A stretch of 64,000 bases of DNA from a bacterium (GTDB lineage Bacteria > Desulfobacterota > Desulfocorpusculales > Desulfocorpusculum): contig JBBFLE010000009.1 of NCBI GenBank assembly GCA_037481695.1, forward strand, positions 1 through 64,000. Reading direction: 5' to 3'. The notes beneath the pieces are model-generated. The model saw only the letters and a list, made by a program, of their open reading frames with translations, was not told where the DNA came from and did not search any database. Position 1 is the stretch's first letter; every line of letters begins with the position of its first letter. This document shows positions 1 to 64,000 of the stretch, piece by piece. Both the position numbers and the translations under genes were made by a program.

Positions 1-1032
1 CTTAAGTGGTATGAGGCGGCTGAGATCCTAGGGATCTCTGATCGGCAGATGCGAAGGTGGAAGGCGAGGTATGAGCGTTGGGGTTATGATGGATTGATTG
101 ACAGAAGGTGTAAGAGGCCTTCGCCAAGGAGGGTAAAGGTGGAGGTAGTCACAGAGGTCTTGAGACTCTACAGGGAACGTTACTTTGACTTCAACGTGCT
201 TCACTTCCACCAAAAGCTCGTTGAGGAGCATGGCATTGAGCTTTCCTATACCTGGGTGAAGAATCTCTTGCAAACAGCCGGGCTTGTCCCTAAAGGCAAG
301 CGCAAGACTCCTCATAGGAAAAGCAGGCCTCGCAAACCTCTCAGGGGGATGCTGCTTTTTGATGATGCCACCACAGAGGTCTATTATGCCAGGCTAGTGC
401 CCCAGGAAAGCACTCAGAGCACCATGGAGGCCCTAAAGGCTGTGGTAGAGACCCAGGGGCTGTTCTGTGCCCTCTATACCGACAGAGCAAGCCACTTTGT
501 GACCACCCGAAAAGGCAATCACAACCCCTATGGACCTACCCAGATTCAAAGAGCCCTGGATGAGTTGGGCATTGAGTTGATTCGATCCCATTCCCCCCAG
601 GCCAGAGGCAGGATGGAACGCTTTTGGGAAACCTGGCAGGGACGCCTTCCCATGGAGTTGCGAGTAAGGGGCATCAACAGCTGGGAGGCAGCCAATGAGT
701 TTCTGGCCACAACTTGGGTGCCATTTCACAATAAGACCTGGACTGTGGCCCCCCAATGCTCGGAAAGTGCCTTTGTACCCCTGGGTGGTCAAGACCTCCA
801 AAGGATCTTCTCTATTCATCACAGCCGAGTGGTGGGCAATGATAACTGTGTGCAGTTCGCAAAACTCAAACTCCAGATACCACCCTGCCGGTGGCGTTAC
901 AGCTTTGCCAAGTGTCAGGTAAAAGTCTACCAACACCTCGATGGCACAATAAGCATTGGTTACGGCCCACATACCCTGGGCCACTATGACAGCCAAGGCC
1001 GCCTGCTTCATCCATCCCAAGTAGCGGCCTAG
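1..1032 (+). CDS. DDE transposase, 5'-partial, with in-frame loss of first catalytic Asp
   Basis: The frame is open from base 1, so the protein is cut by the window edge. The first ATG in view is at 49, but residues before it already belong to a helix-turn-helix (LGISDRQMRRW). The order HTH, integrase-like core, C-terminal beta domain fits ISNCY/IS481-like transposases. The second Asp (LYTDRASHF) and the Glu (ARGRMERFW) of the DDE triad are visible. The stretch that should carry the first Asp (family pattern IDGS/QDGS plus about 20 residues) is absent: PLRGMLL runs directly into FDDATTEVYY around 340-375. The deletion keeps the frame, so the gene looks intact but the product is probably inactive. 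The family alignment is from memory. Confidence 0.85.
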   Translation, partial: LKWYEAAEILGISDRQMRRWKARYERWGYDGLIDRRCKRPSPRRVKVEVVTEVLRLYRERYFDFNVLHFHQKLVEEHGIELSYTWVKNLLQTAGLVPKGKRKTPHRKSRPRKPLRGMLLFDDATTEVYYARLVPQESTQSTMEALKAVVETQGLFCALYTDRASHFVTTRKGNHNPYGPTQIQRALDELGIELIRSHSPQARGRMERFWETWQGRLPMELRVRGINSWEAANEFLATTWVPFHNKTWTVAPQCSESAFVPLGGQDLQRIFSIHHSRVVGNDNCVQFAKLKLQIPPCRWRYSFAKCQVKVYQHLDGTISIGYGPHTLGHYDSQGRLLHPSQVAA

Positions 1033-1170
1033 GCCCCATTACCATCAAGGCCTCCCCTGGATCGGTCCGATCCAGGGGACCTATACCAAACACTGGTGAT
1101 ACACATGATACTTCAACTACCGGACATATCACTTACCACAAAAACCGGACATCTTGACGTGCTAATGACA
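1..1170 (+). mobile_element. Insertion sequence, right part (left end outside window)
   Basis: The window opens inside an IS of the type with a single long DDE transposase (ISNCY/ISDol1-like by protein resemblance). After the transposase stop come a perfect palindrome at 1054-1078 (12-bp arms around one base) and two direct copies of ACCGGACAT at 1119-1127 and 1144-1152, 25 bp apart. Repeated GGACAT words near the tips are typical transposase-binding sites in this kind of element, so I place the right end near 1170. The left end and any target duplication cannot be seen, so the outer border is an inference. Confidence 0.6.
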
Positions 1171-1301
1171 GTGAAAAAAGCTCAGGCTGGAAACACCCCA
1201 AAGAGAAAATCATTTTCCATTTGAGACATGAAGCCTTTCACTTTAAGGATATGTCGAGGCCATCTCCCATGGCCCGTCCTGGGCATGCGCCCCAAGGGTA
1301 T

Positions 1302-3020
1302 CTAGGCTCCCCTTGCTCCAAAGAGTTCTACTTTCTTAAACTCTTTCACATCCACCAGTCCCATGTCAGTGAGCTTGAGCTCTGGTATCACAGGAAGCGC
1401 GAGAAATGACAAGACCATGAAAGGGTCAGAAATGGTGCAGCCAAGTCCTCTCACAGCCTTGATCACCTTCTCATGCTTTTCCACAACCCTTTGCAACGGC
1501 CACTGGGACATGAGGCCTGCCACCGGAAGAGGTAAGCTCTCAAGAATCCTTCCATTCTTGACTACTATTAGCCCCCCGCCCATGGCCGCCACTTTGTTCA
1601 AGGCCATCAATATGTCCTTATCTTTCACGCCCACTGCCACAACATTATGCGAGTCATGGGCCACAGAGGAGGCCATGGTTCCTTCTCTAAGACCAAATCC
1701 CCTCACGAAGCCCACACCCAGGTTTCCAGTGCCTTTGTGTCTCTCGGCAACTACTGTTTTGAGAATATCTCTTTCGGGATCCGAAACCACCAGGCCATCT
1801 TGCACCCTGGGCTCCACCCAGTCCTGTCGTGTCAGGATCTGCCCTGGGACTATTTCCATGACACGCATCTTGCCTGGCAGGGCCTTTACCCGGAGTCTTT
1901 CCACGCACAAAGGAGCCATGCAAAAGGAGCTTGAGGGTCGTGCCCAAGGTGTCTGCCCTAATCCCCTGAGCCCTCCTTTGGGGCTCCAAGCAACTCTTCC
2001 GTTGACCATCACCATGGACACATGGAAGTTCTCAAGAGAATTCAGCACCACTAGATCTGCCCTGTAGCCCGGGGCAATGGCGCCCATGTCCCTAAAGCCG
2101 AAATAGAGGCAGGGATTTATGGTGACCATCTGCAAGGCCAGAATGGGATCCAGCCCCATGGCCACTGCCTGTTTCAGTATTCCGTCCAGATGTCCCTCCT
2201 GCATCAGGCCCGCCGGTGTCCTATCGTCCGTCACCAGGATACAGCGGCCTACGGTCTTGGAATTCACAAGGGGAAGCAGGGCCTCTAGATTTCTGGCTGT
2301 GCTGCCCTGGCGAATCATGATCCACATGCCCAGACTCAGCTTCTCCTGCGCCTCCTGTAAACTTGTGCATTCGTGCTCCGAGAGGATGCCACATCCGGCA
2401 TATGCATTCAGAAGCTTCCCGCTCCATCCCGGAGCATGTCCGTCCACTACCTTGCCCCAAAACAGCTTCAGCTTCTCGTGGACCTCACGGTGGCCCAAGA
2501 CCACCCCAGGAGCATTCATCACTTCCCCCAGTCCCGCCACCCAGGGCTCCTGAGCGAGGAGGGAGAGTTCTTGCGCCGAGAGTCTGGCTCCCGAAGATTC
2601 CAGGTGGGTTGCTGGCACGCAGGAAGGAAGCGTGAAGAAAAACCTCACAGGCAACCCCCTGCTGGCCTCTACCATATAGCGAATCCCCTCCAGGCCCAAG
2701 ACATTAGCTATTTCATGCGGATCGGCCACCACCGCAGTGGTCCCCCTAGGCAACACGGCTCGCGCAAACTCCCTGGGCGTAAGCATGCTGGATTCCAAAT
2801 GACAATGTCCATCCACAAACCCAGGAACCAGATATTGACCCCCAAGATCCAGCGTTCTTCTGGCTTTGTATGATCCAGGCCCTGTGAAGCGTCCTTTGTG
2901 GATCCCCAGGTTCCCTTGTTTGAAAGTGCCGCTGAACACATCCAGCCAAAGCGCATTCTTTATGAGAAGATCCACCGGCCTTTTCCCCGCAGCCGCTTCC
3001 AGCCATTCCATGTCGACCAT
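1302..3020 (-). CDS. ade: Adenine deaminase
   Basis: Converts adenine to hypoxanthine and ammonia in the cytoplasm. The protein is 572 aa, as expected for AdeC-type enzymes of the amidohydrolase fold. Visible signatures are the metal-binding GFVDGHCHLESS (residues 67-78) and DPHEIANV (100-107), a late TDDRTPAGL metal Asp segment, and the C-terminal beta domain typical of the family. I chose the ATG at 3020 because AAGGAGGT lies 7 nt upstream; a longer frame to 3068 lacks such a site. It is divergent from the purine nucleoside phosphorylase gene (97 bp between starts), and both genes feed hypoxanthine, so joint purine salvage is likely. The 3' end faces the IS. Confidence 0.95.
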   Translation of the reverse strand: MVDMEWLEAAAGKRPVDLLIKNALWLDVFSGTFKQGNLGIHKGRFTGPGSYKARRTLDLGGQYLVPGFVDGHCHLESSMLTPREFARAVLPRGTTAVVADPHEIANVLGLEGIRYMVEASRGLPVRFFFTLPSCVPATHLESSGARLSAQELSLLAQEPWVAGLGEVMNAPGVVLGHREVHEKLKLFWGKVVDGHAPGWSGKLLNAYAGCGILSEHECTSLQEAQEKLSLGMWIMIRQGSTARNLEALLPLVNSKTVGRCILVTDDRTPAGLMQEGHLDGILKQAVAMGLDPILALQMVTINPCLYFGFRDMGAIAPGYRADLVVLNSLENFHVSMVMVNGRVAWSPKGGLRGLGQTPWARPSSSFCMAPLCVERLRVKALPGKMRVMEIVPGQILTRQDWVEPRVQDGLVVSDPERDILKTVVAERHKGTGNLGVGFVRGFGLREGTMASSVAHDSHNVVAVGVKDKDILMALNKVAAMGGGLIVVKNGRILESLPLPVAGLMSQWPLQRVVEKHEKVIKAVRGLGCTISDPFMVLSFLALPVIPELKLTDMGLVDVKEFKKVELFGARGA

Positions 3021-3117
3021 CAGAAACACCTCCTTGGCTTCACCCTTTCCATGGGGCCATGATATCATCCCTTACTCCCGAGCGCTTCCTCAAGATGGAT
3101 CCACTGGAGGCATAACC

Positions 3118-3954
3118 ATGGATAAACTTCAGGATATGATCCGGGAAACCGAGAATTGGATCAGGTCAAAAAGTGCTTTGAGTCCATCAATAGGTTTGGT
3201 CCTGGGCTCAGGGCTGGGCGAAGTGGAGCTCCCCCTGGAGGATATCTTGGGGATTCCCTACCAGGAAATACCTCATTTTCCCAGATCCACGGCGCCAGGG
3301 CATATGGGGGTCTTGTTGCTGGGCCGCCTGGGAAAGGTATTTGTGGCAGTGCTGAAAGGTCGCTTCCACTATTATGAAGGATATTCCACATCCCAGATCA
3401 CTTTTCCCTTGAGAATCCTCAAGACCTTGGGCATAAAGACCCTGATCCTTACCAATGCTGCAGGAGGTCTAAACCCCCAATTCAAGCCCGGAGACATAAT
3501 GGGCATAGTGGACCACATCAATTTCATCCCCGATAACCCCTTGAGGGGCTTGCAGGGAGAAATCCTCGGTGAGCGCTTTCCAGACATGTCCAGAGCCTAT
3601 GATCCACAGCTTCTTGATCTGGCTGAGGAGGTGGCCTTGGCACAGGGATTTGTGCTCCGTAGGGGAGTTTATGTGGCTGTCCCTGGTCCAAGCCTGGAGA
3701 CCCCTGCCGAGACTCGTTTCCTGCGCATGGCAGGAGCGGATGCGGTGGGGATGTCCACCACCGCGGAAGTCATAGTGGCTCGTTCCATAGGCCTCAAGGT
3801 GATTGGTATTTCGGTCATTTCCAATGTGAACAGGCCTGACTGTATGGCCCCCATATCCGTAAAGGAGATCCTGCAATGCTCTCTTGAGACCGCCCCAAGA
3901 CTAGCGGGCCTGCTCAAGGGAATCCTAGAAAGACTTTCGGAAATGGAGAGCTGA
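3118..3954 (+). CDS. punA: Purine nucleoside phosphorylase (PNP/MTAP family)
   Basis: Phosphorolysis of purine nucleosides to the free base and ribose-1-phosphate. It is 278 aa, the size of trimeric class II PNPs. Motifs are GSGLG (30-34), GHMG (61-64), HYYEGY (84-89), TNAAGG (112-117), GPSLETPAET, GMSTTAEV and ISNVN. The Asn in the last motif favours 6-oxopurines; true MTA phosphorylases usually carry Asp there and MTTVPE instead of GMST. The start is the ATG at 3118 with GGAGG 7 nt upstream. It begins a three-gene run: the next deaminase starts 5 nt after its stop and the third gene overlaps, so the deaminases probably produce inosine-type nucleosides that this enzyme cleaves. Confidence 0.95.
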   Translation: MDKLQDMIRETENWIRSKSALSPSIGLVLGSGLGEVELPLEDILGIPYQEIPHFPRSTAPGHMGVLLLGRLGKVFVAVLKGRFHYYEGYSTSQITFPLRILKTLGIKTLILTNAAGGLNPQFKPGDIMGIVDHINFIPDNPLRGLQGEILGERFPDMSRAYDPQLLDLAEEVALAQGFVLRRGVYVAVPGPSLETPAETRFLRMAGADAVGMSTTAEVIVARSIGLKVIGISVISNVNRPDCMAPISVKEILQCSLETAPRLAGLLKGILERLSEMES

Positions 3955-3959
3955 ACAGC

Positions 3960-5288
3960 ATGGAATCACTGGATCTTTTGGTGGAAAACGGCTTGATCCT
4001 CACCATGAAGGATTCCATGGAAATCATAGAGGATGGGGCAGTGGGAATAAGGGATGGGGCCATAGTGGAGATCGGGCCCACTCGGGAGCTTAGGAACTGT
4101 TACCTTGCCTCCAGGGTGATGGATGCAAGGGGGTGTGCCGTAATGCCAGGCCTCATAAACGCCCACACCCACGCCCCCATGACCCTATTCAGAGGCCTGG
4201 CAGATGACCTGCCTCTTATGGAGTGGCTGGAGCATTACATATTTCCAGTGGAGGCTCACCTCTGTAAAGAGTGGGTGCGTTGGGGAGCCTTGCTGGCCTG
4301 TGCGGAAATGCTGCTTTCGGGCACAACCACATTTTGTGATATGTATCTTTTCGAGAATGAGGTGGCCCAGGCTGCCAAAGAGGCGGGCATGAGAGCTTTG
4401 GTGGGAGAGGTGCTTTATGACTTTCCATCCCCCAACTACGGCCCAATAGAAAAAGGTTTCAGTTACACAGAGGAGCTCATTGAAAAGTGGAAGGGAGATC
4501 CCCTGGTGAGCATAGCTGTGGAGCCTCACGCAACCTTTACGTGCAGCCCTGAGCTGCTCAAGAAGGCCCGCAGGCTGGCGGACCTTCATCAGGTGGTTCT
4601 CATAACACACGTTTCCGAAACCCGACAGGAAGTCCAAAGAATTCTGGAAATGTACGGGCAAAGCCCTGTGATGCACCTCATGAAGTTGGGCATCCTAGAG
4701 GGGCCTACAGTGGTGGATCACGGGGTTTGGGTAAACGAGCAGGAGATAGATATTCTGAGAAAGCAAGGTGTTGGTGTGATCCATAATCCCGAAAGCAACA
4801 TGAAGCTGGCCTCAGGGGTGGCTCCTGTGGAAAAGATGTTGAAGGAGGGTCTTCCAGTGGGCTTGGGCACAGATGGAGCGGCCAGCAACAATGATCTGGA
4901 CATGTTTAGGGAGATGAACTCGGCTGCCAAGCTGCATAAGGTCTTTTCTGGGAATCCGGCGGTCTTGGATGCAGGTACGGTTCTCAGGATGGCCACCAGC
5001 TTGGGAGCCAAAGCCCTCGGGCTGGATTCACTGGTGGGCTCCCTAGAGCCGGGGAAAAGAGCTGACATCATATTGGTGGATCTGGGTGGCTTACATCTGA
5101 CCCCCAGATATAATGTTGTCTCACACCTAGTGTATTCGGCCAGAGGTTCGGACGTGAAAAGCGTGCTGGTGGATGGACGCGTGGTTGTGGAAGAGGGAAA
5201 GCTCCTAAGGCTAGATCTTAAAGAAATTTTTCACACAGTTGGGGAGATTTCCCAAGAGATCATGGAGCTGGTGGGAAAGAAGAAATGA
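3960..5288 (+). CDS. mtaD: Amidohydrolase, MTA/SAH/adenosine deaminase type (copy 1)
   Basis: 442 aa member of the MtaD/SsnA/TrzA amidohydrolase group, which deaminates 5'-methylthioadenosine, S-adenosylhomocysteine or related adenosines. Metal and substrate residues are visible: NAHTHAPM (His69, His71), VEPHATFTCSPE, THVSET, VDHGVW and GLGTDGAASNN. It starts 5 nt after the PNP stop and overlaps the next gene by ATGA, so the genes are co-transcribed. The next gene is a clear paralogue. Which nucleoside each copy prefers cannot be read from sequence; 5'-deoxyadenosine from radical-SAM enzymes is another plausible substrate in an anaerobe. Confidence 0.9.
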   Translation: MESLDLLVENGLILTMKDSMEIIEDGAVGIRDGAIVEIGPTRELRNCYLASRVMDARGCAVMPGLINAHTHAPMTLFRGLADDLPLMEWLEHYIFPVEAHLCKEWVRWGALLACAEMLLSGTTTFCDMYLFENEVAQAAKEAGMRALVGEVLYDFPSPNYGPIEKGFSYTEELIEKWKGDPLVSIAVEPHATFTCSPELLKKARRLADLHQVVLITHVSETRQEVQRILEMYGQSPVMHLMKLGILEGPTVVDHGVWVNEQEIDILRKQGVGVIHNPESNMKLASGVAPVEKMLKEGLPVGLGTDGAASNNDLDMFREMNSAAKLHKVFSGNPAVLDAGTVLRMATSLGAKALGLDSLVGSLEPGKRADIILVDLGGLHLTPRYNVVSHLVYSARGSDVKSVLVDGRVVVEEGKLLRLDLKEIFHTVGEISQEIMELVGKKK

Positions 5289-6664
5289 GAACTCTTGAGA
5301 ATGAAGCGGGCCTCACCCGGAAGCCTGGTTTTGGGACGACTCTTGTGACCAACGCAGTCTTGGTAAACCCCGGCCTTCCACCAACAGTAGTGGAAAGGGG
5401 CTGGCTGGCCTTTGCAGGGGAGCGAATAACTGCACTGGGTCCTCATGAACCTCCGGTTGAGCTCCTCCATGGGGCTCATGTGGTAGTGGACGGTTGCGGT
5501 GGAATCCTGATGCCTGGGCTTGTCAATGCCCACACCCATGCGGCCATGAGCCTGCTTAGGGGCCTGGCGGATGATCTGCCTTTGAAAGAATGGCTGGAGG
5601 GACACATATTTCCCGCAGAAGCCAAGGCAGTGGACGAGGATTTTGTTTACTGGGGAACTCTTCTGGCCTGCGGGGAGATGATCCTCTCGGGGACCACCAC
5701 CTTTGCGGACGGATATTTTTACGAGGACAGCGCCATGGAAGCTGCCCGCAGCTCTGGTATGAGGGCTGTTTTGGCCCAGGGAGTCCTGGACTTTCCTGTG
5801 CCAGGCTGCCCTGATCCATCCTTCAACATAGAAAATGCCATAGGATTTCTGAACCGTTCTTGGGGTGAAGAGCCCTTGAGGCCAGCAATATTTTGTCATA
5901 GCCCTTACACATGCTCTGCCGAGACTCTGCAAAAAGCCAAGGAAGCCTGCAGAGTGCACCATGCTCTTTTTTTCATCCACGTGGCAGAGACAAAGGAGGA
6001 GCTGGCCCTTGTTGAGGCCAAGTATGGTCTGAGTCCCCTAAAGCATCTTGCCAAGCTGGGATTACTGGATAAGGAAACGGTCTTGGTCCATGGGGTCTGG
6101 CTCGGGGACTCTGACATAGAAGTGCTGGCAGATTCAGGGGCTGCCCTGGTGATATGCACCGAGAGCAACATGAAGCTGGCATCTGGAATAGCTCCCCTCA
6201 CCAAGCTCTTGGCAAAGCAGGTGACACTCGGGCTGGGCACTGATGGAGCTGCCTCCAACAACGACCTGGACCTTTTTTCAGAGATGGATCTGACCGCCAA
6301 GCTACACAAGCTTGCCCATCTGGACCCCACGGTGGTGAAGGCTGCTGATGTGCTTTACATGGCCACGCGAGGAGGGGCGTTGAGCCTGGGCCTGCAGGAG
6401 GTAGGGCTTCTGGAGCCAGGCTTCCAGGCAGATCTTATACTGCTGGCCACAGACAGGCCTCACATGCAGCCCCTGTACAATCCGGTATCACAACTGGTGT
6501 ACTCGGCCAAGGGATCGGACGTGGAAAGAGTCTGGGTCCGTGGTCAAGAGCTGCTAAGAAGAAGATGTCTCTTGAACATGGACATCCAGGAAATCAAAAA
6601 ATGGGCCCGCAGACTGGCAAAAAGGGTTCAACCAAACCGGGCAATTCAATCAGCACTTCCGTAA
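5285..6664 (+). CDS. Amidohydrolase, MTA/SAH/adenosine deaminase type (copy 2)
   Basis: 459 aa, tandem paralogue of the preceding gene with ATGA overlap. Same architecture: composite beta domain, then TIM barrel with NAHTHAAM (His83, His85), CHSPYTCSAE, IHVAETKEE, VHGVWLGD and GLGTDGAASNNDLD. It has about 15 extra N-terminal residues relative to copy 1. In copy 1 the third segment reads EPHATFTCSPE whereas here it is CHSPYTCSAE, so substrate pockets may differ. The 3' end overlaps the convergent acyl-CoA-synthetase-like gene by 19 nt. Role inferred: deamination of a second adenosine-type nucleoside before phosphorolysis by the upstream PNP. Confidence 0.88.
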   Translation: MRTLENEAGLTRKPGFGTTLVTNAVLVNPGLPPTVVERGWLAFAGERITALGPHEPPVELLHGAHVVVDGCGGILMPGLVNAHTHAAMSLLRGLADDLPLKEWLEGHIFPAEAKAVDEDFVYWGTLLACGEMILSGTTTFADGYFYEDSAMEAARSSGMRAVLAQGVLDFPVPGCPDPSFNIENAIGFLNRSWGEEPLRPAIFCHSPYTCSAETLQKAKEACRVHHALFFIHVAETKEELALVEAKYGLSPLKHLAKLGLLDKETVLVHGVWLGDSDIEVLADSGAALVICTESNMKLASGIAPLTKLLAKQVTLGLGTDGAASNNDLDLFSEMDLTAKLHKLAHLDPTVVKAADVLYMATRGGALSLGLQEVGLLEPGFQADLILLATDRPHMQPLYNPVSQLVYSAKGSDVERVWVRGQELLRRRCLLNMDIQEIKKWARRLAKRVQPNRAIQSALP

Positions 6665-8163
6665 TCGGCCTTTACCCTGTCTCGGTCCACAGACCCGTCT
6701 TGGCTCTTGGGTAGCGAATCCACCAACACAACGTACTTGGGCTTCTTGTAACGGGCGATCCTGGAGGCCACAAAATCTATGAGCTCCTGGGGCGTTAAGG
6801 AACTGCCTGGTTTTACGGAACAGACAGCCTTTATGGCCTCCCCCCACTGCTTGTCTGGAACCCCAAAAACACAGGCTTCTAGAAGATCTGGGTGTTCCAG
6901 GAGGGCCTTTTCCACCTCCGCTGGATAAACGTTCTCCCCTCCCGGTTTGATCAGTTCCTTTTCGGCCTTTCTTTTTACGTACCAAAGATAACCCTTCTCG
7001 TCCAGCCTTCCTATGTCACCTGTGTGATGCCATCCTTCCCGGAAGGTATAATCCGTCTCCTTGGGAAGGTTCCAGTAACCCAGAAACACCAGCGGGCCTC
7101 TAACGGTGATCTCCCCAGGGGTGCCAATGGGCACTTCCCTGTCGTAGTCATCCACCAATCTTACCCTCACCAGGGGCCCTTCCCTGCCTGCGGAACCAGG
7201 CCTTTCATCCAAGGGGCAGATGGTGCAGAAGCCTGAGGTCTCTGTCTGGCCGAAGCCCACAAAAAAACGAGCTCCGGTCATGCTCTGGCATCTTTGCATG
7301 GTCTCAGGATGGTCCAACCCGCCTAGGGCCCTGAGGCTTCTTAGGCCCAGGCCTTTTTCCTGGGCTGCATCCAGAAGCATTGACAGCATGGGAGGAAAGG
7401 TCTCTATGGTTGTCACACCCTCTGCGTCTATGAGCCGGGCCGCCTCTGCCGCATCGAATTTTCTCATGATCACATTGCTGCCTCCGGCGTGCATCACGTG
7501 CAAAGCCATGCCCAAGCCGGCTATGTGAAAAAGGGGCAGCATGGCCAGGTGAACCGAATCCTCCTGAATCCCCATCACGGCCATGGACTGAACATTGGCG
7601 GCAATGATGTTCCCGTGGCTAAGCACTGCTCCTCTGGGTCTACCTTCCACTGCCGCAGTGTGAATTATCACAAATGGATCATTGGCATGTACCTGCGCAT
7701 CCAAAGCCCCTTCCTTTCCCACTTTCAGCTCCTTGAGGGAAACAAAGCCATCACTCCCCTCCCCCAAGGCCAGCTTGTACTCCACAAAGGGGCTCTTCTC
7801 TGCCAGATGCGCCAACATGCCCAAGTACTCTGAACTGCCCACCAGAATTTTTGGCGTGCAGTCTTGCAGAATCACCTGGATCTCCTCGGGTTTGAGCCTC
7901 CAATTTATGGGAAGCATGATGGCACCCAGTTTGGCAGCTGCCCCATACAGGAGCAGGAATTCGTGGCAGTTCATGGCCACAACTGCTATGCGATCACCCT
8001 TGCTGACACCCAGGCCAGCCAAAGAAGATGCCATCTTTTCAGCTTCCTGCAACATCTGCGCAAAGCTCATGCGCAGATCTCCACACACCAGGCCCACCTT
8101 GTCGCCTCTGAGCAAGGCGTTCTTCTTGAATATGTCGTACACTGTCAGATCATAGAGTCCCAT
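6646..8163 (-). CDS. Acyl-CoA synthetase-like AMP-binding protein with altered ATP and catalytic motifs
   Basis: 505 aa ANL-superfamily protein with complete N-terminal and C-terminal domains. Conserved parts include FGQTETSG, GYWN, HTGDIGRLDEKGY and the GGENVYPAEVE hinge region. Two functional motifs are abnormal. The ATP loop reads HTAAVEGRPRG rather than the usual YTSGTTGxPKG. The A10 motif reads LPKSQDGSVDR, so the adenylation Lys after Gly is Ser491 (codon TCT). The hinge segment also reads KRKAEKELIK rather than DRKKDMI. AGGAGG precedes the ATG at 8163. It may belong to a divergent subfamily with another role; classical acyl-adenylate formation is doubtful. Transcribed alone, convergent with the deaminase operon. 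Confidence 0.85.
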   Translation of the reverse strand: MGLYDLTVYDIFKKNALLRGDKVGLVCGDLRMSFAQMLQEAEKMASSLAGLGVSKGDRIAVVAMNCHEFLLLYGAAAKLGAIMLPINWRLKPEEIQVILQDCTPKILVGSSEYLGMLAHLAEKSPFVEYKLALGEGSDGFVSLKELKVGKEGALDAQVHANDPFVIIHTAAVEGRPRGAVLSHGNIIAANVQSMAVMGIQEDSVHLAMLPLFHIAGLGMALHVMHAGGSNVIMRKFDAAEAARLIDAEGVTTIETFPPMLSMLLDAAQEKGLGLRSLRALGGLDHPETMQRCQSMTGARFFVGFGQTETSGFCTICPLDERPGSAGREGPLVRVRLVDDYDREVPIGTPGEITVRGPLVFLGYWNLPKETDYTFREGWHHTGDIGRLDEKGYLWYVKRKAEKELIKPGGENVYPAEVEKALLEHPDLLEACVFGVPDKQWGEAIKAVCSVKPGSSLTPQELIDFVASRIARYKKPKYVVLVDSLPKSQDGSVDRDRVKADYGSAD

Positions 8164-8240
8164 TGTTCCCTCCTGGGAGCCGCCCGCCGGTGCTCATATG
8201 CCTGCGGCGCGAAGATTCCATAGCTGAGTTCAACGAGAAG

Positions 8241-8270
8241 GATATATGTCATTGTCGACACGTCTGTCAA
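8241..8270 (-). promoter_or_regulatory. Sigma70-type promoter for the acyl-CoA-synthetase-like gene
   Basis: On the minus strand TTGACA (8265-8270) and TATATC (8241-8246) are separated by 18 nt. The spacer contains the 8-bp palindrome TGTCGACA (8253-8260), which could be a repressor site. The start codon follows about 75 nt downstream. Promoter by pattern only. Confidence 0.55.
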
Positions 8271-8400
8271 GGAACATCTTGGATGAGCTCCTCCCCTTGA
8301 GCGTGAAGCCTGTGCTGGAGTCCTCTGGCCGGTTTGCCTCAAGAGGCTGTTGGTGATATCATCCTGCTTCATCGAATTCTTGGATTTGGAGAGGATTTGG

Positions 8401-11049
8401 ATGGAAAAGCATTTGAATGAAACAACAAAACCCTCCTATGAGCAACAGAACAAAACGCCGGCCCCCCCAAAATATGAGCCCCACCAGATCGAGGCCAAGT
8501 GGCAGCAGAGGTGGGAACAATCCAGGATCTTCGAGGTGTCAAGAGACGACTCACGCCCCAAGTTTTACCTGCTTGAGATGTTTCCGTACCCCTCTGGCAG
8601 GATTCATATGGGCCACGTTCGCAACTATAGTATCGGAGATGTGATGGCCCGTTTTCGAAGGATGCAAGGCTACAATGTTCTTCACCCCATGGGCTGGGAC
8701 GCCTTTGGTCTTCCTGCGGAAAATGCGGCCATAGACCAGAAAGTGCATCCAGCGGTTTGGACCTTTCAGAACATTGATTTCATGCGCAACCAGCTAAAAA
8801 GGCTGGGCTATAGCTATGACTGGAGCCGAGAGCTGGCAACCTGCACCCCTGAATACTACAAGTGGAACCAATGGGTGTTTCTGAAGATGTACGAAAAAGG
8901 CTTGGCTGTCAGAAAAAAAAGCTTCGTAAACTGGTGCCCTTCCTGTCAGACTGTCTTGGCCAATGAACAGGTAGAGGCAGGGCTTTGCTGGCGCTGCAAC
9001 ACGGAGGTGACCCAGAAGGAACTGGAACAATGGTTTCTGAAGATAACTGCCTATGCCGAGGAACTGCTCAAGGGATGTCAGGATCTGGCCCAGGGCTGGC
9101 CCGAAAGAGTACTTACCATGCAGAGCAACTGGATAGGCAAGAGCTATGGGGCAGAGGTGGATTTTCCACTGTTTGAAGCCCCGGGCTCCATCCGCATCTA
9201 CACCACCAGACAGGATACTCTTTACGGCGCAACCTTCATGGTACTGGCCCCTGAGCATCCCATGGCCAAAGAACTTTGCAGAGGCACCCCTCAGGAAGCC
9301 AAGGTCATGGAATTCATAGAACGCCAGAGCCGCGTGGAGAAGTTCATAAGAGAGGCAGAGTCCACGGAAAAGGAGGGGGTTTTCACAGGCAGGTGGGCTG
9401 TGAATCCTCTGACTCTTGAGAAGATTCCCATCTGGGTGGCCAATTTTGTGCTCATGGAGTACGGCACAGGGGCCATAATGGCCGTGCCAGCCCATGATCA
9501 GCGGGATCTGGATTTCGCCCGCAAGTACGGCCTTCCGGTCAGGGTGGTCATCTGGCCCGAGCAGGGCACTCTTGACCAGGAAACCATGACAGTGGCGTAC
9601 ACAGAACAAGGAAAACTGGTCAACTCCGGCCCATTCAATGGAATGGACAGCACTCAGGCCAAAGATGCCATCGGCGAGTACTTGGAGCAGAAAAAAATTG
9701 GCAGGCGCACAGTAAATTACCGCCTCAGAGACTGGGGGATTTCCAGGCAGCGCTACTGGGGCACCCCTATTCCCATCATCTACTGTGACAGCTGCGGCAT
9801 AGTGCCAGTGCCCTATGATCAGCTACCTGTTATTCTGCCTTTGGATCTGGATCTACTGGAAGGGGGCAGGTCTCCCCTGCCAGCCTCCCAGGAGTTCTTA
9901 AGAGTGGAATGTCCCAACTGTGGCAAAGAAGCCAGACGTGAAACAGATACCATGGACACTTTCGTAGATTCCTCCTGGTACTTTGGGAGATACACCTGCC
10001 CCCACTACACCGAGGGCCCGCTGGATCCAAAGGAGGTGGGTTACTGGATGCCTGTGGATCAGTACATAGGTGGCATCGAGCATGCCATCTTGCACCTGCT
10101 CTACTCCCGATTCTGGACCATGTTCATGAGAGATTTGGGGCTCTACAGGGAGGGAGAACCCTATCGCAGGCTTCTGACTCAGGGAATGGTGTGCAAGGAG
10201 AGCCATTATTGTCCAGAGCATGAGTACCTTTTCCCTGAGGAGGTGGAGGAAAGAAATGGGGTGCTTAGCTGTCTGAAGTGTGGCACTCCTGTCAGGGTGG
10301 GACGGGTGGAGAAGATGTCCAAGTCCAAGAAAAACGTTGTGGATCCTGACCGCATTGTGATGCGATACGGAGCGGACACGGTGCGGCTTTTCTGCCTCTC
10401 GGACTCCCCACCGGAGAAGGATCTGGAATGGAACGATCAAAATGTGGAGGGCTGCTACAGATTTCTCCACAGGTTCTGGAACATGGTGTGCGAGAGGCTG
10501 GCAGTGACAGAGGCAGTGGAACCATATAGAGGGGAGTTGCCTCCCCAGGGACCTGCCCGTTGCTTGTTGCAGGCCACTCATGCGGCCATCAAGAAAGTTA
10601 CCGAGGAGATAGAACAGAGGTACCATCTCAACACAGCCATAAGCGCCATAAGAAGCCTGGTCAATCAGATACAAGAGCTGGAACCACAAGGACTGGACTT
10701 TCAGACAAGATCGGTTCTGCGCCTGGCCATGGAGACTGCCCTTGTGCTGCTTTACCCTTTTGTGCCGCACATATGTGAGGAGCTGTGGGAAAAAATGGGG
10801 CAGACCCAGTCCCTCGTGGATCATCCATGGCCTAAGTGGGATGAGGCCATGCTTCTCAAAGAAGAGGTGCAGGTGGTTGTGCAGATCAATGGAAAGGTGA
10901 GGGCCCAACTAACAATGCCTTCAGGATCCCCCCAGGAAAAGGTCCTGGAGGCAGCTCTTGCCGATCCAAGGGTGCAGAAACACACAGGGGGAAAAATGCC
11001 CAAGAAGGTAGTGCATGTACAAGACCGCTTGCTGAGCCTGGTGCTCTAG
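8401..11049 (+). CDS. leuS: Leucyl-tRNA synthetase
   Basis: Class Ia aminoacyl-tRNA synthetase that charges tRNA-Leu. The protein is 882 aa. The HIGH motif is HMGH (residues 69-72, in [13 protein letters not shown]) and KMSKS is at 638-642. Between them lies a full CP1 editing domain ([17 protein letters not shown]) and zinc-like CxxC pairs in the insertion domains. I start it at the ATG at 8401, preceded 5 nt upstream by GGAGAGGA; the frame extends further upstream only through a TTG without a good ribosome site. It is followed by lptE and holA, a common order in Desulfobacterota. Confidence 0.97.
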
Positions 11050-11059
11050 ATTACATCTG

Positions 11060-11132
11060 CACACCAGGTCATGGGCCGCAAGGATTCAGTTCAGAGGCTG
11101 ATGTTAAAAGATGCTTTCAGATTCCTGGTGTG
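11060..11132. repeat. Inverted repeat between leuS and lptE
   Basis: CACACCAGG at 11060-11068 is repeated perfectly inverted as CCTGGTGTG at 11124-11132, with a 55-nt spacer. It lies wholly in the 175-bp gap between leuS and lptE. No T-run follows, so it is not a simple terminator. It could fold the leader of lptE or be chance. Confidence 0.3.
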
Positions 11133-11224
11133 AGAATGCTCTGATAGCTTTGAATGCAAGAAAATGAAGCAGTGTACCCATGAAGGTCTGGCTATAGCGG
11201 CCTGGTAACAAAGGGGGTCCTTCC

Positions 11225-11734
11225 ATGAGGCTTCGTGTGAGGGTGGTTTTTGCGGCTTTGGCAATGCTGGTTATGTGGGGATGCGGATACACGTTTCAGG
11301 GCGCAAAGGCCCCTGAGGGAGCATTGCTGGAGATACCTGTGTTCCTTAACAAGAGTGTGGAGACCGGCGTAGAAGCCATTTTCACCGACCAGCTCATATC
11401 CGAGATGAGAAGAACTCCCGGCTGGAAGGTGGTGGAGCCAGGGCAGGCACGATATGTTCTCAAAGGAAGCATCCTCAGTTTTGTTTCAGAACCTCATGCC
11501 GTCTCCTCCAGGAAACTGGCAGTGGAACACAGGGCCACCATGGTGCTTGATGTCAGGTTTTTGGAGAAATCTTCAGGCAAAGAACTTTGGAGGGACAAGA
11601 ACCTAAGGATCTTTGCCGATTACCTAGTAGGCCCGGACGTGCTGGCCTCAGAGAGAGCCAAGAAGGAAGCCATAGTGCGCATAGCTCAGGAGGCAGCATC
11701 CCGCATTCGTACCAGGGTGCAGGACACCTGGTGA
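11225..11734 (+). CDS. lptE: LPS-assembly lipoprotein LptE
   Basis: 169 aa. A short hydrophobic signal segment (residues 5-18) ends in MWGC, a weak lipobox with Cys20 as the probable lipidated residue, followed by GYTFQG. The body matches the LptE fold: early GxxIPVFxNxS-like strand (LLEIPVFLNKSVETG), FTDQLISEMRR helix, then strands and a C-terminal helix. LptE plugs the LptD barrel and helps insert lipopolysaccharide in the outer membrane, so its presence indicates a Gram-negative envelope. The position between leuS and holA supports the assignment. Confidence 0.85.
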   Translation: MRLRVRVVFAALAMLVMWGCGYTFQGAKAPEGALLEIPVFLNKSVETGVEAIFTDQLISEMRRTPGWKVVEPGQARYVLKGSILSFVSEPHAVSSRKLAVEHRATMVLDVRFLEKSSGKELWRDKNLRIFADYLVGPDVLASERAKKEAIVRIAQEAASRIRTRVQDTW

Positions 11735-11987
11735 GGCTCAAGTCTATAAAATGCTTTTGGAATCCAGAATAGGCTTTCTGTTCATCTGCCATAGCTCTGG
11801 AGCGCAAGACCTGATGGCAGACCATTGGGAAGAAACCCCCAAGGAAACTTTCTATTTATGAAGGGTTGGGTACATGGGCTTTGGGGGCCTGAGCCCTAGA
11901 ATCTCCCACAAGCTGGGCAAGCTTTTATCCAGGGATGGGCATTTTGGCCCCAAGAGCTAAGACAAGACTTTCAGGCATCTTGGGCAC

Positions 11988-13040
11988 ATGAAAACATTGC
12001 CTAAGGAAAAATGGATCCAACTCATGGAGCGGGTGAGAAAGGGGGATGTGCCACCTATTCTCTGGCTTCATGGGGAAGATCAAGGCAAGATAAGAAATCT
12101 TTTGGAAGATTTGCGCTCATGTCTTATTCCTGAGGCAGCGCGGTCTTTCAACTATGTCCTGCTGGATGCCCGCGAGGTGTCCCTGGAGCGAATACTGGAG
12201 ATGGCCAGATGCCTTCCCATGCTCTCAGGCCGAAAGCTGGTGGTTGTGTACAATGCCTCGGAATTATCCAAGGGGGCTCTGGAGGGGTCTTTGAGTTATT
12301 TCCAAAGTCCTTGTGCTACCACTTGTCTGGTTTTCTGGGGAGTGAAACCTCCCCCGTCTGAAAAGCTCTCCAGATTTCTGGAGGGAAGAGAGGCTCTCAT
12401 TGAACTCAAGGCCCGCTCAGAGTTGGGGGCCCAGGCTTGGGTAAGGGATAGGTTGAAAAAAGAGGGCTGGGATATAACAGCCGAGGCATGCCGGGCTTTG
12501 GTTCAGAGAGTTGGAACTCTGGAGGGGGACCTGGAAGGGGAGATCCAGAAGCTCATGGCTTTTGTGGGAGAGCAGAGACTGATCCAGGACTCCCATGTGG
12601 AGGATGTGGCAGCTGAGGCCCGATCCAACACCCTGTTTGAGCTCACAGACGCGCTCTCGGAGAACCGCACGGGTGATGGGATCTGCATCCTGCATCGAAT
12701 TCTGGATCGGGGAACTCCTCCTTTGGCCGTGATGGGAATGCTGGCAAGGCAAATCAGGTTGCTCTTGGTAGCAGCAAGCTCAAAAAAGGGCTCTCCTACC
12801 GCAGGTGAGCCCCATTTACCTCGTTTTGTCTGGGAAAGGCTTCTGAGGCAGGCCAAGGCCTGGAGTGAGCCAAGGCTGCTGGCCGCACTGGAGGCCTTGA
12901 TGGAGGTGGATTCAGGCATGAAAACCGGGAGGTTGAATCCCGAGGTGCTCCTGGATCAATGGGCCATCAGGGTGGCTCTCTCCAAAGGAGCCATGTCCCG
13001 AGACAAGGGCTCAACTCACCAGCAAGAGGTGGGTTTTTGA
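11988..13040 (+). CDS. holA: DNA polymerase III subunit delta
   Basis: 350 aa clamp-loader subunit; it opens the beta sliding clamp as part of the gamma/tau complex. The N-terminal AAA+-like domain lacks a working ATP site, as usual (LWLHGEDQGKIRNLLEDLR near residue 24). LVVVYNASELSK and the all-helical C-terminal collar domain (MLARQIRLLLVAASS) are typical. Start ATG at 11988. It follows lptE after 253 bp with no other gene seen in that gap. The stop lies only 4 bp from the stop of convergent rpsT. Confidence 0.92.
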   Translation: MKTLPKEKWIQLMERVRKGDVPPILWLHGEDQGKIRNLLEDLRSCLIPEAARSFNYVLLDAREVSLERILEMARCLPMLSGRKLVVVYNASELSKGALEGSLSYFQSPCATTCLVFWGVKPPPSEKLSRFLEGREALIELKARSELGAQAWVRDRLKKEGWDITAEACRALVQRVGTLEGDLEGEIQKLMAFVGEQRLIQDSHVEDVAAEARSNTLFELTDALSENRTGDGICILHRILDRGTPPLAVMGMLARQIRLLLVAASSKKGSPTAGEPHLPRFVWERLLRQAKAWSEPRLLAALEALMEVDSGMKTGRLNPEVLLDQWAIRVALSKGAMSRDKGSTHQQEVGF

Positions 13041-13044
13041 GCCA

Positions 13045-13314
13045 TCAGCCGGCCGCAATGGCATTGACTTTTCGGCTCAGCTTGGAGATCTGGCGGGAGG
13101 CCTTGTTGATGTGGTGCACACCCTTGGATGCACTCTTGTGGAGAATTGCCGTGGTTTCGCGCAACAACACTCTGGCCTCTTCCAGCTTCTGCTCTTCCAC
13201 GGCAGAAAGAAGCTTCTTCACACGGCTCTTCACAAGGGTCTTCATCATGCGATTGCGCAACCTGCGTTTACGGTTCTGCCGCATCCTCTTGAGGGCTGAT
13301 GGGTGGTTTGCCAA
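13045..13314 (-). CDS. rpsT: 30S ribosomal protein S20
   Basis: 89 aa, strongly basic, three-helix protein that binds 16S rRNA. The N-terminus ANHPSALKRMRQNRKRR and the C-terminal HHINKASRQISKLSRKVN are diagnostic. Translation starts at TTG (13314), supported by AAAGGAGG 5 nt upstream; non-ATG starts are common for S20 and fit autoregulation known in Escherichia coli. Convergent with holA, divergent from murJ. Confidence 0.97.
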   Translation of the reverse strand: MANHPSALKRMRQNRKRRLRNRMMKTLVKSRVKKLLSAVEEQKLEEARVLLRETTAILHKSASKGVHHINKASRQISKLSRKVNAIAAG

Positions 13315-13349
13315 TTCTTCCTCCTTTCAGAAAACCAAAATGTTCTTAT

Positions 13350-13378
13350 TTTCTACCAAAAACAGGCTTTCCTGTCAA
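13350..13378 (-). promoter_or_regulatory. Promoter of rpsT
   Basis: On the minus strand a perfect TTGACA (13373-13378) is followed after 17 nt by TAGAAA (13350-13355, 4 of 6 matches). The TTG start of rpsT is about 36 nt downstream. The -35 box touches the probable start codon of murJ on the other strand. Confidence 0.6.
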
Positions 13379-14964
13379 TGGGCATGACCTCTGCGGACCG
13401 TACCTCCTTTTCTCGTTCCCTGGCTGTGGTGGGTGTGGCCACCCTCACCAGCAGGGTCACAGGCCTCATTAGGGATGTGGTCTTGGCTTGGGTTTTGGGA
13501 GCTTCCATGCCAGCAGACTGCTTCTTTGCAGCCTTTAGGATTCCCAATTTTCTAAGAAGGATTTTCGCAGAGGGTTCCATGAGCACAGCCTTTATACCCG
13601 TTTTTACCGAGCTGCAGGTCTCTTCGGGCAAGACAGCGGCCTTTAGATTGGCTTCCATTTTACTGAGCTGGCTCTTACCGCTTCTGGCCCTGGTTTCTGC
13701 TACAGGTGTGCTGCTGGCTCCTCAGATAGTGTCTGTCATGACTCCTGGATGGCTTCATGATCCGGAGAAGTTCTCTTTGACCGTAACCCTTACCAGGGTG
13801 ATGTTTCCTTATATCCTGCTTATTTCCGTGGCCGCCTTGGCCATGGGCATGCTCAACGCCCAAGGACATTTCGCAGCCCCTGCTTTTGCTCCGGTCTTAT
13901 TGAACCTAGTGCTCATAGCATCCGGTATCCTTGCCAGCAAGTTCATGGAGCAACCAGTTCTGGGCATTGGGATTGGGGTCCTGTTGGGAGGGCTAGGCCA
14001 GATCCTCCTGCAGTTACCCCCCCTCAGGACAAGGGGTTTCAGGTTTCGGGCTGAGTTGTGTCCCAGGGATCCCCACCTCATGAAAGTGGCCAGGCTCTTT
14101 GTGCCCTCCTTGGTGGGCTCCACCGTTTATCAAATTAACATGGTCATCATAACCATTTTGGCCTCTCTTCTGCCAGCAGGAAGTCTCAGCTACCTTTTTT
14201 ATGCGGACAGGCTCATGGAGTTCCCCCTGGGGGTCTTTGCCATAGCCTTGGGAACAGTGGCTCTTCCCTCCATGTCGCATCAGGCGGCCAGGGGAGACAT
14301 GGAGGGTCTGAAACAGACCCTGGGATTCTCTTTCAGGCAGGTGAGCCTGCTCATGATCCCTGCCACAGTAGGTCTCATAGTGCTTCGAGAGCCCCTGATG
14401 GAGGTGATTTTCCAGAGGGGTCGATTCGATCCCCTTGCCACCCAAATGAGTGCCCAGGCCCTTCTTTGCTATGCTGTTGGGTTGTGGTTTGTGGCCGAGA
14501 TCAGGGTGGTGGCTCCTTTTTTTTATGCCCTGCAGGACACCCGCACACCAATGTTGGCTGCCATGGTCTCCCTGGCGTGCAATGTGCTGTTTGCTTTGCT
14601 TCTCATGGGGCCGTTTTCCCACGCCGGACTGGCCCTGGCGGTCTCTCTTGCGGCCATGGTGCAGTTAGGGCTTCTGCTAAACAAGTTGGGCTGCAAGTTA
14701 GGAGGAATTCCATGGAAGATCCTCTTGAAGAACCTGCCGAAGGTGATGGTAGCCTCGGCCGCAATGGGTGGACTTTGCGCTTTGACAGCTGAATATATGC
14801 CATGGGGCTCGGGGGTGCCTCTTGTTTCAAGAGTCTTGAGCTTAGGGGCAACGGTGGTGCTGGGAATGCTTGTCTATGGAGGTGCTTTAGCGCTTTTGGC
14901 AGTGGATGACCTGAAGGAACTTTTAAGAGGTCTCATGGCAAGGCGCCGGCCACAAGACCGCTGA
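13378..14964 (+). CDS. murJ: Lipid II flippase MurJ
   Basis: Integral membrane protein of the MOP superfamily that flips lipid II for peptidoglycan synthesis. About 528 aa with some 14 hydrophobic segments. Family hallmarks near the N-terminus are TSRVTGLIRDVVLAWVLGAS and FRIPNFLRRIFAEGSMS. The start is uncertain: ATG codons at 13378 and 13384 are in frame, neither with a clear ribosome site. A GTG at 13303 would run back over the start of rpsT and adds residues not expected in the family. Divergent from rpsT. Confidence 0.92.
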   Translation: MGMTSADRTSFSRSLAVVGVATLTSRVTGLIRDVVLAWVLGASMPADCFFAAFRIPNFLRRIFAEGSMSTAFIPVFTELQVSSGKTAAFRLASILLSWLLPLLALVSATGVLLAPQIVSVMTPGWLHDPEKFSLTVTLTRVMFPYILLISVAALAMGMLNAQGHFAAPAFAPVLLNLVLIASGILASKFMEQPVLGIGIGVLLGGLGQILLQLPPLRTRGFRFRAELCPRDPHLMKVARLFVPSLVGSTVYQINMVIITILASLLPAGSLSYLFYADRLMEFPLGVFAIALGTVALPSMSHQAARGDMEGLKQTLGFSFRQVSLLMIPATVGLIVLREPLMEVIFQRGRFDPLATQMSAQALLCYAVGLWFVAEIRVVAPFFYALQDTRTPMLAAMVSLACNVLFALLLMGPFSHAGLALAVSLAAMVQLGLLLNKLGCKLGGIPWKILLKNLPKVMVASAAMGGLCALTAEYMPWGSGVPLVSRVLSLGATVVLGMLVYGGALALLAVDDLKELLRGLMARRRPQDR

Positions 14965-15062
14965 GGTGAGTTCCAAGAAGCTGCTCTTTGAAGTAAACTC
15001 GAAAACAGGCCTATGTTTTCAAGGCAATGGGCTGATCCGTTTTTATCAAGGGAGGGTGGCCC

Positions 15063-16598
15063 TTGAGTAAGACATCCCCCTCAATCCACAGGCTGGGGCC
15101 TTTTTCCTGGCGCTTCGGTATAGCACACCAGATAGCCATCCTGGTGCTACTTAGCCTCATAGTTTTTGGCAGCATAACCGGAGTCATCGTAAGGACCAAG
15201 TATGTGGATTCTCTAAGGGAAGACCTGAAGGCCCGTGGCGAGAGCATTGCTCAGAGCATTGCCAGGAGCGTTCAGAGGGGGGCAGTCAAGCAGGATCCCT
15301 CCTCCCTTGGGCTCTTGCTTGAAGAACTGGCCCAGATTCATGGGGTGTCCTATATAGCCATACTGGGCAGAAACGGTGAGGTGATGGCCATGGGGCCTCA
15401 AGGAGCAGCCCTGCAGGCCCTGGGGTTGGCCCAGTCCGGCAATGCGGACACTCCAGTGGTGGATCTGGCTGTGCCAATTTCTTCGGATACAATGGGAAGC
15501 GTTCATGTGGGAGTGGATCTGGGGGTGGTGGAAAAGGGTCTTGAGAATGTGCCAGCCATAATATGGCGAATAGTTCTGGTGTCTATTCTTTGCGCCATGT
15601 CCGTGGCTGTCATCGTCTATTTCAGCACCATAAGGCCTATTCACGTTCTGACCGAATCTGTGAGACAGATAGGCCAGGGGAAGTTTCCCAGGTCCATTTC
15701 CATCACATCAAGAGGCGAGCTGGGCATGCTGGCCCGTTCTCTAGAGCAGATGAGCGCGGATCTCACCAGATATCATGAGCAACTGGAATCCAAGACCCGT
15801 GAGCTGGAGCTCAGCAAGGAGGAGCTGCAAAGACAAAATGAGGAGCTAAGAAAGGCTCAGGCGCACATGATTCGCTCGGAAAAATTTGCTTCCATGGGTC
15901 AGTTGGCGGCCAGTGTGGCCCATGAGATAAGCAATCCCCTGGCCGGTATTCTCACATACCTCAAGCTGATCCGCAGGAGACTGGAGAGCGGCCGCTTGGC
16001 AGAGGAACAATATGCCACCATAAGACAGTACCTTGTAACCATGGAAAGGGAGACGGATCGCTGCGGCCACATAGTGAAGAATCTCTTGGATTTCGCCAAG
16101 AGTTCCGAGCCTGATCTGAGGGAAATAGACATTCACAAGGTCCTGGATGACACACTTTTCCTGCTGAATTTTAAGCTACTTATGAGCGATGTGATCTTGG
16201 AGAAACGCTATGAAAACGTGCCTTTGGTAGCAGGGGACTTCGGTCAGCTCAAACAAGTCTTTCTCAACGTCATAATAAACGCCATAGAGGCCATGAAGGG
16301 TGAGGAGCGGATCTTGACTCTCCACACCCAGTATCACAAAGAATCTCAAAGTGTGCTGGTTGAGATTCAAGACACCGGCGAGGGCATATCCGAGAAAGAC
16401 ATCTACAGGGTCTTTGACCCTTTTTTTACGACCAAAAGAGGCGGCACCGGGATGGGGCTTGCGGTGGTCTATGGAATCTTGGAGAAGCACAACGCTGATA
16501 TAAGCATAGACAGCCAGCCGGGCAAAGGCACTAAAGTGACCATACAGTTGAATGTGGCCAACCCCCACAGGAGGGCCACAAGAGGCCAGGAGGCTTAG
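15063..16598 (+). CDS. Membrane sensor histidine kinase
   Basis: 511 aa, starting at TTG with GGAGGG about 6 nt upstream. Order: transmembrane segment (about 22-43), periplasmic sensor region with PAS/Cache-like character (44-165), second transmembrane segment (168-189), HAMP linker, short coiled coil (230-268), HisKA dimerisation helix with phospho-acceptor His287 (VAHEISNPLAGI), then the HATPase domain with N box (NVIINAIEAM), DTGEGI and GTGMGLAVVYGI. It phosphorylates a response regulator, most likely the NtrC-type protein encoded 11 nt downstream. The stimulus is unknown. Confidence 0.92.
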   Translation: MSKTSPSIHRLGPFSWRFGIAHQIAILVLLSLIVFGSITGVIVRTKYVDSLREDLKARGESIAQSIARSVQRGAVKQDPSSLGLLLEELAQIHGVSYIAILGRNGEVMAMGPQGAALQALGLAQSGNADTPVVDLAVPISSDTMGSVHVGVDLGVVEKGLENVPAIIWRIVLVSILCAMSVAVIVYFSTIRPIHVLTESVRQIGQGKFPRSISITSRGELGMLARSLEQMSADLTRYHEQLESKTRELELSKEELQRQNEELRKAQAHMIRSEKFASMGQLAASVAHEISNPLAGILTYLKLIRRRLESGRLAEEQYATIRQYLVTMERETDRCGHIVKNLLDFAKSSEPDLREIDIHKVLDDTLFLLNFKLLMSDVILEKRYENVPLVAGDFGQLKQVFLNVIINAIEAMKGEERILTLHTQYHKESQSVLVEIQDTGEGISEKDIYRVFDPFFTTKRGGTGMGLAVVYGILEKHNADISIDSQPGKGTKVTIQLNVANPHRRATRGQEA

Positions 16599-16609
16599 GG
16601 AGCAGGGCC

Positions 16610-18019
16610 ATGAAGATGAAGACCGCCAACATCCTCGTGGTGGATGACGAGGAGATCATGCGGGAGTCTCTTTCGGCTTGGTTACAGGAAGATGGGTTCC
16701 AGGTGGAGGCATTTTCCACGGGCAAGGAAGCCATGGAGGCGGTGAAGCAAAAAGTATATGACGCTATTCTCTTGGATTTGAAGCTCCCGGATATGGACGG
16801 ACTGGAGATCTTGAAACACACCAAACACTACCAGCCTAACACCCCTGTGTTGATGATAACTGCATATGGAAGCGTTGAGACGGCCATAAAGGCCATGAAA
16901 CAGGGGGCTACAGATTACATAACAAAGCCTTTCAATCCCGAGGAGCTTTCCCTAACACTGCACCATATATTGGACGACCTGGCCCTGAGAAGAGAAAACA
17001 TATATCTGAAGCTAAAGCTGGAGAAACGATATGATCGCCAGGGCATAGTAAGCAAGAGCCACAAGATGGAGAGGATCTTTGATCTCATCTCAACCATCGC
17101 AGACACCCGATCCACGGTGCTCATTCACGGAGAAAGTGGAACTGGTAAAGAACTCATAGCCCGGGCCATTCATTACAGCAGCAACCGTTCTCACCACCCC
17201 TTTATCTCTGTGTCCTGTGCAGCCCTGGTGGAGAGTCTGCTGGAAAGCGAATTGTTCGGCCACGAAAAAGGGGCCTTCACAGACGCCAAGACCCTCAAGA
17301 GGGGCAAGTTCGAGTTGGCTGACGGCGGATCCCTTTTCCTGGATGAAATAGGAGAAATAAGCCCTAAGCTGCAGCTAAATCTCCTCAGAGTTTTGCAGGA
17401 AAGGGAGTTCCACAGGGTTGGGGGCGAAGAAGCCATCCGAGTTGATGTCAGAATCATAGCAGCCACCAACAAGAACCTGGAGCAGGCCGTGCGGGAAGGC
17501 AGCTTCAGAGAGGATCTTTATTACAGATTAAATGTTATCTCCATTCACCTGCCCCCCCTTAGGGAACGCAAGGAGGACATACCTTTGCTGGTGAACCATT
17601 TTGTGGAAAAATTCAACATGGAATCGGGAAAGCATGTGGGGGGGGTAAGCGAAGAGGTCTTGCAGATTCTCATGGAGCATGACTGGCCCGGAAACGTGAG
17701 GGAATTGGAAAATGTAATAGAGAGGGCCGTGATAATTAACAGGGGGGGTGTCATTCTGCCCGAGGATCTTCCACCATATCTGCTCCGACACCCCGCCTTG
17801 AGTCAGGCTCCGGAGCTGCTCATCCAGCAGGCCCAGCCAGGACAGATGACTCTTCAGGAGGTGGAAAAGGCCTACATCCAGAACGTGCTTGAGGAAACAG
17901 GCTGGAACATAAAACGCACAGCCAGGATCCTGGGAATAGATCGCTCCACTCTCTATGCCAAAATAAGAAGGTACGGACTCAGGCAGGAAGAGGAGCAGGA
18001 CAAAAACGGTACCCGATGA
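16610..18019 (+). CDS. NtrC-family sigma54-dependent response regulator
   Basis: 469 aa. Receiver domain with acidic pocket Asp12/Asp13 and phospho-acceptor Asp56 (LLDLKLPDMDG). AAA+ domain with Walker A GESGTGKE (about 174-181), sigma54-contact loop GAFTDA (221-226; the usual form is GAFTGA) and Walker B LFLDEIG (242-248). C-terminal Fis-type HTH (NIKRTARILGIDRSTLYAKI). It should activate sigma54 promoters when phosphorylated by the kinase encoded directly upstream. The Gly-to-Asp change in the GAFTGA loop is notable because this loop touches sigma54. The 3' end overlaps agmatinase by 41 nt on the opposite strand. Confidence 0.93.
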   Translation: MKMKTANILVVDDEEIMRESLSAWLQEDGFQVEAFSTGKEAMEAVKQKVYDAILLDLKLPDMDGLEILKHTKHYQPNTPVLMITAYGSVETAIKAMKQGATDYITKPFNPEELSLTLHHILDDLALRRENIYLKLKLEKRYDRQGIVSKSHKMERIFDLISTIADTRSTVLIHGESGTGKELIARAIHYSSNRSHHPFISVSCAALVESLLESELFGHEKGAFTDAKTLKRGKFELADGGSLFLDEIGEISPKLQLNLLRVLQEREFHRVGGEEAIRVDVRIIAATNKNLEQAVREGSFREDLYYRLNVISIHLPPLRERKEDIPLLVNHFVEKFNMESGKHVGGVSEEVLQILMEHDWPGNVRELENVIERAVIINRGGVILPEDLPPYLLRHPALSQAPELLIQQAQPGQMTLQEVEKAYIQNVLEETGWNIKRTARILGIDRSTLYAKIRRYGLRQEEEQDKNGTR

Positions 18020-18854
18020 TCTTGTATGCCAGCTTGGCGGCTATGAAAGAAGAGGACTCCAGCCCTGGCCTTGGACAAAGCTCCACCAAATCCGCCCCCA
18101 CCACTTCAAACCTCTTAAAGATCCTGCGCAAGACATCCAGGATCTCGTACCATCCGAAGCCTCCGGGTTCAGGGGTTCCTACTCCTGGCATCAGGGCCGG
18201 ATCCATTACGTCCAGGTCCAGGGTCAGATACACTGGGCCTCGAACCGACTCCAGAGCCCTTTCAAGCCAAAGCGGATCTCTTTGACGCTGGATATCCAGC
18301 ACAAGAGGCCACCCCTTTTCTCTGGCCAGATCCATCTCCTCCCGGTCCAGGGCCCTGACTCCTATTTGGAGTGCCGGACAGATTTCCCTGATCCTCCTCA
18401 TGACGCAAGCGTGATTGTACGGAGTCCCCTCGTACTGGTCCCTAAGGTCCGCATGTGCGTCCAGCTGTATCACGGTAAGCCTCTCATGAAGCCTCTTGGC
18501 TGCCCTGACCAGAGCCAGGCTCACCGTGTGCTCCCCTCCAACCGCCAGGAGGAATTTTCGGTCCCAAACGATCCTGGAGGCCACCTCCTCGATGGCTGCC
18601 AAACACCTCTGGGCAGAACCTGCACTCAAATCCGGTGGTTCCAAGGTGTGGATCCCAGCCCGAAAACTTTCCCAATCCAATTCTTCGTCATAAAACTCCA
18701 GTGCTACAGAGGCCCTCAGAAACTCCTTTGGTCCCAAGGAGGTGCCTTTGATAAAAGTGGTGGTTGCCTCATAAGGCAATGGCAAGACCACGGCCTGGGA
18801 ATTTTCGTATTCGCAGAAACCAGGCTCCAGATTACCGAAGCAGATTTTCTCCAT
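17979..18854 (-). CDS. speB: Agmatinase (ureohydrolase family)
   Basis: Hydrolyses agmatine to putrescine and urea. 291 aa, normal for the family. Binuclear manganese ligands are visible in GGEHTVS, DAHADLRD and LDLDVMDP. The GGFGWYEILDVLRR and ELCPRPGLE segments are typical of agmatinases rather than arginases. The neighbouring minus-strand gene at 19223-19783 encodes arginine decarboxylase, which supplies agmatine, so the two steps make putrescine from arginine. Convergent with the sigma54 activator, with a 41-nt overlap of coding ends. Confidence 0.92.
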   Translation of the reverse strand: MEKICFGNLEPGFCEYENSQAVVLPLPYEATTTFIKGTSLGPKEFLRASVALEFYDEELDWESFRAGIHTLEPPDLSAGSAQRCLAAIEEVASRIVWDRKFLLAVGGEHTVSLALVRAAKRLHERLTVIQLDAHADLRDQYEGTPYNHACVMRRIREICPALQIGVRALDREEMDLAREKGWPLVLDIQRQRDPLWLERALESVRGPVYLTLDLDVMDPALMPGVGTPEPGGFGWYEILDVLRRIFKRFEVVGADLVELCPRPGLESSSFIAAKLAYKIIGYRFCPAPLPA

Positions 18855-19222
18855 GATCTAAAGACCTCTAACTGGAATCATTTGCCAAGGCCCTAAGCGC
18901 CCGAGCTGAGCCTCAAGTCCCGGTAAAACTAGCCTTTTGGGGTTTTAACCAAAGACCTGCCCCAAAGAAGAAAACAGTTTGTATCTGTGGGCAAATCAGT
19001 TCATCCTGGAATGTTGGCAAGCCAGCCAGCATGATTGCTGCCCCAAGCTCTCTCAAGCCTGGCAGTGCAAGTCCCGGCAATCCACTGGCTTTGGCGTACA
19101 ATGGGGCTATACATTGCCATGAGAGCAAGAGACCTTGCTTTCCCACTACGGAGTGTGCTTCTTGCCCAACCATCTAGAATTGGGATCCAGCCGCCTCCAT
19201 GAGCCTTGTGCAGGGGCTTTTC
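18855..19222. other. Gap between agmatinase and arginine decarboxylase, no gene seen
   Basis: 368 bp. A short minus-strand frame (18913-19173) has no recognisable features and no good ribosome site. No hairpin with a T-run and no tRNA-like fold was noticed. The length is odd for two genes of one pathway on the same strand and could hide a processed leader or a lost gene. Confidence 0.4.
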
Positions 19223-19783
19223 TCAAGGCACATAGATGGCCCCTGCCACCACAGTGGTCCAAAGGCCGTTCTTGTCTCCTATGGCTGTCTGGGTGATGTT
19301 CATGGACTTTACTATCTTACCGTTTATCTTCCAAATCTCTTTTTTCTCGTCGTAGCTGGCATCAGGGTCAAAATCCACTCCCAAGGTGGTGGCCAACATG
19401 TATGCAGCCAGGTCCTCTGCATAATCACCGGCAACCTTGGTGGTCTGCCCAAAGCTCTTATGCTCCGACAAATACCCGTACTGCTCGGGATCCTTAGGGA
19501 TTGCCAAGCCTACCGAGGCTGCTATGAGCCTATGAGGCTCGTCGGTGGCGTTCTCACTGAGCACGCAGAAGACCACCTGCCCTGGCCTGAGATGGGAAAG
19601 CCCCTTTTTTACCGAAACCAAGCGGCAGTGGGGTGGAAATATGCTAGAGACTTTCACCAAATTGAAAGGCGCTATCTTGGCATTTCGAAGAGCCGCCTCG
19701 AAACTGGCCAGCTTTTCCTTGTGCCGGCCTACCCCTTTTGTTAGGAAGATCTTGCTGGGTACGAAACTAAGTCCCTGTAGCAT
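19223..19783 (-). CDS. pdaD: Pyruvoyl-dependent arginine decarboxylase
   Basis: 186 aa proenzyme of the PvlArgDC family, which cleaves itself between two serines to create a pyruvoyl cofactor and then decarboxylates arginine to agmatine. The processing site is KVSSIFPP, with Ser46-Ser47; the alpha chain would begin as the pyruvoyl residue at 47. Other family parts are GVGRHKEKLASFEAAL near the N-terminus and CVLSENATDEPHRLIAASVGLA in the middle. AAGAGGT precedes the ATG. With agmatinase on the same strand it forms a putrescine pathway. Family known from archaea, chlamydiae and some deep bacterial groups. Confidence 0.93.
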   Translation of the reverse strand: MLQGLSFVPSKIFLTKGVGRHKEKLASFEAALRNAKIAPFNLVKVSSIFPPHCRLVSVKKGLSHLRPGQVVFCVLSENATDEPHRLIAASVGLAIPKDPEQYGYLSEHKSFGQTTKVAGDYAEDLAAYMLATTLGVDFDPDASYDEKKEIWKINGKIVKSMNITQTAIGDKNGLWTTVVAGAIYVP

Positions 19784-19824
19784 GGTATACCTCTTAAGCT
19801 TTGTGCGTACACCTAAATTTTTTA

Positions 19825-19854
19825 AGTATAGTTCGCCTCTGCAGCTTTAGTCAA
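19825..19854 (-). promoter_or_regulatory. Promoter of arginine decarboxylase gene
   Basis: Minus strand TTGACT (19849-19854) and TATACT (19825-19830) are spaced by 18 nt. The start codon lies about 42 nt downstream. The gap between this gene and the next upstream gene is 118 bp. Confidence 0.6.
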
Positions 19855-19901
19855 TCAACTGTTTTCAGCTCAATCCACAGGCATCCATGTAAAAACAGGG
19901 C

Positions 19902-20576
19902 TCATTTCAGGGGAATCAAGTCCAGAAAAAGAAACCTCCCCCCTTCCCTTTCCACAACAGTGCCCTTTTGGAATCCTATCTGCTTTGTAAACAAGGGTCC
20001 CCCATACACGAAGCTATGAAATTCTCCGTTTTCGCCACAGGGGTCCACTCCCTGGGGCAACAAGGCAAGCAAATCTTCGTTCACCTCTTTGCCCAGAAAA
20101 GACCCATCCAGAAACTGTGTGTCCACGCAGGTGATGATTGCTTTGAACCCCCGGCTGGAAAGCTCCCTAACGGCCTGGGAGGTGTCTTTTCCCCAGAGGG
20201 GGAAAAAACCCTCCATGCCCACCCTGGCCAGGTTTTCTTCCCTGTAAGTTCTAAGGGATTCCAGAAAGATGTCCCCGAAGGCCACATGTCGAACCCCCTT
20301 TGCCCAAAACTCTCTCAGTTTTTCGGCCATCTTGCGCTCATATGTTTCATTGGGATCCTCGGCTCCCAGCCATATGATCTCAAGGGGTAGACCCAGGCTA
20401 TTGGCCTGCTCCAAGAGAAGTTGTCTTCTCACACCGTGCATGCTGACCCTGTTATACGGAAGGGTCACGGTGGTAAGCAACCCCACCACATCCCAATCCT
20501 TTGTTCCCATGAGAAAATCGAGCGCCATTACACTGTCTTTCCCGCCGCTCCAGGTAAGTACAATTTGCCTGGCCAT
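19902..20576 (-). CDS. Dph6/diphthine-ammonia-ligase-like ATP pyrophosphatase
   Basis: 224 aa from the ATG at 20576, which has AAGGAG 8 nt upstream; the frame continues upstream without a better start. The N-terminus carries the PP-loop motif LTWSGGKDS (residues 7-15), which binds ATP in N-type ATP pyrophosphatases. MHGVRRQLLLEQA, VAFGDIFLE and GENGEFHSFVYGGPLF are typical of the MJ0570/Dph6-like family. In eukaryotes Dph6 amidates diphthine on EF2, but bacteria lack diphthamide, so the bacterial substrate is unknown. It presumably amidates or adenylates some carboxylate. Confidence 0.85.
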   Translation of the reverse strand: MARQIVLTWSGGKDSVMALDFLMGTKDWDVVGLLTTVTLPYNRVSMHGVRRQLLLEQANSLGLPLEIIWLGAEDPNETYERKMAEKLREFWAKGVRHVAFGDIFLESLRTYREENLARVGMEGFFPLWGKDTSQAVRELSSRGFKAIITCVDTQFLDGSFLGKEVNEDLLALLPQGVDPCGENGEFHSFVYGGPLFTKQIGFQKGTVVEREGGRFLFLDLIPLK

Positions 20577-20950
20577 TCTAGGATCTCCTTGCTGCCTTCT
20601 GGACATGGATCCAGGTTTTCCTTTGGGCCACCCCAAAGAACATCTGACAGGCCCTTGGGGAGGAAGCAGCCTCTCTGCTTGCAGCCCGAGCCCCAAGGGC
20701 CCTGGTCCGTGTGGATGAACTAGCCTCCCAGAGCATAAAGGAAGAATCCAACTGATTCCAGAGCTGACCAGATGAAGATCAAGAAGTGATCCCCCTTAAG
20801 TGTTTTGCAGCCTTTGGGGCAAGCATGAGGATCAAAGCAGTCTTTGGGATTCTTGAAACCTTGCTTGATGATCCTTTGACCCAGGGATAAGATGGCCTTG
20901 GCAGAACTGCCCCGGCGAGAAACCTTCATAAAGGAGCAAGCAAGACGGCC
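20577..20950. other. Divergent intergenic region, nothing recognised
   Basis: 374 bp between the divergently transcribed Dph6-like and methyltransferase genes. It must contain promoters for both, but I found no convincing pair of boxes. Frames crossing it lack features. Confidence 0.4.
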
Positions 20951-22132
20951 ATGCCCAGGCTCTGGCTCAAAAAAGGGAGGGAAAAGGGAATCAAGAGCGG
21001 GTATCTGTGGATCCACCCCTCTGATGTGGAACGGATCTCATCTTCAGCACAGGACGGAGCTGCTTTGGATGTAATGGATTCCAAGGATCGCTTCTTGGGT
21101 AGAGCCTTGCTTAACAGAAACTCTCCCATCCTGGCAAGGCTTTTTAGCCGCAAACGCACCCCATGGGACAAACAACTGCTTAGGGAAAGGCTCTTGAAGG
21201 CAGTTCAACATCGTAAGGCATGGGGTCTGGATCTCTCGGCCAGCAGGATTGTCTTCGGGGAGTCTGACGGTATCCCTGGCCTGGTGGTGGATTCCTATGG
21301 ATCAGTAGCTGTGGTGCAGATAACCCATCCTGCCCTGGAACCCATGAGAAAAGATCTGGCCGGGTTCTTGGAACAGATCCTGGGGGTAAGTGTGGTATAT
21401 GAGCGAAGCGATACGCCCACAAGAGCCCAAGAAGGCCTTGAACCCAAAACAGGGCCCATTCTGGGAGAACTGCCCGGAGAGATTTGGATCAGAGAAGGGG
21501 GGCTCATGGTAAAGGTGGATGTGGAAAGAGGCCAGAAAACAGGGCATTACCTGGACCAAAAGCGCAACAGGCTGCTTGTGGGTCCCATGGCCAGAGACCG
21601 CCAAGTGCTGGATCTTTTCTGCTACACAGGGGGCTTCGGACTGCAGTGTCTGGCAGCAGGGGCAAAACAAGTTGTTTTTGCAGACTCCTCGGGCTCGGCC
21701 TTGGAACTGGCCAAGGCCAATGTGGAAAGACTGGGCCTTTCCTGGCGCTGCCAGTTTGTGGAATGCAATGGCTTTGATCTGCTTCGTCAAATGGAGAGGC
21801 AAGGAAGGAAATTCGGCATGATATGTCTTGATCCTCCGGCCTTTGCTCACTCCAAGACATCCCTGCCAGGTGCCACCAGAGGCTACAGGGAACTAAACCT
21901 CAGGGCTTTCAAGCTCCTAGAACCGCATGGGATCCTGGTTAGCTCCTCTTGTTCCTCCCATCTCCCTGTGGGCTTGCATCTTCAGATTCTTCTGGAGGCC
22001 TGCCTGGATGCAGGTCGGGAGGCCCTTCTGCTTTACCAATGGGGGCAGGACCTGGATCATCCGGTAATGCCCGGCCATGCTCCTTCCCGTTACCTCAAAT
22101 GTCACGTGATGCAGGTCCTGGATCCCTTCTAG
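20951..22132 (+). CDS. Class I SAM-dependent rRNA methyltransferase (RlmI/YccW-like)
   Basis: 393 aa. N-terminal PUA domain (LKKGREKGIKSGYLWIHPSD), then an EEHEE-like linker (GIPGLVVDSYG) and a Rossmann methyltransferase domain with VLDLFCYTGGFGL (SAM site) and the catalytic LDPPAFAHSK. C-terminal SSSCSSHL contains the Cys pair region seen in 5-methylcytosine RNA methyltransferases. RlmI methylates C1962 of 23S rRNA in Escherichia coli; orthology is plausible but the exact target is not certain. The ATG at 20951 follows AAGGAG by about 14 nt, so the ribosome site is weak. Confidence 0.88.
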   Translation: MPRLWLKKGREKGIKSGYLWIHPSDVERISSSAQDGAALDVMDSKDRFLGRALLNRNSPILARLFSRKRTPWDKQLLRERLLKAVQHRKAWGLDLSASRIVFGESDGIPGLVVDSYGSVAVVQITHPALEPMRKDLAGFLEQILGVSVVYERSDTPTRAQEGLEPKTGPILGELPGEIWIREGGLMVKVDVERGQKTGHYLDQKRNRLLVGPMARDRQVLDLFCYTGGFGLQCLAAGAKQVVFADSSGSALELAKANVERLGLSWRCQFVECNGFDLLRQMERQGRKFGMICLDPPAFAHSKTSLPGATRGYRELNLRAFKLLEPHGILVSSSCSSHLPVGLHLQILLEACLDAGREALLLYQWGQDLDHPVMPGHAPSRYLKCHVMQVLDPF

Positions 22133-22363
22133 ATCGCATGATTCACCATGAGGCAATGGACACTGCTCCCCCCACAGCATATGCTGGGATGAACTCACTC
22201 TTGTTGCGATCCATCCTGAGCTTGCCCATGGGCCCCTTGCCCGATTTGGCCTGAGAATCAGCAGAGCACACCATGGACTGGGGGCGTAGTTTCCATATCA
22301 CCCATTGCTGGGGCATGAACACTGCCAGTGGCTGATTACACACATTCCTTTGGATCTGCTTAT

Positions 22364-23395
22364 TCACTGGCACTCCAGGGCACGGGCCACCTCATCCCTC
22401 TGGAAACATGGAAAAACTGTTGGGCTGCCATGCTCCAGCACCATAACCTCCCTGGAATTCTCTGTAAACTCTCCTATTTCGAAGACCTCTATCCCTTGGG
22501 CCAAGATGGCACCCTTTACCTTTTCAAACGTGGAACTCTCCACTGCCAACAAAAGGGCTCCTGAGGCCAGAACTCCCATGGGATCCAAATCAAGGACCTC
22601 ACAGACCCTTTTGGTTTCAGGAAGCACTGCTATGGCATCCTTTCTGAGCAAAAGCCCCAGCCCGGATGATTCGGCCATCTCCCACACAGCGGTGGCAATG
22701 CCTCCTTCGGTGGGATCGTGCATGGCATTGACTCCCCCTGTCTCACATGCAGCCAAGGCTTCTTTGACCACACTGATCCCAGGGCTGCGCAACAGGGCCT
22801 CACAGCGTTTCAGTTCCTTTGCTTTGAGCTTGCTTTTCAGGCCATGATGCTCCCTGGCCAAGACCGAAGTGCCTTCTATGGCAATCCCTTTGGTAAGCAG
22901 GAGTCTGTTGCCTGGCTTGGCTCCGTCGGATCTGACAATCCCCCATGGGCCCACCTGCCCCAACATGGCTCCCACCAAAATGGGCCTGTCCAGCCCCAAG
23001 GTGATCTCTGTGTGCCCTCCGCACAAGCTGACTCCCAGTTCCTGGCAGGCCTCATGGATCTGAGAGAAAATAGCCTCCACCAAATGGGTGTCAGATTTCT
23101 TCTCCGGGAGCAAAACCGTGGCCAAAAACCATCTCGGGATCCCCCCCAGACATGCCAGGTCATTGGCATTTACATGAACTGCATACCAGCCGATTTCCTC
23201 CGAGGCAAATGTGATAGGGTCGCTCTTGGCTACCAAAAGCCCCTTTTCAAGGCTCAAAACAGCAGCATCCCGGCCTATTCCTGGGCCCAGCACCAATGCC
23301 GGATCCTTACTGCCATATCTCTCCAGAAGTCCCTTGAGCAAAGCTGGGGGAAGTTTTCCGGTTGCAAGGAAACTGTTCTGTTTAACCTGTTTCAT
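22364..23395 (-). CDS. AIR synthase/HypE-like ATP-binding protein
   Basis: 343 aa with the N-terminal ATP-binding and C-terminal domains of the PurM/HypE/ThiL/SelD superfamily. Visible are GPGIGRDAAVL, HVNANDLACLGG, CGGHTEITLGL, KPGNRLLLTKGIAIEGT and HDPTEGGIATAVWEMAE. The protein ends RDEVARALECQ, so it lacks the C-terminal PRIC tail whose Cys is carbamoylated in genuine HypE. No other hyp genes are nearby. It also lacks the N-terminal Cys/Sec loop of SelD. Function unknown; probably an ATP-dependent enzyme of a stand-alone HypE-related group. AAGAGGT precedes its ATG. Confidence 0.82.
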   Translation of the reverse strand: MKQVKQNSFLATGKLPPALLKGLLERYGSKDPALVLGPGIGRDAAVLSLEKGLLVAKSDPITFASEEIGWYAVHVNANDLACLGGIPRWFLATVLLPEKKSDTHLVEAIFSQIHEACQELGVSLCGGHTEITLGLDRPILVGAMLGQVGPWGIVRSDGAKPGNRLLLTKGIAIEGTSVLAREHHGLKSKLKAKELKRCEALLRSPGISVVKEALAACETGGVNAMHDPTEGGIATAVWEMAESSGLGLLLRKDAIAVLPETKRVCEVLDLDPMGVLASGALLLAVESSTFEKVKGAILAQGIEVFEIGEFTENSREVMVLEHGSPTVFPCFQRDEVARALECQ

Positions 23396-23584
23396 CTGTA
23401 CCTCTTGTGATTGCAGATTTTCCGGTCAAAACCTGCGCTTATACACTCAGGGCGCAACACCCATTCCCATCAGTGTAGCTTTCTTCATCCGGATCATTGA
23501 GCACAAGCATTTAGATCAGCAGCCACGCCCCCAACGCCTCGCACCTGGACCCATCCCCCAAGCCTGGCCAGCTAATAAACTCTT

Positions 23585-25054
23585 CTACACATTGGTGGTG
23601 TAAGAGGGTAGCCTCTCGCTCAGCAGGCTCTCTGCAGCATTGGCCAAGAGCTCATCCCATGAATGGTCTGTGGCCATGATTCTCATCTTTATGATCCTGT
23701 AAGGCACATTTTCCAGCAATGCAGCAAGGGTTTCTTGTTCCACCTGGCCGGTATTTTGGTTTAGGACCCAGAAGCATTGTCCGGGATCCAGGGGGTTGTC
23801 TGGCCTGGGGTCATGGGAGGCCAGATCCACAACGAAATTAAGTCCCTTGGTGGAGGCGGGCAGCTTTTCACGGATGAGCTGTTGGATCCTCTGGCGGTTC
23901 TCAGGATCCCTTCTCAAGAACAGATCCGCCAGAGGGCTGCTGCGGTCCCTTGCATCCAGATAAAAGGTTCTCTCATAAGCTGTCACCCACTGCCTTTTTC
24001 TCTGGAGGATCTCGGCCCAGGCCTCTCCCAGATCCCTCAATCTCTTCACCCGGCTTGCAGCCCACTGCCTTACCTTTTCAAACAGTGAATATTCTGTGAG
24101 CTCCAGGTATTTATTTGGGTCTTCCAGAGGGGAAAGAGGAAGCAGCTCCCTCATGGTGTTGGCGAAGATCGCTTGGATTGAAAGATCCAAGGCCCTTGTG
24201 GTTCTGTGGTAATAAATGGCTTGGAACAGGTTGATCCTGGCCTGGAGGAATTGTTGCAAGGCTGCCAGGCCATAGGAGCTGTAGGTCACTCCTTTTTCGG
24301 TCACAAAGCTGTAATGCAGGATCCTTTCCATGTCTATGGGATCCCTGGAAAGACCGCTCATGTATGCATCTCTTCTCACAAAATCCAGACTGTCCACAGT
24401 GAAAATACCGCTGGAGAAAAGCACTCTGAGCACCTTTAGCCAAGCCGGAACCTCCTGTGCTTCTTCTTGCCCCCAAGAGGGCCTTTTTATGAGATAAGCA
24501 ACCCAGTGAGGCTCCAGGACTTCCCCGGAGGAGAATGTTCCGGAAGGCGATCTGTTAATGGAGCGTATTAGCTCAGAGAGGATTTCCTGTATCAGGAATC
24601 CTCCCACTACCTCATGGTTGATGCCCCAACGAGGCTCCAGGTACTCCGAGTCGAACATGTGGCTGAAGGGGCCGTGTCCCAGATCGTGCAGCAGCCCGGC
24701 AACCCTCATGAGGGACTCCACCATGGCCTTGGAGGGGGTCTCGGGAAAGCAATGGGAAAGACCTTCCCAAAGGTGAGAGGCGAACCTTCCGGCCACGTGC
24801 ATTGCACCCAAGGAATGCTGAAAACGGCTGTGTTCCGCCGATGGGTAAACCCAGAAGGCACTTTGAAGTTGATGAATATACCTGAGTCTTTGCACCCAAG
24901 GGTTGTCTAAAAGGGCTTCCTCGGTGGCCTTCTCTTGAAGGCCAGCAACAGGGCGACAGTAGTGAATGTATCCATGGATGGCATCTGAGATGATGCCCAC
25001 CCCTTCATAAGGCCTCGGATCCTTTGTGCCGCGGGGCAATCTGCCCTCAGCCAT
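23585..25054 (-). CDS. HD-domain phosphohydrolase (SAMHD1/dGTPase-like)
   Basis: 489 aa. The metal-binding HD domain is clear: HSRFQHSLGAMH (His75, His80 region), LLHDLGHGPFSHMFD with the His123-Asp124 pair, then INHEVVGGFLIQEIL and DSLDFVRRDAYMSG with a further Asp. This order matches the bacterial SAMHD1-like dNTPase group, for example Bacillus YwfO. It probably hydrolyses deoxynucleoside triphosphates. The C-terminal 150 residues are a family-specific domain. Last gene of the long minus-strand run, 171 bp after the ComEA-like gene. Confidence 0.88.
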   Translation of the reverse strand: MAEGRLPRGTKDPRPYEGVGIISDAIHGYIHYCRPVAGLQEKATEEALLDNPWVQRLRYIHQLQSAFWVYPSAEHSRFQHSLGAMHVAGRFASHLWEGLSHCFPETPSKAMVESLMRVAGLLHDLGHGPFSHMFDSEYLEPRWGINHEVVGGFLIQEILSELIRSINRSPSGTFSSGEVLEPHWVAYLIKRPSWGQEEAQEVPAWLKVLRVLFSSGIFTVDSLDFVRRDAYMSGLSRDPIDMERILHYSFVTEKGVTYSSYGLAALQQFLQARINLFQAIYYHRTTRALDLSIQAIFANTMRELLPLSPLEDPNKYLELTEYSLFEKVRQWAASRVKRLRDLGEAWAEILQRKRQWVTAYERTFYLDARDRSSPLADLFLRRDPENRQRIQQLIREKLPASTKGLNFVVDLASHDPRPDNPLDPGQCFWVLNQNTGQVEQETLAALLENVPYRIIKMRIMATDHSWDELLANAAESLLSERLPSYTTNV

Positions 25055-25225
25055 ATCTGCCCTCTTGAGAGCTATGAAATCTAGCAGTACACCCTAGCCC
25101 AGATTATCTCCCCAGGATCCTTGAGGTTGGAAAGTATTCACCCAAGGCTCCCCTAGCTTTACCCACCTACAGGCCTGGACCTGGCAAAGACCCGGCAGGG
25201 GAATCAGGGTGCACTTGAACATGAA

Positions 25226-25813
25226 TCAGTTCATTTCAGGATATGGTGAAGAAAGAATCTTTTCTCCCTGGACCACTACCATGGACTGAATCCTCTCAAG
25301 GGTTTTCCTGGGAATGGACTTGACCCTTGAGAGATCCTCGGGAGATTGGAAACCTCCCCTTTGTCTTCTTTCCTGCACCACCCTTTTTGCCAGACCCGGG
25401 CCTATTCCTGGAAGGAGAAGAAGATCCCTTACTCCAGCACGATTTAGATCCATGGGAAAGCCCAATAGAAACTTATCCGACTCCCTCATCTGTCCTATGC
25501 TGGGGGCTCCATTGCCCTCCAGGCTTTGGAAATCTAAACAGCTCCATTGCTCCAAAATCACATCTTTCACAGGGCCTTGAGCATTGTGTCCCAGGGAAGC
25601 CAGGAAATCCCCCAGTCTGGTTAAGCGATCCACACTGTGAACCCCATCAGCCTTTCCAAGACCTTTTACCTGCACGTACATGCATTGCCCAAAACATTCC
25701 CTTTCGGGTCTTGGATATGAAGACCCCTCCAGCTCTGGCAAAATCGTAGCCACCAGAGCCGTGATAAGAGCCAACCAGAATCCACCTCCCAACCTGGCAT
25801 AGAACTTCTTCAC
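25226..25813 (-). CDS. ComEA-like helix-hairpin-helix protein
   Basis: 195 aa. A single membrane-spanning or signal segment (about 10-28) is followed by a beta-grasp/SLBB-like stretch ([20 protein letters not shown], 45-64) and a C-terminal helix-hairpin-helix DNA-binding region (about 121-180: [25 protein letters not shown]). ComEA binds double-stranded DNA at the cell surface during uptake. No other competence genes are nearby, so a DNA-binding membrane-anchored role is the safest call. It starts with GTG at 25813 overlapping the aspartokinase stop by 4 nt. Confidence 0.8.
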
Positions 25814-27066
25814 TGCTCGGTTTCCACCAGGGGAGGGGCCTCCCTGGCTGACCCCTCCTCCAGCCCAAAGGCCTTATGAAGCACTCTGACCGCCAGTTCC
25901 TTGTACTTGGCCTCTATGACGCAGGAGATCTTTATCTCAGATGTGGAGATCATCTGGATGTTTATTCCCTCTGATGCAAGAGCTGAAAACATCTTGGAGG
26001 CCACACCAGAATGGCTTCTCATGCCAACTCCGATTATGGAAACCTTGGCTATATTGGTATCAGAGTTTACCCCCCGGGCCCCCAAATCCATTGCCACCTT
26101 TTCCACGATACGCACTGTTCTTTGTACGTCGGCCTCGGGCACCGTAAAGGTCAGATCCGTGAAACCCTCTTCGCTGACATTCTGGACGATCATGTCCACT
26201 ACTATGTTTTCCTGGGCAAGGGGTCCGAAGATCTTGGCCGCCACTCCGGGAGTGTCCGGCACCTTCTTGATGGTAATCTTGCCCTCATCTGTTCGGTAAG
26301 TGATGCCAGCCACCACTACCCTTTCCATGTCCTGATCCTCTGCCACAACCATGGTCCCTTCCTCCTCGGAAAAGCTGGAACGAACATGAATCGGCACATT
26401 ATATTTCATGGCGAACTCCACAGATCTTGTCTGTAACACCTTTGCCCCAAGGGAAGCCATTTCCAACATCTCCTCATAGGAGATGCGATCTATCTTTCTG
26501 GCTTCTGGGCAGATGTTGGGATCTGTGGTGAAGACCCCCTTGACATCAGTGAAAATCTCGCAGAGATCCGCCCCCAGGGCTGCCGAAATAGCCACTGCCG
26601 TAAGATCAGATCCACCCCTTCCCAAGGTGGTTATGTTTCCATCCTGGTCTATGCCTTGGAAGCCTGCCACAACCACTACACGGCCTTCATCCAGCTCTTT
26701 CTTGAGTCGGCTTCTGTCAATGCTTCTGATCCTGGCCGTGGTATAGTTGCTGTCCGTGAATATCCTGACCTGATGGCCTAGAAGGGATATGGCCTTGTAT
26801 CCCATGGCCTCCAGCACAATGGCCAAGAGGGAAGAGGTCACCTGTTCGCCTGTGGCCACCAGCACATCCACTTCCCTCTGGGAAGGCTCAGAGGCTGCCT
26901 TCTTGGCCAGAGCCAACAATCTGTCCGTCTCTCCGGCCATGGCAGAAACCACCACCACAACTTGATGACCCTGTTCTCTGGTCTTGGCCACCCTTTGAGC
27001 CACGTTTCTGATACATTCCAGGTTAGCTACTGATGTTCCTCCAAATTTTTGAACAATTAGAGCCAA
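25810..27066 (-). CDS. lysC: Aspartate kinase
   Basis: 418 aa monofunctional aspartokinase; phosphorylates aspartate at the entry to lysine, threonine and methionine synthesis. The N-terminus [28 protein letters not shown] and [13 protein letters not shown] mark the kinase domain. Two ACT domains follow (about 265-340 and 345-410, with [19 protein letters not shown]), which normally bind lysine or threonine for feedback inhibition. It starts with TTG at 27066, with GGAGG 6 nt upstream inside the end of tsaE. Confidence 0.96.
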
Positions 27067-27582
27067 TTACCCCCTCCTTTTCCTTTTCTTGTGAGACTTG
27101 AGAGCCTCTCTTAGACCATCCAGCAACTCCTCGTACCTCTGTCCCCATGCTCTAAAGCTTATTTGCCTGGTTCTTGGGCCTGTCACAAGAAATTCCACAT
27201 CCAGACGCTTCACCGGAAGCCAGTCCAGCCACCTATCAGCCCACTCTATGACGCAGACCCCATTGCTATAAAAATACTCCTCTAGTCCCAATTCCTGGTC
27301 CGGAACTCCCGCTGCAAGCCTGTAGAGGTCCACGTGGTACAAAGTAAGCCTGCCCCCTACGTACTCGTGTATCAAAGCAAAGCTAGGACTGCAGACCCCT
27401 TCCGAAGCAGGTACTTCCAGTCCCTGTGCCAGTCCCTGAACAAACCTGGTCTTCCCAGAGCCCAGCTCCCCTCTTAGGGCCAATACAGCCCCTGGGTCCA
27501 CCAGATGGCCCAGTTGAGCCCCCAGGAACCTGGTAAAAGCTTCTGAGGGGCTCGTTACACACAAGCAGGGCTTCTCATGCAT
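27067..27582 (-). CDS. tsaE: tRNA t6A biosynthesis ATPase TsaE
   Basis: 171 aa. Walker A GELGSGKTRF, then SPSFALIHEY and the Walker-B-like YHVDLYRL, all typical of TsaE, the ATPase that drives threonylcarbamoyladenosine formation with TsaB/TsaC/TsaD. I prefer the ATG at 27582, with AGGAG 10 nt upstream, to the GTG at 27591, which is too near that site. It overlaps the 3' end of nnr by 8 nt and abuts lysC. Confidence 0.92.
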   Translation of the reverse strand: MHEKPCLCVTSPSEAFTRFLGAQLGHLVDPGAVLALRGELGSGKTRFVQGLAQGLEVPASEGVCSPSFALIHEYVGGRLTLYHVDLYRLAAGVPDQELGLEEYFYSNGVCVIEWADRWLDWLPVKRLDVEFLVTGPRTRQISFRAWGQRYEELLDGLREALKSHKKRKRRG

Positions 27583-29182
27583 AGAGAGCACACTCCTGCT
27601 TTGTGGCTCGAGGCCAGCTCCTCAAAATCTTTCCCTGTAATATCCTCTCTAGGGCCTCTGGAATCAAGGGTAGCAGATCTGTGGCTACAAGCCCCCTCTT
27701 CCCCTTGGCAGCAGCCCACTCATCGGCCACAAGACCGTGTACATAGGCTCCAAGGCTCATGGCTTCAAAGGGGTGCAGGCCCTGGACCAGCAGACCCCCG
27801 ATAATACCGCTTAGAACATCCCCCATGCCACCAGAGGCCATGGCCGGGTTTCCGGTGGGCACAAACCTGAGCCTGCCCTGGGGATCTGCCAGGATTGTGC
27901 CTGCCCCCTTCAAGACAACATAGGATGAGCTTCTTTGCGAGAGCTCCAAGGCTGCCTTTATCCTGTCCGATTGAACCTGTGCAGTGCTGGTGGAAAGAAG
28001 CCTGGCAGCCTCGCCCGGGTGAGGGGTCAAGATCCTCACACCTTGGGCCTGTCTTAACAACTCCGGGTTACCGGCCAGAGCATTGAGTCCGTCTGCATCT
28101 ATCAGCATGGGAAGGCTGACCTTTGTGACCAGCTGCCTGACCAATTCAGGGGTTTCCCCCATGGTGGATATTCCTGGTCCCAGGACCAAGCCGCTTTTAC
28201 CCTCGAGAGCCCTCAAAATCTCACTGCATGCTGCCATTGAGAGGCTTTGCTCAGGCCCTTCGGATAGAGGGAGGGTCATCACCTCGGTGAGCCTGGCCTC
28301 CATGGCCAAATTAAGGCTTCTGGGCAGGGCCATGCTCACGAGCCCTGCTCCCACCCTAAGGGCTGCCTCAGAAGCCATGACTCCTGCTCCGGTCTTTCCT
28401 GGAGAACCTGCCACAACCAGTAGATGCCCGAATTGCCCTTTGTGAGCCTGAGATGACCTAGGCGGCAGCAACCCACAAAGCATCTCCGGCTCCAGGAGTT
28501 CAGCCTTCAGAGAGATCTTTCTCAAAGCCCCAGCCGGAATTCCTATGTCCACCACGTAAAGCTCGCCGCAAAGCTCCCTGCCTGGATAAAGAAAATGTCC
28601 CAACTTTGGAAGTCCGAAGGTGACTGTCACCTGGGCCTTGACTGCCACACCCAAAGCTCTGCCAGTGTCCGAACACAGGCCTGATGGAATATCCACCGAA
28701 AGCACAGGCACATTGCTTGCGTTTACCTTCTCTATGATGCTTGCCAGGGGGTCCCTGACCTGGGCCTTGAGACCGGTGCCCAACAAGGCGTCCACCAAGA
28801 GCCCAAAAGAGCCTAGGGTGAGATCCAAGCCCCCCATTTCCCCACCGGAGCCAAGATGTCTCATGCTGCCGCCGGTTTTGAGGAAAATCTCCATGGAGAC
28901 TCTGGCATCCCCTGACAATTCCTCTGGATGAGCTGCCAGAATTACCTCTACGGATGCCCCCTGATCTTTGAGATACCTGGCAACAACAAAGCCGTCACCC
29001 CCGTTGTTACCTTTACCGCAAAGAACCGCTATCTTTTCTTTCTTCCACTGGGGAAAGCGTTTTCGCAACACGCACAGAACACCCCTTCCCGCATTTTCCA
29101 TCAACACCAGCCCAGGGATCCCGATCTCCTCTATGGCATAACGGTCCAAGGCTCTCATCTCCCCAGCGCTCACCAAATACAT
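27575..29182 (-). CDS. nnr: Bifunctional NAD(P)HX epimerase/dehydratase
   Basis: 535 aa fusion that repairs hydrated NAD(P)H. The N-terminal YjeF_N epimerase half has GKGNNGGDGFVVARYL and DALLGTGL; the C-terminal ADP-dependent dehydratase half has HKGQFGHLLVVAGSPGKTGA, LTPHPGEAARLL and GGMGDVLSGIIGGLL. The ATG at 29182 has AGGGGG about 9 nt upstream; a GTG two codons earlier is also possible. Neighbours acpS upstream and tsaE downstream match the order in many Desulfobacterota. Confidence 0.95.
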   Translation of the reverse strand: MYLVSAGEMRALDRYAIEEIGIPGLVLMENAGRGVLCVLRKRFPQWKKEKIAVLCGKGNNGGDGFVVARYLKDQGASVEVILAAHPEELSGDARVSMEIFLKTGGSMRHLGSGGEMGGLDLTLGSFGLLVDALLGTGLKAQVRDPLASIIEKVNASNVPVLSVDIPSGLCSDTGRALGVAVKAQVTVTFGLPKLGHFLYPGRELCGELYVVDIGIPAGALRKISLKAELLEPEMLCGLLPPRSSQAHKGQFGHLLVVAGSPGKTGAGVMASEAALRVGAGLVSMALPRSLNLAMEARLTEVMTLPLSEGPEQSLSMAACSEILRALEGKSGLVLGPGISTMGETPELVRQLVTKVSLPMLIDADGLNALAGNPELLRQAQGVRILTPHPGEAARLLSTSTAQVQSDRIKAALELSQRSSSYVVLKGAGTILADPQGRLRFVPTGNPAMASGGMGDVLSGIIGGLLVQGLHPFEAMSLGAYVHGLVADEWAAAKGKRGLVATDLLPLIPEALERILQGKILRSWPRATKQECALYA

Positions 29183-29337
29183 TCTCACTTTCCCCCTACC
29201 AGCTCACAAAGCTTGCATCCATCTTGTAGAGAGATTGCCACAGCTTGATCATGGTCTTCAACCCGCCTAGGGCTAAAACCATCCTAAGACCCTTGTTGGG
29301 GACCTACAGACACTGCGGGCTGATGGGACGAACCAGG

Positions 29338-29760
29338 CTATGCTCTCGAAAGCTCTGCCCTGGAATCAGGAAAAGATCTGGGAGAGCCCTGGATCAAGAC
29401 CATGGCCACGGCAAGACCTGCCTCGTGTGAAATGGAGACCAAGAAACTCTTCCCTCCCAACTCCTCCACTACTTCCAAGGCCCTGCCCCTGACCCTCAGG
29501 TGAGGGGGCTTGCCTTGCTCCCTGAAAACCTCCATGTCCAGCCAACTGACCCCCTGGGCCAGCCCAGTGCCCAGCGCCTTGAGAAAAGCCTCCTTTGTTG
29601 CGAACACACCTGCCAGGCACTCTGCCTGGTTGAGCCTCTGGCAACAGTGGCTGATCTCAGAGGGATGAAACAACCTGCCCAGCAATCTCTCCCCGAAACG
29701 ATCCAGGCTCCTTTGCAGCCTGGCCACCTCCACCATGTCAATCCCAGCACCCAGGATCAT
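29338..29760 (-). CDS. acpS: Holo-[acyl-carrier-protein] synthase
   Basis: Transfers 4'-phosphopantetheine from CoA to acyl carrier protein. 140 aa, slightly longer than the usual 120-126 because of a C-terminal tail. The signature [12 protein letters not shown] at the N-terminus and [15 protein letters not shown] with magnesium-binding residues are present; [14 protein letters not shown] closes the domain. The ATG overlaps the pdxJ stop by 4 nt (ATGA). A 149-bp gap with no seen gene precedes nnr. Confidence 0.95.
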
Positions 29761-30473
29761 CCCCGCACCAGTTCCAACATTTCCCTCACAGCTCTTTCCA
29801 TTCCCACCAAGACAGCCCTGGCCACTATGCTATGTCCAATGGAAAACTCCTCTATTTCCTTGATCTGAGTCAAGGGCTTTACGTTTCTGTAATCCAGGCC
29901 ATGGCCCGCATGAACCTCAAGCCCCAGCTCCCAGGCCATCCTGGCTGCAGCCTCTATGCGCTTGAACTGCTCTTCCTTGAATTTCCCAGGCGCTGCCTCG
30001 GCATAACTGCCTGTGTGTAGCTCTACCACCTGGGCTCCTGCCTGCAGGGCTGCTCCAATGGATTGTTCATCAGGATCCACAAAAAAGCTTACCCGCATCC
30101 CAGCTTCCCTCATGACAGAGGTGACTCTTCTCAGGTGAGAAGCCTGCTCCACCACCCTTAGCCCCCCTTCGGTGGTTAGTTCCTCTCTTCTCTCAGGCAC
30201 AAAGGTTACCATATCCGGCCGCACTTCCAGGGCTATGTTGATAACTTCATCCACTGCTGCCATTTCCAGGTTAAGATGGGTCTTGAGGGTCTGCCTCAGA
30301 AGCTTCAGGTCCCTGTCCTGTATGTGCCTTCGGTCTTCCCTAAGATGGACTATGATACCGTGGGCACCTGCCAGCTCGGCCAGTAGGGCCGCAGCCACTG
30401 GGTCAGGCTCGGATCCCCTGCGAGCTTGTCTGACCGTGGCTACATGATCCACGTTCACCGACAGACGAGCCAT
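29757..30473 (-). CDS. pdxJ: Pyridoxine 5'-phosphate synthase
   Basis: 238 aa TIM-barrel enzyme that condenses deoxyxylulose 5-phosphate with 3-amino-2-oxopropyl phosphate to give pyridoxine 5'-phosphate. Typical are [49 protein letters not shown] and the C-terminal [11 protein letters not shown] with phosphate-binding [10 protein letters not shown]. It starts 2 nt after the glmM stop, whose GGAGGAGAG end supplies the ribosome site. Confidence 0.97.
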
Positions 30474-30474
30474 C

Positions 30475-31854
30475 TCACTCTCCTCCTCCCAACTCCTTTC
30501 TGACGGTCTCCTCCAATTCCTGGGCTATGTCCTGAATCAGTTTGGCGTCCTCTCCCTCCACCATTACCCGAAGCACCAGCTCTGTGCCCGAGTATCTGAC
30601 CAATACCCTGCCCTTGCCGTCCAGACGTTCTTTGGCGTCTTCCATGGCATGTTTGAGGGACTCCACTGTTTCCAAGGGCTTTTTCACTGAAACCGCTACA
30701 TTCTTAAGGACCTGTGGGTAGGGCTCAAAATTGGAAGCCAATTCCGAGAGACTTCGCCCAGAACGAAGAACAAGGCTCAAGACCTGAAGGGCTGTTATCA
30801 TTCCGTCCCCCGTGGTACTGTGCTCCAGGAAGATCACGTGACCTGATTGCTCTCCCCCCAGGTTATAACCTCCCCTTCGCATCTCTTCCACCACATATCT
30901 ATCCCCCACAGCGGTTCGAACCAGCCCGATTCCCCGACGGCGAAGGGCCACCTCCATGCCCATGTTGCTCATGACCGTTGCCACCAGGCTCCTGCGGGCC
31001 AGCTTTCCCCTGGAATCCAGATCCAGGGCGGCCATGGCCATTATCTGGTCTCCATCCACCACCCTGCCCTTCTCATCCGAGAGGATGACCCTGTCCCCGT
31101 CTCCATCCAAGGCAATGCCCAGATGAGCCTTTTCCGCCACAACCGTTCGACACATGAGTTGGGGCCAGGTGGAGCCACACTGGTCATTTATGTTTTCTCC
31201 ATTGGGTTCCACTCCTATGGGCACCACCTCAGCGCCCAATTCCTCAAGAACCAGTGGAGCCACCTTGTAAGCAGCACCATTGGCACAGTCCACTACTATT
31301 CTGAGTCCCTCCAAATCCAGCTCCGAGGGAAAGCTGTTCTTGAGAAAAACCACGTAGCGCCCTCGGGCATCATCCACCCTGTAGGCCTTTCCCACCTGAG
31401 AGGCAGTGGGACGAACTCCTTGGGTTTCCCCGAATCTGACAAATGCTTCGATCTGGTCCTCCATCTGGTCTGGCAACTTGAATCCATCTGAGGAGAACAG
31501 TTTTATTCCATTGTCTTGGTAAGGGTTGTGAGAGGCGGAAATCACCACTCCGGCATCGGCCCTCATGCTGCGGGTCAAGAAGGCGATTCCTGGAGTTGGA
31601 AGAGGTCCCACCAGTAAAACATCCACTCCCATGGAACAGATCCCAGAGGCAATGGCGTTCTCCAACATATATCCAGAGAGGCGGGTGTCCTTTCCTATTA
31701 TTATTCTGGCCCTGTGACCCGACTTACCCCTGAAAAGTGCGGCAGTACCCTTGCCGATCTTCAAGGCTGTCTCCACGGTCATGGGCTCTATGTTGGCCAC
31801 CCCTCTGACTCCATCTGTTCCGAACAGCCTTTCAGAAGGCATGACTTGCTCCAT
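30475..31854 (-). CDS. glmM: Phosphoglucosamine mutase
   Basis: 459 aa. Interconverts glucosamine-6-phosphate and glucosamine-1-phosphate for UDP-GlcNAc and cell-wall synthesis. [12 protein letters not shown] opens the protein, the catalytic serine lies in [13 protein letters not shown], the magnesium loop is LDGDGDRV and the substrate loop is GGEQSGH. A second in-frame ATG 12 nt downstream is a possible alternative start. It follows cdaA-ybbR, a linkage also found in Firmicutes, where CdaA, YbbR and GlmM interact. Confidence 0.97.
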
Positions 31855-31893
31855 GTTCCAGCTCCCGTACCAGAAACACCAAAGCGGGCCCCT

Positions 31894-32811
31894 TCACTGG
31901 GACTCCAAGCTCACATTCACCCTTGGCGGTTCGATTCTGGTTACCCGGACCCCCTGCGGTGCACTCACTGACACGGCCACTGTATGTTTGCCTGCTGACA
32001 AGCCTTGCACAACCACCGTGGCTTGAAGGTCCGTTTCTTTGAGTGTTTCAACAATGTGTAAGGGTCCCTTGACCATCACCATCACTTCCTTGGGCTCCAG
32101 CTCAAAGTTAACATCCTGCTGGGCCACGCGCACCACCACATGTTCTATGGCCCTTTCCATCTGGAGAGGAACCACCTTCACCTTCACAGAGACCTTTGTG
32201 GGGGAGATGCCGACCAGATGAAGACCTTCCAGCTCGAGGCCTACCTTTTCTTCCAGGTCTGAGGTAGCCTGGGCAATGCTCACTGGCCTAGTCCTTACCT
32301 CGGATAGCCCCATCAGCTCGCTTTCTCCACCTCGCAACAAAACCTTGGGAGGCTCCACAGAGACATTTTCTATTCTGTAGCCATAGCCCACATCCCCTGT
32401 GATCTGGGGCACAACCGTCAAGGACACCTCCCTGAGAGGTTCCAGCTTGAGGTCCAGAGTGGTAGGGGTCACCCGTATCACCTCCACTCCACGCGGAATG
32501 GGAATGCTGTCCGGAAGTATCCTGATGGTGGTCCAGCCAACTCCCACGCCTTTGAGGTCCACTGTTCTGCGGACATCCCTGGCCGAGAGAGTTCTAAGCA
32601 AGGTTCTGGGGCCCTGCACCAGAACCGAGAGATTCGAGGGCACTTCGCTCACCACTACGGCCTTTTCCGGGATGTTTATGAGTTCCAGCGGCACTGTTAG
32701 CTGCATCTGTCCGTGCTTCTCACCTATGACTACAGCCCAAAGCACAACGGCAAAGACCAGAGAAAAAATCTTGGCCAAGAGATTCTCTAGGATGAGAGCC
32801 CTGAGTCTCAT
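31894..32811 (-). CDS. ybbR: YbbR-domain protein (CdaR-like)
   Basis: 305 aa with an N-terminal membrane anchor (about 12-30) and repeated YbbR domains of about 80 residues on the outer side; recurrent patterns such as PLELINIP, VPLQMERAI and VSVSAPQGVRVTRIEP are visible. In Bacillus the equivalent CdaR regulates the diadenylate cyclase CdaA. It overlaps cdaA by ATGA and precedes glmM, so the three-gene cdaA-ybbR-glmM unit is conserved here. Confidence 0.9.
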   Translation of the reverse strand: MRLRALILENLLAKIFSLVFAVVLWAVVIGEKHGQMQLTVPLELINIPEKAVVVSEVPSNLSVLVQGPRTLLRTLSARDVRRTVDLKGVGVGWTTIRILPDSIPIPRGVEVIRVTPTTLDLKLEPLREVSLTVVPQITGDVGYGYRIENVSVEPPKVLLRGGESELMGLSEVRTRPVSIAQATSDLEEKVGLELEGLHLVGISPTKVSVKVKVVPLQMERAIEHVVVRVAQQDVNFELEPKEVMVMVKGPLHIVETLKETDLQATVVVQGLSAGKHTVAVSVSAPQGVRVTRIEPPRVNVSLESQ

Positions 32812-33674
32812 TGCCCGGCCTCTTGGGCATTTTGCCCTTCTCTTTGGGGAAGCTGCCCTTGTTGTTTGAACTCGGGGCTCAGCCGCACCACATCATACAA
32901 GAAGCCTCTTAATTCCAGGGGCGTCATTTCCTCATGAAGCCTTCCATGCCAGGCCACCGAGATCTTCCCCCTTTCCTCTGAGACCACTATGACTGCTGCA
33001 TCACTCCTTTCGCTCATGCCCAAAGCGGCCCTGTGTCTTGTTCCAAGGGTCTTGCGAATGGTTGGAGAGGTTGTCAGGGGCAGGAGGCAGCCGGCGGCAG
33101 CTATGCGGCCCCCTGAGATGATCATGGCTCCGTCGTGCACAGGGGAAGATTGCATGAAGATACTTTGAATCAGCTCCCGACTCACCCTGGCGTCCAGAGC
33201 AACTCCCTTTTCCACCACGTCCCTAAGACCTGTCTCACGCTCCAGAACCAGAAGGGCACCTATCCTTCTTTCTGCCAGCCATGTGGTGGCTGCCACCACC
33301 TCTTCTATGACCTGAGGCTGCAGATATCGCTTGTGCGTCCACCAGCTTGGCTGGGAGCCCACCTGGGCAAGCCCCCTGCGTATTTCATCCTGAAAAAGAA
33401 TGAGTATGACCAGGATCAGGTAGTCTAGGAAGTGGTTCAAAAGCCAATTCAGGGTAAGCAGGTTACCCCACCTAGAGAGGAAGTAGGCCCCACCCAGGAC
33501 CGCAAACCCAAGTAAAATCTGAGCAGTCCTTGTTCCACGGATCAAAAGAATTATTCGATAGATCACAAAAGCCACAAGCAGGATGTCCAGAGCGTCCTGC
33601 CATCTTGCCGAAGCCAATATTTGCTCAAGCAAGGCTATGGCTCCCCTCGAAAAATAATTCCCCTCTTGCGGCAC
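32808..33674 (-). CDS. cdaA: Diadenylate cyclase CdaA
   Basis: 288 aa. Three hydrophobic segments (roughly 27-47, 52-68, 76-95) are followed by the DAC catalytic domain with VHDGAMIISGGRIAAAGC and GTRHRAALGMSE, the DGA and RHR motifs that form c-di-AMP. The start is probably GTG at 33674; no strong ribosome site is visible, so a start a few codons away is possible. It lies 63 bp after folP and overlaps ybbR, pointing to a c-di-AMP module linked to cell-wall precursor supply through GlmM. Confidence 0.93.
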   Translation of the reverse strand: MPQEGNYFSRGAIALLEQILASARWQDALDILLVAFVIYRIILLIRGTRTAQILLGFAVLGGAYFLSRWGNLLTLNWLLNHFLDYLILVILILFQDEIRRGLAQVGSQPSWWTHKRYLQPQVIEEVVAATTWLAERRIGALLVLERETGLRDVVEKGVALDARVSRELIQSIFMQSSPVHDGAMIISGGRIAAAGCLLPLTTSPTIRKTLGTRHRAALGMSERSDAAVIVVSEERGKISVAWHGRLHEEMTPLELRGFLYDVVRLSPEFKQQGQLPQREGQNAQEAGQ

Positions 33675-33737
33675 CTCATTGAGGGCGGGCTGAGTAACCC
33701 GATGGCCCCCTTCCGCCGGAGCCGTGTCAATGACCCG

Positions 33738-34592
33738 TCAAGGTGCCCTCATGACAGCATCGGTCACCCTGACCACTGCAACCATGCGCGCCACATCATG
33801 CACCCTCACTATGTTCGCCCCATTACAAATCCCAAGCGCTACGGTGGCTGCTGTGCCATCTTCCCTTTGGTCCACGTCCGCACCGAGTATCTTGCCGATG
33901 AAAGACTTGCGGGATGTGCCGATCAGTATGGGCCTTCCCAAAGAACGAAACTTGGACAGATTCTTCAAAATGGTCAAATTGTGTTCCAGAGTCTTGCCGA
34001 ATCCGATTCCTGGATCAACTATTATCTGCTCCGCAGCGACCCCGTAAGACATGGCCCACTGTATCCTTTGATTCAAGAAATCCAGGATCTCTCCCACCAC
34101 ATCTTCATACCTTGGATCCAGCTGCATGTCCTTGGGGGTTCCCAACATGTGCATCAAGATCACAGGCACATTTTGTTCTGCCACCAGCTTGACCATCTGG
34201 GGGTCGAAGCGCAAGGCGGAAATGTCATTGAGAATGGCAGCTCCGGCCTCCAAGGCCCTAGCCGCCACTTCTGACTTATAAGTGTCTATGGATATGGGGA
34301 CCTGGATTTCGCTGGCCAAGGCCTCTATTACAGGGATGACTCTCTTTATCTCCTCTTGTGCTGAGATGGGCTCGGATCCAGGACGGGTGGATTCACCCCC
34401 CACATCTATTATGTCTGCTCCTTCTTTGGCCATCTTCAGACCGTGCTGGATGGCTTTCACTGGATCGTAGAAACGCCCCCCGTCTGAAAAAGAGTCTGGG
34501 GTGACGTTAAGGACCCCCATTACCAGGGTTCTGCTGGAGCAGTCCAGTTCTTGATCCCTAAGGCGAATCACACCCTTGAAGCCTTTCAACAC
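33738..34592 (-). CDS. folP: Dihydropteroate synthase
   Basis: 284 aa TIM-barrel enzyme of folate synthesis. Hallmarks are MGVLNVTPDSFSDGG, DIIDVGGESTRPG, PISIDTYKSEVA, ILNDISALR, HMLGTPKDMQ (standard: HMxGxPxxMQ), IVDPGIGFGKT and ILIGTSRKSFIG. It follows ftsH on the same strand after 72 bp, an arrangement shared with many Proteobacteria. Confidence 0.97.
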   Translation of the reverse strand: MLKGFKGVIRLRDQELDCSSRTLVMGVLNVTPDSFSDGGRFYDPVKAIQHGLKMAKEGADIIDVGGESTRPGSEPISAQEEIKRVIPVIEALASEIQVPISIDTYKSEVAARALEAGAAILNDISALRFDPQMVKLVAEQNVPVILMHMLGTPKDMQLDPRYEDVVGEILDFLNQRIQWAMSYGVAAEQIIVDPGIGFGKTLEHNLTILKNLSKFRSLGRPILIGTSRKSFIGKILGADVDQREDGTAATVALGICNGANIVRVHDVARMVAVVRVTDAVMRAP

Positions 34593-34664
34593 TGCTGGCT
34601 CCTTTGGCCCCAGGCCCCTCAGGCTGCCCGTGAGCCTTCCTTACAGGCTGGTCTTACTTCTGGA

Positions 34665-36539
34665 CTAGGAAGAGGCCTCGGCTGTGCCCAAGACTCTGCC
34701 GGCGGTTTCCTGCGATACCTTAACTTCATTTCCCTCTTGCAGGATCGCCTGGAGTTCTTTGGCATCCAATACTTCTTTTTGTAGCAGCTCCCCAGCCAGC
34801 CTGTGAAGTGTCTCCAGACGCTCCTTAAGGAGCCCCAAAGCCTTCTCATAGCAGGACTCCACTATCCGGCGCACCTCACTGTCAATGAGACGGGCGGTCT
34901 CCTCGCTGTAATCTCTGTGACGAGCCAGCTCTCTACCCAAGAAAATAGCCTCTTCCTTCTGCCCGTACGTGAGGGGACCCAGCGCCTCGCTCATTCCCCA
35001 CTCACAAACCATCTTGCGGGCCAGTTCGGTGGCTCTTTCCAGGTCATTGCCGGCTCCTGTGGTGTGGTCTTTGAGGACTATCTCTTCGGCTGCCCTGCCC
35101 CCCAAGAGTACCGAGATCCTGTTGAGGAGATACTGCTTGGGGTACGTATGGCGCTCGTCTATGGGGAGCTGCTGTGTGAGCCCCAGGGCCCTTCCCCTGG
35201 GAATTATGGTCACCTTGTGCACAGGGTCTGCACCTGGTAGCAGCATGGCCACCAAGGCATGCCCTCCCTCATGGTAGGCTGTACTTCGCCTTTCCTCCTC
35301 ATTGATGATCATGCTCTTGCGCTCAACGCCCATGAGCACCTTGTCCTTGGCCTGCTCCAATTCCTCCATCCCTACTCTTTCCTTGTTTTTTCGAGCGGCC
35401 AGAAGTGCTGCTTCGTTCACCAGGTTTTCCAGATCAGCACCTGAAAACCCGGGGGTGCCCCTGGCCAGTACGGCCAGATCCACATTTTCTTCCAATGGGG
35501 TCCTGCGCACGTGCACTCTGAGTATTTCCTCCCTACCCTTCACGTCCGGAACAGGAACCACCACCTGCCTGTCAAATCGTCCGGGCCTGAGCAAGGCAGG
35601 ATCTAACACATCGGGCCTGTTGGTGGCAGAAATCAGGATCACACCCTCGTTGCTTTCGAATCCATCCATCTCCACCAAGAGCTGGTTTAAAGTCTGCTCT
35701 CTTTCATCATGACCACCTCCCAAACCAGCCCCCCTGTGGCGGCCCACTGCGTCGATCTCGTCAATGAAAATGATACATGGGGCGTGCTTCTTGCCTTGCA
35801 CAAAGAGGTCTCTTACCCTCGAGGCCCCCACCCCCACGAACATCTCCACAAAATCCGAGCCGCTTATGCTGAAGAAGGGCACCCCGGCCTCTCCGGCAAT
35901 GGCTTTGGCCAAGAGCGTCTTTCCTGTGCCTGGAGCCCCCACCAACAAGACTCCCTTGGGAATACGGCCGCCCAGTTTCGTGAATTTCTTGGGATTTTTG
36001 AGAAACTCAATGATTTCTTGAAGTTCTTCTTTGGCTTCCTCAACTCCGGCCACATCAGCAAAAGTAACCTTGGCTGGCCCCCCTGTCATGAGCCTTGCTC
36101 GACTTTTTCCAAAAGAAAGGGCCTTACCGCCTCCTGCCTGCATCTGCCTCATGAAGAAAATCCATACGCCTATGAGCAAGAGCATGGGAAACCATGAGAC
36201 CAACACCGTCATGTACCAGGGATTGCTCTCCTCTGGTCTTGCCAGAATCCTTACGTTCTTCTGGCGCAACATGGGAACGAGTTGGGGGTCATTGGGGGCA
36301 TAAGTCCTAAATTCAACCCCGTCACGGAACTTACCCAGGACGTTCTGCCCCTGGATGGTGACTTCCTCCACCTGCCCTGTGTCCACAGCGTACAGGAAGT
36401 CGCTGAAGGCCATTTCCCGGTGCGTTCTTCTGGGTTGGTTCCAAAGATTGACCAGCAGCACGACTATCAGCCCCACCACCAGCCACAAGGCCAGGCTCTT
36501 GTAAAAATTCTGCTGCGGATTTATGCGATTGGGCTCCAT
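34665..36539 (-). CDS. ftsH: ATP-dependent zinc metalloprotease FtsH
   Basis: 624 aa inner-membrane AAA+ protease that degrades unfolded and regulatory membrane proteins. Two transmembrane segments (about 17-33 and 112-130) enclose a small periplasmic domain. Then Walker A GAPGTGKT (201-208), Walker [11 protein letters not shown], the second region of homology with [18 protein letters not shown], and the zinc site AYHEGGHAL. The ATG at 36539 follows GAGGAG; a TTG four codons earlier is in frame but overlaps that site. Confidence 0.97.
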
Positions 36540-36674
36540 CTTTCTCCTCAATTGTTCCTGTTGAGTTTATAGCACATCCCTGGGGTAAATTCCACTAGAG
36601 GGGGCTTCCTAGTTTGAATTGACACTTGCCCACATCCCAATCCTGTGGGCTGCGGCGGTGAGTTTGGATGCAAT

Positions 36675-38105
36675 TCAGCTCTGGCTCCTTACTCTGGCCA
36701 GGAGGAGCCTTCTGGTATTGGGGCCTGGACTTACCCTTTGATCCAGCCTGTATCCCAAAACCCAAATTACCCCTTTTGCATCAGCCAAAACTGGAACCCG
36801 CCACCTCTGCCTCCTTGGCACATGAGCATCCACAAGGAGATCCTGAATCTTCTTGCTGCCGCCCAGGCCTTTGGGCCGAAGCCTGTCCCCTGGCATGGGA
36901 CTTCTAAGAACCAAGGGCTCTTGGATTGTGTCCATGTCCATGAGCATCACCCCTGCCAGCTCCTTGATCAGGCCTTGCTGGATCTCCCAGATATCCCAGT
37001 CTATTTGCAGACCTGCCTCTGGAATCATTGTCTGGCCTGGCACATGGACCTTGTAACAGAAAGATCCCTTGCTCAACTCCTCTGCCCTGGCCATGAGCAG
37101 GTATTGGCCTGAAACCCCAAATCTTATGTTTCCAGGAAGGTCCAACCACTTTTCAGGTCCCTCCTTGAAGGCCAGGGAATCCATGAGCTCAGCGTGTTCC
37201 ATGCTAAGTCCTCTGGAATTTCCCCTCAGCTGGGCATAGCTTAATCGCAGCAGTCTAAGTCTGAGCGCCTTATGTACCCCTCTGTAGCTCTGGGAGGAAA
37301 TGCAAAGCCCACCTTCTGCAGCCCTTTGCACAACCCCTGTCCAAAGCCTTTGGGCCTCTTTTTCCAGGTAGTCCTCTTCCAGGGCACAGAGTCTGGCGGT
37401 CCTAACAAGCACATCTCTTATGCCTTCATGGAATCTACTTTTTAACAGGGGGAGCAACTCATTTCTTATCCGAACCCTGAGGAACCTAGAGTCCTCATTG
37501 GAAGGGTCTTTTCTGAAACTCAGGGCCTTGTCTTCCAGATAATCCAGAACCTCCTGCCTGCTTACATCCAAAAGCGGTCTTACCATGAGCCCTCTGCCAT
37601 AAGGCATGGCCGCCATTCCTTTCAGGCCTGTGCCGCGAATCAAGGCAGCAAGAAGAGTCTCGGCCTGATCATCGGCCTGATGTCCAAGGGCTATGGCCTG
37701 GGCATCGAACTCCTGGGCCATTTCTTGGAGGAATCTGTAACGGGCTTCTCTGGCAGTTTCCTGAAGAGATCTGCCATGGATCCTCAAAGAACCAGGCTCC
37801 ACCCGCCTCAAGAAAAAGGGCAGCTCCAACTGCTCTGCCATAGCCCTTGCGAAGATCATGTCTTCTTCTGCGTCTTTGCCTCGCAGCCCGTGGTGCACAT
37901 GAGCCACTGCCAGCTTCCATGCCCAACTGTAGTGCAGTTCCCAAAGAACCCACAGCAGAGCCACCGAATCGGGCCCCCCGGATACAGCCACCAGGATCCT
38001 CTGCCCTGGGTACAAAAGCCGCTGTCTGGAAACGGTCTTCTCCACCTTGGAGGCCAAAGAAGACAAGCAGCCCCTGGAGGCCCCGTGGTTTTCCCTGCTT
38101 CCCAT
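36675..38105 (-). CDS. tilS: tRNA(Ile)-lysidine synthetase
   Basis: 476 aa. Modifies C34 of the AUA-decoding tRNA-Ile with lysine. PP-loop motif VAVSGGPDSVALL (Ser42-Ser47 region), VAHVHHGLRG, LGHQADDQAETLL and LDVSRQEVLDYL are characteristic. The C-terminal TilS substrate-binding domain is present (DRLRPKGLGGSKKIQDLLVDAHVPRRQR). AAGGA precedes the ATG. It sits between ald and ftsH; tilS-ftsH linkage is widely conserved. Confidence 0.96.
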   Translation of the reverse strand: MGSRENHGASRGCLSSLASKVEKTVSRQRLLYPGQRILVAVSGGPDSVALLWVLWELHYSWAWKLAVAHVHHGLRGKDAEEDMIFARAMAEQLELPFFLRRVEPGSLRIHGRSLQETAREARYRFLQEMAQEFDAQAIALGHQADDQAETLLAALIRGTGLKGMAAMPYGRGLMVRPLLDVSRQEVLDYLEDKALSFRKDPSNEDSRFLRVRIRNELLPLLKSRFHEGIRDVLVRTARLCALEEDYLEKEAQRLWTGVVQRAAEGGLCISSQSYRGVHKALRLRLLRLSYAQLRGNSRGLSMEHAELMDSLAFKEGPEKWLDLPGNIRFGVSGQYLLMARAEELSKGSFCYKVHVPGQTMIPEAGLQIDWDIWEIQQGLIKELAGVMLMDMDTIQEPLVLRSPMPGDRLRPKGLGGSKKIQDLLVDAHVPRRQRWRVPVLADAKGVIWVLGYRLDQRVSPGPNTRRLLLARVRSQS

Positions 38106-38129
38106 CTTGATCCTTTGGCCTCCCGACTC

Positions 38130-39257
38130 TCAGAACCCCACGTTTTCCAGGGGAAGCCCGAAGGCTTCAGCCACTCCTGGATGAGTGACGGCCCCACAAT
38201 AAACATTGAGCCCCTTTTGCAGAGCCCTGCTGCGGGACATGGCCTTGAAGATTCCCCGGTCTGCTATGTCCAAGGCATAGGAAAGGGTGGAGTTGGTAAG
38301 GGCATAAGTGGAAGTCCGAGGCACGGCCCCTGGCATGTTGGCCACACAGTAATGCACCACCTCATGCACTATGTAGGTTGGCTCGTCGTGGGTGGTGGGC
38401 CTGGTTGTCTCGCACATCCCTCCCTGGTCCACGGCCACGTCCACTATGGCAGCCCCAGGTTTCATTTTTTGAACCATCTCCTCTGTGATGAGCTTGGGAG
38501 CCTTGGCACCAGGAATGAGCACAGCACCTATGACCAGATCCGCCTTTATCACCTCTTCCTCTATGTTGGCCCGGTTTGACATGACCGTGGTTACATGCCC
38601 CTGCATGATGTCTCTCACATAGCCTAGTCTGGTGGGGTTTACATCCAGGATGCTGACCTGGGCGCCTATGCCCACGGCAACATGACAGGCATTGGCCCCC
38701 ACTATCCCAGCTCCTATGATCACCACCTTGGCAGGCGGTACACCCGAGACCCCGCTTAGAAGCACCCCCCTGCCTCCCTCGCCCACCTCCAGACAACGGG
38801 CCCCCACCTGTATGGAAAGCCTGCCAGCCACCTCACTCATGGGTGCCAACAATGGCAAGGAGCCGTCATCCAACTGGATTGTCTCGTACGCTACACCTAT
38901 GCACTTGGCTTGAATCATCCTCTCGGTCAGCTCTCTGTTGGCTGCCAGATGTAGGTAAGTAAAAAGGATTTGGCCCTCCCTGAGCATTCCATACTCCTCT
39001 GGAAGGGGTTCTTTCACCTTTAGAATCATCTCAGATTCACTCCAGATCAGGGCCGGGTCTGAGATGAGCTTGGCTCCGGCTGCCTGGTATTGCTCGTCAG
39101 GGATCGCACTTCCCAGCCCGGCCCCCTTTTCCAGAAGTACCGTATGGCCGTGGGAGACAAAGGCCGTGACGCCCGCAGGGGTTATGGCAACCCTTCTTTC
39201 CTGCTTCTTGATCTCTTTGGGGACACCCACTATCACGGCTGACCTCCTATGTGTCAT
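38130..39257 (-). CDS. ald: Alanine dehydrogenase
   Basis: 375 aa NAD-dependent enzyme interconverting alanine and pyruvate plus ammonia. N-terminal GVPKEIKKQERRVAITPAGV and LEKGAGLGSAIPDEQY contain the substrate Arg and Lys; HLAANRELTERM contains the catalytic His; GAGIVGANACHVAVGIGAQV is the Rossmann NAD site. The ATG overlaps the DUF2007 gene stop by 4 nt. Likely role: nitrogen and amino-acid catabolism or redox balancing. Confidence 0.96.
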   Translation of the reverse strand: MTHRRSAVIVGVPKEIKKQERRVAITPAGVTAFVSHGHTVLLEKGAGLGSAIPDEQYQAAGAKLISDPALIWSESEMILKVKEPLPEEYGMLREGQILFTYLHLAANRELTERMIQAKCIGVAYETIQLDDGSLPLLAPMSEVAGRLSIQVGARCLEVGEGGRGVLLSGVSGVPPAKVVIIGAGIVGANACHVAVGIGAQVSILDVNPTRLGYVRDIMQGHVTTVMSNRANIEEEVIKADLVIGAVLIPGAKAPKLITEEMVQKMKPGAAIVDVAVDQGGMCETTRPTTHDEPTYIVHEVVHYCVANMPGAVPRTSTYALTNSTLSYALDIADRGIFKAMSRSRALQKGLNVYCGAVTHPGVAEAFGLPLENVGF

Positions 39258-39553
39258 TCCTGGTCCTCATGGTCTCCAATGAATCTGACTTCCTCCGGAT
39301 CAGATCTCTTGGCGTAGACTCTCAAGGCTTCTTCTATGATCTCTTTTGCTCTGTGGGCGTATTGGGCTTCAACCAGGATGGCTCCCCAGCCCCTCTGAAG
39401 CACAAAAAGCCCGTCATAGGCGATCTCTTCATGGGTTCTGCAAGTGCAAGGGATGCCCTCAAGCTGCAAAGCCCCAAGGAGTATCTCTGCCTCAAAATGA
39501 TCTTGTACAACATGTACTTGAACCAAAGCCTGTTGCTCACCGGGATTTACCAT
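39254..39553 (-). CDS. DUF2007-family small protein
   Basis: 99 aa. Resembles the DUF2007 (putative signal-transducing) family: VQVHVVQDHFEAEILLGALQLEGIPC followed by a short mixed alpha/beta fold and ILVEAQYAHRAKEII. Such proteins are small, soluble and of unknown role. I chose the ATG at 39553 because AAAGGGGGG lies about 9 nt upstream; an ATG at 39580 is also in frame. It heads the minus-strand run ald-tilS-ftsH and overlaps ald by ATGA. Confidence 0.75.
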   Translation of the reverse strand: MVNPGEQQALVQVHVVQDHFEAEILLGALQLEGIPCTCRTHEEIAYDGLFVLQRGWGAILVEAQYAHRAKEIIEEALRVYAKRSDPEEVRFIGDHEDQE

Positions 39554-39638
39554 ATTTGCTTGTCCCCCCTTTGTGAGCATGATATCTTTTCGGAAATGTT
39601 AACACAGTTCCCCAGGATGGGCGCAAGGAGGAGCAATA

Positions 39639-40262
39639 ATGTTTCGTAGCTTGTTTTTCCCTTCCTGTGTCAGAGGCAGGCTTTTCCTGGTACAGTTGTT
39701 TTGTGTGGCCGCTTTTTTTCTGACACAGGAGGATATCTTGGCCGACCTTCTTCATCTCAAGAGCGGATCGGTTGTAGACATAGGTTGGGATTATCACACA
39801 AAGGGAGACAAGCTCATAATCCAGAAGAAGGAAGGAACCATAGCTATTTCCTTGTCCGACGTGGAAAGGCTCCAGAAGACTCAGCCCGTTAGATCCTCTG
39901 CCAGTTCCAAAGCTGAGGAAATCCAGCAGTCAACAGAAGAAATGGAACCTGGCAGACCAGCCGGAGAAGATGGCAGAGAAGTTCTCAGAAGGGTCATTCA
40001 AGAGGCCCTGGGTTTTCTGGAGCAGCTTGAATCTTCAAGCGAGATTACCGAGGAGATCAAACAAGAAGGGCTCGAAATATCAGAAGTCTGGATTCAAGAT
40101 ACAAGATCCACAATGCAGGGGGATGCTGAGGAAGGGGTAGTGCGCTCTGCTGAGAGTCTCATCAGGATCTTGGAAGATCTCCAGGGGGATCTGCGTTCGG
40201 CAATACTGGATCGAGGAAAGGGCAAGGAAGAATCCCTTCGAGAATTGCTGGAGAGGATCTGA
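39639..40262 (+). CDS. Hypothetical exported protein
   Basis: 207 aa, not recognised. A signal peptide (hydrophobic 13-29) precedes a beta-rich segment (LHLKSGSVVDIGWDYHTKGDKLIIQKKEGTI is represented by residues 37-67) like those in small deltaproteobacterial exported proteins with a 'gene-for-residue DVERLQ' ending. The rest is charged and mostly helical, rich in Glu, with coiled-coil potential (85-205). AGGAGG lies 8 nt before the ATG. It is a lone plus-strand gene, divergent from DUF2007 and convergent with a CoA ligase. Confidence 0.6.
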   Translation: MFRSLFFPSCVRGRLFLVQLFCVAAFFLTQEDILADLLHLKSGSVVDIGWDYHTKGDKLIIQKKEGTIAISLSDVERLQKTQPVRSSASSKAEEIQQSTEEMEPGRPAGEDGREVLRRVIQEALGFLEQLESSSEITEEIKQEGLEISEVWIQDTRSTMQGDAEEGVVRSAESLIRILEDLQGDLRSAILDRGKGKEESLRELLERI

Positions 40263-40344
40263 TTTGGAATATGAGCCTCCATCAAACCCAGGCCAAGGGT
40301 CACTGGGAAGGCTTTAACATAGCTTTGGAGAGCCCCGGGGTAGT

Positions 40345-41892
40345 TCAGACCTTGTTTTTTTGTCCTTGAGAAGGGTTTTGCCCTTCTCTTAGGGCTCTTT
40401 TTAGAACTTTTCCGGTGGGGGTTCGGGGAAGCTCATTTACGAAGAAATATTCTTTGGGGCATTTATAGCCGGCCAGCCACTTCCTGCAATGGATTTGGAG
40501 TTCTTCTGAAGAAGGAGTGCATGTCTTGGCCCCAACGATGTAGGCCACCACCTTCTCTCCCCAGCGTGGATCAGGAAACCCCACCACCGAAGCTTCTTGA
40601 ACTCCTGGATGGAGACTCAGAACCTCTTCCACCTCCCTGGGATAAATGTTTTCCCCTCCCGAGATGATCATGTCCTTTTTCCTGTCCACTATGTAGAGAT
40701 ACCCCTCGTTGTCCAGCTTCCCCAGATCCCCTGTGTGTAACCAGCCTCCTTTTAAGGCCTCGGCGGTCTCGTAAGGTCTATTCCAGTAGCCGCGCATGAC
40801 ATTGGGACCACGAACCAGTATTTCGCCCACCTCACCCACAGGAACATCCTGGTCCTTTTCGTCCACGACTCTTACCTCCACGTACGCGTGAGGCTTACCA
40901 ACACAGGCGTTCTTTCTCAGGAAATCTTTTCCAGGCAGGGTGGTGCAGTATGAGGTGGCCTCTGTCAGGCCGTAGGAATCCACCACGTCGACCCATGGGA
41001 ACCTCTCCAGGAGTCTTTCCTTGAGCGCCTGGGGAATGATGGTGGCACCTGTGTTAAAGGTCCTCAGGGAACTCAGATCCCATTTCTCAAGGTTGGGAAT
41101 TTCCATGAGGGCCGTGAGCATGGGAGGCACTGCGGGGACTCTGGTGATCTTTTCCTCCTGGATCAAGCCAAGAAGCTCCATGGGGTCAAATCTGGGTCTC
41201 AGCACCACCGTGCCACCCAAAAGAAGGGTTGCGAAACACCCTCCCATGGCTGCGCCGTGAAACAGAGGCAGCCCGTAGTAAACCACATCGCTGCCCGAAA
41301 AGCCGCCACTGACCTGTCCATTTACCGCGTTCCAAAGGAAGTTCATGTGCGTGATCACAGCCCCCTTGGGGCGACCGGTTGTACCTGATGTGTAGAGTAT
41401 GTACAGGTCTTGTTCCAGATGGGGCTCTTGGGGTGGTTCTTCCATGGCCGGGAAGCTTGCCAGTTCCTCCCAGGCCCTGATATTTTTTCCACCAGCCCCG
41501 ATACAGATGACCTCTCTAGGACCCTGTAAGCTTTCTCTGAGGGGTTCCAAGCAAGGAGCGAATGCTTCTTCACTCAGAAGCGCCACAGCACCGCTGTCCT
41601 CCAACATGTAGCGCCATTCCGGCTCGGCCAGTCTTGTATTAAGGGGCACCAAAACAGCTCCCAATCTAAACAAGGCCAAATAAGCTACCACCAGCTCCAC
41701 GCCATTGAAGAGCAATGTGGCCACCCTGTCCCCACAAGTTATGCCCAGGGATGCAAAGGCCCCAGTAAGTGACAGCACCATGCTTCGCAGTTGCAGATAG
41801 TCCACCCTTTTTTTCTGGTTGCACAAGGCCGTCTTGGTGGGATACTTCCTGGCATTACGATCCACCAGGTAAGCAATGTGTCCAGGATTCAT
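40345..41892 (-). CDS. AMP-dependent acyl-CoA ligase
   Basis: 515 aa ANL-family ligase with all motifs intact: ATP loop [42 protein letters not shown] hinge, [12 protein letters not shown], and A10 motif [11 protein letters not shown] with the catalytic Lys. It activates a carboxylic acid to its CoA thioester at the expense of ATP. Last gene of the 17-gene minus-strand cluster, overlapping the acyl-CoA dehydrogenase gene by ATGA. The substrate is unknown; a cluster with two ligases suggests that either two acids or a pathway intermediate must be activated. Confidence 0.92.
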
Positions 41893-43028
41893 CTCAAAAG
41901 CTCCTTGGCGATGATCATCTTCTGAATTTCCGAGGTTCCGCCGCCTATCTCCACCAACTTGGCATCCCTCAGGTACCTTTGCACCGGGTACTCCCTCATG
42001 TACCCATAGCCCCCGAATATCTGCACAGCATCCAGAGCCGCCCTGGTGGCCATGACAGAGGCATAGTACTTGGCCATGGAGGCCTCTTTGGTGACCCTGG
42101 CCCCCTTTTCCACCAGAGGGAACAGGGCATAGGTAAAGGCACGGCTAATCTCCAGGGAGGTAGCCATCTCAGCCAGCATGTTTCTGACAAGCTGGAACTC
42201 TCCTATGTACTTCCCGAACTGCTTTCTTTCCTTGGCATAGCGCACCGAAGCATCCAGGCAGGCTTGGGCTATGCCAATGCTGGTATTGGCTCCCAGGATT
42301 CTCTCCAGATCCAGGGTCTCGAACATGGTCTCAAAGCCTCTGCCCTCGTGTCCCAGGATCTGTTGCTGCTCCACCCTAACATCATCCATGAATACCTGGC
42401 CTGTTGGTGAACAGCGCATGCCCAGTTTCCTGAGGGGCGGACCCGTGCTCAGCCCTTTCATTCCCCTTTCCAATATGAAGAGGGTAGCCCCGCGGCTTCC
42501 CTTTGTACCCCTTTTTCTGGCCACTACCACAAAATAACTGGCTATGGGAGCATTGGTAATGAAGGTCTTGGAACCGTTTATGACAAAATGCTCTCCCTCC
42601 TGCACATAAGTGGTTCTTATGGCCAGTGCATCCGAGCCTGCCTCAGGCTCTGTCAGGCACCAACTTCCCAGCTCTTTCCCTGAGATGACAGGGGCAATGT
42701 ATCTTTTCTTCTGAGCCTCGGTACCGTACTTGGCTATGAAGTAGCAGAAGTTGTTGGTGCAAATGTTCATGGACATGCCGAAGCCAGCCGAGACCCTGCA
42801 GATCTCCTCCTTTATTATTCCGTTGGTGAGCAGATCTGCCCCGCCACCCCCGTATTTCTCTGGTATGACCGAGCCTATGAGGCCCAGTTCTCCGGCCTTT
42901 TGATAAACTTCCATGGGAAAGCGCTCTTGTTCGTCTATGTCTTCTGCTATGGGCCCCAGTTCTGCCTCAGCAAATCTTCTGGTGGAAGTACGCACCATCC
43001 TGTGGTGTTCTGAAAGGAAGAGATCCAT
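41889..43028 (-). CDS. Acyl-CoA dehydrogenase, isovaleryl-CoA dehydrogenase type
   Basis: 379 aa flavoprotein that introduces a 2,3 double bond into an acyl-CoA. Typical are [32 protein letters not shown] and [20 protein letters not shown]. The canonical C-terminal base (YEGTSEI) is replaced by GGGTSEI, while a Glu is present in [11 protein letters not shown]. This is the base position of isovaleryl-CoA dehydrogenase, so a branched acyl-CoA is the likely substrate. It lies between two CoA ligase genes and overlaps the downstream one. Confidence 0.92.
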
Positions 43029-43049
43029 GTTGTTGGTTTCATCTCCTGG

Positions 43050-44588
43050 TCAAGGTTTTCCGTGCAGCTCTCTGAGCACTCTTTTTAGAACCTTTCCCCC
43101 AAAGCTACCCCTGGGGAGTTCTTCCACAAAAACCACTGAGGTGGGTTTCTTGTAAGACGCCAGGCGGTTCCTGCAAAAAGCCAAGATCTCCTCCTGGGTA
43201 ATTTCTGCCCCTTTTTTGGGCACCACTATTGCCCTTACGGTCTGGCCCCAACGTTCATGGGGAATGCCTATTACAGCCGCCTCTTTGACCTTGGGGTGAG
43301 AGACAATCACATCCTCCACCTCTCTGGCATATATGTTCATGCCTCCGCTCTTTATCATGTCCTTGAGCCTATCCACCACATACAGATAGCCCTTTTCGTC
43401 GTAGCGGCCTAGATCACCGGTATGTAGCCATCCTCCCCGCAGGGTGGTGCGGGTTTCCTTGGGATTCCTGAAGTAGCCCTTCATGAGGGTTGGGCCCCTG
43501 ACCTGAATCTCCCCCACCATGCCTGTTTCCAAGGGCAGGTCTGTCTCAGGATCTGCTATGCGCACCTCCGTGCACATGTAAGGCCTGCCCACGCTGCTCC
43601 AATGACATGGTTCATCCCAGGGCTTCAGCACGGTGACTGCAGGGGAGGCTTCGGTAAGAGCATAAGAGCCGTACATCTGTCCTTGGGGAAAGAGCAGCTC
43701 CTGGATTTCCTTGCGAAGATCCGGGCTAAGGGCGTCATGGGTATGAAGCCAGCGTTTCATGGAAGATGTGTCATACTTCCGCACTCGCTGGACTTCCAGG
43801 AGCTTAAGCCATATGGCCGTGTTACCCACTATGAAGGTGGTTTGTTCCCTTTCCACCATGGCCAGATATTGCTCAGGATCAAAAGAGCTGCTTCCTATGA
43901 AGGTCCCCCCTGCATACATGAAGGCCAGAAACCTGCTCAGAGCAGCCGAATGGTACATCTGCATGGGGTAAAAGGTTATGTCTTCAGGGGTGGGGCAGTG
44001 GTTTTCAGTGGTGACACATATGATGTTCCACAGCAGGCTCTTGTGGGTCAGAACAGCTCCCTTGGGCACACCCGTGGTGCCTCCTGTGAAGAGGATAAAG
44101 GCATCATCTTTTTCTCTGACCACATCTGAAGGCTCCTGATCAGAGCCATGGTCCAAGAGTTTTTCCATTTCCAAGGCCGGCAGTGCGCTATCCCCGCCAA
44201 AACTTACCACTGGCTTGAGCCCACTGCATTGCTCCAGGATGGCCTGTGCCACCTCGGAAAGAGCCTTGTGGAAAAAAAAGCCATGGGGTTCTGTCAAAAG
44301 CACCTGCCGCAAGATCTCATCTTTGGTGGCCCTGGCATCCAGTGGGACCGTAACCACACCCAGCTTCAGGTTGGCCAGGTAAAGCTGCATGAGCTGGATA
44401 CAGTTCAGAGACAAAGTGGCAACCCTCATGCCCTTTTTGAGTCCCAAGCCCCCCAGGGCATTGGCCAACCGGTTCACATTGCGGTTCAATTGCTGGTATG
44501 AGAGCTTGCCCCCCTCGTCCATGACCGCGCACTTGTGTGGATATTTCCTGGCACTCCTGGAAAAGCAGCTTCCAAGGGTCATCTCCAT
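43050..44588 (-). CDS. AMP-dependent acyl-CoA ligase
   Basis: 512 aa. ATP loop LFTGGTTGVPKG, YALTEAS, HTGDLGRYDEKGYLYVVDRLKDMI and A10 motif LPRGSFGGKVLKR with the Lys in place. A second ligase in the cluster, only distantly similar to the first. Starts 10 nt upstream of the BKACE gene's downstream end and 21 nt before the acyl-CoA dehydrogenase gene, so co-transcribed. Substrate unknown; aromatic, alicyclic or branched acids are all possible. Confidence 0.92.
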   Translation of the reverse strand: MEMTLGSCFSRSARKYPHKCAVMDEGGKLSYQQLNRNVNRLANALGGLGLKKGMRVATLSLNCIQLMQLYLANLKLGVVTVPLDARATKDEILRQVLLTEPHGFFFHKALSEVAQAILEQCSGLKPVVSFGGDSALPALEMEKLLDHGSDQEPSDVVREKDDAFILFTGGTTGVPKGAVLTHKSLLWNIICVTTENHCPTPEDITFYPMQMYHSAALSRFLAFMYAGGTFIGSSSFDPEQYLAMVEREQTTFIVGNTAIWLKLLEVQRVRKYDTSSMKRWLHTHDALSPDLRKEIQELLFPQGQMYGSYALTEASPAVTVLKPWDEPCHWSSVGRPYMCTEVRIADPETDLPLETGMVGEIQVRGPTLMKGYFRNPKETRTTLRGGWLHTGDLGRYDEKGYLYVVDRLKDMIKSGGMNIYAREVEDVIVSHPKVKEAAVIGIPHERWGQTVRAIVVPKKGAEITQEEILAFCRNRLASYKKPTSVVFVEELPRGSFGGKVLKRVLRELHGKP

Positions 44589-44598
44589 GGCTTATTCC

Positions 44599-45456
44599 TC
44601 ATGGGCTGGGGTTTGACACTCCCGGTTTCAAAGGAAGGATCTTTCTGGCCTCCTCCACCGTGGCCACCTCAAAGCCCAGCTCCCGGATTATTCTGACGGC
44701 CTTTTCCACCAGTTGGGCATTGCTTTTGGCCAAAACCCCTTTTTCCATATAAATGTTGTCCTCGAAACCGACTCGGATGTTCCCCCCCAGCAGGATACCT
44801 GCTGTGCCAAGGCTAAATTGGTGGCGACCTATGCCTATGACTTGCCAAGTGTCACCAGGGGGAAGGGATTCCACCAAGGCGATGAGGTTCTTGATTGTCG
44901 GTGGGATACCGCCCAAGACGCCCATCACAAAGCTGTTCTGATAAGGAGGGGGCACAAGCGCTGGCCTCCTTATCCAGACCTCCACGTTTTGAACCATGGA
45001 GAGGTCGTAGATCTCGAACTCTGGCATTATTCCCAGCTCCGCCATGGCCTTGGCGAAGTTCTCCATCACCTCCGGAGGGTTGGGAAACAGCTTTCGGCCG
45101 AAGTTCATGGAACCTGCGTTCAGAGAAGCTGAATCAGGCCTCAATTCCTTCACGGGCCTGAGCCTCTCCTCGAAACCCAAGCCCAATGTGGAAGCTCCCC
45201 CGCCTGTGGTTATTTGAGTAATTATGGGACAACGAGCCCTTATGCCTTCTAGGTAAGCTCGAAATATATCCACCTCCGGGCTTGGCGCCCCTGTGTTGGG
45301 ATCTCTGGCATGAAGATGTACCACCGAAGCTCCTGCATTGTAGGAGCGCACGGTTTCCTCCACCACTTCCTCAGGAGTTATGGGAAGATATGGGGTTTCC
45401 TGCCTGGTGGTGACTGAGCCCGTGGGGGCCACGGTGACAATTACCTTTCTTTTCAT
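44599..45456 (-). CDS. Beta-keto acid cleavage enzyme (BKACE, DUF849)
   Basis: 285 aa zinc TIM-barrel enzyme of the BKACE family, of which Kce of lysine fermentation is the founding member. These enzymes react a beta-keto acid with acetyl-CoA to give acetoacetate and a new CoA ester. Visible are VTVAPTGSV, the zinc-binding HLHARDP, QITTGGGAS, and GGNIRVGFEDNIY with the second-shell Glu. I start it at 45456 because GGGAGG lies about 9 nt upstream. Its presence in a CoA-ester cluster suggests removal of a C2 unit from a free beta-keto acid without thiolysis. Substrate not predictable. Confidence 0.92.
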   Translation of the reverse strand: MKRKVIVTVAPTGSVTTRQETPYLPITPEEVVEETVRSYNAGASVVHLHARDPNTGAPSPEVDIFRAYLEGIRARCPIITQITTGGGASTLGLGFEERLRPVKELRPDSASLNAGSMNFGRKLFPNPPEVMENFAKAMAELGIMPEFEIYDLSMVQNVEVWIRRPALVPPPYQNSFVMGVLGGIPPTIKNLIALVESLPPGDTWQVIGIGRHQFSLGTAGILLGGNIRVGFEDNIYMEKGVLAKSNAQLVEKAVRIIRELGFEVATVEEARKILPLKPGVSNPSP

Positions 45457-45563
45457 GGACTTAAATCCTCCCTTGTTCGAGCAAGATTCTTGCAAGCACA
45501 AGGCCCAAGAATCTTCTACTCACCCCTGGTTAACATTTCAACGCCTAATGAGCCCAGAAGGGC

Positions 45564-46019
45564 TCAACCCATGGGTTTGAAGTACGCGATGTCCAAGATT
45601 TTTCCTTTTCTCTCCTGGCTGAAAACAGCTTGGACTCTCATCCCGATTCGGATCTGATCGAGCCCCACCTCATCCAGGAAGTGACACAAGCCCGTGTCTG
45701 CCCCGTCCAAACGCACGATGCCCAACACATAGGGGGGCCGCCTGGGCTGGCAATTGTTGCTATATAGGTAATGGACCACGGTGTACGCAGCCAAGGTCCC
45801 GGTGCCTGGGAGTTGGATCCATTCCTCTATTTTGCTGAAACAATCTGGGCATACTGATCTTGGTGGTGCAAAAACCTTTTGACACCTCTGGCATTTGTTC
45901 CCAAAGATGCTGGAGTTGTCCCTCAAGTGTGTGAAAAAACGGCTGGCCACTGCCCCGTACCAATTGTGGTAAGGCGCATAAAGCCTTCCGGGCACCACCT
46001 GGACGCTGGTGTCCTCCAT
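45564..46019 (-). CDS. DUF35 OB-fold protein with N-terminal zinc ribbon
   Basis: 151 aa. Zinc ribbon CQRC...CPDC (residues about 43-60) then an OB fold (GTLAAYTVVHYL, PYVLGIVRLDGADTG). DUF35 proteins bind thiolase-fold partners: ChsH2 with the aldolase Ltp2, BbsA with BbsB, and the archaeal acetoacetyl-CoA thiolase/HMG-CoA synthase complex. It follows the second DUF35 gene after 1 nt and two thiolase-like genes, so it probably pairs with one of them. The 107-bp gap before BKACE holds no gene. Confidence 0.88.
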   Translation of the reverse strand: MEDTSVQVVPGRLYAPYHNWYGAVASRFFTHLRDNSSIFGNKCQRCQKVFAPPRSVCPDCFSKIEEWIQLPGTGTLAAYTVVHYLYSNNCQPRRPPYVLGIVRLDGADTGLCHFLDEVGLDQIRIGMRVQAVFSQERKGKILDIAYFKPMG

Positions 46020-46020
46020 C

Positions 46021-46509
46021 TTACTCCTCCAAGATTTGGAAGTATTTGATATCGGTTACTTTCCCAACCCTTTCTTCATATTCCTTGAACACTGCTTCAA
46101 CCCTCAGGCCCTCCTTGAGTTTGGATTCATCCAGATTCTCGGGGCCGAGATAGTGTGTAAAAAGAACTCCTTCCTCCAGCATGAAGGTGCCGTGGATATA
46201 GGGCTCTGGCCTGAGCTGGCCTGTTTCAGGGTCCATCTGTGGATATATGACCCTCTCCCAATCCAGGAGGGTTCCCTTACCAGAAAGCGCAAACCATCCC
46301 TGGGGGAATCGGGGGGCCTCTGTGTAGCACACGGCGCACACTATCCTGGGAGGCATCAGAATCCTCCCACAACCAGGGCACCTGACCACCCAGATGGCAC
46401 CAGCTTCCTTCAGTTGTCCCAGAAATCTTCCCAGATATGGTCCTGCAGACCATCTGAATCTGATCTCCAGGGTCCTTTCCTGCCCCAGCATCTCCTCTGG
46501 CCCCTTCAT
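46021..46509 (-). CDS. DUF35 OB-fold protein with zinc ribbon
   Basis: 162 aa. Zinc ribbon CPGCGRILMPPRIVCAVC (about 44-61), then OB-fold strands (GTLLDWERVIYPQMDPETG, EGVLFTHYLGPENLD). Tandem paralogue of the downstream DUF35 gene, sequence similarity low. Two thiolase-like genes lie directly upstream, giving a two-to-two ratio that suggests two partner pairs. A 173-bp gap separates it from the thiolase-like gene at 46683; I see no gene in that gap. Confidence 0.88.
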   Translation of the reverse strand: MKGPEEMLGQERTLEIRFRWSAGPYLGRFLGQLKEAGAIWVVRCPGCGRILMPPRIVCAVCYTEAPRFPQGWFALSGKGTLLDWERVIYPQMDPETGQLRPEPYIHGTFMLEEGVLFTHYLGPENLDESKLKEGLRVEAVFKEYEERVGKVTDIKYFQILEE

Positions 46510-46682
46510 GGCTCCTCCTAGCCTGCATCATCAACCATCTGGTGGATAATGCATGGCAACTTCAAGAGATCTTTAGATAAACATCTTCATGCTTGAACCC
46601 ACTGGGACTCTCACTGGTTGCTAAATGATCCGGGCCAGGGTCCCAGAGTCTACAGAATCCCTTGTGCATGAACAGATCCAGA

Positions 46683-47843
46683 TCATTGCTTGTTGGCCGA
46701 CAATAGCACCGCCACTGTCCAGCCGCTTCCCCCCCAAGCTGTGGCAAACCCCAGGGTGGGTTTTCTTGCAATCTGGTGTTCTCCTGCATCCCCCCTCAAT
46801 TGCAAGGCGCACTCGGCCACCCTGATGAGTCCTGTGGCTCCTATGGGGTTTGTACAGACCACTCCGCCCGAGGGGTTCACTGGAAACTCCCGGTCAAAAT
46901 AAAAGGAGCCCTTTTCTTCCAGGCGCCAGGCCTGGCCCTTGGGGCAAAAGCCGTAGGCCTCCAGCCATTCCAATTCGGCCCAGGTGGAGGGAGCATATAT
47001 CTCAGCCACTGAAATCTCCTCCATGGGCCTGGAAATGCTGTTTCTGCTGAAAATCTTAGACGCAGCCATTTCCAGATCAGCCACGCTGTGTCTTCCTCCC
47101 CTGATGTACATGGCCTCCTTGTGAACAGTGACCCAATCTTTTACCCAGACGGGTTTTCGGGGACCCCTTTGTGCTGCCTGCTCAGATGTTACAACAATGG
47201 CGCAGGAGCCTTCAGAAGTTGGACACATGTCGGTCTGCCGCAAGGGAGGGATCAGATATGGAGCCTCCATGGCATCTTCCACCCGTCTTAGATCCATTCT
47301 CAGGTGCGCATGGGGATTTCTCCTTGCATGTTCGGCCAGCCTTATTCTTACCACAGAGCCCATGGCTTCCGGAGCTCCGGTTTCGCGCATGTAGTACCTG
47401 GCCTGTCTTGAGAAATAACCTATGGCCCCGGTTGTAAGCCACCTGATCCATAGGGGATCGGACACGGTCTTAAGGCCTGCCCTCGTATCCCCTTCGGATT
47501 GCTTTTCGAAACCCACGGCCACCACCGTGTCAAAGACTCCAGAGCTCACGTATTCAAATGCCACGCAAGCCAAGGTGCCCCCTGTTGTGCCTCCTGTGGT
47601 GACTCTAATACCAGGCTTGCCCACGGCACCTATGAAGTCAGCCTGCCACATGTCCTGGACGTACCTTCCCTCAAAGAGTTCCATGTTACCCACTATGAAA
47701 GCCTGCACATCCTCAATGGATATACGGGCGTCTTCTAGGGCAGCCTTGACACTTTCGGTACAGAGTTCTGCTATGTTCACATCCGGGCGTCTGGCGCAAT
47801 GAAATGACTGACCAACGCCCACTATGGCCGCTCTTCTAGACAT
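46683..47843 (-). CDS. Thiolase-fold protein lacking catalytic Cys and His (putative retro-aldolase)
   Basis: 386 aa, SCP2-thiolase/lipid-transfer type by fold: opening AAIVGVGQS, NPSGGVVCTNPIGATGL and GFATAWGGSGWTVAVLL near the end. The nucleophile loop reads VTTGGTTGG (81-89), with no Cys where true thiolases have ENACASGG. The GHPIGATG His is Asn (TNPIGATG). A Tyr stands in AEIYAPST where thiolases carry VHDCF. Similar losses occur in Ltp2, which cleaves a beta-hydroxy acyl-CoA by retro-aldol reaction with a DUF35 partner, so that chemistry is inferred. Neighbours: another pseudo-thiolase 1 nt upstream and DUF35 genes downstream. Confidence 0.88.
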   Translation of the reverse strand: MSRRAAIVGVGQSFHCARRPDVNIAELCTESVKAALEDARISIEDVQAFIVGNMELFEGRYVQDMWQADFIGAVGKPGIRVTTGGTTGGTLACVAFEYVSSGVFDTVVAVGFEKQSEGDTRAGLKTVSDPLWIRWLTTGAIGYFSRQARYYMRETGAPEAMGSVVRIRLAEHARRNPHAHLRMDLRRVEDAMEAPYLIPPLRQTDMCPTSEGSCAIVVTSEQAAQRGPRKPVWVKDWVTVHKEAMYIRGGRHSVADLEMAASKIFSRNSISRPMEEISVAEIYAPSTWAELEWLEAYGFCPKGQAWRLEEKGSFYFDREFPVNPSGGVVCTNPIGATGLIRVAECALQLRGDAGEHQIARKPTLGFATAWGGSGWTVAVLLSANKQ

Positions 47844-47844
47844 G

Positions 47845-48996
47845 CTAGAACCCCCTCTCCAAGATAATAACGCAATGGTGCTGCCCGGCCGGGCCGTAAG
47901 TGCCGTGGGCCAGGGCCAATTTGGGCTCCCCTGGCACCTGCACGGCCCCTGCCTCTTTTCTTAGCTGAAGGAAGGCCTCCAAGACCCGGTTGGCTCCTGC
48001 AACATATCTGGGGACGCCTGAGAGGAGCCCTCCTGAGGGATCAATGGGTTTAGGCCATGGGCTCTGATGCTTGGGGAGTGAAAATGCTTGAGGACCCTTG
48101 CCTTTTTCGCAAAATCCAAGTGCTTCAAGCCACAAGGGCGTCTGGTACGAGAAGTGGGACGAGAGTTCCAGCAAGTCCACTTCCTCTGCCGGGTTTTTTA
48201 TACCTGCCATCTCAAAGGCCTGTTGGGCAGCCTTTGGCAAGGCAAATGGATTCCCAAGATCCCTGTCACCCAGATTGTGATTCTCGTAGCAAGAGCCGAA
48301 TCCGGTTATCCACACCGGACGGTCCGTCAATTCCATTGCTGTTTTCTCATCTGCCAGAATCATGGCACAGGCCCCATCGCAAGGAGGCCTCATCTCCTGC
48401 TCAGTTATGGGAAAGGCCAGCATGCTGGCTTCCATCACCTGATCAAGTGTCAGAGCTTCCTTTACAGCCATCCTCTGGTTTTTTAGGCCTGCACTCCTTT
48501 CGGCCACAGCCACCCTGGCCAGGTCTTCACGAGGCAGGCCGTACCTATGCATGTATGTGCTGGCCTGAAGAGCTGCGGCCTGTATGAAATCCAATCCTAG
48601 GGGCTGCTGGTACGGGGCGTCGAATCCGAAGTTCTCTATTACCCTTGGATCCAGGACCTGTGTTTCCTTGCAGCAGGCAGTCACAAGCACCTTGCGGGCT
48701 CGGCCTGAGAGGATCTTGATGGCCCCCAGGACAACTGCATTGGCTCCATCCATGGAGACCTTCACCTCTCCAGGACCCAGATGAGCTCCTGCCACCTCCC
48801 CATGTTCCACGTCTGAAAGGGTCTTTCCATCCCAGTGATCTGCACTGCAGGTGACTATGAATTCGTAACCTTTTCTGAATTCAAGACCCGCTTGGGCAAG
48901 CACCTCTTTCACGGCAAGGTAGGTTAGCTCCTGGGGCCTCCATGAGTTCTGCTCCCCAAAAGGTGTCTGTGACACAGCCACTATGCCAACCTTCAT
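47845..48996 (-). CDS. Thiolase-fold protein lacking catalytic Cys and His
   Basis: 383 aa. Opening KVGIVAVSQTPFGEQ and closing ALAHGTYGPAGQHHCVIIL match the thiolase fold. The nucleophile loop is VSMDGANAV (80-88) without Cys, and GGLLSGVPRYVAG replaces GGxxxxGHPIGATG, so the His is Val. The pair with the next gene (1-nt gap) suggests a heteromer, perhaps with the two DUF35 proteins. Known thiolase-like aldolases and the inactive subunits of thiolase heteromers show the same kind of loss. The transporter gene dctM ends 35 nt upstream. Confidence 0.86.
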   Translation of the reverse strand: MKVGIVAVSQTPFGEQNSWRPQELTYLAVKEVLAQAGLEFRKGYEFIVTCSADHWDGKTLSDVEHGEVAGAHLGPGEVKVSMDGANAVVLGAIKILSGRARKVLVTACCKETQVLDPRVIENFGFDAPYQQPLGLDFIQAAALQASTYMHRYGLPREDLARVAVAERSAGLKNQRMAVKEALTLDQVMEASMLAFPITEQEMRPPCDGACAMILADEKTAMELTDRPVWITGFGSCYENHNLGDRDLGNPFALPKAAQQAFEMAGIKNPAEEVDLLELSSHFSYQTPLWLEALGFCEKGKGPQAFSLPKHQSPWPKPIDPSGGLLSGVPRYVAGANRVLEAFLQLRKEAGAVQVPGEPKLALAHGTYGPAGQHHCVIILERGF

Positions 48997-49031
48997 CTTG
49001 AAGACCTCCCCCCGACCAGGGTGGAATCAGC

Positions 49032-50339
49032 TCATCTTTTCATGCTGGCCGGGATCCAAAGAATTATTTCAGGAAAAATCATGCACAGTACCAGTCCCAG
49101 GGCCTGCAGGGCCACAAAGGGCCAGATGGAACGATATATGTCATCCATTGTGATTCCTCTGGGCACCACCCCTTTCATGATAAAAAGATTGAAGCCAAAG
49201 GGCGGCGTAAGATAAGCCATTTCCATGTTGATGGTGAAAAGAACGCCGAACCAAACAGGATCAAATCCCAGGGCTCCGACTACTGGAACGAATATTGGTG
49301 TGGTGAGCATTATGATCCCGGCAGGATCCAGGAACATGCCGAGGATGAAGAAGGTCAATTGCATTCCTGCCAGGACCACCCACCTGGAGACAGGCAGGGC
49401 TTCTATGGCCTCTTTTATCAGATCCGAGAAGCCCATATAGGCCAAGAGGCGGGTGAAGCAAACAGCTCCTATCATTATCCAAAGCACCATGGCAGTCAGG
49501 CTGGTGGTGGAACAAAGGGCCTGCTGAAAGCCTTTCCAAGTCAGCCTCCTGTGTACAAGAGCGCAAACAAGAGCCCCGAAAGCCCCTATGCCGGCTGCCT
49601 CGGTGGGAGTGGCAACCCCGGTGTAGATGACCCCCAAGACGCTCAATATAAGAAGAAAAGGCAAAAGGATGCCCTTGAGTACCACGAGCTTTTTCATCAA
49701 GGTGTAACGTTCCTGCACAGGGGGACCCAGATTGGGATTCAGCCAGCAACGCACTCCAACATAAACACAAAAAAGACAAGCCAGCAAAAGCCCTGGAAGT
49801 ATGCCACCCATGAAGAGCTGACCTATGGAGACCTCTGCCATGGCCCCATAAATGATCATTATCACACTGGGTGGGATGAGTATTCCCAGGGCACCCCCTG
49901 CGGAGATGGTTCCAATGGCCATCTCCTTCTGGTATCCCCTCTTGAGCATGGAGGGAAGGGCTATGAGTCCCATGCTCACGGTTGCCACAGAGCTTATGCC
50001 TGCCATGGCTGCAAACACAGCACATATCAGCACAGTGCCTATGGCAAGTCCTCCCCGCAGCCTTCCCATCCACCTGTACACTGCTTCGTAAAGCTGCTCG
50101 GCCAGGCCCGAGTGCTGGAGCAGGTTGGACATCAAAACAAACAGGGGAACCGCTATGATCAGGTAATTGGTCACCTCTGCGTAAGCTGTCTTGGGAATCA
50201 TGTAAAGTCCCTGGGGGCCCCACGTCAGAAGCGTTCCGGCTATGGCCACCCCGGCTAGGGCAAAGGCTATGGGAACTCCCATGGAGAGCATTACTCCCAT
50301 GACACCAAAGGCGAGGAGGCTCAAGAGCCAGGTGTCCAT
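49032..50339 (-). CDS. dctM: TRAP transporter large permease
   Basis: 435 aa, about 12 transmembrane segments. GVPIAFALAGVAIAGT and GGALGILIPPSVIMIIYG are hallmarks of DctM, and TPTEAAGIGAFGALV marks the second half. DctM is the ion-driven channel of a TRAP transporter and works with DctQ and the DctP binding protein encoded just upstream. Imports a carboxylate across the inner membrane using a Na+ or H+ gradient. Stop lies 35 nt before a thiolase-like gene, so transport and catabolism appear linked. Confidence 0.95.
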   Translation of the reverse strand: MDTWLLSLLAFGVMGVMLSMGVPIAFALAGVAIAGTLLTWGPQGLYMIPKTAYAEVTNYLIIAVPLFVLMSNLLQHSGLAEQLYEAVYRWMGRLRGGLAIGTVLICAVFAAMAGISSVATVSMGLIALPSMLKRGYQKEMAIGTISAGGALGILIPPSVIMIIYGAMAEVSIGQLFMGGILPGLLLACLFCVYVGVRCWLNPNLGPPVQERYTLMKKLVVLKGILLPFLLILSVLGVIYTGVATPTEAAGIGAFGALVCALVHRRLTWKGFQQALCSTTSLTAMVLWIMIGAVCFTRLLAYMGFSDLIKEAIEALPVSRWVVLAGMQLTFFILGMFLDPAGIIMLTTPIFVPVVGALGFDPVWFGVLFTINMEMAYLTPPFGFNLFIMKGVVPRGITMDDIYRSIWPFVALQALGLVLCMIFPEIILWIPASMKR

Positions 50340-50358
50340 GATCTTCCCCTGAAATTTT

Positions 50359-50898
50359 TCAGTGGCCCGGGAGATCCTCCTGGGGAGAATCTTCTTTGGC
50401 CATTATTGCCAGTATGGATTGACACAGTTTGGCTGCGGCCTGAAGGCCCAACAGCGCGCCTCCCACTGGCACCAACGCCATGGATGGAAACAGTGGAAGC
50501 TCCAAAAGGCTCATGGATCGCTTCCCCTTTTTCAAGGCATCCAGAGCGAATTCAGAGCCGTGCCACAAAAGTACTGCACAGAAAACAATGACTAATATGG
50601 AGGTAAACAAATCCACGGCGGCCCTGGTGCCCGGAGAAAACCTTCTGTAAAGAATGTCAACCCGAACATGTCGTTCCTCCAACAGTGCATATCCTCCAGC
50701 CAGAAGGGCCAGGGCCGCCAGCAAATATTGATTGATTTCTGTGGCCCAGGAAGTGGGAGATCGCAGCAGATAACGGCAGAAGACTTCCCAGACCACTGCT
50801 GCCATGATGAGCAGGTTAAGCAATCCCACCCACTGGCCTACCTGCCTGTTCAGCCTGGATATGCCGTTTATGGATTTGCGGGTCAGCTCAAGGATCAT
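50359..50898 (-). CDS. dctQ: TRAP transporter small permease
   Basis: 179 aa with four transmembrane segments (roughly 25-43, 60-78, 95-115, 140-158). Segments EVFCRYLLRSPTSWATEINQYL and ALLEERHVRVDILYRRF match DctQ, which bridges the binding protein and DctM. Lies 19 nt upstream of dctM and 9 nt after the end of dctP. Confidence 0.92.
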   Translation of the reverse strand: MILELTRKSINGISRLNRQVGQWVGLLNLLIMAAVVWEVFCRYLLRSPTSWATEINQYLLAALALLAGGYALLEERHVRVDILYRRFSPGTRAAVDLFTSILVIVFCAVLLWHGSEFALDALKKGKRSMSLLELPLFPSMALVPVGGALLGLQAAAKLCQSILAIMAKEDSPQEDLPGH

Positions 50899-50907
50899 CT
50901 GAATGCA

Positions 50908-51906
50908 TCACCTGCCCTTGTAGTAATCCTCCAGGATCTTTATGAGCTCTTTGGCTCCTGGAGAGGCTTCGGCCACCTTCTCATAGATGGGTTTACACAT
51001 TTCCTTGATCTTCTTTACTTCCTCTTCGGCAAGGGTCATGACCTTCACATTACGTTGCTTGGAGTACTCCAGGGCTTCCTGATCCCAAAGCTGACTTTTC
51101 TGGGCACTGAGCTCAAAGATTTCCTTTCCGGCTCTTTCCAATGCTTCTTTGGCCTTGGGGGAGAGCTTTTCCCAGACCTTGAGATTCAGCCACACCACGG
51201 TCAGGGAAGGAGTGTGAAATCCAGGCAGGATTATATGATCCACCACTTCATCATACTTGTAGGTCTTGATGGTATAGTAGGGGTATATGGTGCCTTCCAC
51301 CGTGCCCATTTTCAGGGCGGTGTACGCCTCTGGCCCTACCAAGGCCACAGGGGCAGCTCCTATGGCCTGGGCCAGTTGGCCATCCACGCCAGTGGCTCTG
51401 AGCTTCTTACCTTTGAAGTCATCCACCTTGGAGACTGGAAACTTGGTCATGGCCCCCATGGAGCCTGTCATTATGGGGTACAGATAGTAGGCCTGGTGTT
51501 TGGCCGAGAACTCTCGCATCTTCTTGAGGTACCCATGCTTGGTATATATCTCCAGCACATCTTGGGGGGTTCGCCAGTTCAGGGGCAGCCACTCCACCTT
51601 GGACTCGGGTATTGTGCCGCCGTAGTATATGGCTGCAGCATAGAGCCCCTCTATCATTCCCTTGCCCAAGGCATCTAGGCCCTCTTCGGCGCTCACTAAC
51701 TGGCCCGGCCAGAAGAGCTTGAATTCCACTTCCCCGGCGCTGTACTCCTTGACTTTTTCTGCCAGGAGCTTGAGGAGTTCTGGGCCATAGGTCTTCTCAG
51801 GATAAACCGATTGGACCCTGATCACCGTGGAGGCCCAAACAGGCCAATTCAATACCAGGATCCCAAGGATTGAGACCAGTCCAAGCACCACTCTTGCCTT
51901 TTTCAT
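50908..51906 (-). CDS. dctP: TRAP transporter periplasmic solute-binding protein
   Basis: 332 aa from the ATG at 51906, where GGAGGG lies 5 nt upstream; upstream in-frame codons are not expected in the family. Signal peptide (hydrophobic 5-26, cleavage near VWAS). The mature part has FWPGQLVSAEEGLDALGKG, FKGKKLRATGVDGQLAQAIGA with the conserved carboxylate-binding Arg, and GTVEGTIYPYYTIKTYKYDEV. The ligand should be an organic acid. An XRE-cupin regulator is encoded directly upstream. It heads dctPQM within the catabolic cluster. Confidence 0.93.
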   Translation of the reverse strand: MKKARVVLGLVSILGILVLNWPVWASTVIRVQSVYPEKTYGPELLKLLAEKVKEYSAGEVEFKLFWPGQLVSAEEGLDALGKGMIEGLYAAAIYYGGTIPESKVEWLPLNWRTPQDVLEIYTKHGYLKKMREFSAKHQAYYLYPIMTGSMGAMTKFPVSKVDDFKGKKLRATGVDGQLAQAIGAAPVALVGPEAYTALKMGTVEGTIYPYYTIKTYKYDEVVDHIILPGFHTPSLTVVWLNLKVWEKLSPKAKEALERAGKEIFELSAQKSQLWDQEALEYSKQRNVKVMTLAEEEVKKIKEMCKPIYEKVAEASPGAKELIKILEDYYKGR

Positions 51907-51991
51907 AGCTCCCTCCTTTCTCTGGTATGGCTCGTATCCCTCACGCACAAGACCCAATTTCAGGAGTCTGTTCATTGGCAGACCCCCATGC

Positions 51992-52573
51992 TCAGGAAAA
52001 CCAAGGCGGCGAATTGACCATGATAAGTACAGACTCTTTGGGACTGAGGTTTCTCCACTGGTGAGGCAAGGCAGCCTTGAAGTGAATCGTATCCCTGCGG
52101 TTGAGCACATAGAGGCTGCCTCCTATGACAAACTCCACCTTGCCCTTGTAACAGTAGACCAACTCCTCGCCCGAATGGGAAAGAGGCCCGCCCCTCACTT
52201 TCCCACCGGGCTCTATGCGAAGCACATAGGCATCCAAAAGAGGATCCTTGAGGGGCCTGGCGATACTCTCTATGATGGCACCTATCTCTGGGTTGGCAGA
52301 TTTTTTCCTCTGCTGCCATCTCACCAGGCGCACCTCTGGTGGTTGCTCTTCATCTTCCAAAAAGTAGTGGAGGGACCGGTTAAGGCCCCTGGTGATCTTC
52401 ATGAGCACCAATATGGAGGGCACCATCTTTCCGCTTTCTATCTTTTGGACCGTACTGGGAGCCACCCCTGCAAGCTGTCCGAATTCCTTGAGAGAAAGGC
52501 CTGATTCCTGGCGGACTCTCTTTATCTTCTCTGCCAGTCTCTCCATTATCTTTTCGGGTTTGTCCTTGGCCAT
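51992..52573 (-). CDS. XRE-family regulator with C-terminal cupin domain
   Basis: 193 aa. Helix-turn-helix (about 14-68: IKRVRQESGLSLKEFGQLAGVAPS...) then a C-terminal cupin_2 barrel (about 118-190: GGPLSHSGEELVYCYKGKVEFVIGG). Regulators of this shape, such as PuuR-like proteins, often bind a small ligand in the cupin. It lies in the middle of the 17-gene cluster, just before dctPQM, so it probably controls uptake and degradation of the same substrate. Confidence 0.88.
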   Translation of the reverse strand: MAKDKPEKIMERLAEKIKRVRQESGLSLKEFGQLAGVAPSTVQKIESGKMVPSILVLMKITRGLNRSLHYFLEDEEQPPEVRLVRWQQRKKSANPEIGAIIESIARPLKDPLLDAYVLRIEPGGKVRGGPLSHSGEELVYCYKGKVEFVIGGSLYVLNRRDTIHFKAALPHQWRNLSPKESVLIMVNSPPWFS

Positions 52574-52612
52574 ATTTCTTCCTGTTTTTAGGTCTCAGCC
52601 CTGATATTCAAC

Positions 52613-53755
52613 TCAGATCCCAAGTTCCTGGGCTATTATCATGTGGTGTATCTCGCTTGTGCCTTCGGTTATGGTGAAGAGCCTTCCGTCCCTCCAGAAG
52701 CGCTGGATGGGGTACTCCATCATGTATCCGTACCCTCCATGGATCTGCATGGCCTGGGACAACACCTCCTGCAGTGTCTCAGAGCAAAAAAGCTTGACCA
52801 TGGAGGCCTCCTTCATGACCCTGGCTCCCATGTCGCTCAATCTTGCCACCCTGTAGGTGTAAGAGCGCATGATGTCTATCTTCATTGCCATACTGGCCAG
52901 CTTGAAGCGGTTCACCTGGAACTTTCCTATGGGCTTTCCAAACTGAACCCTTTGCTGAGCGTATTGGAAAGCCGCTTCGTAGGCTGCCTGCGCAACACCG
53001 GTACAACGGGCCCCATAGGTTATCCTTCCAGACATGAGGGTTTCCCTTATCTGGGCAAAGCCTCCTCCTTCCCTCGGCCCTATGCGGTGTGAGACAGGCA
53101 CCTTGCAGTCCTCAAAAACCAGCTCCCCTGTCTCTGCAGAGCAATTGCCCACCTTCCTGAGTTTGCGGGCCACGGTAAATCCCGGAGTGCCCTTCTCAAC
53201 CACAAAAAGGTTTATGCCATGGGCTTTGCGCGACGGATCCACAGAGGCTGCTACAACTGCAAAGTCGCATATGGGTCCGTTGGTTATGAACATCTTGCTC
53301 CCGTTTATGATGTAATACTGTCCTTCTCTTACGGCTCTGGTCCGGATAGAGGCTGCATCAGAACCCACATCCGGCTCGGTCAGGGCAAAGGCCCCTATCT
53401 TCTCCCCTCTTATGGCCGGGTAAAGGAATCTTTCCTTTAGTTCCTCAGAGCCAAAACGGTATATGGGTTCTGTGGCCAGGCCTGACTGGACGAGCACCCC
53501 TCCTGCGATTCCCGCACACACACGGCAAAGCTCCTCCACCAAAATGCACTCCGTGACCTTGTCGGCTCCCGCTCCTCCCATTTCCACCGGATACCTGACG
53601 CAGAGATATCCCAACTCCCCCATTTTTCTAAACAGGGAGATGGGGAAGGTCTCCTTTTCCTCTGCCTCCTCTACCAGAGGGGCTACCTCCTTTTCTACGA
53701 AACTGCGCACGGCTTTCTTGAATATTCTTTGTTCCTCTGTGAGCTCAAGATCCAT
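52613..53755 (-). CDS. Acyl-CoA dehydrogenase (canonical type)
   Basis: 380 aa. MDLELTEEQRIFKKAVRSF, ALTEPDVGSDA, NGSKMFITNGP, FGKPIGKFQVNRF and IHGGYGYMMEYPIQRFWRDGR. The base is TEGTSEI with Glu at the standard short/medium-chain position, unlike the isovaleryl type encoded at 41889. I prefer the ATG at 53755 (first residues MDLEL); an ATG seven codons earlier is in frame. The gene overlaps the upstream DUF35 stop slightly. It would oxidise an acyl-CoA from the pathway. Confidence 0.92.
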   Translation of the reverse strand: MDLELTEEQRIFKKAVRSFVEKEVAPLVEEAEEKETFPISLFRKMGELGYLCVRYPVEMGGAGADKVTECILVEELCRVCAGIAGGVLVQSGLATEPIYRFGSEELKERFLYPAIRGEKIGAFALTEPDVGSDAASIRTRAVREGQYYIINGSKMFITNGPICDFAVVAASVDPSRKAHGINLFVVEKGTPGFTVARKLRKVGNCSAETGELVFEDCKVPVSHRIGPREGGGFAQIRETLMSGRITYGARCTGVAQAAYEAAFQYAQQRVQFGKPIGKFQVNRFKLASMAMKIDIMRSYTYRVARLSDMGARVMKEASMVKLFCSETLQEVLSQAMQIHGGYGYMMEYPIQRFWRDGRLFTITEGTSEIHHMIIAQELGI

Positions 53756-54185
53756 CAGCCTTGCCTGCCTCCTCATCCAGGACGAATTTGTAACCGTAGC
53801 GAACTATTCCTTCCTGATCGTAGAGTTTCCTGAACACAGCCCTCACAGCAGCGCCCACCTTCAGTTGCTGTGGCTCACAATCTGTCAACTGGGCCACCAC
53901 CCTGGCCCCCTCTTGGAGTTCAACCACTGCCACCAAGATGGCACCGGTCATGGTCTGTTGTTCATCGAATTCGCTGGGGGCTCCCCCTTTGGCTATGACC
54001 GTGTAAGTGAAAACACGGCCTCGACCGCAGAGCCTTTCCCATTGAAACTCTCCCCGGCCGCACTCCAGGCAGACCATTCTGGCAGGTACATTTATGCTCC
54101 CGCAGCTCAAACAACGGGGCTCTTCCAGCCTGTAGCGTTCTCTCAAGCTGGCCGCAAATATGGGAAGAGAAACATAGGAACTCAT
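53745..54185 (-). CDS. DUF35 OB-fold protein with zinc ribbon
   Basis: 146 aa. Zinc ribbon CLSCGSINVPARMVCLEC (about 25-42) followed by OB-fold strands GRVFTYTVIAKGGAP and GAILVAVVELQEGARVVAQLTD. Lies 21 nt after the HMG-CoA-synthase-like gene and close to a true SCP2-type thiolase, the same three gene types that form the archaeal thiolase/HMG-CoA synthase/DUF35 complex. Probably scaffolds those two enzymes. Confidence 0.88.
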   Translation of the reverse strand: MSSYVSLPIFAASLRERYRLEEPRCLSCGSINVPARMVCLECGRGEFQWERLCGRGRVFTYTVIAKGGAPSEFDEQQTMTGAILVAVVELQEGARVVAQLTDCEPQQLKVGAAVRAVFRKLYDQEGIVRYGYKFVLDEEAGKADGS

Positions 54186-54206
54186 GGTGCTCCTCCAAAA
54201 AAGAGC

Positions 54207-55226
54207 TCAAGCATAAGGCCTGAAACTCAAAAAGCCTCTCATCTTGAGATAATCCGCGTAGCTTCTCTGTCTACCTCCCCTCAACATCTCCTCCAAGACA
54301 GGTCCCTTGCCCTTGGTACCTTCAATCGCCTGCCCAAGAACCCAACTCATCACATCCACTCCAGAACCGTACGAGGCCACAAGGATCCTTTGTCCTGAAT
54401 CCAGGCTCTCTAGCGCCTGAACCATCCCCAGAAGTACAGCCGCTGTGCCTGTGTCTCCCAATCTTTGGGTCACGGAAAGGATCTTTCCCTTATCCACACC
54501 TAGCCTGCCTGCCAATCTTTGGGCCGTGATTCCATCTGAGTCAGGCAAGACCATTGAATGGAATTCATGGGCTGAAAAACCCAGCCTTTCCAAAAGCCCC
54601 CTGACCCCTTCCAAGACAGATTCGGTAAGCTCATCCTGGCGAAGCTCCAGGTCCTGAACAAATCTCTCTCCCCTTCTTCGGAATCTTTCTCCGAAGGTCT
54701 CTATTGATAAACTCTCCACCCCTTCCATGAAGGTGGCTCTTTCATCCGGTGCTATTACAAAGGCAACTGCCGCAGCCCCGAAGCCGTGTTCCAGGCTGCT
54801 GGAGGGATGAGCCAGGGGGGCATCAGAGGCCACCACCAGGCAAGGCTTTACCCAGCAACTTGAAAACTCAATGCCAGCCAAGAGGGCCAGTGTGCCTGCC
54901 CTGGGAGATCCCCCCAGCTCCACTGCCCTGAGCCTGGGATTCCCGCTAAGGGCAGAGACCAGGCTGGAAACATTGGGTTTTTCTTCATAAGGACCTGAGG
55001 TGGTCGCCAAGAAAACTGCCCCCATCTGTTCTGCCTGCATGCCTGCCCTTTCCAAGGCTTGGCGCGCTGCTTCCACTGCCATGGTTACGATGTCCTCGTC
55101 ATATCCAGGAAAGGACTTCATGTTTATGGCCGGGGTACTGAGACTTCCCCAGAATTTCTTGATTTCCACCAACTCCAATCTGTTTGGCGGCACATAGGCG
55201 CCGTGGGACACTATACCGACGCGCAT
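54207..55226 (-). CDS. HMG-CoA-synthase/KAS-III-like protein without catalytic Cys
   Basis: 339 aa from the ATG at 55226 (GGGAGG 7 nt upstream). Thiolase superfamily: IVSHGAYVPPNRL, DIVTMAVEAARQALERAG and GFGAAAVAFVIAPDE resemble archaeal HMG-CoA synthases. The nucleophile segment reads ELGGSPRAGTLALL (103-116): the family EFACKAGT Cys aligns by eye with Pro108 next to Ser107. The later active-site HxP segment also lacks His (MVLPDSDGI). So it is either a non-catalytic partner or catalyses other chemistry such as retro-aldol cleavage. Its neighbours are a DUF35 protein and a full thiolase. Confidence 0.85.
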   Translation of the reverse strand: MRVGIVSHGAYVPPNRLELVEIKKFWGSLSTPAINMKSFPGYDEDIVTMAVEAARQALERAGMQAEQMGAVFLATTSGPYEEKPNVSSLVSALSGNPRLRAVELGGSPRAGTLALLAGIEFSSCWVKPCLVVASDAPLAHPSSSLEHGFGAAAVAFVIAPDERATFMEGVESLSIETFGERFRRRGERFVQDLELRQDELTESVLEGVRGLLERLGFSAHEFHSMVLPDSDGITAQRLAGRLGVDKGKILSVTQRLGDTGTAAVLLGMVQALESLDSGQRILVASYGSGVDVMSWVLGQAIEGTKGKGPVLEEMLRGGRQRSYADYLKMRGFLSFRPYA

Positions 55227-55257
55227 GCAAAATCCTCCCCTGCCCCAAGAGCTGATC

Positions 55258-56427
55258 TCATTTAGGAGCCCTGAAAACATGTACCACAGCAGTTCCCCCA
55301 GAGCCTCCTACGTTATGGGTAAGCCCGAATCTGGCCCCACGCACCTGACGCAAAGGCTCCATCACATCCCCTCTTAGTTGATGGACCATCTCGCAGATCT
55401 GCCCTATTCCGGTGGCACCTATGGGATGGCCTTTGGCCTTCAATCCTCCAGAGGGATTCACTGGTCTTGGGCCATTGATGGATGTGATGTTGTCTCTTAT
55501 GAGAAAACCACCCTCTCCGTCCTTGCAGAATCCCAGATCTTCATACGCCATGATCTCCGCAATGGTGAAGCAATCGTGAACCTCCGCCACCTGGATCTCA
55601 TCAGGACCCACTGATGCCTCATGGTAAGCTTCAAGGGCAGCCTTGCGTGCAGCAGCAAGTCCTGTTAAGTCCTTGCGATCATGTATGGCCAGGTAATCTG
55701 TGCCGGCCCCTGAGCCCATCACCCACACAGGGCGATCCGTATATCTGAATGCATCTTCCCGGCAACACAAAATGGCCACCGCGGCCCCGTCGGTTATGGG
55801 GCATGCATCAAAAACCGTCAAAGGGTCTGCCAGCATGGGGGAGTTCAGAGCTCTATCCAGATCCAGGGCAAAGCGTAACTGGGCTTTGGGATTGTGCAGG
55901 GCATTGGCGTGGTTCTTGACAGCCACGCCCGTTATCCACTGTTTGAGGGTTCCATGTTCATGCATGTGTCTTCTGGCCAACATGGCATAGATCCCAGGAA
56001 AATTTGTGCCTGCCAACCTCTCCCATTCCACGTCGCCTGAGACCCCAAGCCACAGACGGTTTCTTTCCCTTGGCAAGTCACTCATTTTCTCTATGCCTCC
56101 AGCCAGGGCCAAACGGCAGGCGCCAGAGCGTATGGCCAGCACTGCGTTGCGGAAGGCAAATCCCCCGGAGGCGCAAGCATTCTCCACATGATGAGCGCTT
56201 ATGCCCACGAGCCCCACGGTCTCACACAAGAGAGCGGCCTGGTTGCCCAGTTGCCCCCCGCCTGTGGAAAGGGTCCCTATCCAGGCTTCCTGGATTTCTT
56301 TGGGATCCAGCCCTTTTTCCACATCCTGGAGCGCTTCCTGGAAGGCCTCGAAGAACAGGGACTTGAGGTTTCGCTTGGGAAACAGGCCAAAAGGGGTCTG
56401 CCCCACTCCTATGACCGCCACTTGCAT
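55258..56427 (-). CDS. Acetyl-CoA acetyltransferase/SCP2-type thiolase (active-site Cys present)
   Basis: 389 aa. VAVIGVGQTPFG, nucleophile HHVENACASGG with Cys85, VHDCFTIAEI, and GGLKAKGHPIGATGIGQ with His all intact; the end HNVGGSGGTAVVHVF has Ser instead of the second Cys, as in SCP2-type thiolases. It can therefore carry out thiolysis of a 3-ketoacyl-CoA or the reverse condensation. It lies between the isomerase gene (32-bp gap) and the HMG-CoA-synthase-like gene, and is the only complete thiolase in the cluster. Confidence 0.92.
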   Translation of the reverse strand: MQVAVIGVGQTPFGLFPKRNLKSLFFEAFQEALQDVEKGLDPKEIQEAWIGTLSTGGGQLGNQAALLCETVGLVGISAHHVENACASGGFAFRNAVLAIRSGACRLALAGGIEKMSDLPRERNRLWLGVSGDVEWERLAGTNFPGIYAMLARRHMHEHGTLKQWITGVAVKNHANALHNPKAQLRFALDLDRALNSPMLADPLTVFDACPITDGAAVAILCCREDAFRYTDRPVWVMGSGAGTDYLAIHDRKDLTGLAAARKAALEAYHEASVGPDEIQVAEVHDCFTIAEIMAYEDLGFCKDGEGGFLIRDNITSINGPRPVNPSGGLKAKGHPIGATGIGQICEMVHQLRGDVMEPLRQVRGARFGLTHNVGGSGGTAVVHVFRAPK

Positions 56428-56459
56428 CTTGATTTACCCCCGAAAAATTGGGCTCTTTC

Positions 56460-57236
56460 CTACTCACCCTTAAAGTTTGGTTTGCGCTTTTGGAAAAAGG
56501 CTTCCCTTGCCTCAAGAAAGTCCCTTGTCAAGAATGCAACGGCTTGCAGGTTGGCTTCCCATCTGAGAGCTTCCTCCAACCCCCAGGGAAACCTCTCCAT
56601 GCACTCCTTCACCATGGAAAGCGCCACTGAGGGGCCTCGGGCCAGTTTCCAGGCCCAGGACATGGTTTCCTCCATCAGCTTGTCATGGGGGACCACCCTG
56701 TTGACCAACCCCCACTCAAGAGCCTGGGAAGCCTCTATGAGCTCTCCGTTGAGCATCATCTCCATGGCTCTGCTCCAGCCTATTCTCAAAGGCAGGTGAC
56801 GTGTCAGACCAAGGTCAGGCGCAAGGCCCACCCTCACCTGGCCCACGCCCAAGCGAGCCCTGTTGGAGGCAACTATCAAGTCGCAGGCCAGGGCCAAACC
56901 AAGACCTGCACCCGTGGCCACCCCGTCCACAGCGGCCAAGATGGGCTGAGGCATCTGCCTCATGATCCTTACCAGCCGCCCAACCCTCTGTACGCGCCTT
57001 CTTCCTCCTGCTGGAGTAAGCCCTTCCATGGTCCTGAGATCCCCGCCCACACAAAAATCAGGCCCATCTCCGGTCAAGACCAGCACCTTCACCGCTTCGG
57101 CCTCGGAACTGGCCTCCAGTACATCCCGCAGTTCTTCACGCATAACAAGATCCAAGGCGTTTCTTCTCTGGGGAAGGGCCAGGCGAATCACCCTGACCCC
57201 ATCTTCGTCCTGCAGCCGGACGGTGGTGTAAGCCAT
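56460..57236 (-). CDS. Enoyl-CoA hydratase/isomerase (PaaG-like)
   Basis: 258 aa crotonase-fold enzyme. The CoA/oxyanion segment is GVATGAGLGLALACDLIV. The two hydratase Glu residues are replaced: the first by Gly (GAGLG) and the second by Gln (GVGQVRVG). The Asp in GLAPDLGLTRHL matches PaaG-type enoyl-CoA isomerases. So double-bond shift is likelier than hydration, but this rests on alignment by eye. I start at the ATG at 57236 with GAGG 7 nt upstream. First gene after the strong promoter at 57279-57307, hence first gene of the catabolic cluster. Confidence 0.88.
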   Translation of the reverse strand: MAYTTVRLQDEDGVRVIRLALPQRRNALDLVMREELRDVLEASSEAEAVKVLVLTGDGPDFCVGGDLRTMEGLTPAGGRRRVQRVGRLVRIMRQMPQPILAAVDGVATGAGLGLALACDLIVASNRARLGVGQVRVGLAPDLGLTRHLPLRIGWSRAMEMMLNGELIEASQALEWGLVNRVVPHDKLMEETMSWAWKLARGPSVALSMVKECMERFPWGLEEALRWEANLQAVAFLTRDFLEAREAFFQKRKPNFKGE

Positions 57237-57278
57237 TGGGGAGCCTCGCATGCCAGTGGGTGTTTATAGCCGAGCGGA

Positions 57279-57307
57279 AATATATATAGCCTATAAGAAA
57301 TTGTCAA
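57279..57307 (-). promoter_or_regulatory. Strong sigma70-type promoter heading the catabolic cluster
   Basis: On the minus strand TTGACA (57302-57307) and TATATT (57279-57284) are 17 nt apart, a near-perfect match. The first start codon lies about 42 nt downstream. All genes down to 40345 share this strand. Confidence 0.75.
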
Positions 57308-57462
57308 GAGAATTTTTTATACCCATAAGTCTTTAATATTCTAAGCTTTTTTGTGGCAGGCTCAATCAGGGAGCACTTTCTTGCAAATATTTTTTTCTGG
57401 TAGTAACACCCCTGCCTTCTATAAGAAACGAAGAAAAAGAGGGCTCAGGCCTCTTTTTTTTT
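57301..57462 (+). ncRNA. Candidate small RNA unit (promoter to terminator)
   Basis: Plus-strand boxes TTGTCA (57301-57306) and CATAAG (57324-57329), spaced by 17 nt, are followed about 100 nt later by a strong intrinsic terminator (57434-57462). No coding frame of note lies between. The -35 box overlaps the -35 of the divergent cluster promoter. A transcript of roughly 125 nt from near 57336 is inferred. Function unknown. Confidence 0.35.
57434..57462 (+). terminator. Intrinsic terminator
   Basis: Nine-base arms AAAAAGAGG (57434-57442) and CCTCTTTTT (57450-57458) flank a 7-nt loop, with a run of nine T ending at 57462 on the plus strand. The reverse strand has only a five-T run. It stands between two divergent genes, so it should end a plus-strand transcript that starts in this gap. 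Confidence 0.75.
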
Positions 57463-57546
57463 GACTATGGGGATTCACTGGCGCTACTTTGCCGCAGAGG
57501 ATTGGCCCCATTAAAAATAGGGCAGTTGGATGTTGGGCCAAATGTC

Positions 57547-57575
57547 TTGACGCAACCAAGGCTTCAGAGTATACA
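57547..57575 (+). promoter_or_regulatory. Promoter of the PilZ operon
   Basis: TTGACG (57547-57552), 17 nt, TATACA (57570-57575): five of six matches in each box. The PilZ gene starts about 80 nt downstream. Confidence 0.7.
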
Positions 57576-57654
57576 GGGTGAAGTTTGAGAATTAACTGGG
57601 ATTCACACGGAAGAGATTTTTCTTTTCAACTCTCCTCGAGAAGCGGAGGAGAAG

Positions 57655-58311
57655 ATGAGTTCCCAGCAAGGGCCTTGTTTTCAGGTGGAAGAGGAAGTCT
57701 ATGTGGAGCCCACAGCAGCTTCGCCCGGGTTTCACAGCCATGTGGTGGGCTTCAAGGTGCCCCACTGTCTCATACTGGAACACCCCTTCACTGATTCCGC
57801 TGCACATCAGATCCGCATAGGCGATATCTTGTGGATACGCTGTTTTCGTAACAAGGTGCTTCGCTTCGGTGTCAAGGTGCTTCATATCCTTAAGAGTCCC
57901 ATCCCATTGCTTTTTCTGGAATATCCCAGGACAGTGGAAGAGATAAATCTCAGGAAGAGTGACAGAAAAAAGGTATTTCTACGTGGCACTTTCCTGGACC
58001 TGAGAGAAAGAAAACCAGACCGTGCCTGGGAGGGCTATATCCTGGATATCAGCGACTCGGGTTGCCTCATGTGGGGAGACTTCGTGCATCTGGTGGACCG
58101 GGAGGTACTTCTTAGTTTCCGTGTGCCCTGGACCGGTCAGGATGTCAGTGCAAAAGCAAGAGTTGTGAGATGCGAAGTTACTGAAAAAGGAATTCGTTCG
58201 GGCCTGAAATTCATAGATCTGGATGATGAAACACGCTCTAGGCTCAAGGAACTTCTCAAGTCCCTGGAAGGCAAGGGACTCAAAGCCATGATCAGCAAGC
58301 CGCAGGCATGA
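57655..58311 (+). CDS. PilZ-domain protein (YcgR-like)
   Basis: 218 aa. N-terminal YcgR-like beta domain (1-95) then a PilZ domain whose c-di-GMP-binding elements are LRKSDRKK (Arg100 and Arg104 of the RxxxR motif) and DISDSG (131-136, D/NxSxxG). It should sense cyclic di-GMP and act on flagella, pili or exopolysaccharide, but no motility gene is nearby. GGAGGAG lies just before the ATG. It overlaps the next gene by ATGA, so the two are co-translated. Confidence 0.9.
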   Translation: MSSQQGPCFQVEEEVYVEPTAASPGFHSHVVGFKVPHCLILEHPFTDSAAHQIRIGDILWIRCFRNKVLRFGVKVLHILKSPIPLLFLEYPRTVEEINLRKSDRKKVFLRGTFLDLRERKPDRAWEGYILDISDSGCLMWGDFVHLVDREVLLSFRVPWTGQDVSAKARVVRCEVTEKGIRSGLKFIDLDDETRSRLKELLKSLEGKGLKAMISKPQA

Positions 58312-58895
58312 AAGAAACAAGAAACGGGGCATCAGGTTTGGTTGAGCGAAGAACCCGGACAAGGCGTGGCGCGGATCAGCTTCTTCTGGAGACGATCAGG
58401 GTTCACAGGACCCTCTTGGAACTGCTTCATGGAAAGAGCGCCAATCTTTCGGCGGCTTTGCGGCGTCTGGAAGAAATGGGTTTGGATCTGGGCAGAAGAG
58501 AACAGGACCGTCAGGTGGGAGAGGCCCTCACAGGAGGTCTGGATGCCATTGCCAAGAGGCTTCTGGAGCTGGGGATCATAGAGCAGCTGCCCAGGAAGGT
58601 GAAGGTGGTCAAGGTGCTGGGAAAGGATGGCTCTTCTTTTTCCGTGGGCACCGAAAGAGTGGGATGGGAAATGGATCTGCCCAGAGTCGGCCAGCGCTAT
58701 TGTGTTTACCTTGACGACGGAAGGGTGTTCAGAACAGGCGAGGTGACAGAGGTGGGACAGGGGCATTTCCGAACAGGTAACTCGGTTTATGAAATCCATG
58801 TTTTGGAAGAAGATGCTGCAGGTCTTGCCTCTACCAAAGAAACCAGCTCCAGACCTTCTCCCAGAATCTCCCCTCGAGAGCCCTCCACGAAATAA
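58308..58895 (+). CDS. Hypothetical protein downstream of PilZ
   Basis: 195 aa, not recognised. N-terminal 90 residues are helical and basic (VERRTRTRRGADQLLLETI, LSAALRRLEEMGLDLGRRE), followed by a beta-rich segment (97-165) with VGWEMDLPRVGQRYCVYLDDGRVF, resembling a small SH3-like barrel, and a Ser/Pro/Lys-rich tail. ATGA overlap with the PilZ gene implies a linked function, perhaps as effector or partner of the c-di-GMP sensor. Confidence 0.7.
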   Translation: MKETRNGASGLVERRTRTRRGADQLLLETIRVHRTLLELLHGKSANLSAALRRLEEMGLDLGRREQDRQVGEALTGGLDAIAKRLLELGIIEQLPRKVKVVKVLGKDGSSFSVGTERVGWEMDLPRVGQRYCVYLDDGRVFRTGEVTEVGQGHFRTGNSVYEIHVLEEDAAGLASTKETSSRPSPRISPREPSTK

Positions 58896-59359
58896 TTCTG
58901 AAAGACCCCACAAACAACATCTGTGGCTTGGTTAGCTCATGGGGCATCAAATATCGGGGTGGAGAAGCTTTTGGTTGCAACACCGGCAGTAGCAGCAAAG
59001 CCAACAAATATTGGACCTGGCCCAACAGGTATCAAGCATGGGGGGATGCTTTTCCATCTGGATTCACCGCATTTTTCCCCTCAAGAAAGATCTGGTCCTT
59101 GAGATCGGATATCTCCAGAGGCGATATGGCCTCCAAGCCCAACCCTCTAGTGTACGAGAGCACCCAGGGGTTCAAACTTTTTCAGCAGAGAGAAACTCTT
59201 TCTAGGAGACCATGATTAATGCATTGATTATTAAAGCCCTTTCTATGATAGAGCCCATAAGATATTTTGTTTTCTAAAAATTCATTGTTCTTTTGAGATA
59301 TGGCTTGACCATTTTTGCCAGGAGGTTATTGTTTTAAGATAAGGGGAAGGAAAAGTGTT
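58896..59359. other. Intergenic region, no gene recognised
   Basis: 464 bp. A plus-strand frame at 58928-59215 has a TTG start and a composition unlike neighbouring proteins; rejected. The last 150 bp are AT-rich. A weak pair TTGACC (59305-59310) and TATTGT (59327-59332), 16 nt apart, may drive the Nudix gene. Confidence 0.4.
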
Positions 59360-60169
59360 ATGGAACCATTTGGTTCACCTGAAGAGTTCAGAAAGAAGAT
59401 TGGAACAGCCTTGGGATCCTCCCTAGAGGAACTGGAGCCCATTTCCCACTTAGACACAGCATCGGTGCTTCTTCCCATTCAGTGGGAAGCCCACTCCCTT
59501 TCAGGGCCTGTGATACTTCTCAACAAGCGTTCCCGATCCGTGAGGCAGCCTGGGGATCTTTGCTGCCCAGGGGGTAGAGTGGACAACTTCTTGGATGTGC
59601 TTCTTGGAAGGCTGCTCAGATTGCCTTTCTCACCCCTTCCCAGAAGCGCTGCATGGCGCAAATACACTGAGAGGACATCAGGTAAGGCCAGAAACCTCTT
59701 GAGTGTTTTTTGGGCGGCCTGTCTTAGAGAAAGCTGGGAGGAAATGGGGCTTTTCCCCTGGAAGGTTGAATTCCTGGGTGTTCTTCCCTTGTATCGCCTT
59801 CGCCTTTTTCAAAGGCGGATACTGCCCATGGCAGGCTGGATCCAAGGGCAGACCAAGTTCAGGTGCAACTGGGAGGTGGAAAGAATCCTTAGGGTTCCTT
59901 TGCAAGAGCTCATTAATCCCTTAAACTATGTAGCATACAAGATCATAAACCACCCCATAGATGGAGAAAACATCTTCCCCGCCTATTTACACGAGGAGGG
60001 GAAGGAAAGGGAGATTCTCTGGGGTGCGACCTATTGGATTGTGGAGTCTTTCCTGAAATCTACTCTGGGCTTCCAAAGCCCCGAAATGGAATCTAGGCCC
60101 CTGGTGGAGGGGGCACTGGCCCAGAATTATCTAAATGCAGGAAGAAGAAACAGAGGGGATAAAACTTAG
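59360..60169 (+). CDS. Nudix hydrolase, CoA-pyrophosphatase-like, with split Nudix box
   Basis: 269 aa. The segment LLNKRSRSVRQPGDLCCPGG (53-72) resembles the NudL/CoA-diphosphatase signature that ends in the first GG of the Nudix box. The second half, LRESWEEMG (122-130), lies about 50 residues later instead of under 20, because of an insertion rich in Leu and Arg (73-121). The metal Glu residues remain. Likely cleaves CoA or another nucleoside diphosphate derivative. ATG at 59360 with AAGGAA 8-9 nt upstream. It is longer than typical NudL (about 200 aa). Confidence 0.85.
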   Translation: MEPFGSPEEFRKKIGTALGSSLEELEPISHLDTASVLLPIQWEAHSLSGPVILLNKRSRSVRQPGDLCCPGGRVDNFLDVLLGRLLRLPFSPLPRSAAWRKYTERTSGKARNLLSVFWAACLRESWEEMGLFPWKVEFLGVLPLYRLRLFQRRILPMAGWIQGQTKFRCNWEVERILRVPLQELINPLNYVAYKIINHPIDGENIFPAYLHEEGKEREILWGATYWIVESFLKSTLGFQSPEMESRPLVEGALAQNYLNAGRRNRGDKT

Positions 60170-60223
60170 CGTGAGATCTAATTGCGTCTTGACATGAGTG
60201 CCTGAGGAGCTGAGAGTATTTCT

Positions 60224-60943
60224 ATGGGATCAGTCAAACAGAGTTATACCAGGAGGGGTTTTCTGGCAGCGGCCTCCTGGATCTTGTTGCTGGGGACAGG
60301 GCAGGCCAGAAAAGCCCATTCCCCAAGCTCACCCCAGCCACCCACAAAAATTCTCAAGGAGGGAAAGCAAATGTACCAGGCCAAAGATTACAGCAACATC
60401 ATCGGAATGCAGGGATTTAGCGAAGCTCTTCTAAAAAATCACTTCACCCTGTACCAGGGCTATGTTACCAACACCAACAAGCTCTCGGAGCTTCTTGCAG
60501 AGCTGGGCAAGGCAGGCAAGAGTTCAGTACCGGAGTTCGCTGAGCTAAAGAGGCGCCTGGGTTGGGAGTTCAATGGAATGAGGCTTCATGAATACTACTT
60601 CGAGAATCTGGGAGGGAGCGGGCAACTGAATCCCTCTGGTCCCTTGGCTCAGAAATTGAACAAGGAGTTCGGCTCATTCCAAAACTGGGAGACGGAGTTC
60701 AGGGCCATGGGCACCATGAGAGGCATTGGCTGGGTGGTTCTCTATCAGGACGATTTCTCGGGAAAGCTCTTCAATGTTTGGGTAAACGAGCACGATGTTG
60801 GCCATCTGGCTGGATGTCGGCCCTTGTTGATCATGGACGTATTCGAGCACGCGTACATGACTGATTACGGTCTAAAAAGGGCGGACTACATCCAGGCTTT
60901 CTTTCAGAACATCAAGTGGGAGGCTGTGGAGAGACGTTTGTAG
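60224..60943 (+). CDS. Tat-exported Fe/Mn superoxide dismutase
   Basis: 239 aa. The N-terminus has a twin-arginine signal, SYTRRGFLAAASWILLL, so it folds in the cytoplasm and is exported to the periplasm. The metal ligands are recognisable: KNHFTLYQGYV (first His), MRLHEYYFENLG (second His) and DVFEHAYMTDYG (Asp and last His). The usual HHxxHH region is one residue shorter with Tyr, and DVWEHAY is DVFEHAY, so it belongs to a divergent subgroup; activity is likely but unproven. It protects an oxygen-sensitive cell from superoxide. Confidence 0.88.
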   Translation: MGSVKQSYTRRGFLAAASWILLLGTGQARKAHSPSSPQPPTKILKEGKQMYQAKDYSNIIGMQGFSEALLKNHFTLYQGYVTNTNKLSELLAELGKAGKSSVPEFAELKRRLGWEFNGMRLHEYYFENLGGSGQLNPSGPLAQKLNKEFGSFQNWETEFRAMGTMRGIGWVVLYQDDFSGKLFNVWVNEHDVGHLAGCRPLLIMDVFEHAYMTDYGLKRADYIQAFFQNIKWEAVERRL

Positions 60944-60975
60944 AGCCCTATTTGGGTCCTAAGGGGAGGTTCACA

Positions 60976-61713
60976 ATGAAAAGATCAGTCCTTCTAAGCC
61001 TCTTGGGCCTCTTTGGGGCAGTGGCTCCAAGCTACGGGCAAAGCGGCTATCCTCCAGATCTTTTTCCCACTTCCCAGGGGGAGCTGCGAATAGATTTCGT
61101 AGGACACGGCTCCTTGTACTTGAGCTTTGCAGGGAAGGTCATACATGTGGATCCAGTGAGCCAGTACGGGGATTACACCAAGCTGCCCAAGGCCGATCTC
61201 ATTCTTGTCACCCATGAGCACAGAGACCACCTGGATCTTGAGGCCATAAAAATCCTATGCAAGCAAGACACCAAGATCCTGGCCAACAAGGCTGTAGCTG
61301 CCCAAATATCGGGGGCCATAGCCATGGAAAATAACGATGTGAAAGATTTCTTTGGGCTTAAGATCGAGGCTATTGCTGCCTATAACCTAGTCCACATGAG
61401 AAGCCCCGGTGTCCCTTATCATCCCAAGGGACAGGGAAACGGCTATGTCATAACCTTGGGAGACAAGAAGCTCTATGTGGCAGGGGATACGGAAAACACT
61501 CCCGAGATGAAGGCTCTTAAGGACATCGACATTGCCTTTCTTCCCATGAACCTTCCATACACCATGACCCCTGAGATGGTGGCCGATGCAGCCAAGAGCT
61601 TCAAGCCCCGTATCCTTTATCCGTATCACTATGGGGAGACAGATCCCCAATCACTGCTGGAACTCCTCAAGGATACGCCGCAAGTAGAGGTGCGCATCAG
61701 GCCCATGCGTTAA
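60976..61713 (+). CDS. Exported metallo-beta-lactamase-fold hydrolase
   Basis: 245 aa. Signal peptide (about 1-21), then a UPF0173-like MBL domain: IDFVGHGSLYLSF, the zinc motif THEHRDHLD (HxHxDH), and VAGDTENTPEM with the bridging Asp, HYGETD with a late His. ATG at 60976 with GGGGAGG 6-7 nt upstream. It starts 32 nt after the superoxide dismutase stop, so the two may share a transcript and both act outside the cytoplasm. Substrate unknown. Confidence 0.88.
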   Translation: MKRSVLLSLLGLFGAVAPSYGQSGYPPDLFPTSQGELRIDFVGHGSLYLSFAGKVIHVDPVSQYGDYTKLPKADLILVTHEHRDHLDLEAIKILCKQDTKILANKAVAAQISGAIAMENNDVKDFFGLKIEAIAAYNLVHMRSPGVPYHPKGQGNGYVITLGDKKLYVAGDTENTPEMKALKDIDIAFLPMNLPYTMTPEMVADAAKSFKPRILYPYHYGETDPQSLLELLKDTPQVEVRIRPMR

Positions 61714-61751
61714 CACAAAAGCAGGTTTTCTCAAAGGGCCCAGGAGAGGGA

Positions 61752-62198
61752 TCATCTCCTCTGGGCCGACATCATCTCTTCCAATATGCAAGCGGCGTCT
61801 TCCACATAACCAGGGCACACCTGAGAAAAGAGCTTTTTTCTTTCGGCCTCGGCCCGGCCCTCTGGGGTGCCCAGATCTACTCCGCCCAGCAGTTCTCTAC
61901 ACTGGAGGGTTCCCCTTTTCTGTTCAAATCTTCTGATAAAATCCCTTACCAAGTCGTAGGTGCGATATCTGGCTGCTTTCTCCTCCTGAGCATCCCCCAG
62001 CCAAAGCCCCAGGACCAGAAAGGATCCAGTGACCGCCCCACATATTCCCCCAAACCCCATTCCAGCCGAAAGCCCGCGGCTGAGTCTGAAGGCCGTCTGC
62101 TGATCCAGTCCCAAGTTCCGGCCGAAACTGGCCAGAATCGACTGTGTTCAGGCATATCCCTTCCCAAAAAGATCCAAAGCCTCTTGCCTAGCATTCAT
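61752..62198 (-). CDS. C-GCAxxG-C-C family redox selenoprotein (UGA = selenocysteine at codon 17)
   Basis: 148 aa when the UGA at 62150-62148 is read as selenocysteine. The start ATG at 62198 has AAGGAG 9 nt upstream; the short frame after the UGA has no ribosome site. Residues 7-22 read ALDLFGKGYAUTQSIL, with Sec exactly where homologues have the first Cys (KGYNCAQAV). The rest is intact: GGICGAVTG (Cys53), LQCRELLG (Cys100), QVCPGY (Cys128) and AACILEE (Cys137). A SECIS-like hairpin follows the UGA. The family includes known selenoproteins; redox function is inferred. Selenocysteine machinery is not in this window. Confidence 0.88.
62116..62150 (-). promoter_or_regulatory. Bacterial SECIS-like element after UGA
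   Basis: Minus strand: UGA (62150-62148), 10 nt, then arms TTCTGGCC (62137-62130) and GGCCGGAA (62123-62116), 8 bp with one G-U pair and a 6-nt loop AGUUUC (62129-62124). The loop starts 19 nt after the UGA and has G in its second position, as bacterial SECIS elements require. Confidence 0.8.
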
Positions 62199-62254
62199 GG
62201 AACCTTTCTCCTTTTTCTCAAAAGACCACCAAATCCCTTGAACCCCGGCCTTTT

Positions 62255-63037
62255 CTAACCAAGCCTGTACCCCTTGGGTATCGGAATGCCATCATAATGA
62301 AACAGCCCGTCTTCATCCACGGCGAACCTTCCCAAAGCCAAGTCTTCCAGGGTCTTGGGAAAAACCACCCAGTCCCCTTTCTCCTTAAGCCTTTGCTGAT
62401 TGAAACTCTCTGCCATTTCGAGATCTTCTTTCCGACTCAGATCCCATTTCTCCTCCAGCACCACCTCCAATGGCTCGGATATCATAAGAATCCTGCCTCC
62501 ATCCACCACCGGCTCCACCAGGTGAGTGGAAGAGCGGATCCACTTCTCTCCAGCCAGGAGGGCTTCCCTGACTGCATGTTCTCCTGTAAAACGGCGCTGG
62601 CCTGTGGAGTTCTCTATGGAGAGGTCCGCAGGATGCACATTGACCCCCAGGAAAGCCTGTATGAGGGGCCTGGTGGCTATACTCATGTAACCGGCAAAAG
62701 CCGCTACATGTGCCCCAAAAGGAGACAGTGCCCGCACGGTCTCAGCGTCGAACTCCTCCCTGGCCTTCAGGTCTTTTCGGGACACACCCCTTTTGGCACA
62801 GAAACCTTCAAGATCCCTCGTGATCACAGGAAGGTCATGTTCCTTGCCTATTCGAACCGCCTGGCTTGTGGCCCTGTCGCTGAAGAGGGCCACCACCATG
62901 AAGGGGCTTCGGCCCAGCTCTGACTCCAGCCGAAGCTGGTGTTCTATTATCTTTCTGATGTTGGAGCCCGAGCCTGAAAGGAGCCCTACCACCCGCATGG
63001 GACCCTGGTTGGGATCAAAGAGAGGTTTTAAAGCCAT
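62255..63037 (-). CDS. Formyltransferase-family protein (PurN-like)
   Basis: 260 aa. Glycinamide-ribonucleotide-transformylase fold: VVGLLSGSGSNIRKII at the N-terminus, VNVHPADLS with the catalytic Asn and His, and STHLVEPVVDGGRIL where the usual catalytic Asp segment reads Glu. The middle is longer than PurN (about 200-215 aa) and the last 60 residues are unusual, so the true substrate is uncertain. GGAGGAG precedes the ATG. Lies 56 bp before the selenoprotein gene on the same strand. Confidence 0.82.
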   Translation of the reverse strand: MALKPLFDPNQGPMRVVGLLSGSGSNIRKIIEHQLRLESELGRSPFMVVALFSDRATSQAVRIGKEHDLPVITRDLEGFCAKRGVSRKDLKAREEFDAETVRALSPFGAHVAAFAGYMSIATRPLIQAFLGVNVHPADLSIENSTGQRRFTGEHAVREALLAGEKWIRSSTHLVEPVVDGGRILMISEPLEVVLEEKWDLSRKEDLEMAESFNQQRLKEKGDWVVFPKTLEDLALGRFAVDEDGLFHYDGIPIPKGYRLG

Positions 63038-63136
63038 GAGGTTCTCCTCCAGCCCGCCCCCTCATTCTTTGTCAATCCATGATTGGGGTCTAGCCCTGAT
63101 CATCTTCCAACACGCCTCACATGGGGGGCTTGGAAT

Positions 63137-63355
63137 TCACTGATTTCCGAAAGGCCTTTGCCTTCCACAATCAGGGCAGGTCCAGATTACCTGGTTGCAG
63201 GTCATGCCCCAAAGATTCTCCTCCATGCAGGAGCTGCATATCCTGAACCCGCAGGGACATCTCCAGCAAAAGGCACTCTTTTGCCCGCAGTAAGGACAGA
63301 TACAGCCCCTTGGGTTGCTGTGCTTTGTGCCTCTGGCATCCCCATGGCTTTTCAC
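63137..63355 (-). CDS. Small zinc-ribbon protein
   Basis: 72 aa from a GTG at 63355 that shares a base with the TAG of the gene before it; GAGGAG lies 8 nt upstream. A longer frame to 63436 would overlap that gene by 82 nt. It has Cys pairs CICPYC, FCWRCPC, ICSSC and WTCPDC, so two zinc sites are likely. Function unknown; it is probably co-translated with the upstream twin-motif protein. Confidence 0.75.
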   Translation of the reverse strand: MKSHGDARGTKHSNPRGCICPYCGQKSAFCWRCPCGFRICSSCMEENLWGMTCNQVIWTCPDCGRQRPFGNQ

Positions 63356-63765
63356 TAAGCGGACTCCTCTTTGTATATCAGAGTCTCTCCGTCGCAATAT
63401 CCGCCTTCTTTCCACTTGAGACCGCATATACGGCAATATCCCTTTTCATCCACTGTCCCTACGCAGGATTCATCAGAACAACACACCCGTTCTCCTTCTT
63501 CCAAGTCCTCATCCTCTTGGGGTTCGGGCATGGGAAGTTGTTGCTCTTGTTGTTGGGCCGAATCCGAAAGACTGACCACTGGGACCTTTGCTGAACTGGC
63601 CCCGCAAAGCCTGCAAAAGCCGTCCTCCCCAAGGGTCCCCACACAGGATTCATCGGGACATGGAATCCTCTCCGCCGGCTCTGCAGCCTCTGAGTTCTCC
63701 GCCGTCTCCAAGAGCCTTAGTTCCTCCTTTATGGAGGCCCATGGATCACGCTGCTTTTTGGCCAT
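63355..63765 (-). CDS. Zinc-ribbon protein with duplicated DESCVGT motif
   Basis: 136 aa. Two copies of the same Cys-rich unit, C-P/S-DESCVGT...G-F/Y-CR-L/I-CG (about residues 36-55 and 92-111), are joined by an acidic Gln/Glu/Asp-rich linker, with a short helical N-terminus. Each unit has four Cys suited to one zinc. The motif is seen in unrelated small Desulfobacterota proteins; no function is assigned. The ATG at 63765 follows the gltX stop by 21 nt, so it may be transcribed with gltX. Confidence 0.8.
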   Translation of the reverse strand: MAKKQRDPWASIKEELRLLETAENSEAAEPAERIPCPDESCVGTLGEDGFCRLCGASSAKVPVVSLSDSAQQQEQQLPMPEPQEDEDLEEGERVCCSDESCVGTVDEKGYCRICGLKWKEGGYCDGETLIYKEESA

Positions 63766-63786
63766 CAAGAGATCTCTACCCCCTTT

Positions 63787-64000
63787 CTACTCCTCCCCTC
63801 TTAGTTCGGCCGCCACCTTCCTCAGGCGAGCCACGACTCTAGGTTGACCTATGCTCACCAGCACATCGAAGAGACCTGGGCCCACTGTCTGCCCTGTAAC
63901 TGCTGCCCTGACAGCGTTGATTATGAGACCTGGTTTCACAAACCACTCCTCGGCCGCCTCTCGCAGTAACAGCTCGGTGTTCTCTGTGGTGAAAGAGCTC
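63787..64000 (-). CDS. gltX: Glutamyl-tRNA synthetase, C-terminal part (cut by window end)
   Basis: The last 70 codons of a minus-strand gene that continues past 64000. The translated end contains KPGLIINAVRAAVTGQTVGP and GLFDVLVSIG, matching the anticodon-binding C-terminus of bacterial GltX (family pattern LIQPLRVALTGKTVSPGLFEVL). Stop TAG at 63787-63789. Discriminating from GlnRS-like variants is not possible from this fragment. Confidence 0.85.
   Translation of the reverse strand, partial: SSFTTENTELLLREAAEEWFVKPGLIINAVRAAVTGQTVGPGLFDVLVSIGQPRVVARLRKVAAELRGEE

Follow-up and report, generated by a model that had tools for sequence, protein, structure and literature searches.

Two cysteine-less thiolase-fold proteins and two DUF35 proteins form a conserved gene module of anaerobes related to the Ltp3-Ltp4 aldol lyase

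The window analysed here, a stretch of 64,000 nucleotides from a presumed sulfate-reducing bacterium, carries a four-gene module at 45564-48996 on the minus strand. As defined by ORF coordinates and Pfam, the module reads A and B, two proteins of the thiolase fold, and then D1 and D2, two DUF35 proteins. By sequence, the closest described system is Ltp3-Ltp4, the heteromeric aldol lyase of C24-branched sterol degradation. We consider it likely, from the combined analysis, that A, B, D1 and D2 make up a hetero-oligomeric retro-aldolase of the Ltp3-Ltp4 type, which would act on beta-hydroxy, beta-branched acyl-CoAs.

Results

A single base separates gene A (47845-48996, minus strand, 383 aa) from gene B (46683-47843, minus strand, 386 aa), and a single base also separates D1 (46021-46509, minus strand, 162 aa) from D2 (45564-46019, minus strand, 151 aa). 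The gap between B and D1 is 173 bases. The first-pass annotation of this DNA had both DUF35 genes following immediately; this holds for D2, whereas D1 follows B only loosely. D1 combines a zinc ribbon (CxxC...CxxC) with an OB fold, as does D2, and both zinc ribbons are intact. Both proteins belong to the DUF35/ChsH2-C family, with Pfam zf-ChsH2 and OB_ChsH2_C matches above the cut-offs (27.2 and 27.3 bits in D1; 27.6 and 59.1 bits in D2). The D1-type genes form a separate lineage with one member per locus (tree of 27 rows, 100/99), and D2 lies outside this clade.

A and B match Thiolase_N and Thiolase_C_1 above the curated Pfam cut-offs, and the predicted models place both in the thiolase superfamily fold: the model of A has a mean pLDDT of 92.6 and 6et9 as its best structural match (Z 53.2), and that of B has a mean pLDDT of 90.7 and 6esq as its best match (Z 54.6). 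The window also encodes an intact thiolase (55258-56427); aligned with it, A has G84 and B has G85 in place of the catalytic Cys, and V328 and N332, respectively, in place of the His of the GHP motif. Thus, the fold is kept while the nucleophile and the GHP His are missing, just as the first-pass annotation had described. Because both thiolase catalytic residues are gone from A and B, the two proteins are unlikely to form an acyl-enzyme for Claisen chemistry. They are not equivalent: a Tyr (Y283, at the position of the catalytic base of Ltp2 and Sal) and an Asn (N332, at the position of the thiolase His) are present in all 80 of 80 B sequences, and the alignment of related loci gives A no such conserved site. 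We presume that B is the catalytic subunit and A a non-catalytic partner.

The thiolase domains raise the question of whether the module encodes an ordinary or BbsAB-like thiolase whose catalytic residues have been displaced. By predicted fold alone, B is closer to true thiolases (6esq, Z 54.6) and to BbsB (7pyt, Z 51.1) than to Ltp2 (6ok1, Z 44.6) or Sal (9myr, Z 44.3), and the BbsAB benzoylsuccinyl-CoA thiolase (PDB 7pxp) likewise pairs this fold with a zinc-ribbon OB partner. However, in the alignment both positions at which thiolases carry a Cys hold another residue in B, and B reaches 101 bits on the BbsB profile against a cut-off of 750, so that membership of the BbsAB family, which the first-pass annotation had mentioned as a resemblance, is rejected and a displaced-residue thiolase is extremely unlikely. 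BbsAB itself acts by Cys thiolysis.

The module is not peculiar to this genome. Across 79 related loci from about ten bacterial and archaeal lineages, A lies directly upstream of B in 76, and in the other three B stands at a contig end; exactly two DUF35 genes are found in 73 of the 79. When a narrower span was scored in 83 loci, two DUF35 genes were present in 74, one in four and none in five. The figures for the 79 loci put the association of A, B and DUF35 genes beyond chance. The distances of A and B are also correlated (r 0.63, a value reached in 0 of 999 permutations), a co-divergence that joint transfer of the operon could also cause. The module is widespread in anaerobes and occurs in Desulfobacterota, Dehalococcoidia, Acidobacteria and archaea; one of the loci (L122) belongs to Desulfatibacillum alkenivorans DSM 16219. 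In the phylum survey, a B profile at 1e-100 was positive in 53 of 395 genomes, of which 49 were counted; the four weakest (G045, G221, G362 and G373) were left out, their scores being close to those of the divergent C25 pair. The search with A at 1e-20 returned 163 of the 395 genomes, a loose figure that takes in other thiolases.

Several features connect the module to Ltp3-Ltp4 (Rv3523-Rv3522 with Rv3521). Both systems have two distinct thiolase-fold subunits in tandem that fall in the same clades: in the tree, the Ltp3-like proteins of Nocardia and Tsukamurella form a clade with B (24 rows, 100/99), and their Ltp4-like partners form one with A (24 rows, 99/99). In both, two DUF35 domains are encoded with the pair, and the Tyr-Asn site is common to B and the Ltp3-like subunit. 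The labels Ltp3 and Ltp4 on the Nocardia proteins (NF006180 and NF005924) were deduced from gene order: the actinobacterial loci run DUF35-DUF35 fusion, A-like, B-like, which matches the published order Rv3521 homologue, ltp4, ltp3. Identity to the Nocardia proteins is 29% for A (Ltp4-like) and 38% for B (Ltp3-like). The differences are equally clear. The DUF35 domains of the window are separate genes, both with zinc ligands, and A and B stay below the NCBIfam cut-offs of the actinobacterial subfamilies: on NF006180 (cut-off 514) B scores 361 bits and the Nocardia Ltp3-like protein 750, and on NF005924 (cut-off 419) A scores 144 bits and the Nocardia Ltp4-like protein 596. Unlike in the sterol system, the neighbours are TRAP transporter and BKACE (beta-keto acid cleavage enzyme) genes, and a sterol is not indicated. 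Judged by titles and abstracts, none of the papers retrieved deals with a homologue of Ltp3-Ltp4 in these anaerobes.

Ltp2-ChsH2, to which the first-pass annotation likened the module, is a more distant relative than Ltp3-Ltp4. Ltp2-ChsH2 (PDB 6ok1) and Sal-Shy (PDB 9myr) share with the module the thiolase fold, a DUF35 partner and, in B, the Tyr of the YDHF and YDCY motifs. According to PMC12329534, this Tyr is the catalytic base of Ltp2 and its equivalent is essential in Sal. In the alignment, Y283 of B falls on Y294 in the Ltp2 motif, so the active-site Tyr positions of B and Ltp2 agree for one Tyr, but the second is missing: the YDHF position reads YAPS in B, N332 lies near the position of Ltp2 Y344, and the catalytic Cys of Sal (C304) corresponds to P285. 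The Ltp2-like protein falls outside both clades in the tree, and B was therefore rejected as a member of either the Ltp2 or the Sal type. The oligomers differ as well, Ltp2-ChsH2 being a homodimer with one DUF35 type and Sal-Shy having a single aldolase subunit. The archaeal thiolase/HMG-CoA synthase/DUF35 complex (6esq) and PhlABC also unite several thiolase-superfamily subunits with DUF35, and PhlA is a Cys-less subunit; in those complexes the partner has a KAS III fold and the active thiolase Cys is kept, unlike in A and B.

The genes upstream of A bear on the substrate. Three minus-strand ORFs, at 49032-50339 (35 bases upstream of A), 50359-50898 and 50908-52110, are what we take to be the DctM-like large membrane, DctQ-like small membrane and DctP-like solute-binding subunits of a TRAP transporter; the true start of the DctP-like ORF is probably near 51910. 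Orthologues of DctP-Q-M adjoin A-B in the related locus L045, and different TRAP genes do so in L046. TRAP transporters take up small soluble acids, and the one beside the module therefore suggests such an acid rather than a steroid. Together with the lack of YDHF and of a second Tyr, this makes it very unlikely that the module is a strict Ltp2/Sal-type side-chain aldolase acting on steroid-CoA, despite the common fold, the DUF35 partners and the Tyr position.

Directly downstream of D2 lies a BKACE gene (44599-45501, minus strand; PF05853, 1.2e-101), followed on the same strand by Pfam-assigned genes for an AMP-binding acyl-CoA synthetase (43050-44588), an acyl-CoA dehydrogenase (41889-43028) and a second AMP-binding acyl-CoA synthetase (40345-41892). 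The four-gene block contains no hydratase gene, the nearest in the window being at 56460-57251. Among 83 loci, genes near the module include acyl-CoA dehydrogenase in 40, enoyl-CoA hydratase in 29 and acyl-CoA synthetase in 27; BKACE is found in 18 of 83, a minority counted without a matched control. Another contig of the same genome has carboxyltransferase genes beside BKACE and hydratase genes, away from A-B. A carboxylation route, which predicts a biotin carboxylase in module operons, was considered but found no support, as none turned up among 10 long neighbours. The reaction could in principle run in the synthetic direction, with an acyl-CoA enolate added to a ketone by aldol addition, given that retro-aldol reactions are reversible and that the DUF35 architecture is common to HMG-CoA-synthase-type complexes; the degradative neighbours (synthetases, acyl-CoA dehydrogenases, hydratases and an importer) argue against this, and we rate it slightly below even the steroid alternative.

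Discussion

We propose the following for the retro-aldolase. Most likely, A and B would pair as a thiolase-type dimer with one DUF35 protein on each (D-A-B-D), an arrangement that mirrors, with pseudo-symmetry, the dimer of Ltp2 or Sal and the two DUF35 domains on its flanks. The working site would lie in B, where Y283 may take the proton of the tertiary beta-hydroxyl, and the bond between C-alpha and C-beta would break without an acyl-enzyme; the resulting acetyl- or propionyl-CoA enolate could be held near N332 and the glycine-rich loop found in place of the Cys. A may serve as a degenerate partner that shapes the active site of B. Asn and Pro occupy the Y344 and C304 positions in B, so the general acid of Ltp2 and of Sal is absent by alignment, and part of the mechanism is therefore unexplained.

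This gap leaves some room for a non-lyase role, in which the Cys-less complex decarboxylates or only binds acyl-CoA. Other Cys-less thiolase folds do have different roles, as in the partners of ketosynthases of the chain-length-factor type. For TbSLP, a trypanosome SCP2-thiolase-like protein, PMC12329534 reports very slow decarboxylation of malonyl-CoA. Against such a role stand the invariance of the Tyr-Asn site and the relatives Ltp3 and Ltp4, which are reported, on genetic and second-hand evidence, to be required for branched sterol side chains; we think it improbable, though less so than the other alternatives. A review describes Ltp3-Ltp4 as a heteromeric aldol lyase, cleaving once the branched side chain is hydrated.

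As a retro-aldolase, the module would fit a catabolic route: after uptake by the TRAP transporter, a carboxylic acid would be converted to its CoA ester by the acyl-CoA synthetases; the acyl-CoA dehydrogenase would introduce a double bond, hydration would give a tertiary beta-hydroxyacyl-CoA, and A-B-D1-D2 would cleave this intermediate. BKACE may process the lyase product; should cleavage release a beta-keto acid as the carbonyl product, BKACE with acetyl-CoA would yield acetoacetate and a CoA ester. The aldolase reading of the first-pass annotation thus stands on the Cys-less fold, the DUF35 partners, the invariant Tyr and the acyl-CoA context, but with Ltp3-Ltp4 in place of Ltp2-ChsH2 as the closest system; the substrate type it suggested, a beta-hydroxy, beta-branched acyl-CoA, suits Ltp3-Ltp4, the best-matching known system. 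A bolder version, to which we give limited credence, sees in A-B-D1-D2 the means by which anaerobes in general deal with beta-branched acids: a half-of-sites heteromeric acyl-CoA lyase in which the conserved beta2-alpha2 loop of A lends the general acid to B, and whose beta-keto acid is fed to BKACE. If so, lyase and BKACE together would stand in for thiolysis when the acid is branched or contains a ring.

Ordinary beta-oxidation is blocked by quaternary beta-carbons, and to our knowledge the route by which anaerobes pass such branch points is largely open. One lyase known as an activity, EC 4.1.3.35, splits (1-hydroxycyclohexyl)acetyl-CoA to cyclohexanone; titles and abstracts gave no paper naming (1-hydroxycyclohexyl)acetyl-CoA lyase. 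On the bolder version, the clade described here may hold the missing gene for such lyases, which are not known to be more than activities. Annotations of its members as thiolase-domain or lipid-transfer proteins would be corrected, and the little-studied Ltp3-Ltp4 lyases would, if the retro-aldolase reading is true, be extended beyond sterols. The conserved four-gene module would supply a testable enzyme for the branch-point step in anaerobes.

Architecture and distribution of the module

A run of acyl-CoA genes occupies the minus strand of the window at 40345-57251. Within it, four neighbouring minus-strand genes encode two thiolase-fold proteins, A (47845-48996) and B (46683-47843), and two DUF35 proteins, D1 (46021-46509) and D2 (45564-46019), which match the thiolase superfamily and the DUF35/ChsH2 family of Pfam, respectively, above curated cut-offs. 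Downstream, Pfam assigns a beta-keto acid cleavage enzyme (BKACE, 44599..45501), an acyl-CoA synthetase, an acyl-CoA dehydrogenase and a second synthetase. Upstream of A are genes that we take to be TRAP-transporter-like, adjoined by what is presumably an XRE-cupin type regulator (51992-52573), possibly acting on the operon; in L104 and L105, two of the compared loci, A-B is preceded by similar genes. The window starts with a putative integrase/transposase-like open frame of an insertion element (1-1032).

A profile from twelve aligned B proteins, run against named genomes (best 80 matches, not a census), retrieved at least 79 loci. Among the matches listed, these span Desulfobacterota and other former Deltaproteobacteria, Chloroflexi including Dehalococcoidia, Acidobacteria, Spirochaetes, Actinobacteria, Proteobacteria, Schekmanbacteria, Bathyarchaeota, Jordarchaeia and a Euryarchaeote, and isolates are among them, for example Desulfatibacillum alkenivorans DSM 16219 and Pseudomonas japonica. 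In 76 of the 79 listed loci A is the gene directly upstream of B, and in the other three B is at a contig end; two DUF35 genes adjoin the pair in 73, and the remainder have three (one locus), one (two loci, cut by the contig) or none (three loci, with full flanks only in L093). The A-B arrangement also recurs in most of twenty same-phylum stretches sampled at A-like matches, and a B profile survey of 395 genomes of the phylum found a clear B in 49, or 53 at the set threshold.

In a tree of 65 DUF35 sequences, D1 falls in a 27-row clade (100/99) to which each of 27 loci contributes one sequence; in the D-D layout the clade member immediately follows B, and in the D-A-B-D layout it is the DUF35 downstream of B. 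Distances among A and B proteins correlate over 77 loci (r 0.63, against a maximum of 0.12 in 999 permutations), which fits obligate partners and also joint transfer.

Active-site residues

A thiolase at 55258-56427 in the same window is intact, with the Cys, the HDCF motif and the GHP His in place. Aligned to it, A and B have G84 and G85 at the Cys position and V328 and N332 at the His position, confirming the first-pass annotation of a Cys/His-less thiolase-fold pair with two DUF35 proteins. Without the Cys, no thiolase-type acyl-enzyme can form, thus thiolysis and Claisen condensation by A-B are unlikely. The HDCF motif (YDHF in Ltp2) is replaced by SSHF in A and YAPS in B. In the Ltp2 sequence of PDB 6ok1, Y294 lies within YDHF and Y344 ends the stretch GGQLGEAY; Y283 of B occupies the Y294 column, and N332, at the thiolase His, falls near Y344, the exact column being ambiguous at a one-residue deletion in B. 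In Ltp2 and Sal, a Tyr at the equivalent place works as the base (PMC12329534). The mechanism still lacks a proton donor for the enolate.

G85, G88, Y283 and N332 are invariant among the 80 B sequences collected, and P285 is present in 76, whereas of 77 A sequences 43 carry Ser and 19 Tyr at the Tyr position, and 37 carry Asn, 17 His and 10 Val at the His position; thus one conserved site is kept only in B. A has its own conserved residues: D53, D56, T59 and S61, each kept in 66 to 70 of 73, lie in the loop that joins strand 46-50 to helix 62-68 in the predicted model. In Sal, the corresponding beta2-alpha2 loops of both protomers sit between the two pockets (PMC12329534), and we suggest that the A loop may reach the partner site. 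The fold of B matches the archaeal thiolase/HMG-CoA synthase/DUF35 complex most closely (6esq, Z 54.6); other folds come next, and Ltp2 (44.6) and Sal (9myr, 44.3) lie lower. Such model-based similarity does not decide the mechanism.

A second unit of the window (53745-56427) combines the intact thiolase, which is SCP2-type, with an HMG-CoA-synthase-like protein (54207-55280), whose expected-Cys stretch reads GGSPRAGT, without Cys; a DUF35 protein (53745-54185) completes it. The unit is reminiscent of the archaeal thiolase/HMG-CoA synthase complex, or of PhlABC, with the KAS III partner dead. Contig C25 of the same genome carries a second, divergent thiolase-like pair with two DUF35 genes (L043, 6538-8892); its B-side member likewise carries Y-D-P and G-N-P, with a 652-bit match to PRK06065.

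Relationship to Ltp3-Ltp4

The aldolase reading of the first-pass annotation stands as likely; its choice of Ltp2-ChsH2 as reference gives way to Ltp3-Ltp4, on which the primary work is reportedly Wilbrink 2012. In a maximum-likelihood tree of 54 rows, actinobacterial Ltp3- and Ltp4-like proteins, so labelled by gene order and steroid neighbours, are nested in the B clade (100/99) and the A clade (99/99), respectively; an Aromatoleum Ltp2-like protein, true thiolases and the divergent second pair of the genome fall outside both. In Streptomyces clavuligerus, Tsukamurella and Nocardia farcinica, a two-DUF35-domain protein is followed by an A-like gene (346-359 aa) and then a B-like gene (388-390 aa), and a steroid 3-ketoacyl-CoA thiolase neighbours the Tsukamurella pair. 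This order matches that reported for Saccharopolyspora hirsuta, namely the Rv3521 homologue, ltp4 and ltp3 (F1721_32655, 32660 and 32665; PMC9782250 and PMC8708139), ltp4 being Rv3522 and ltp3 Rv3523 (PMC6429209). A review (PMC6678751) presents Ltp3-Ltp4 as a heteromeric aldol lyase for branched sterol side chains, which cuts C24-C25 once the chain has been carboxylated and hydrated, and states that the carboxylate so formed has to be thioesterified afterwards. We consider A-B-D1-D2 likely to be an aldolase of this kind, with its two thiolase-like proteins in unequal roles. Both score below the NCBIfam cut-offs of the actinobacterial subfamilies and are thus filed as a sister variant.

In none of the three actinobacterial DUF35 fusions (L065-L067) does the first half show the zinc-ribbon Cys pattern, and only in Streptomyces does the second half fit it. 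On Aromatoleum aromaticum EbN1 plasmid 2, a protein annotated as a thiolase (L069, 7986-9589) has YDHF and Tyr as in Ltp2 and adjoins a DUF35 gene, thus looking like an Ltp2-type aldolase.

Substrate and physiology

HMG-CoA lyase releases a beta-keto acid. If the product of the lyase here is a beta-keto acid, BKACE would supply the CoA ester needed; this coupling is attractive but unproven. BKACE is present in 18 of 83 loci, 17 times on the module strand, as a raw count. No biotin carboxylase was found in the ten long neighbours tested. On contig C1 of the source genome, an enoyl-CoA hydratase, a BKACE and two acyl-CoA carboxyltransferase genes are adjacent (L161, 6691-11811) and could encode a separate carboxylation route for branched acids.

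The host DsrA gene scores above cut-off, thus the host is probably a sulfate or sulfite reducer. TRAP genes stand next to the module in two same-family relatives, orthologous in L045 and clearly different in L046; because an importer is kept beside the module in both, it suggests that the substrate is a small soluble acid.
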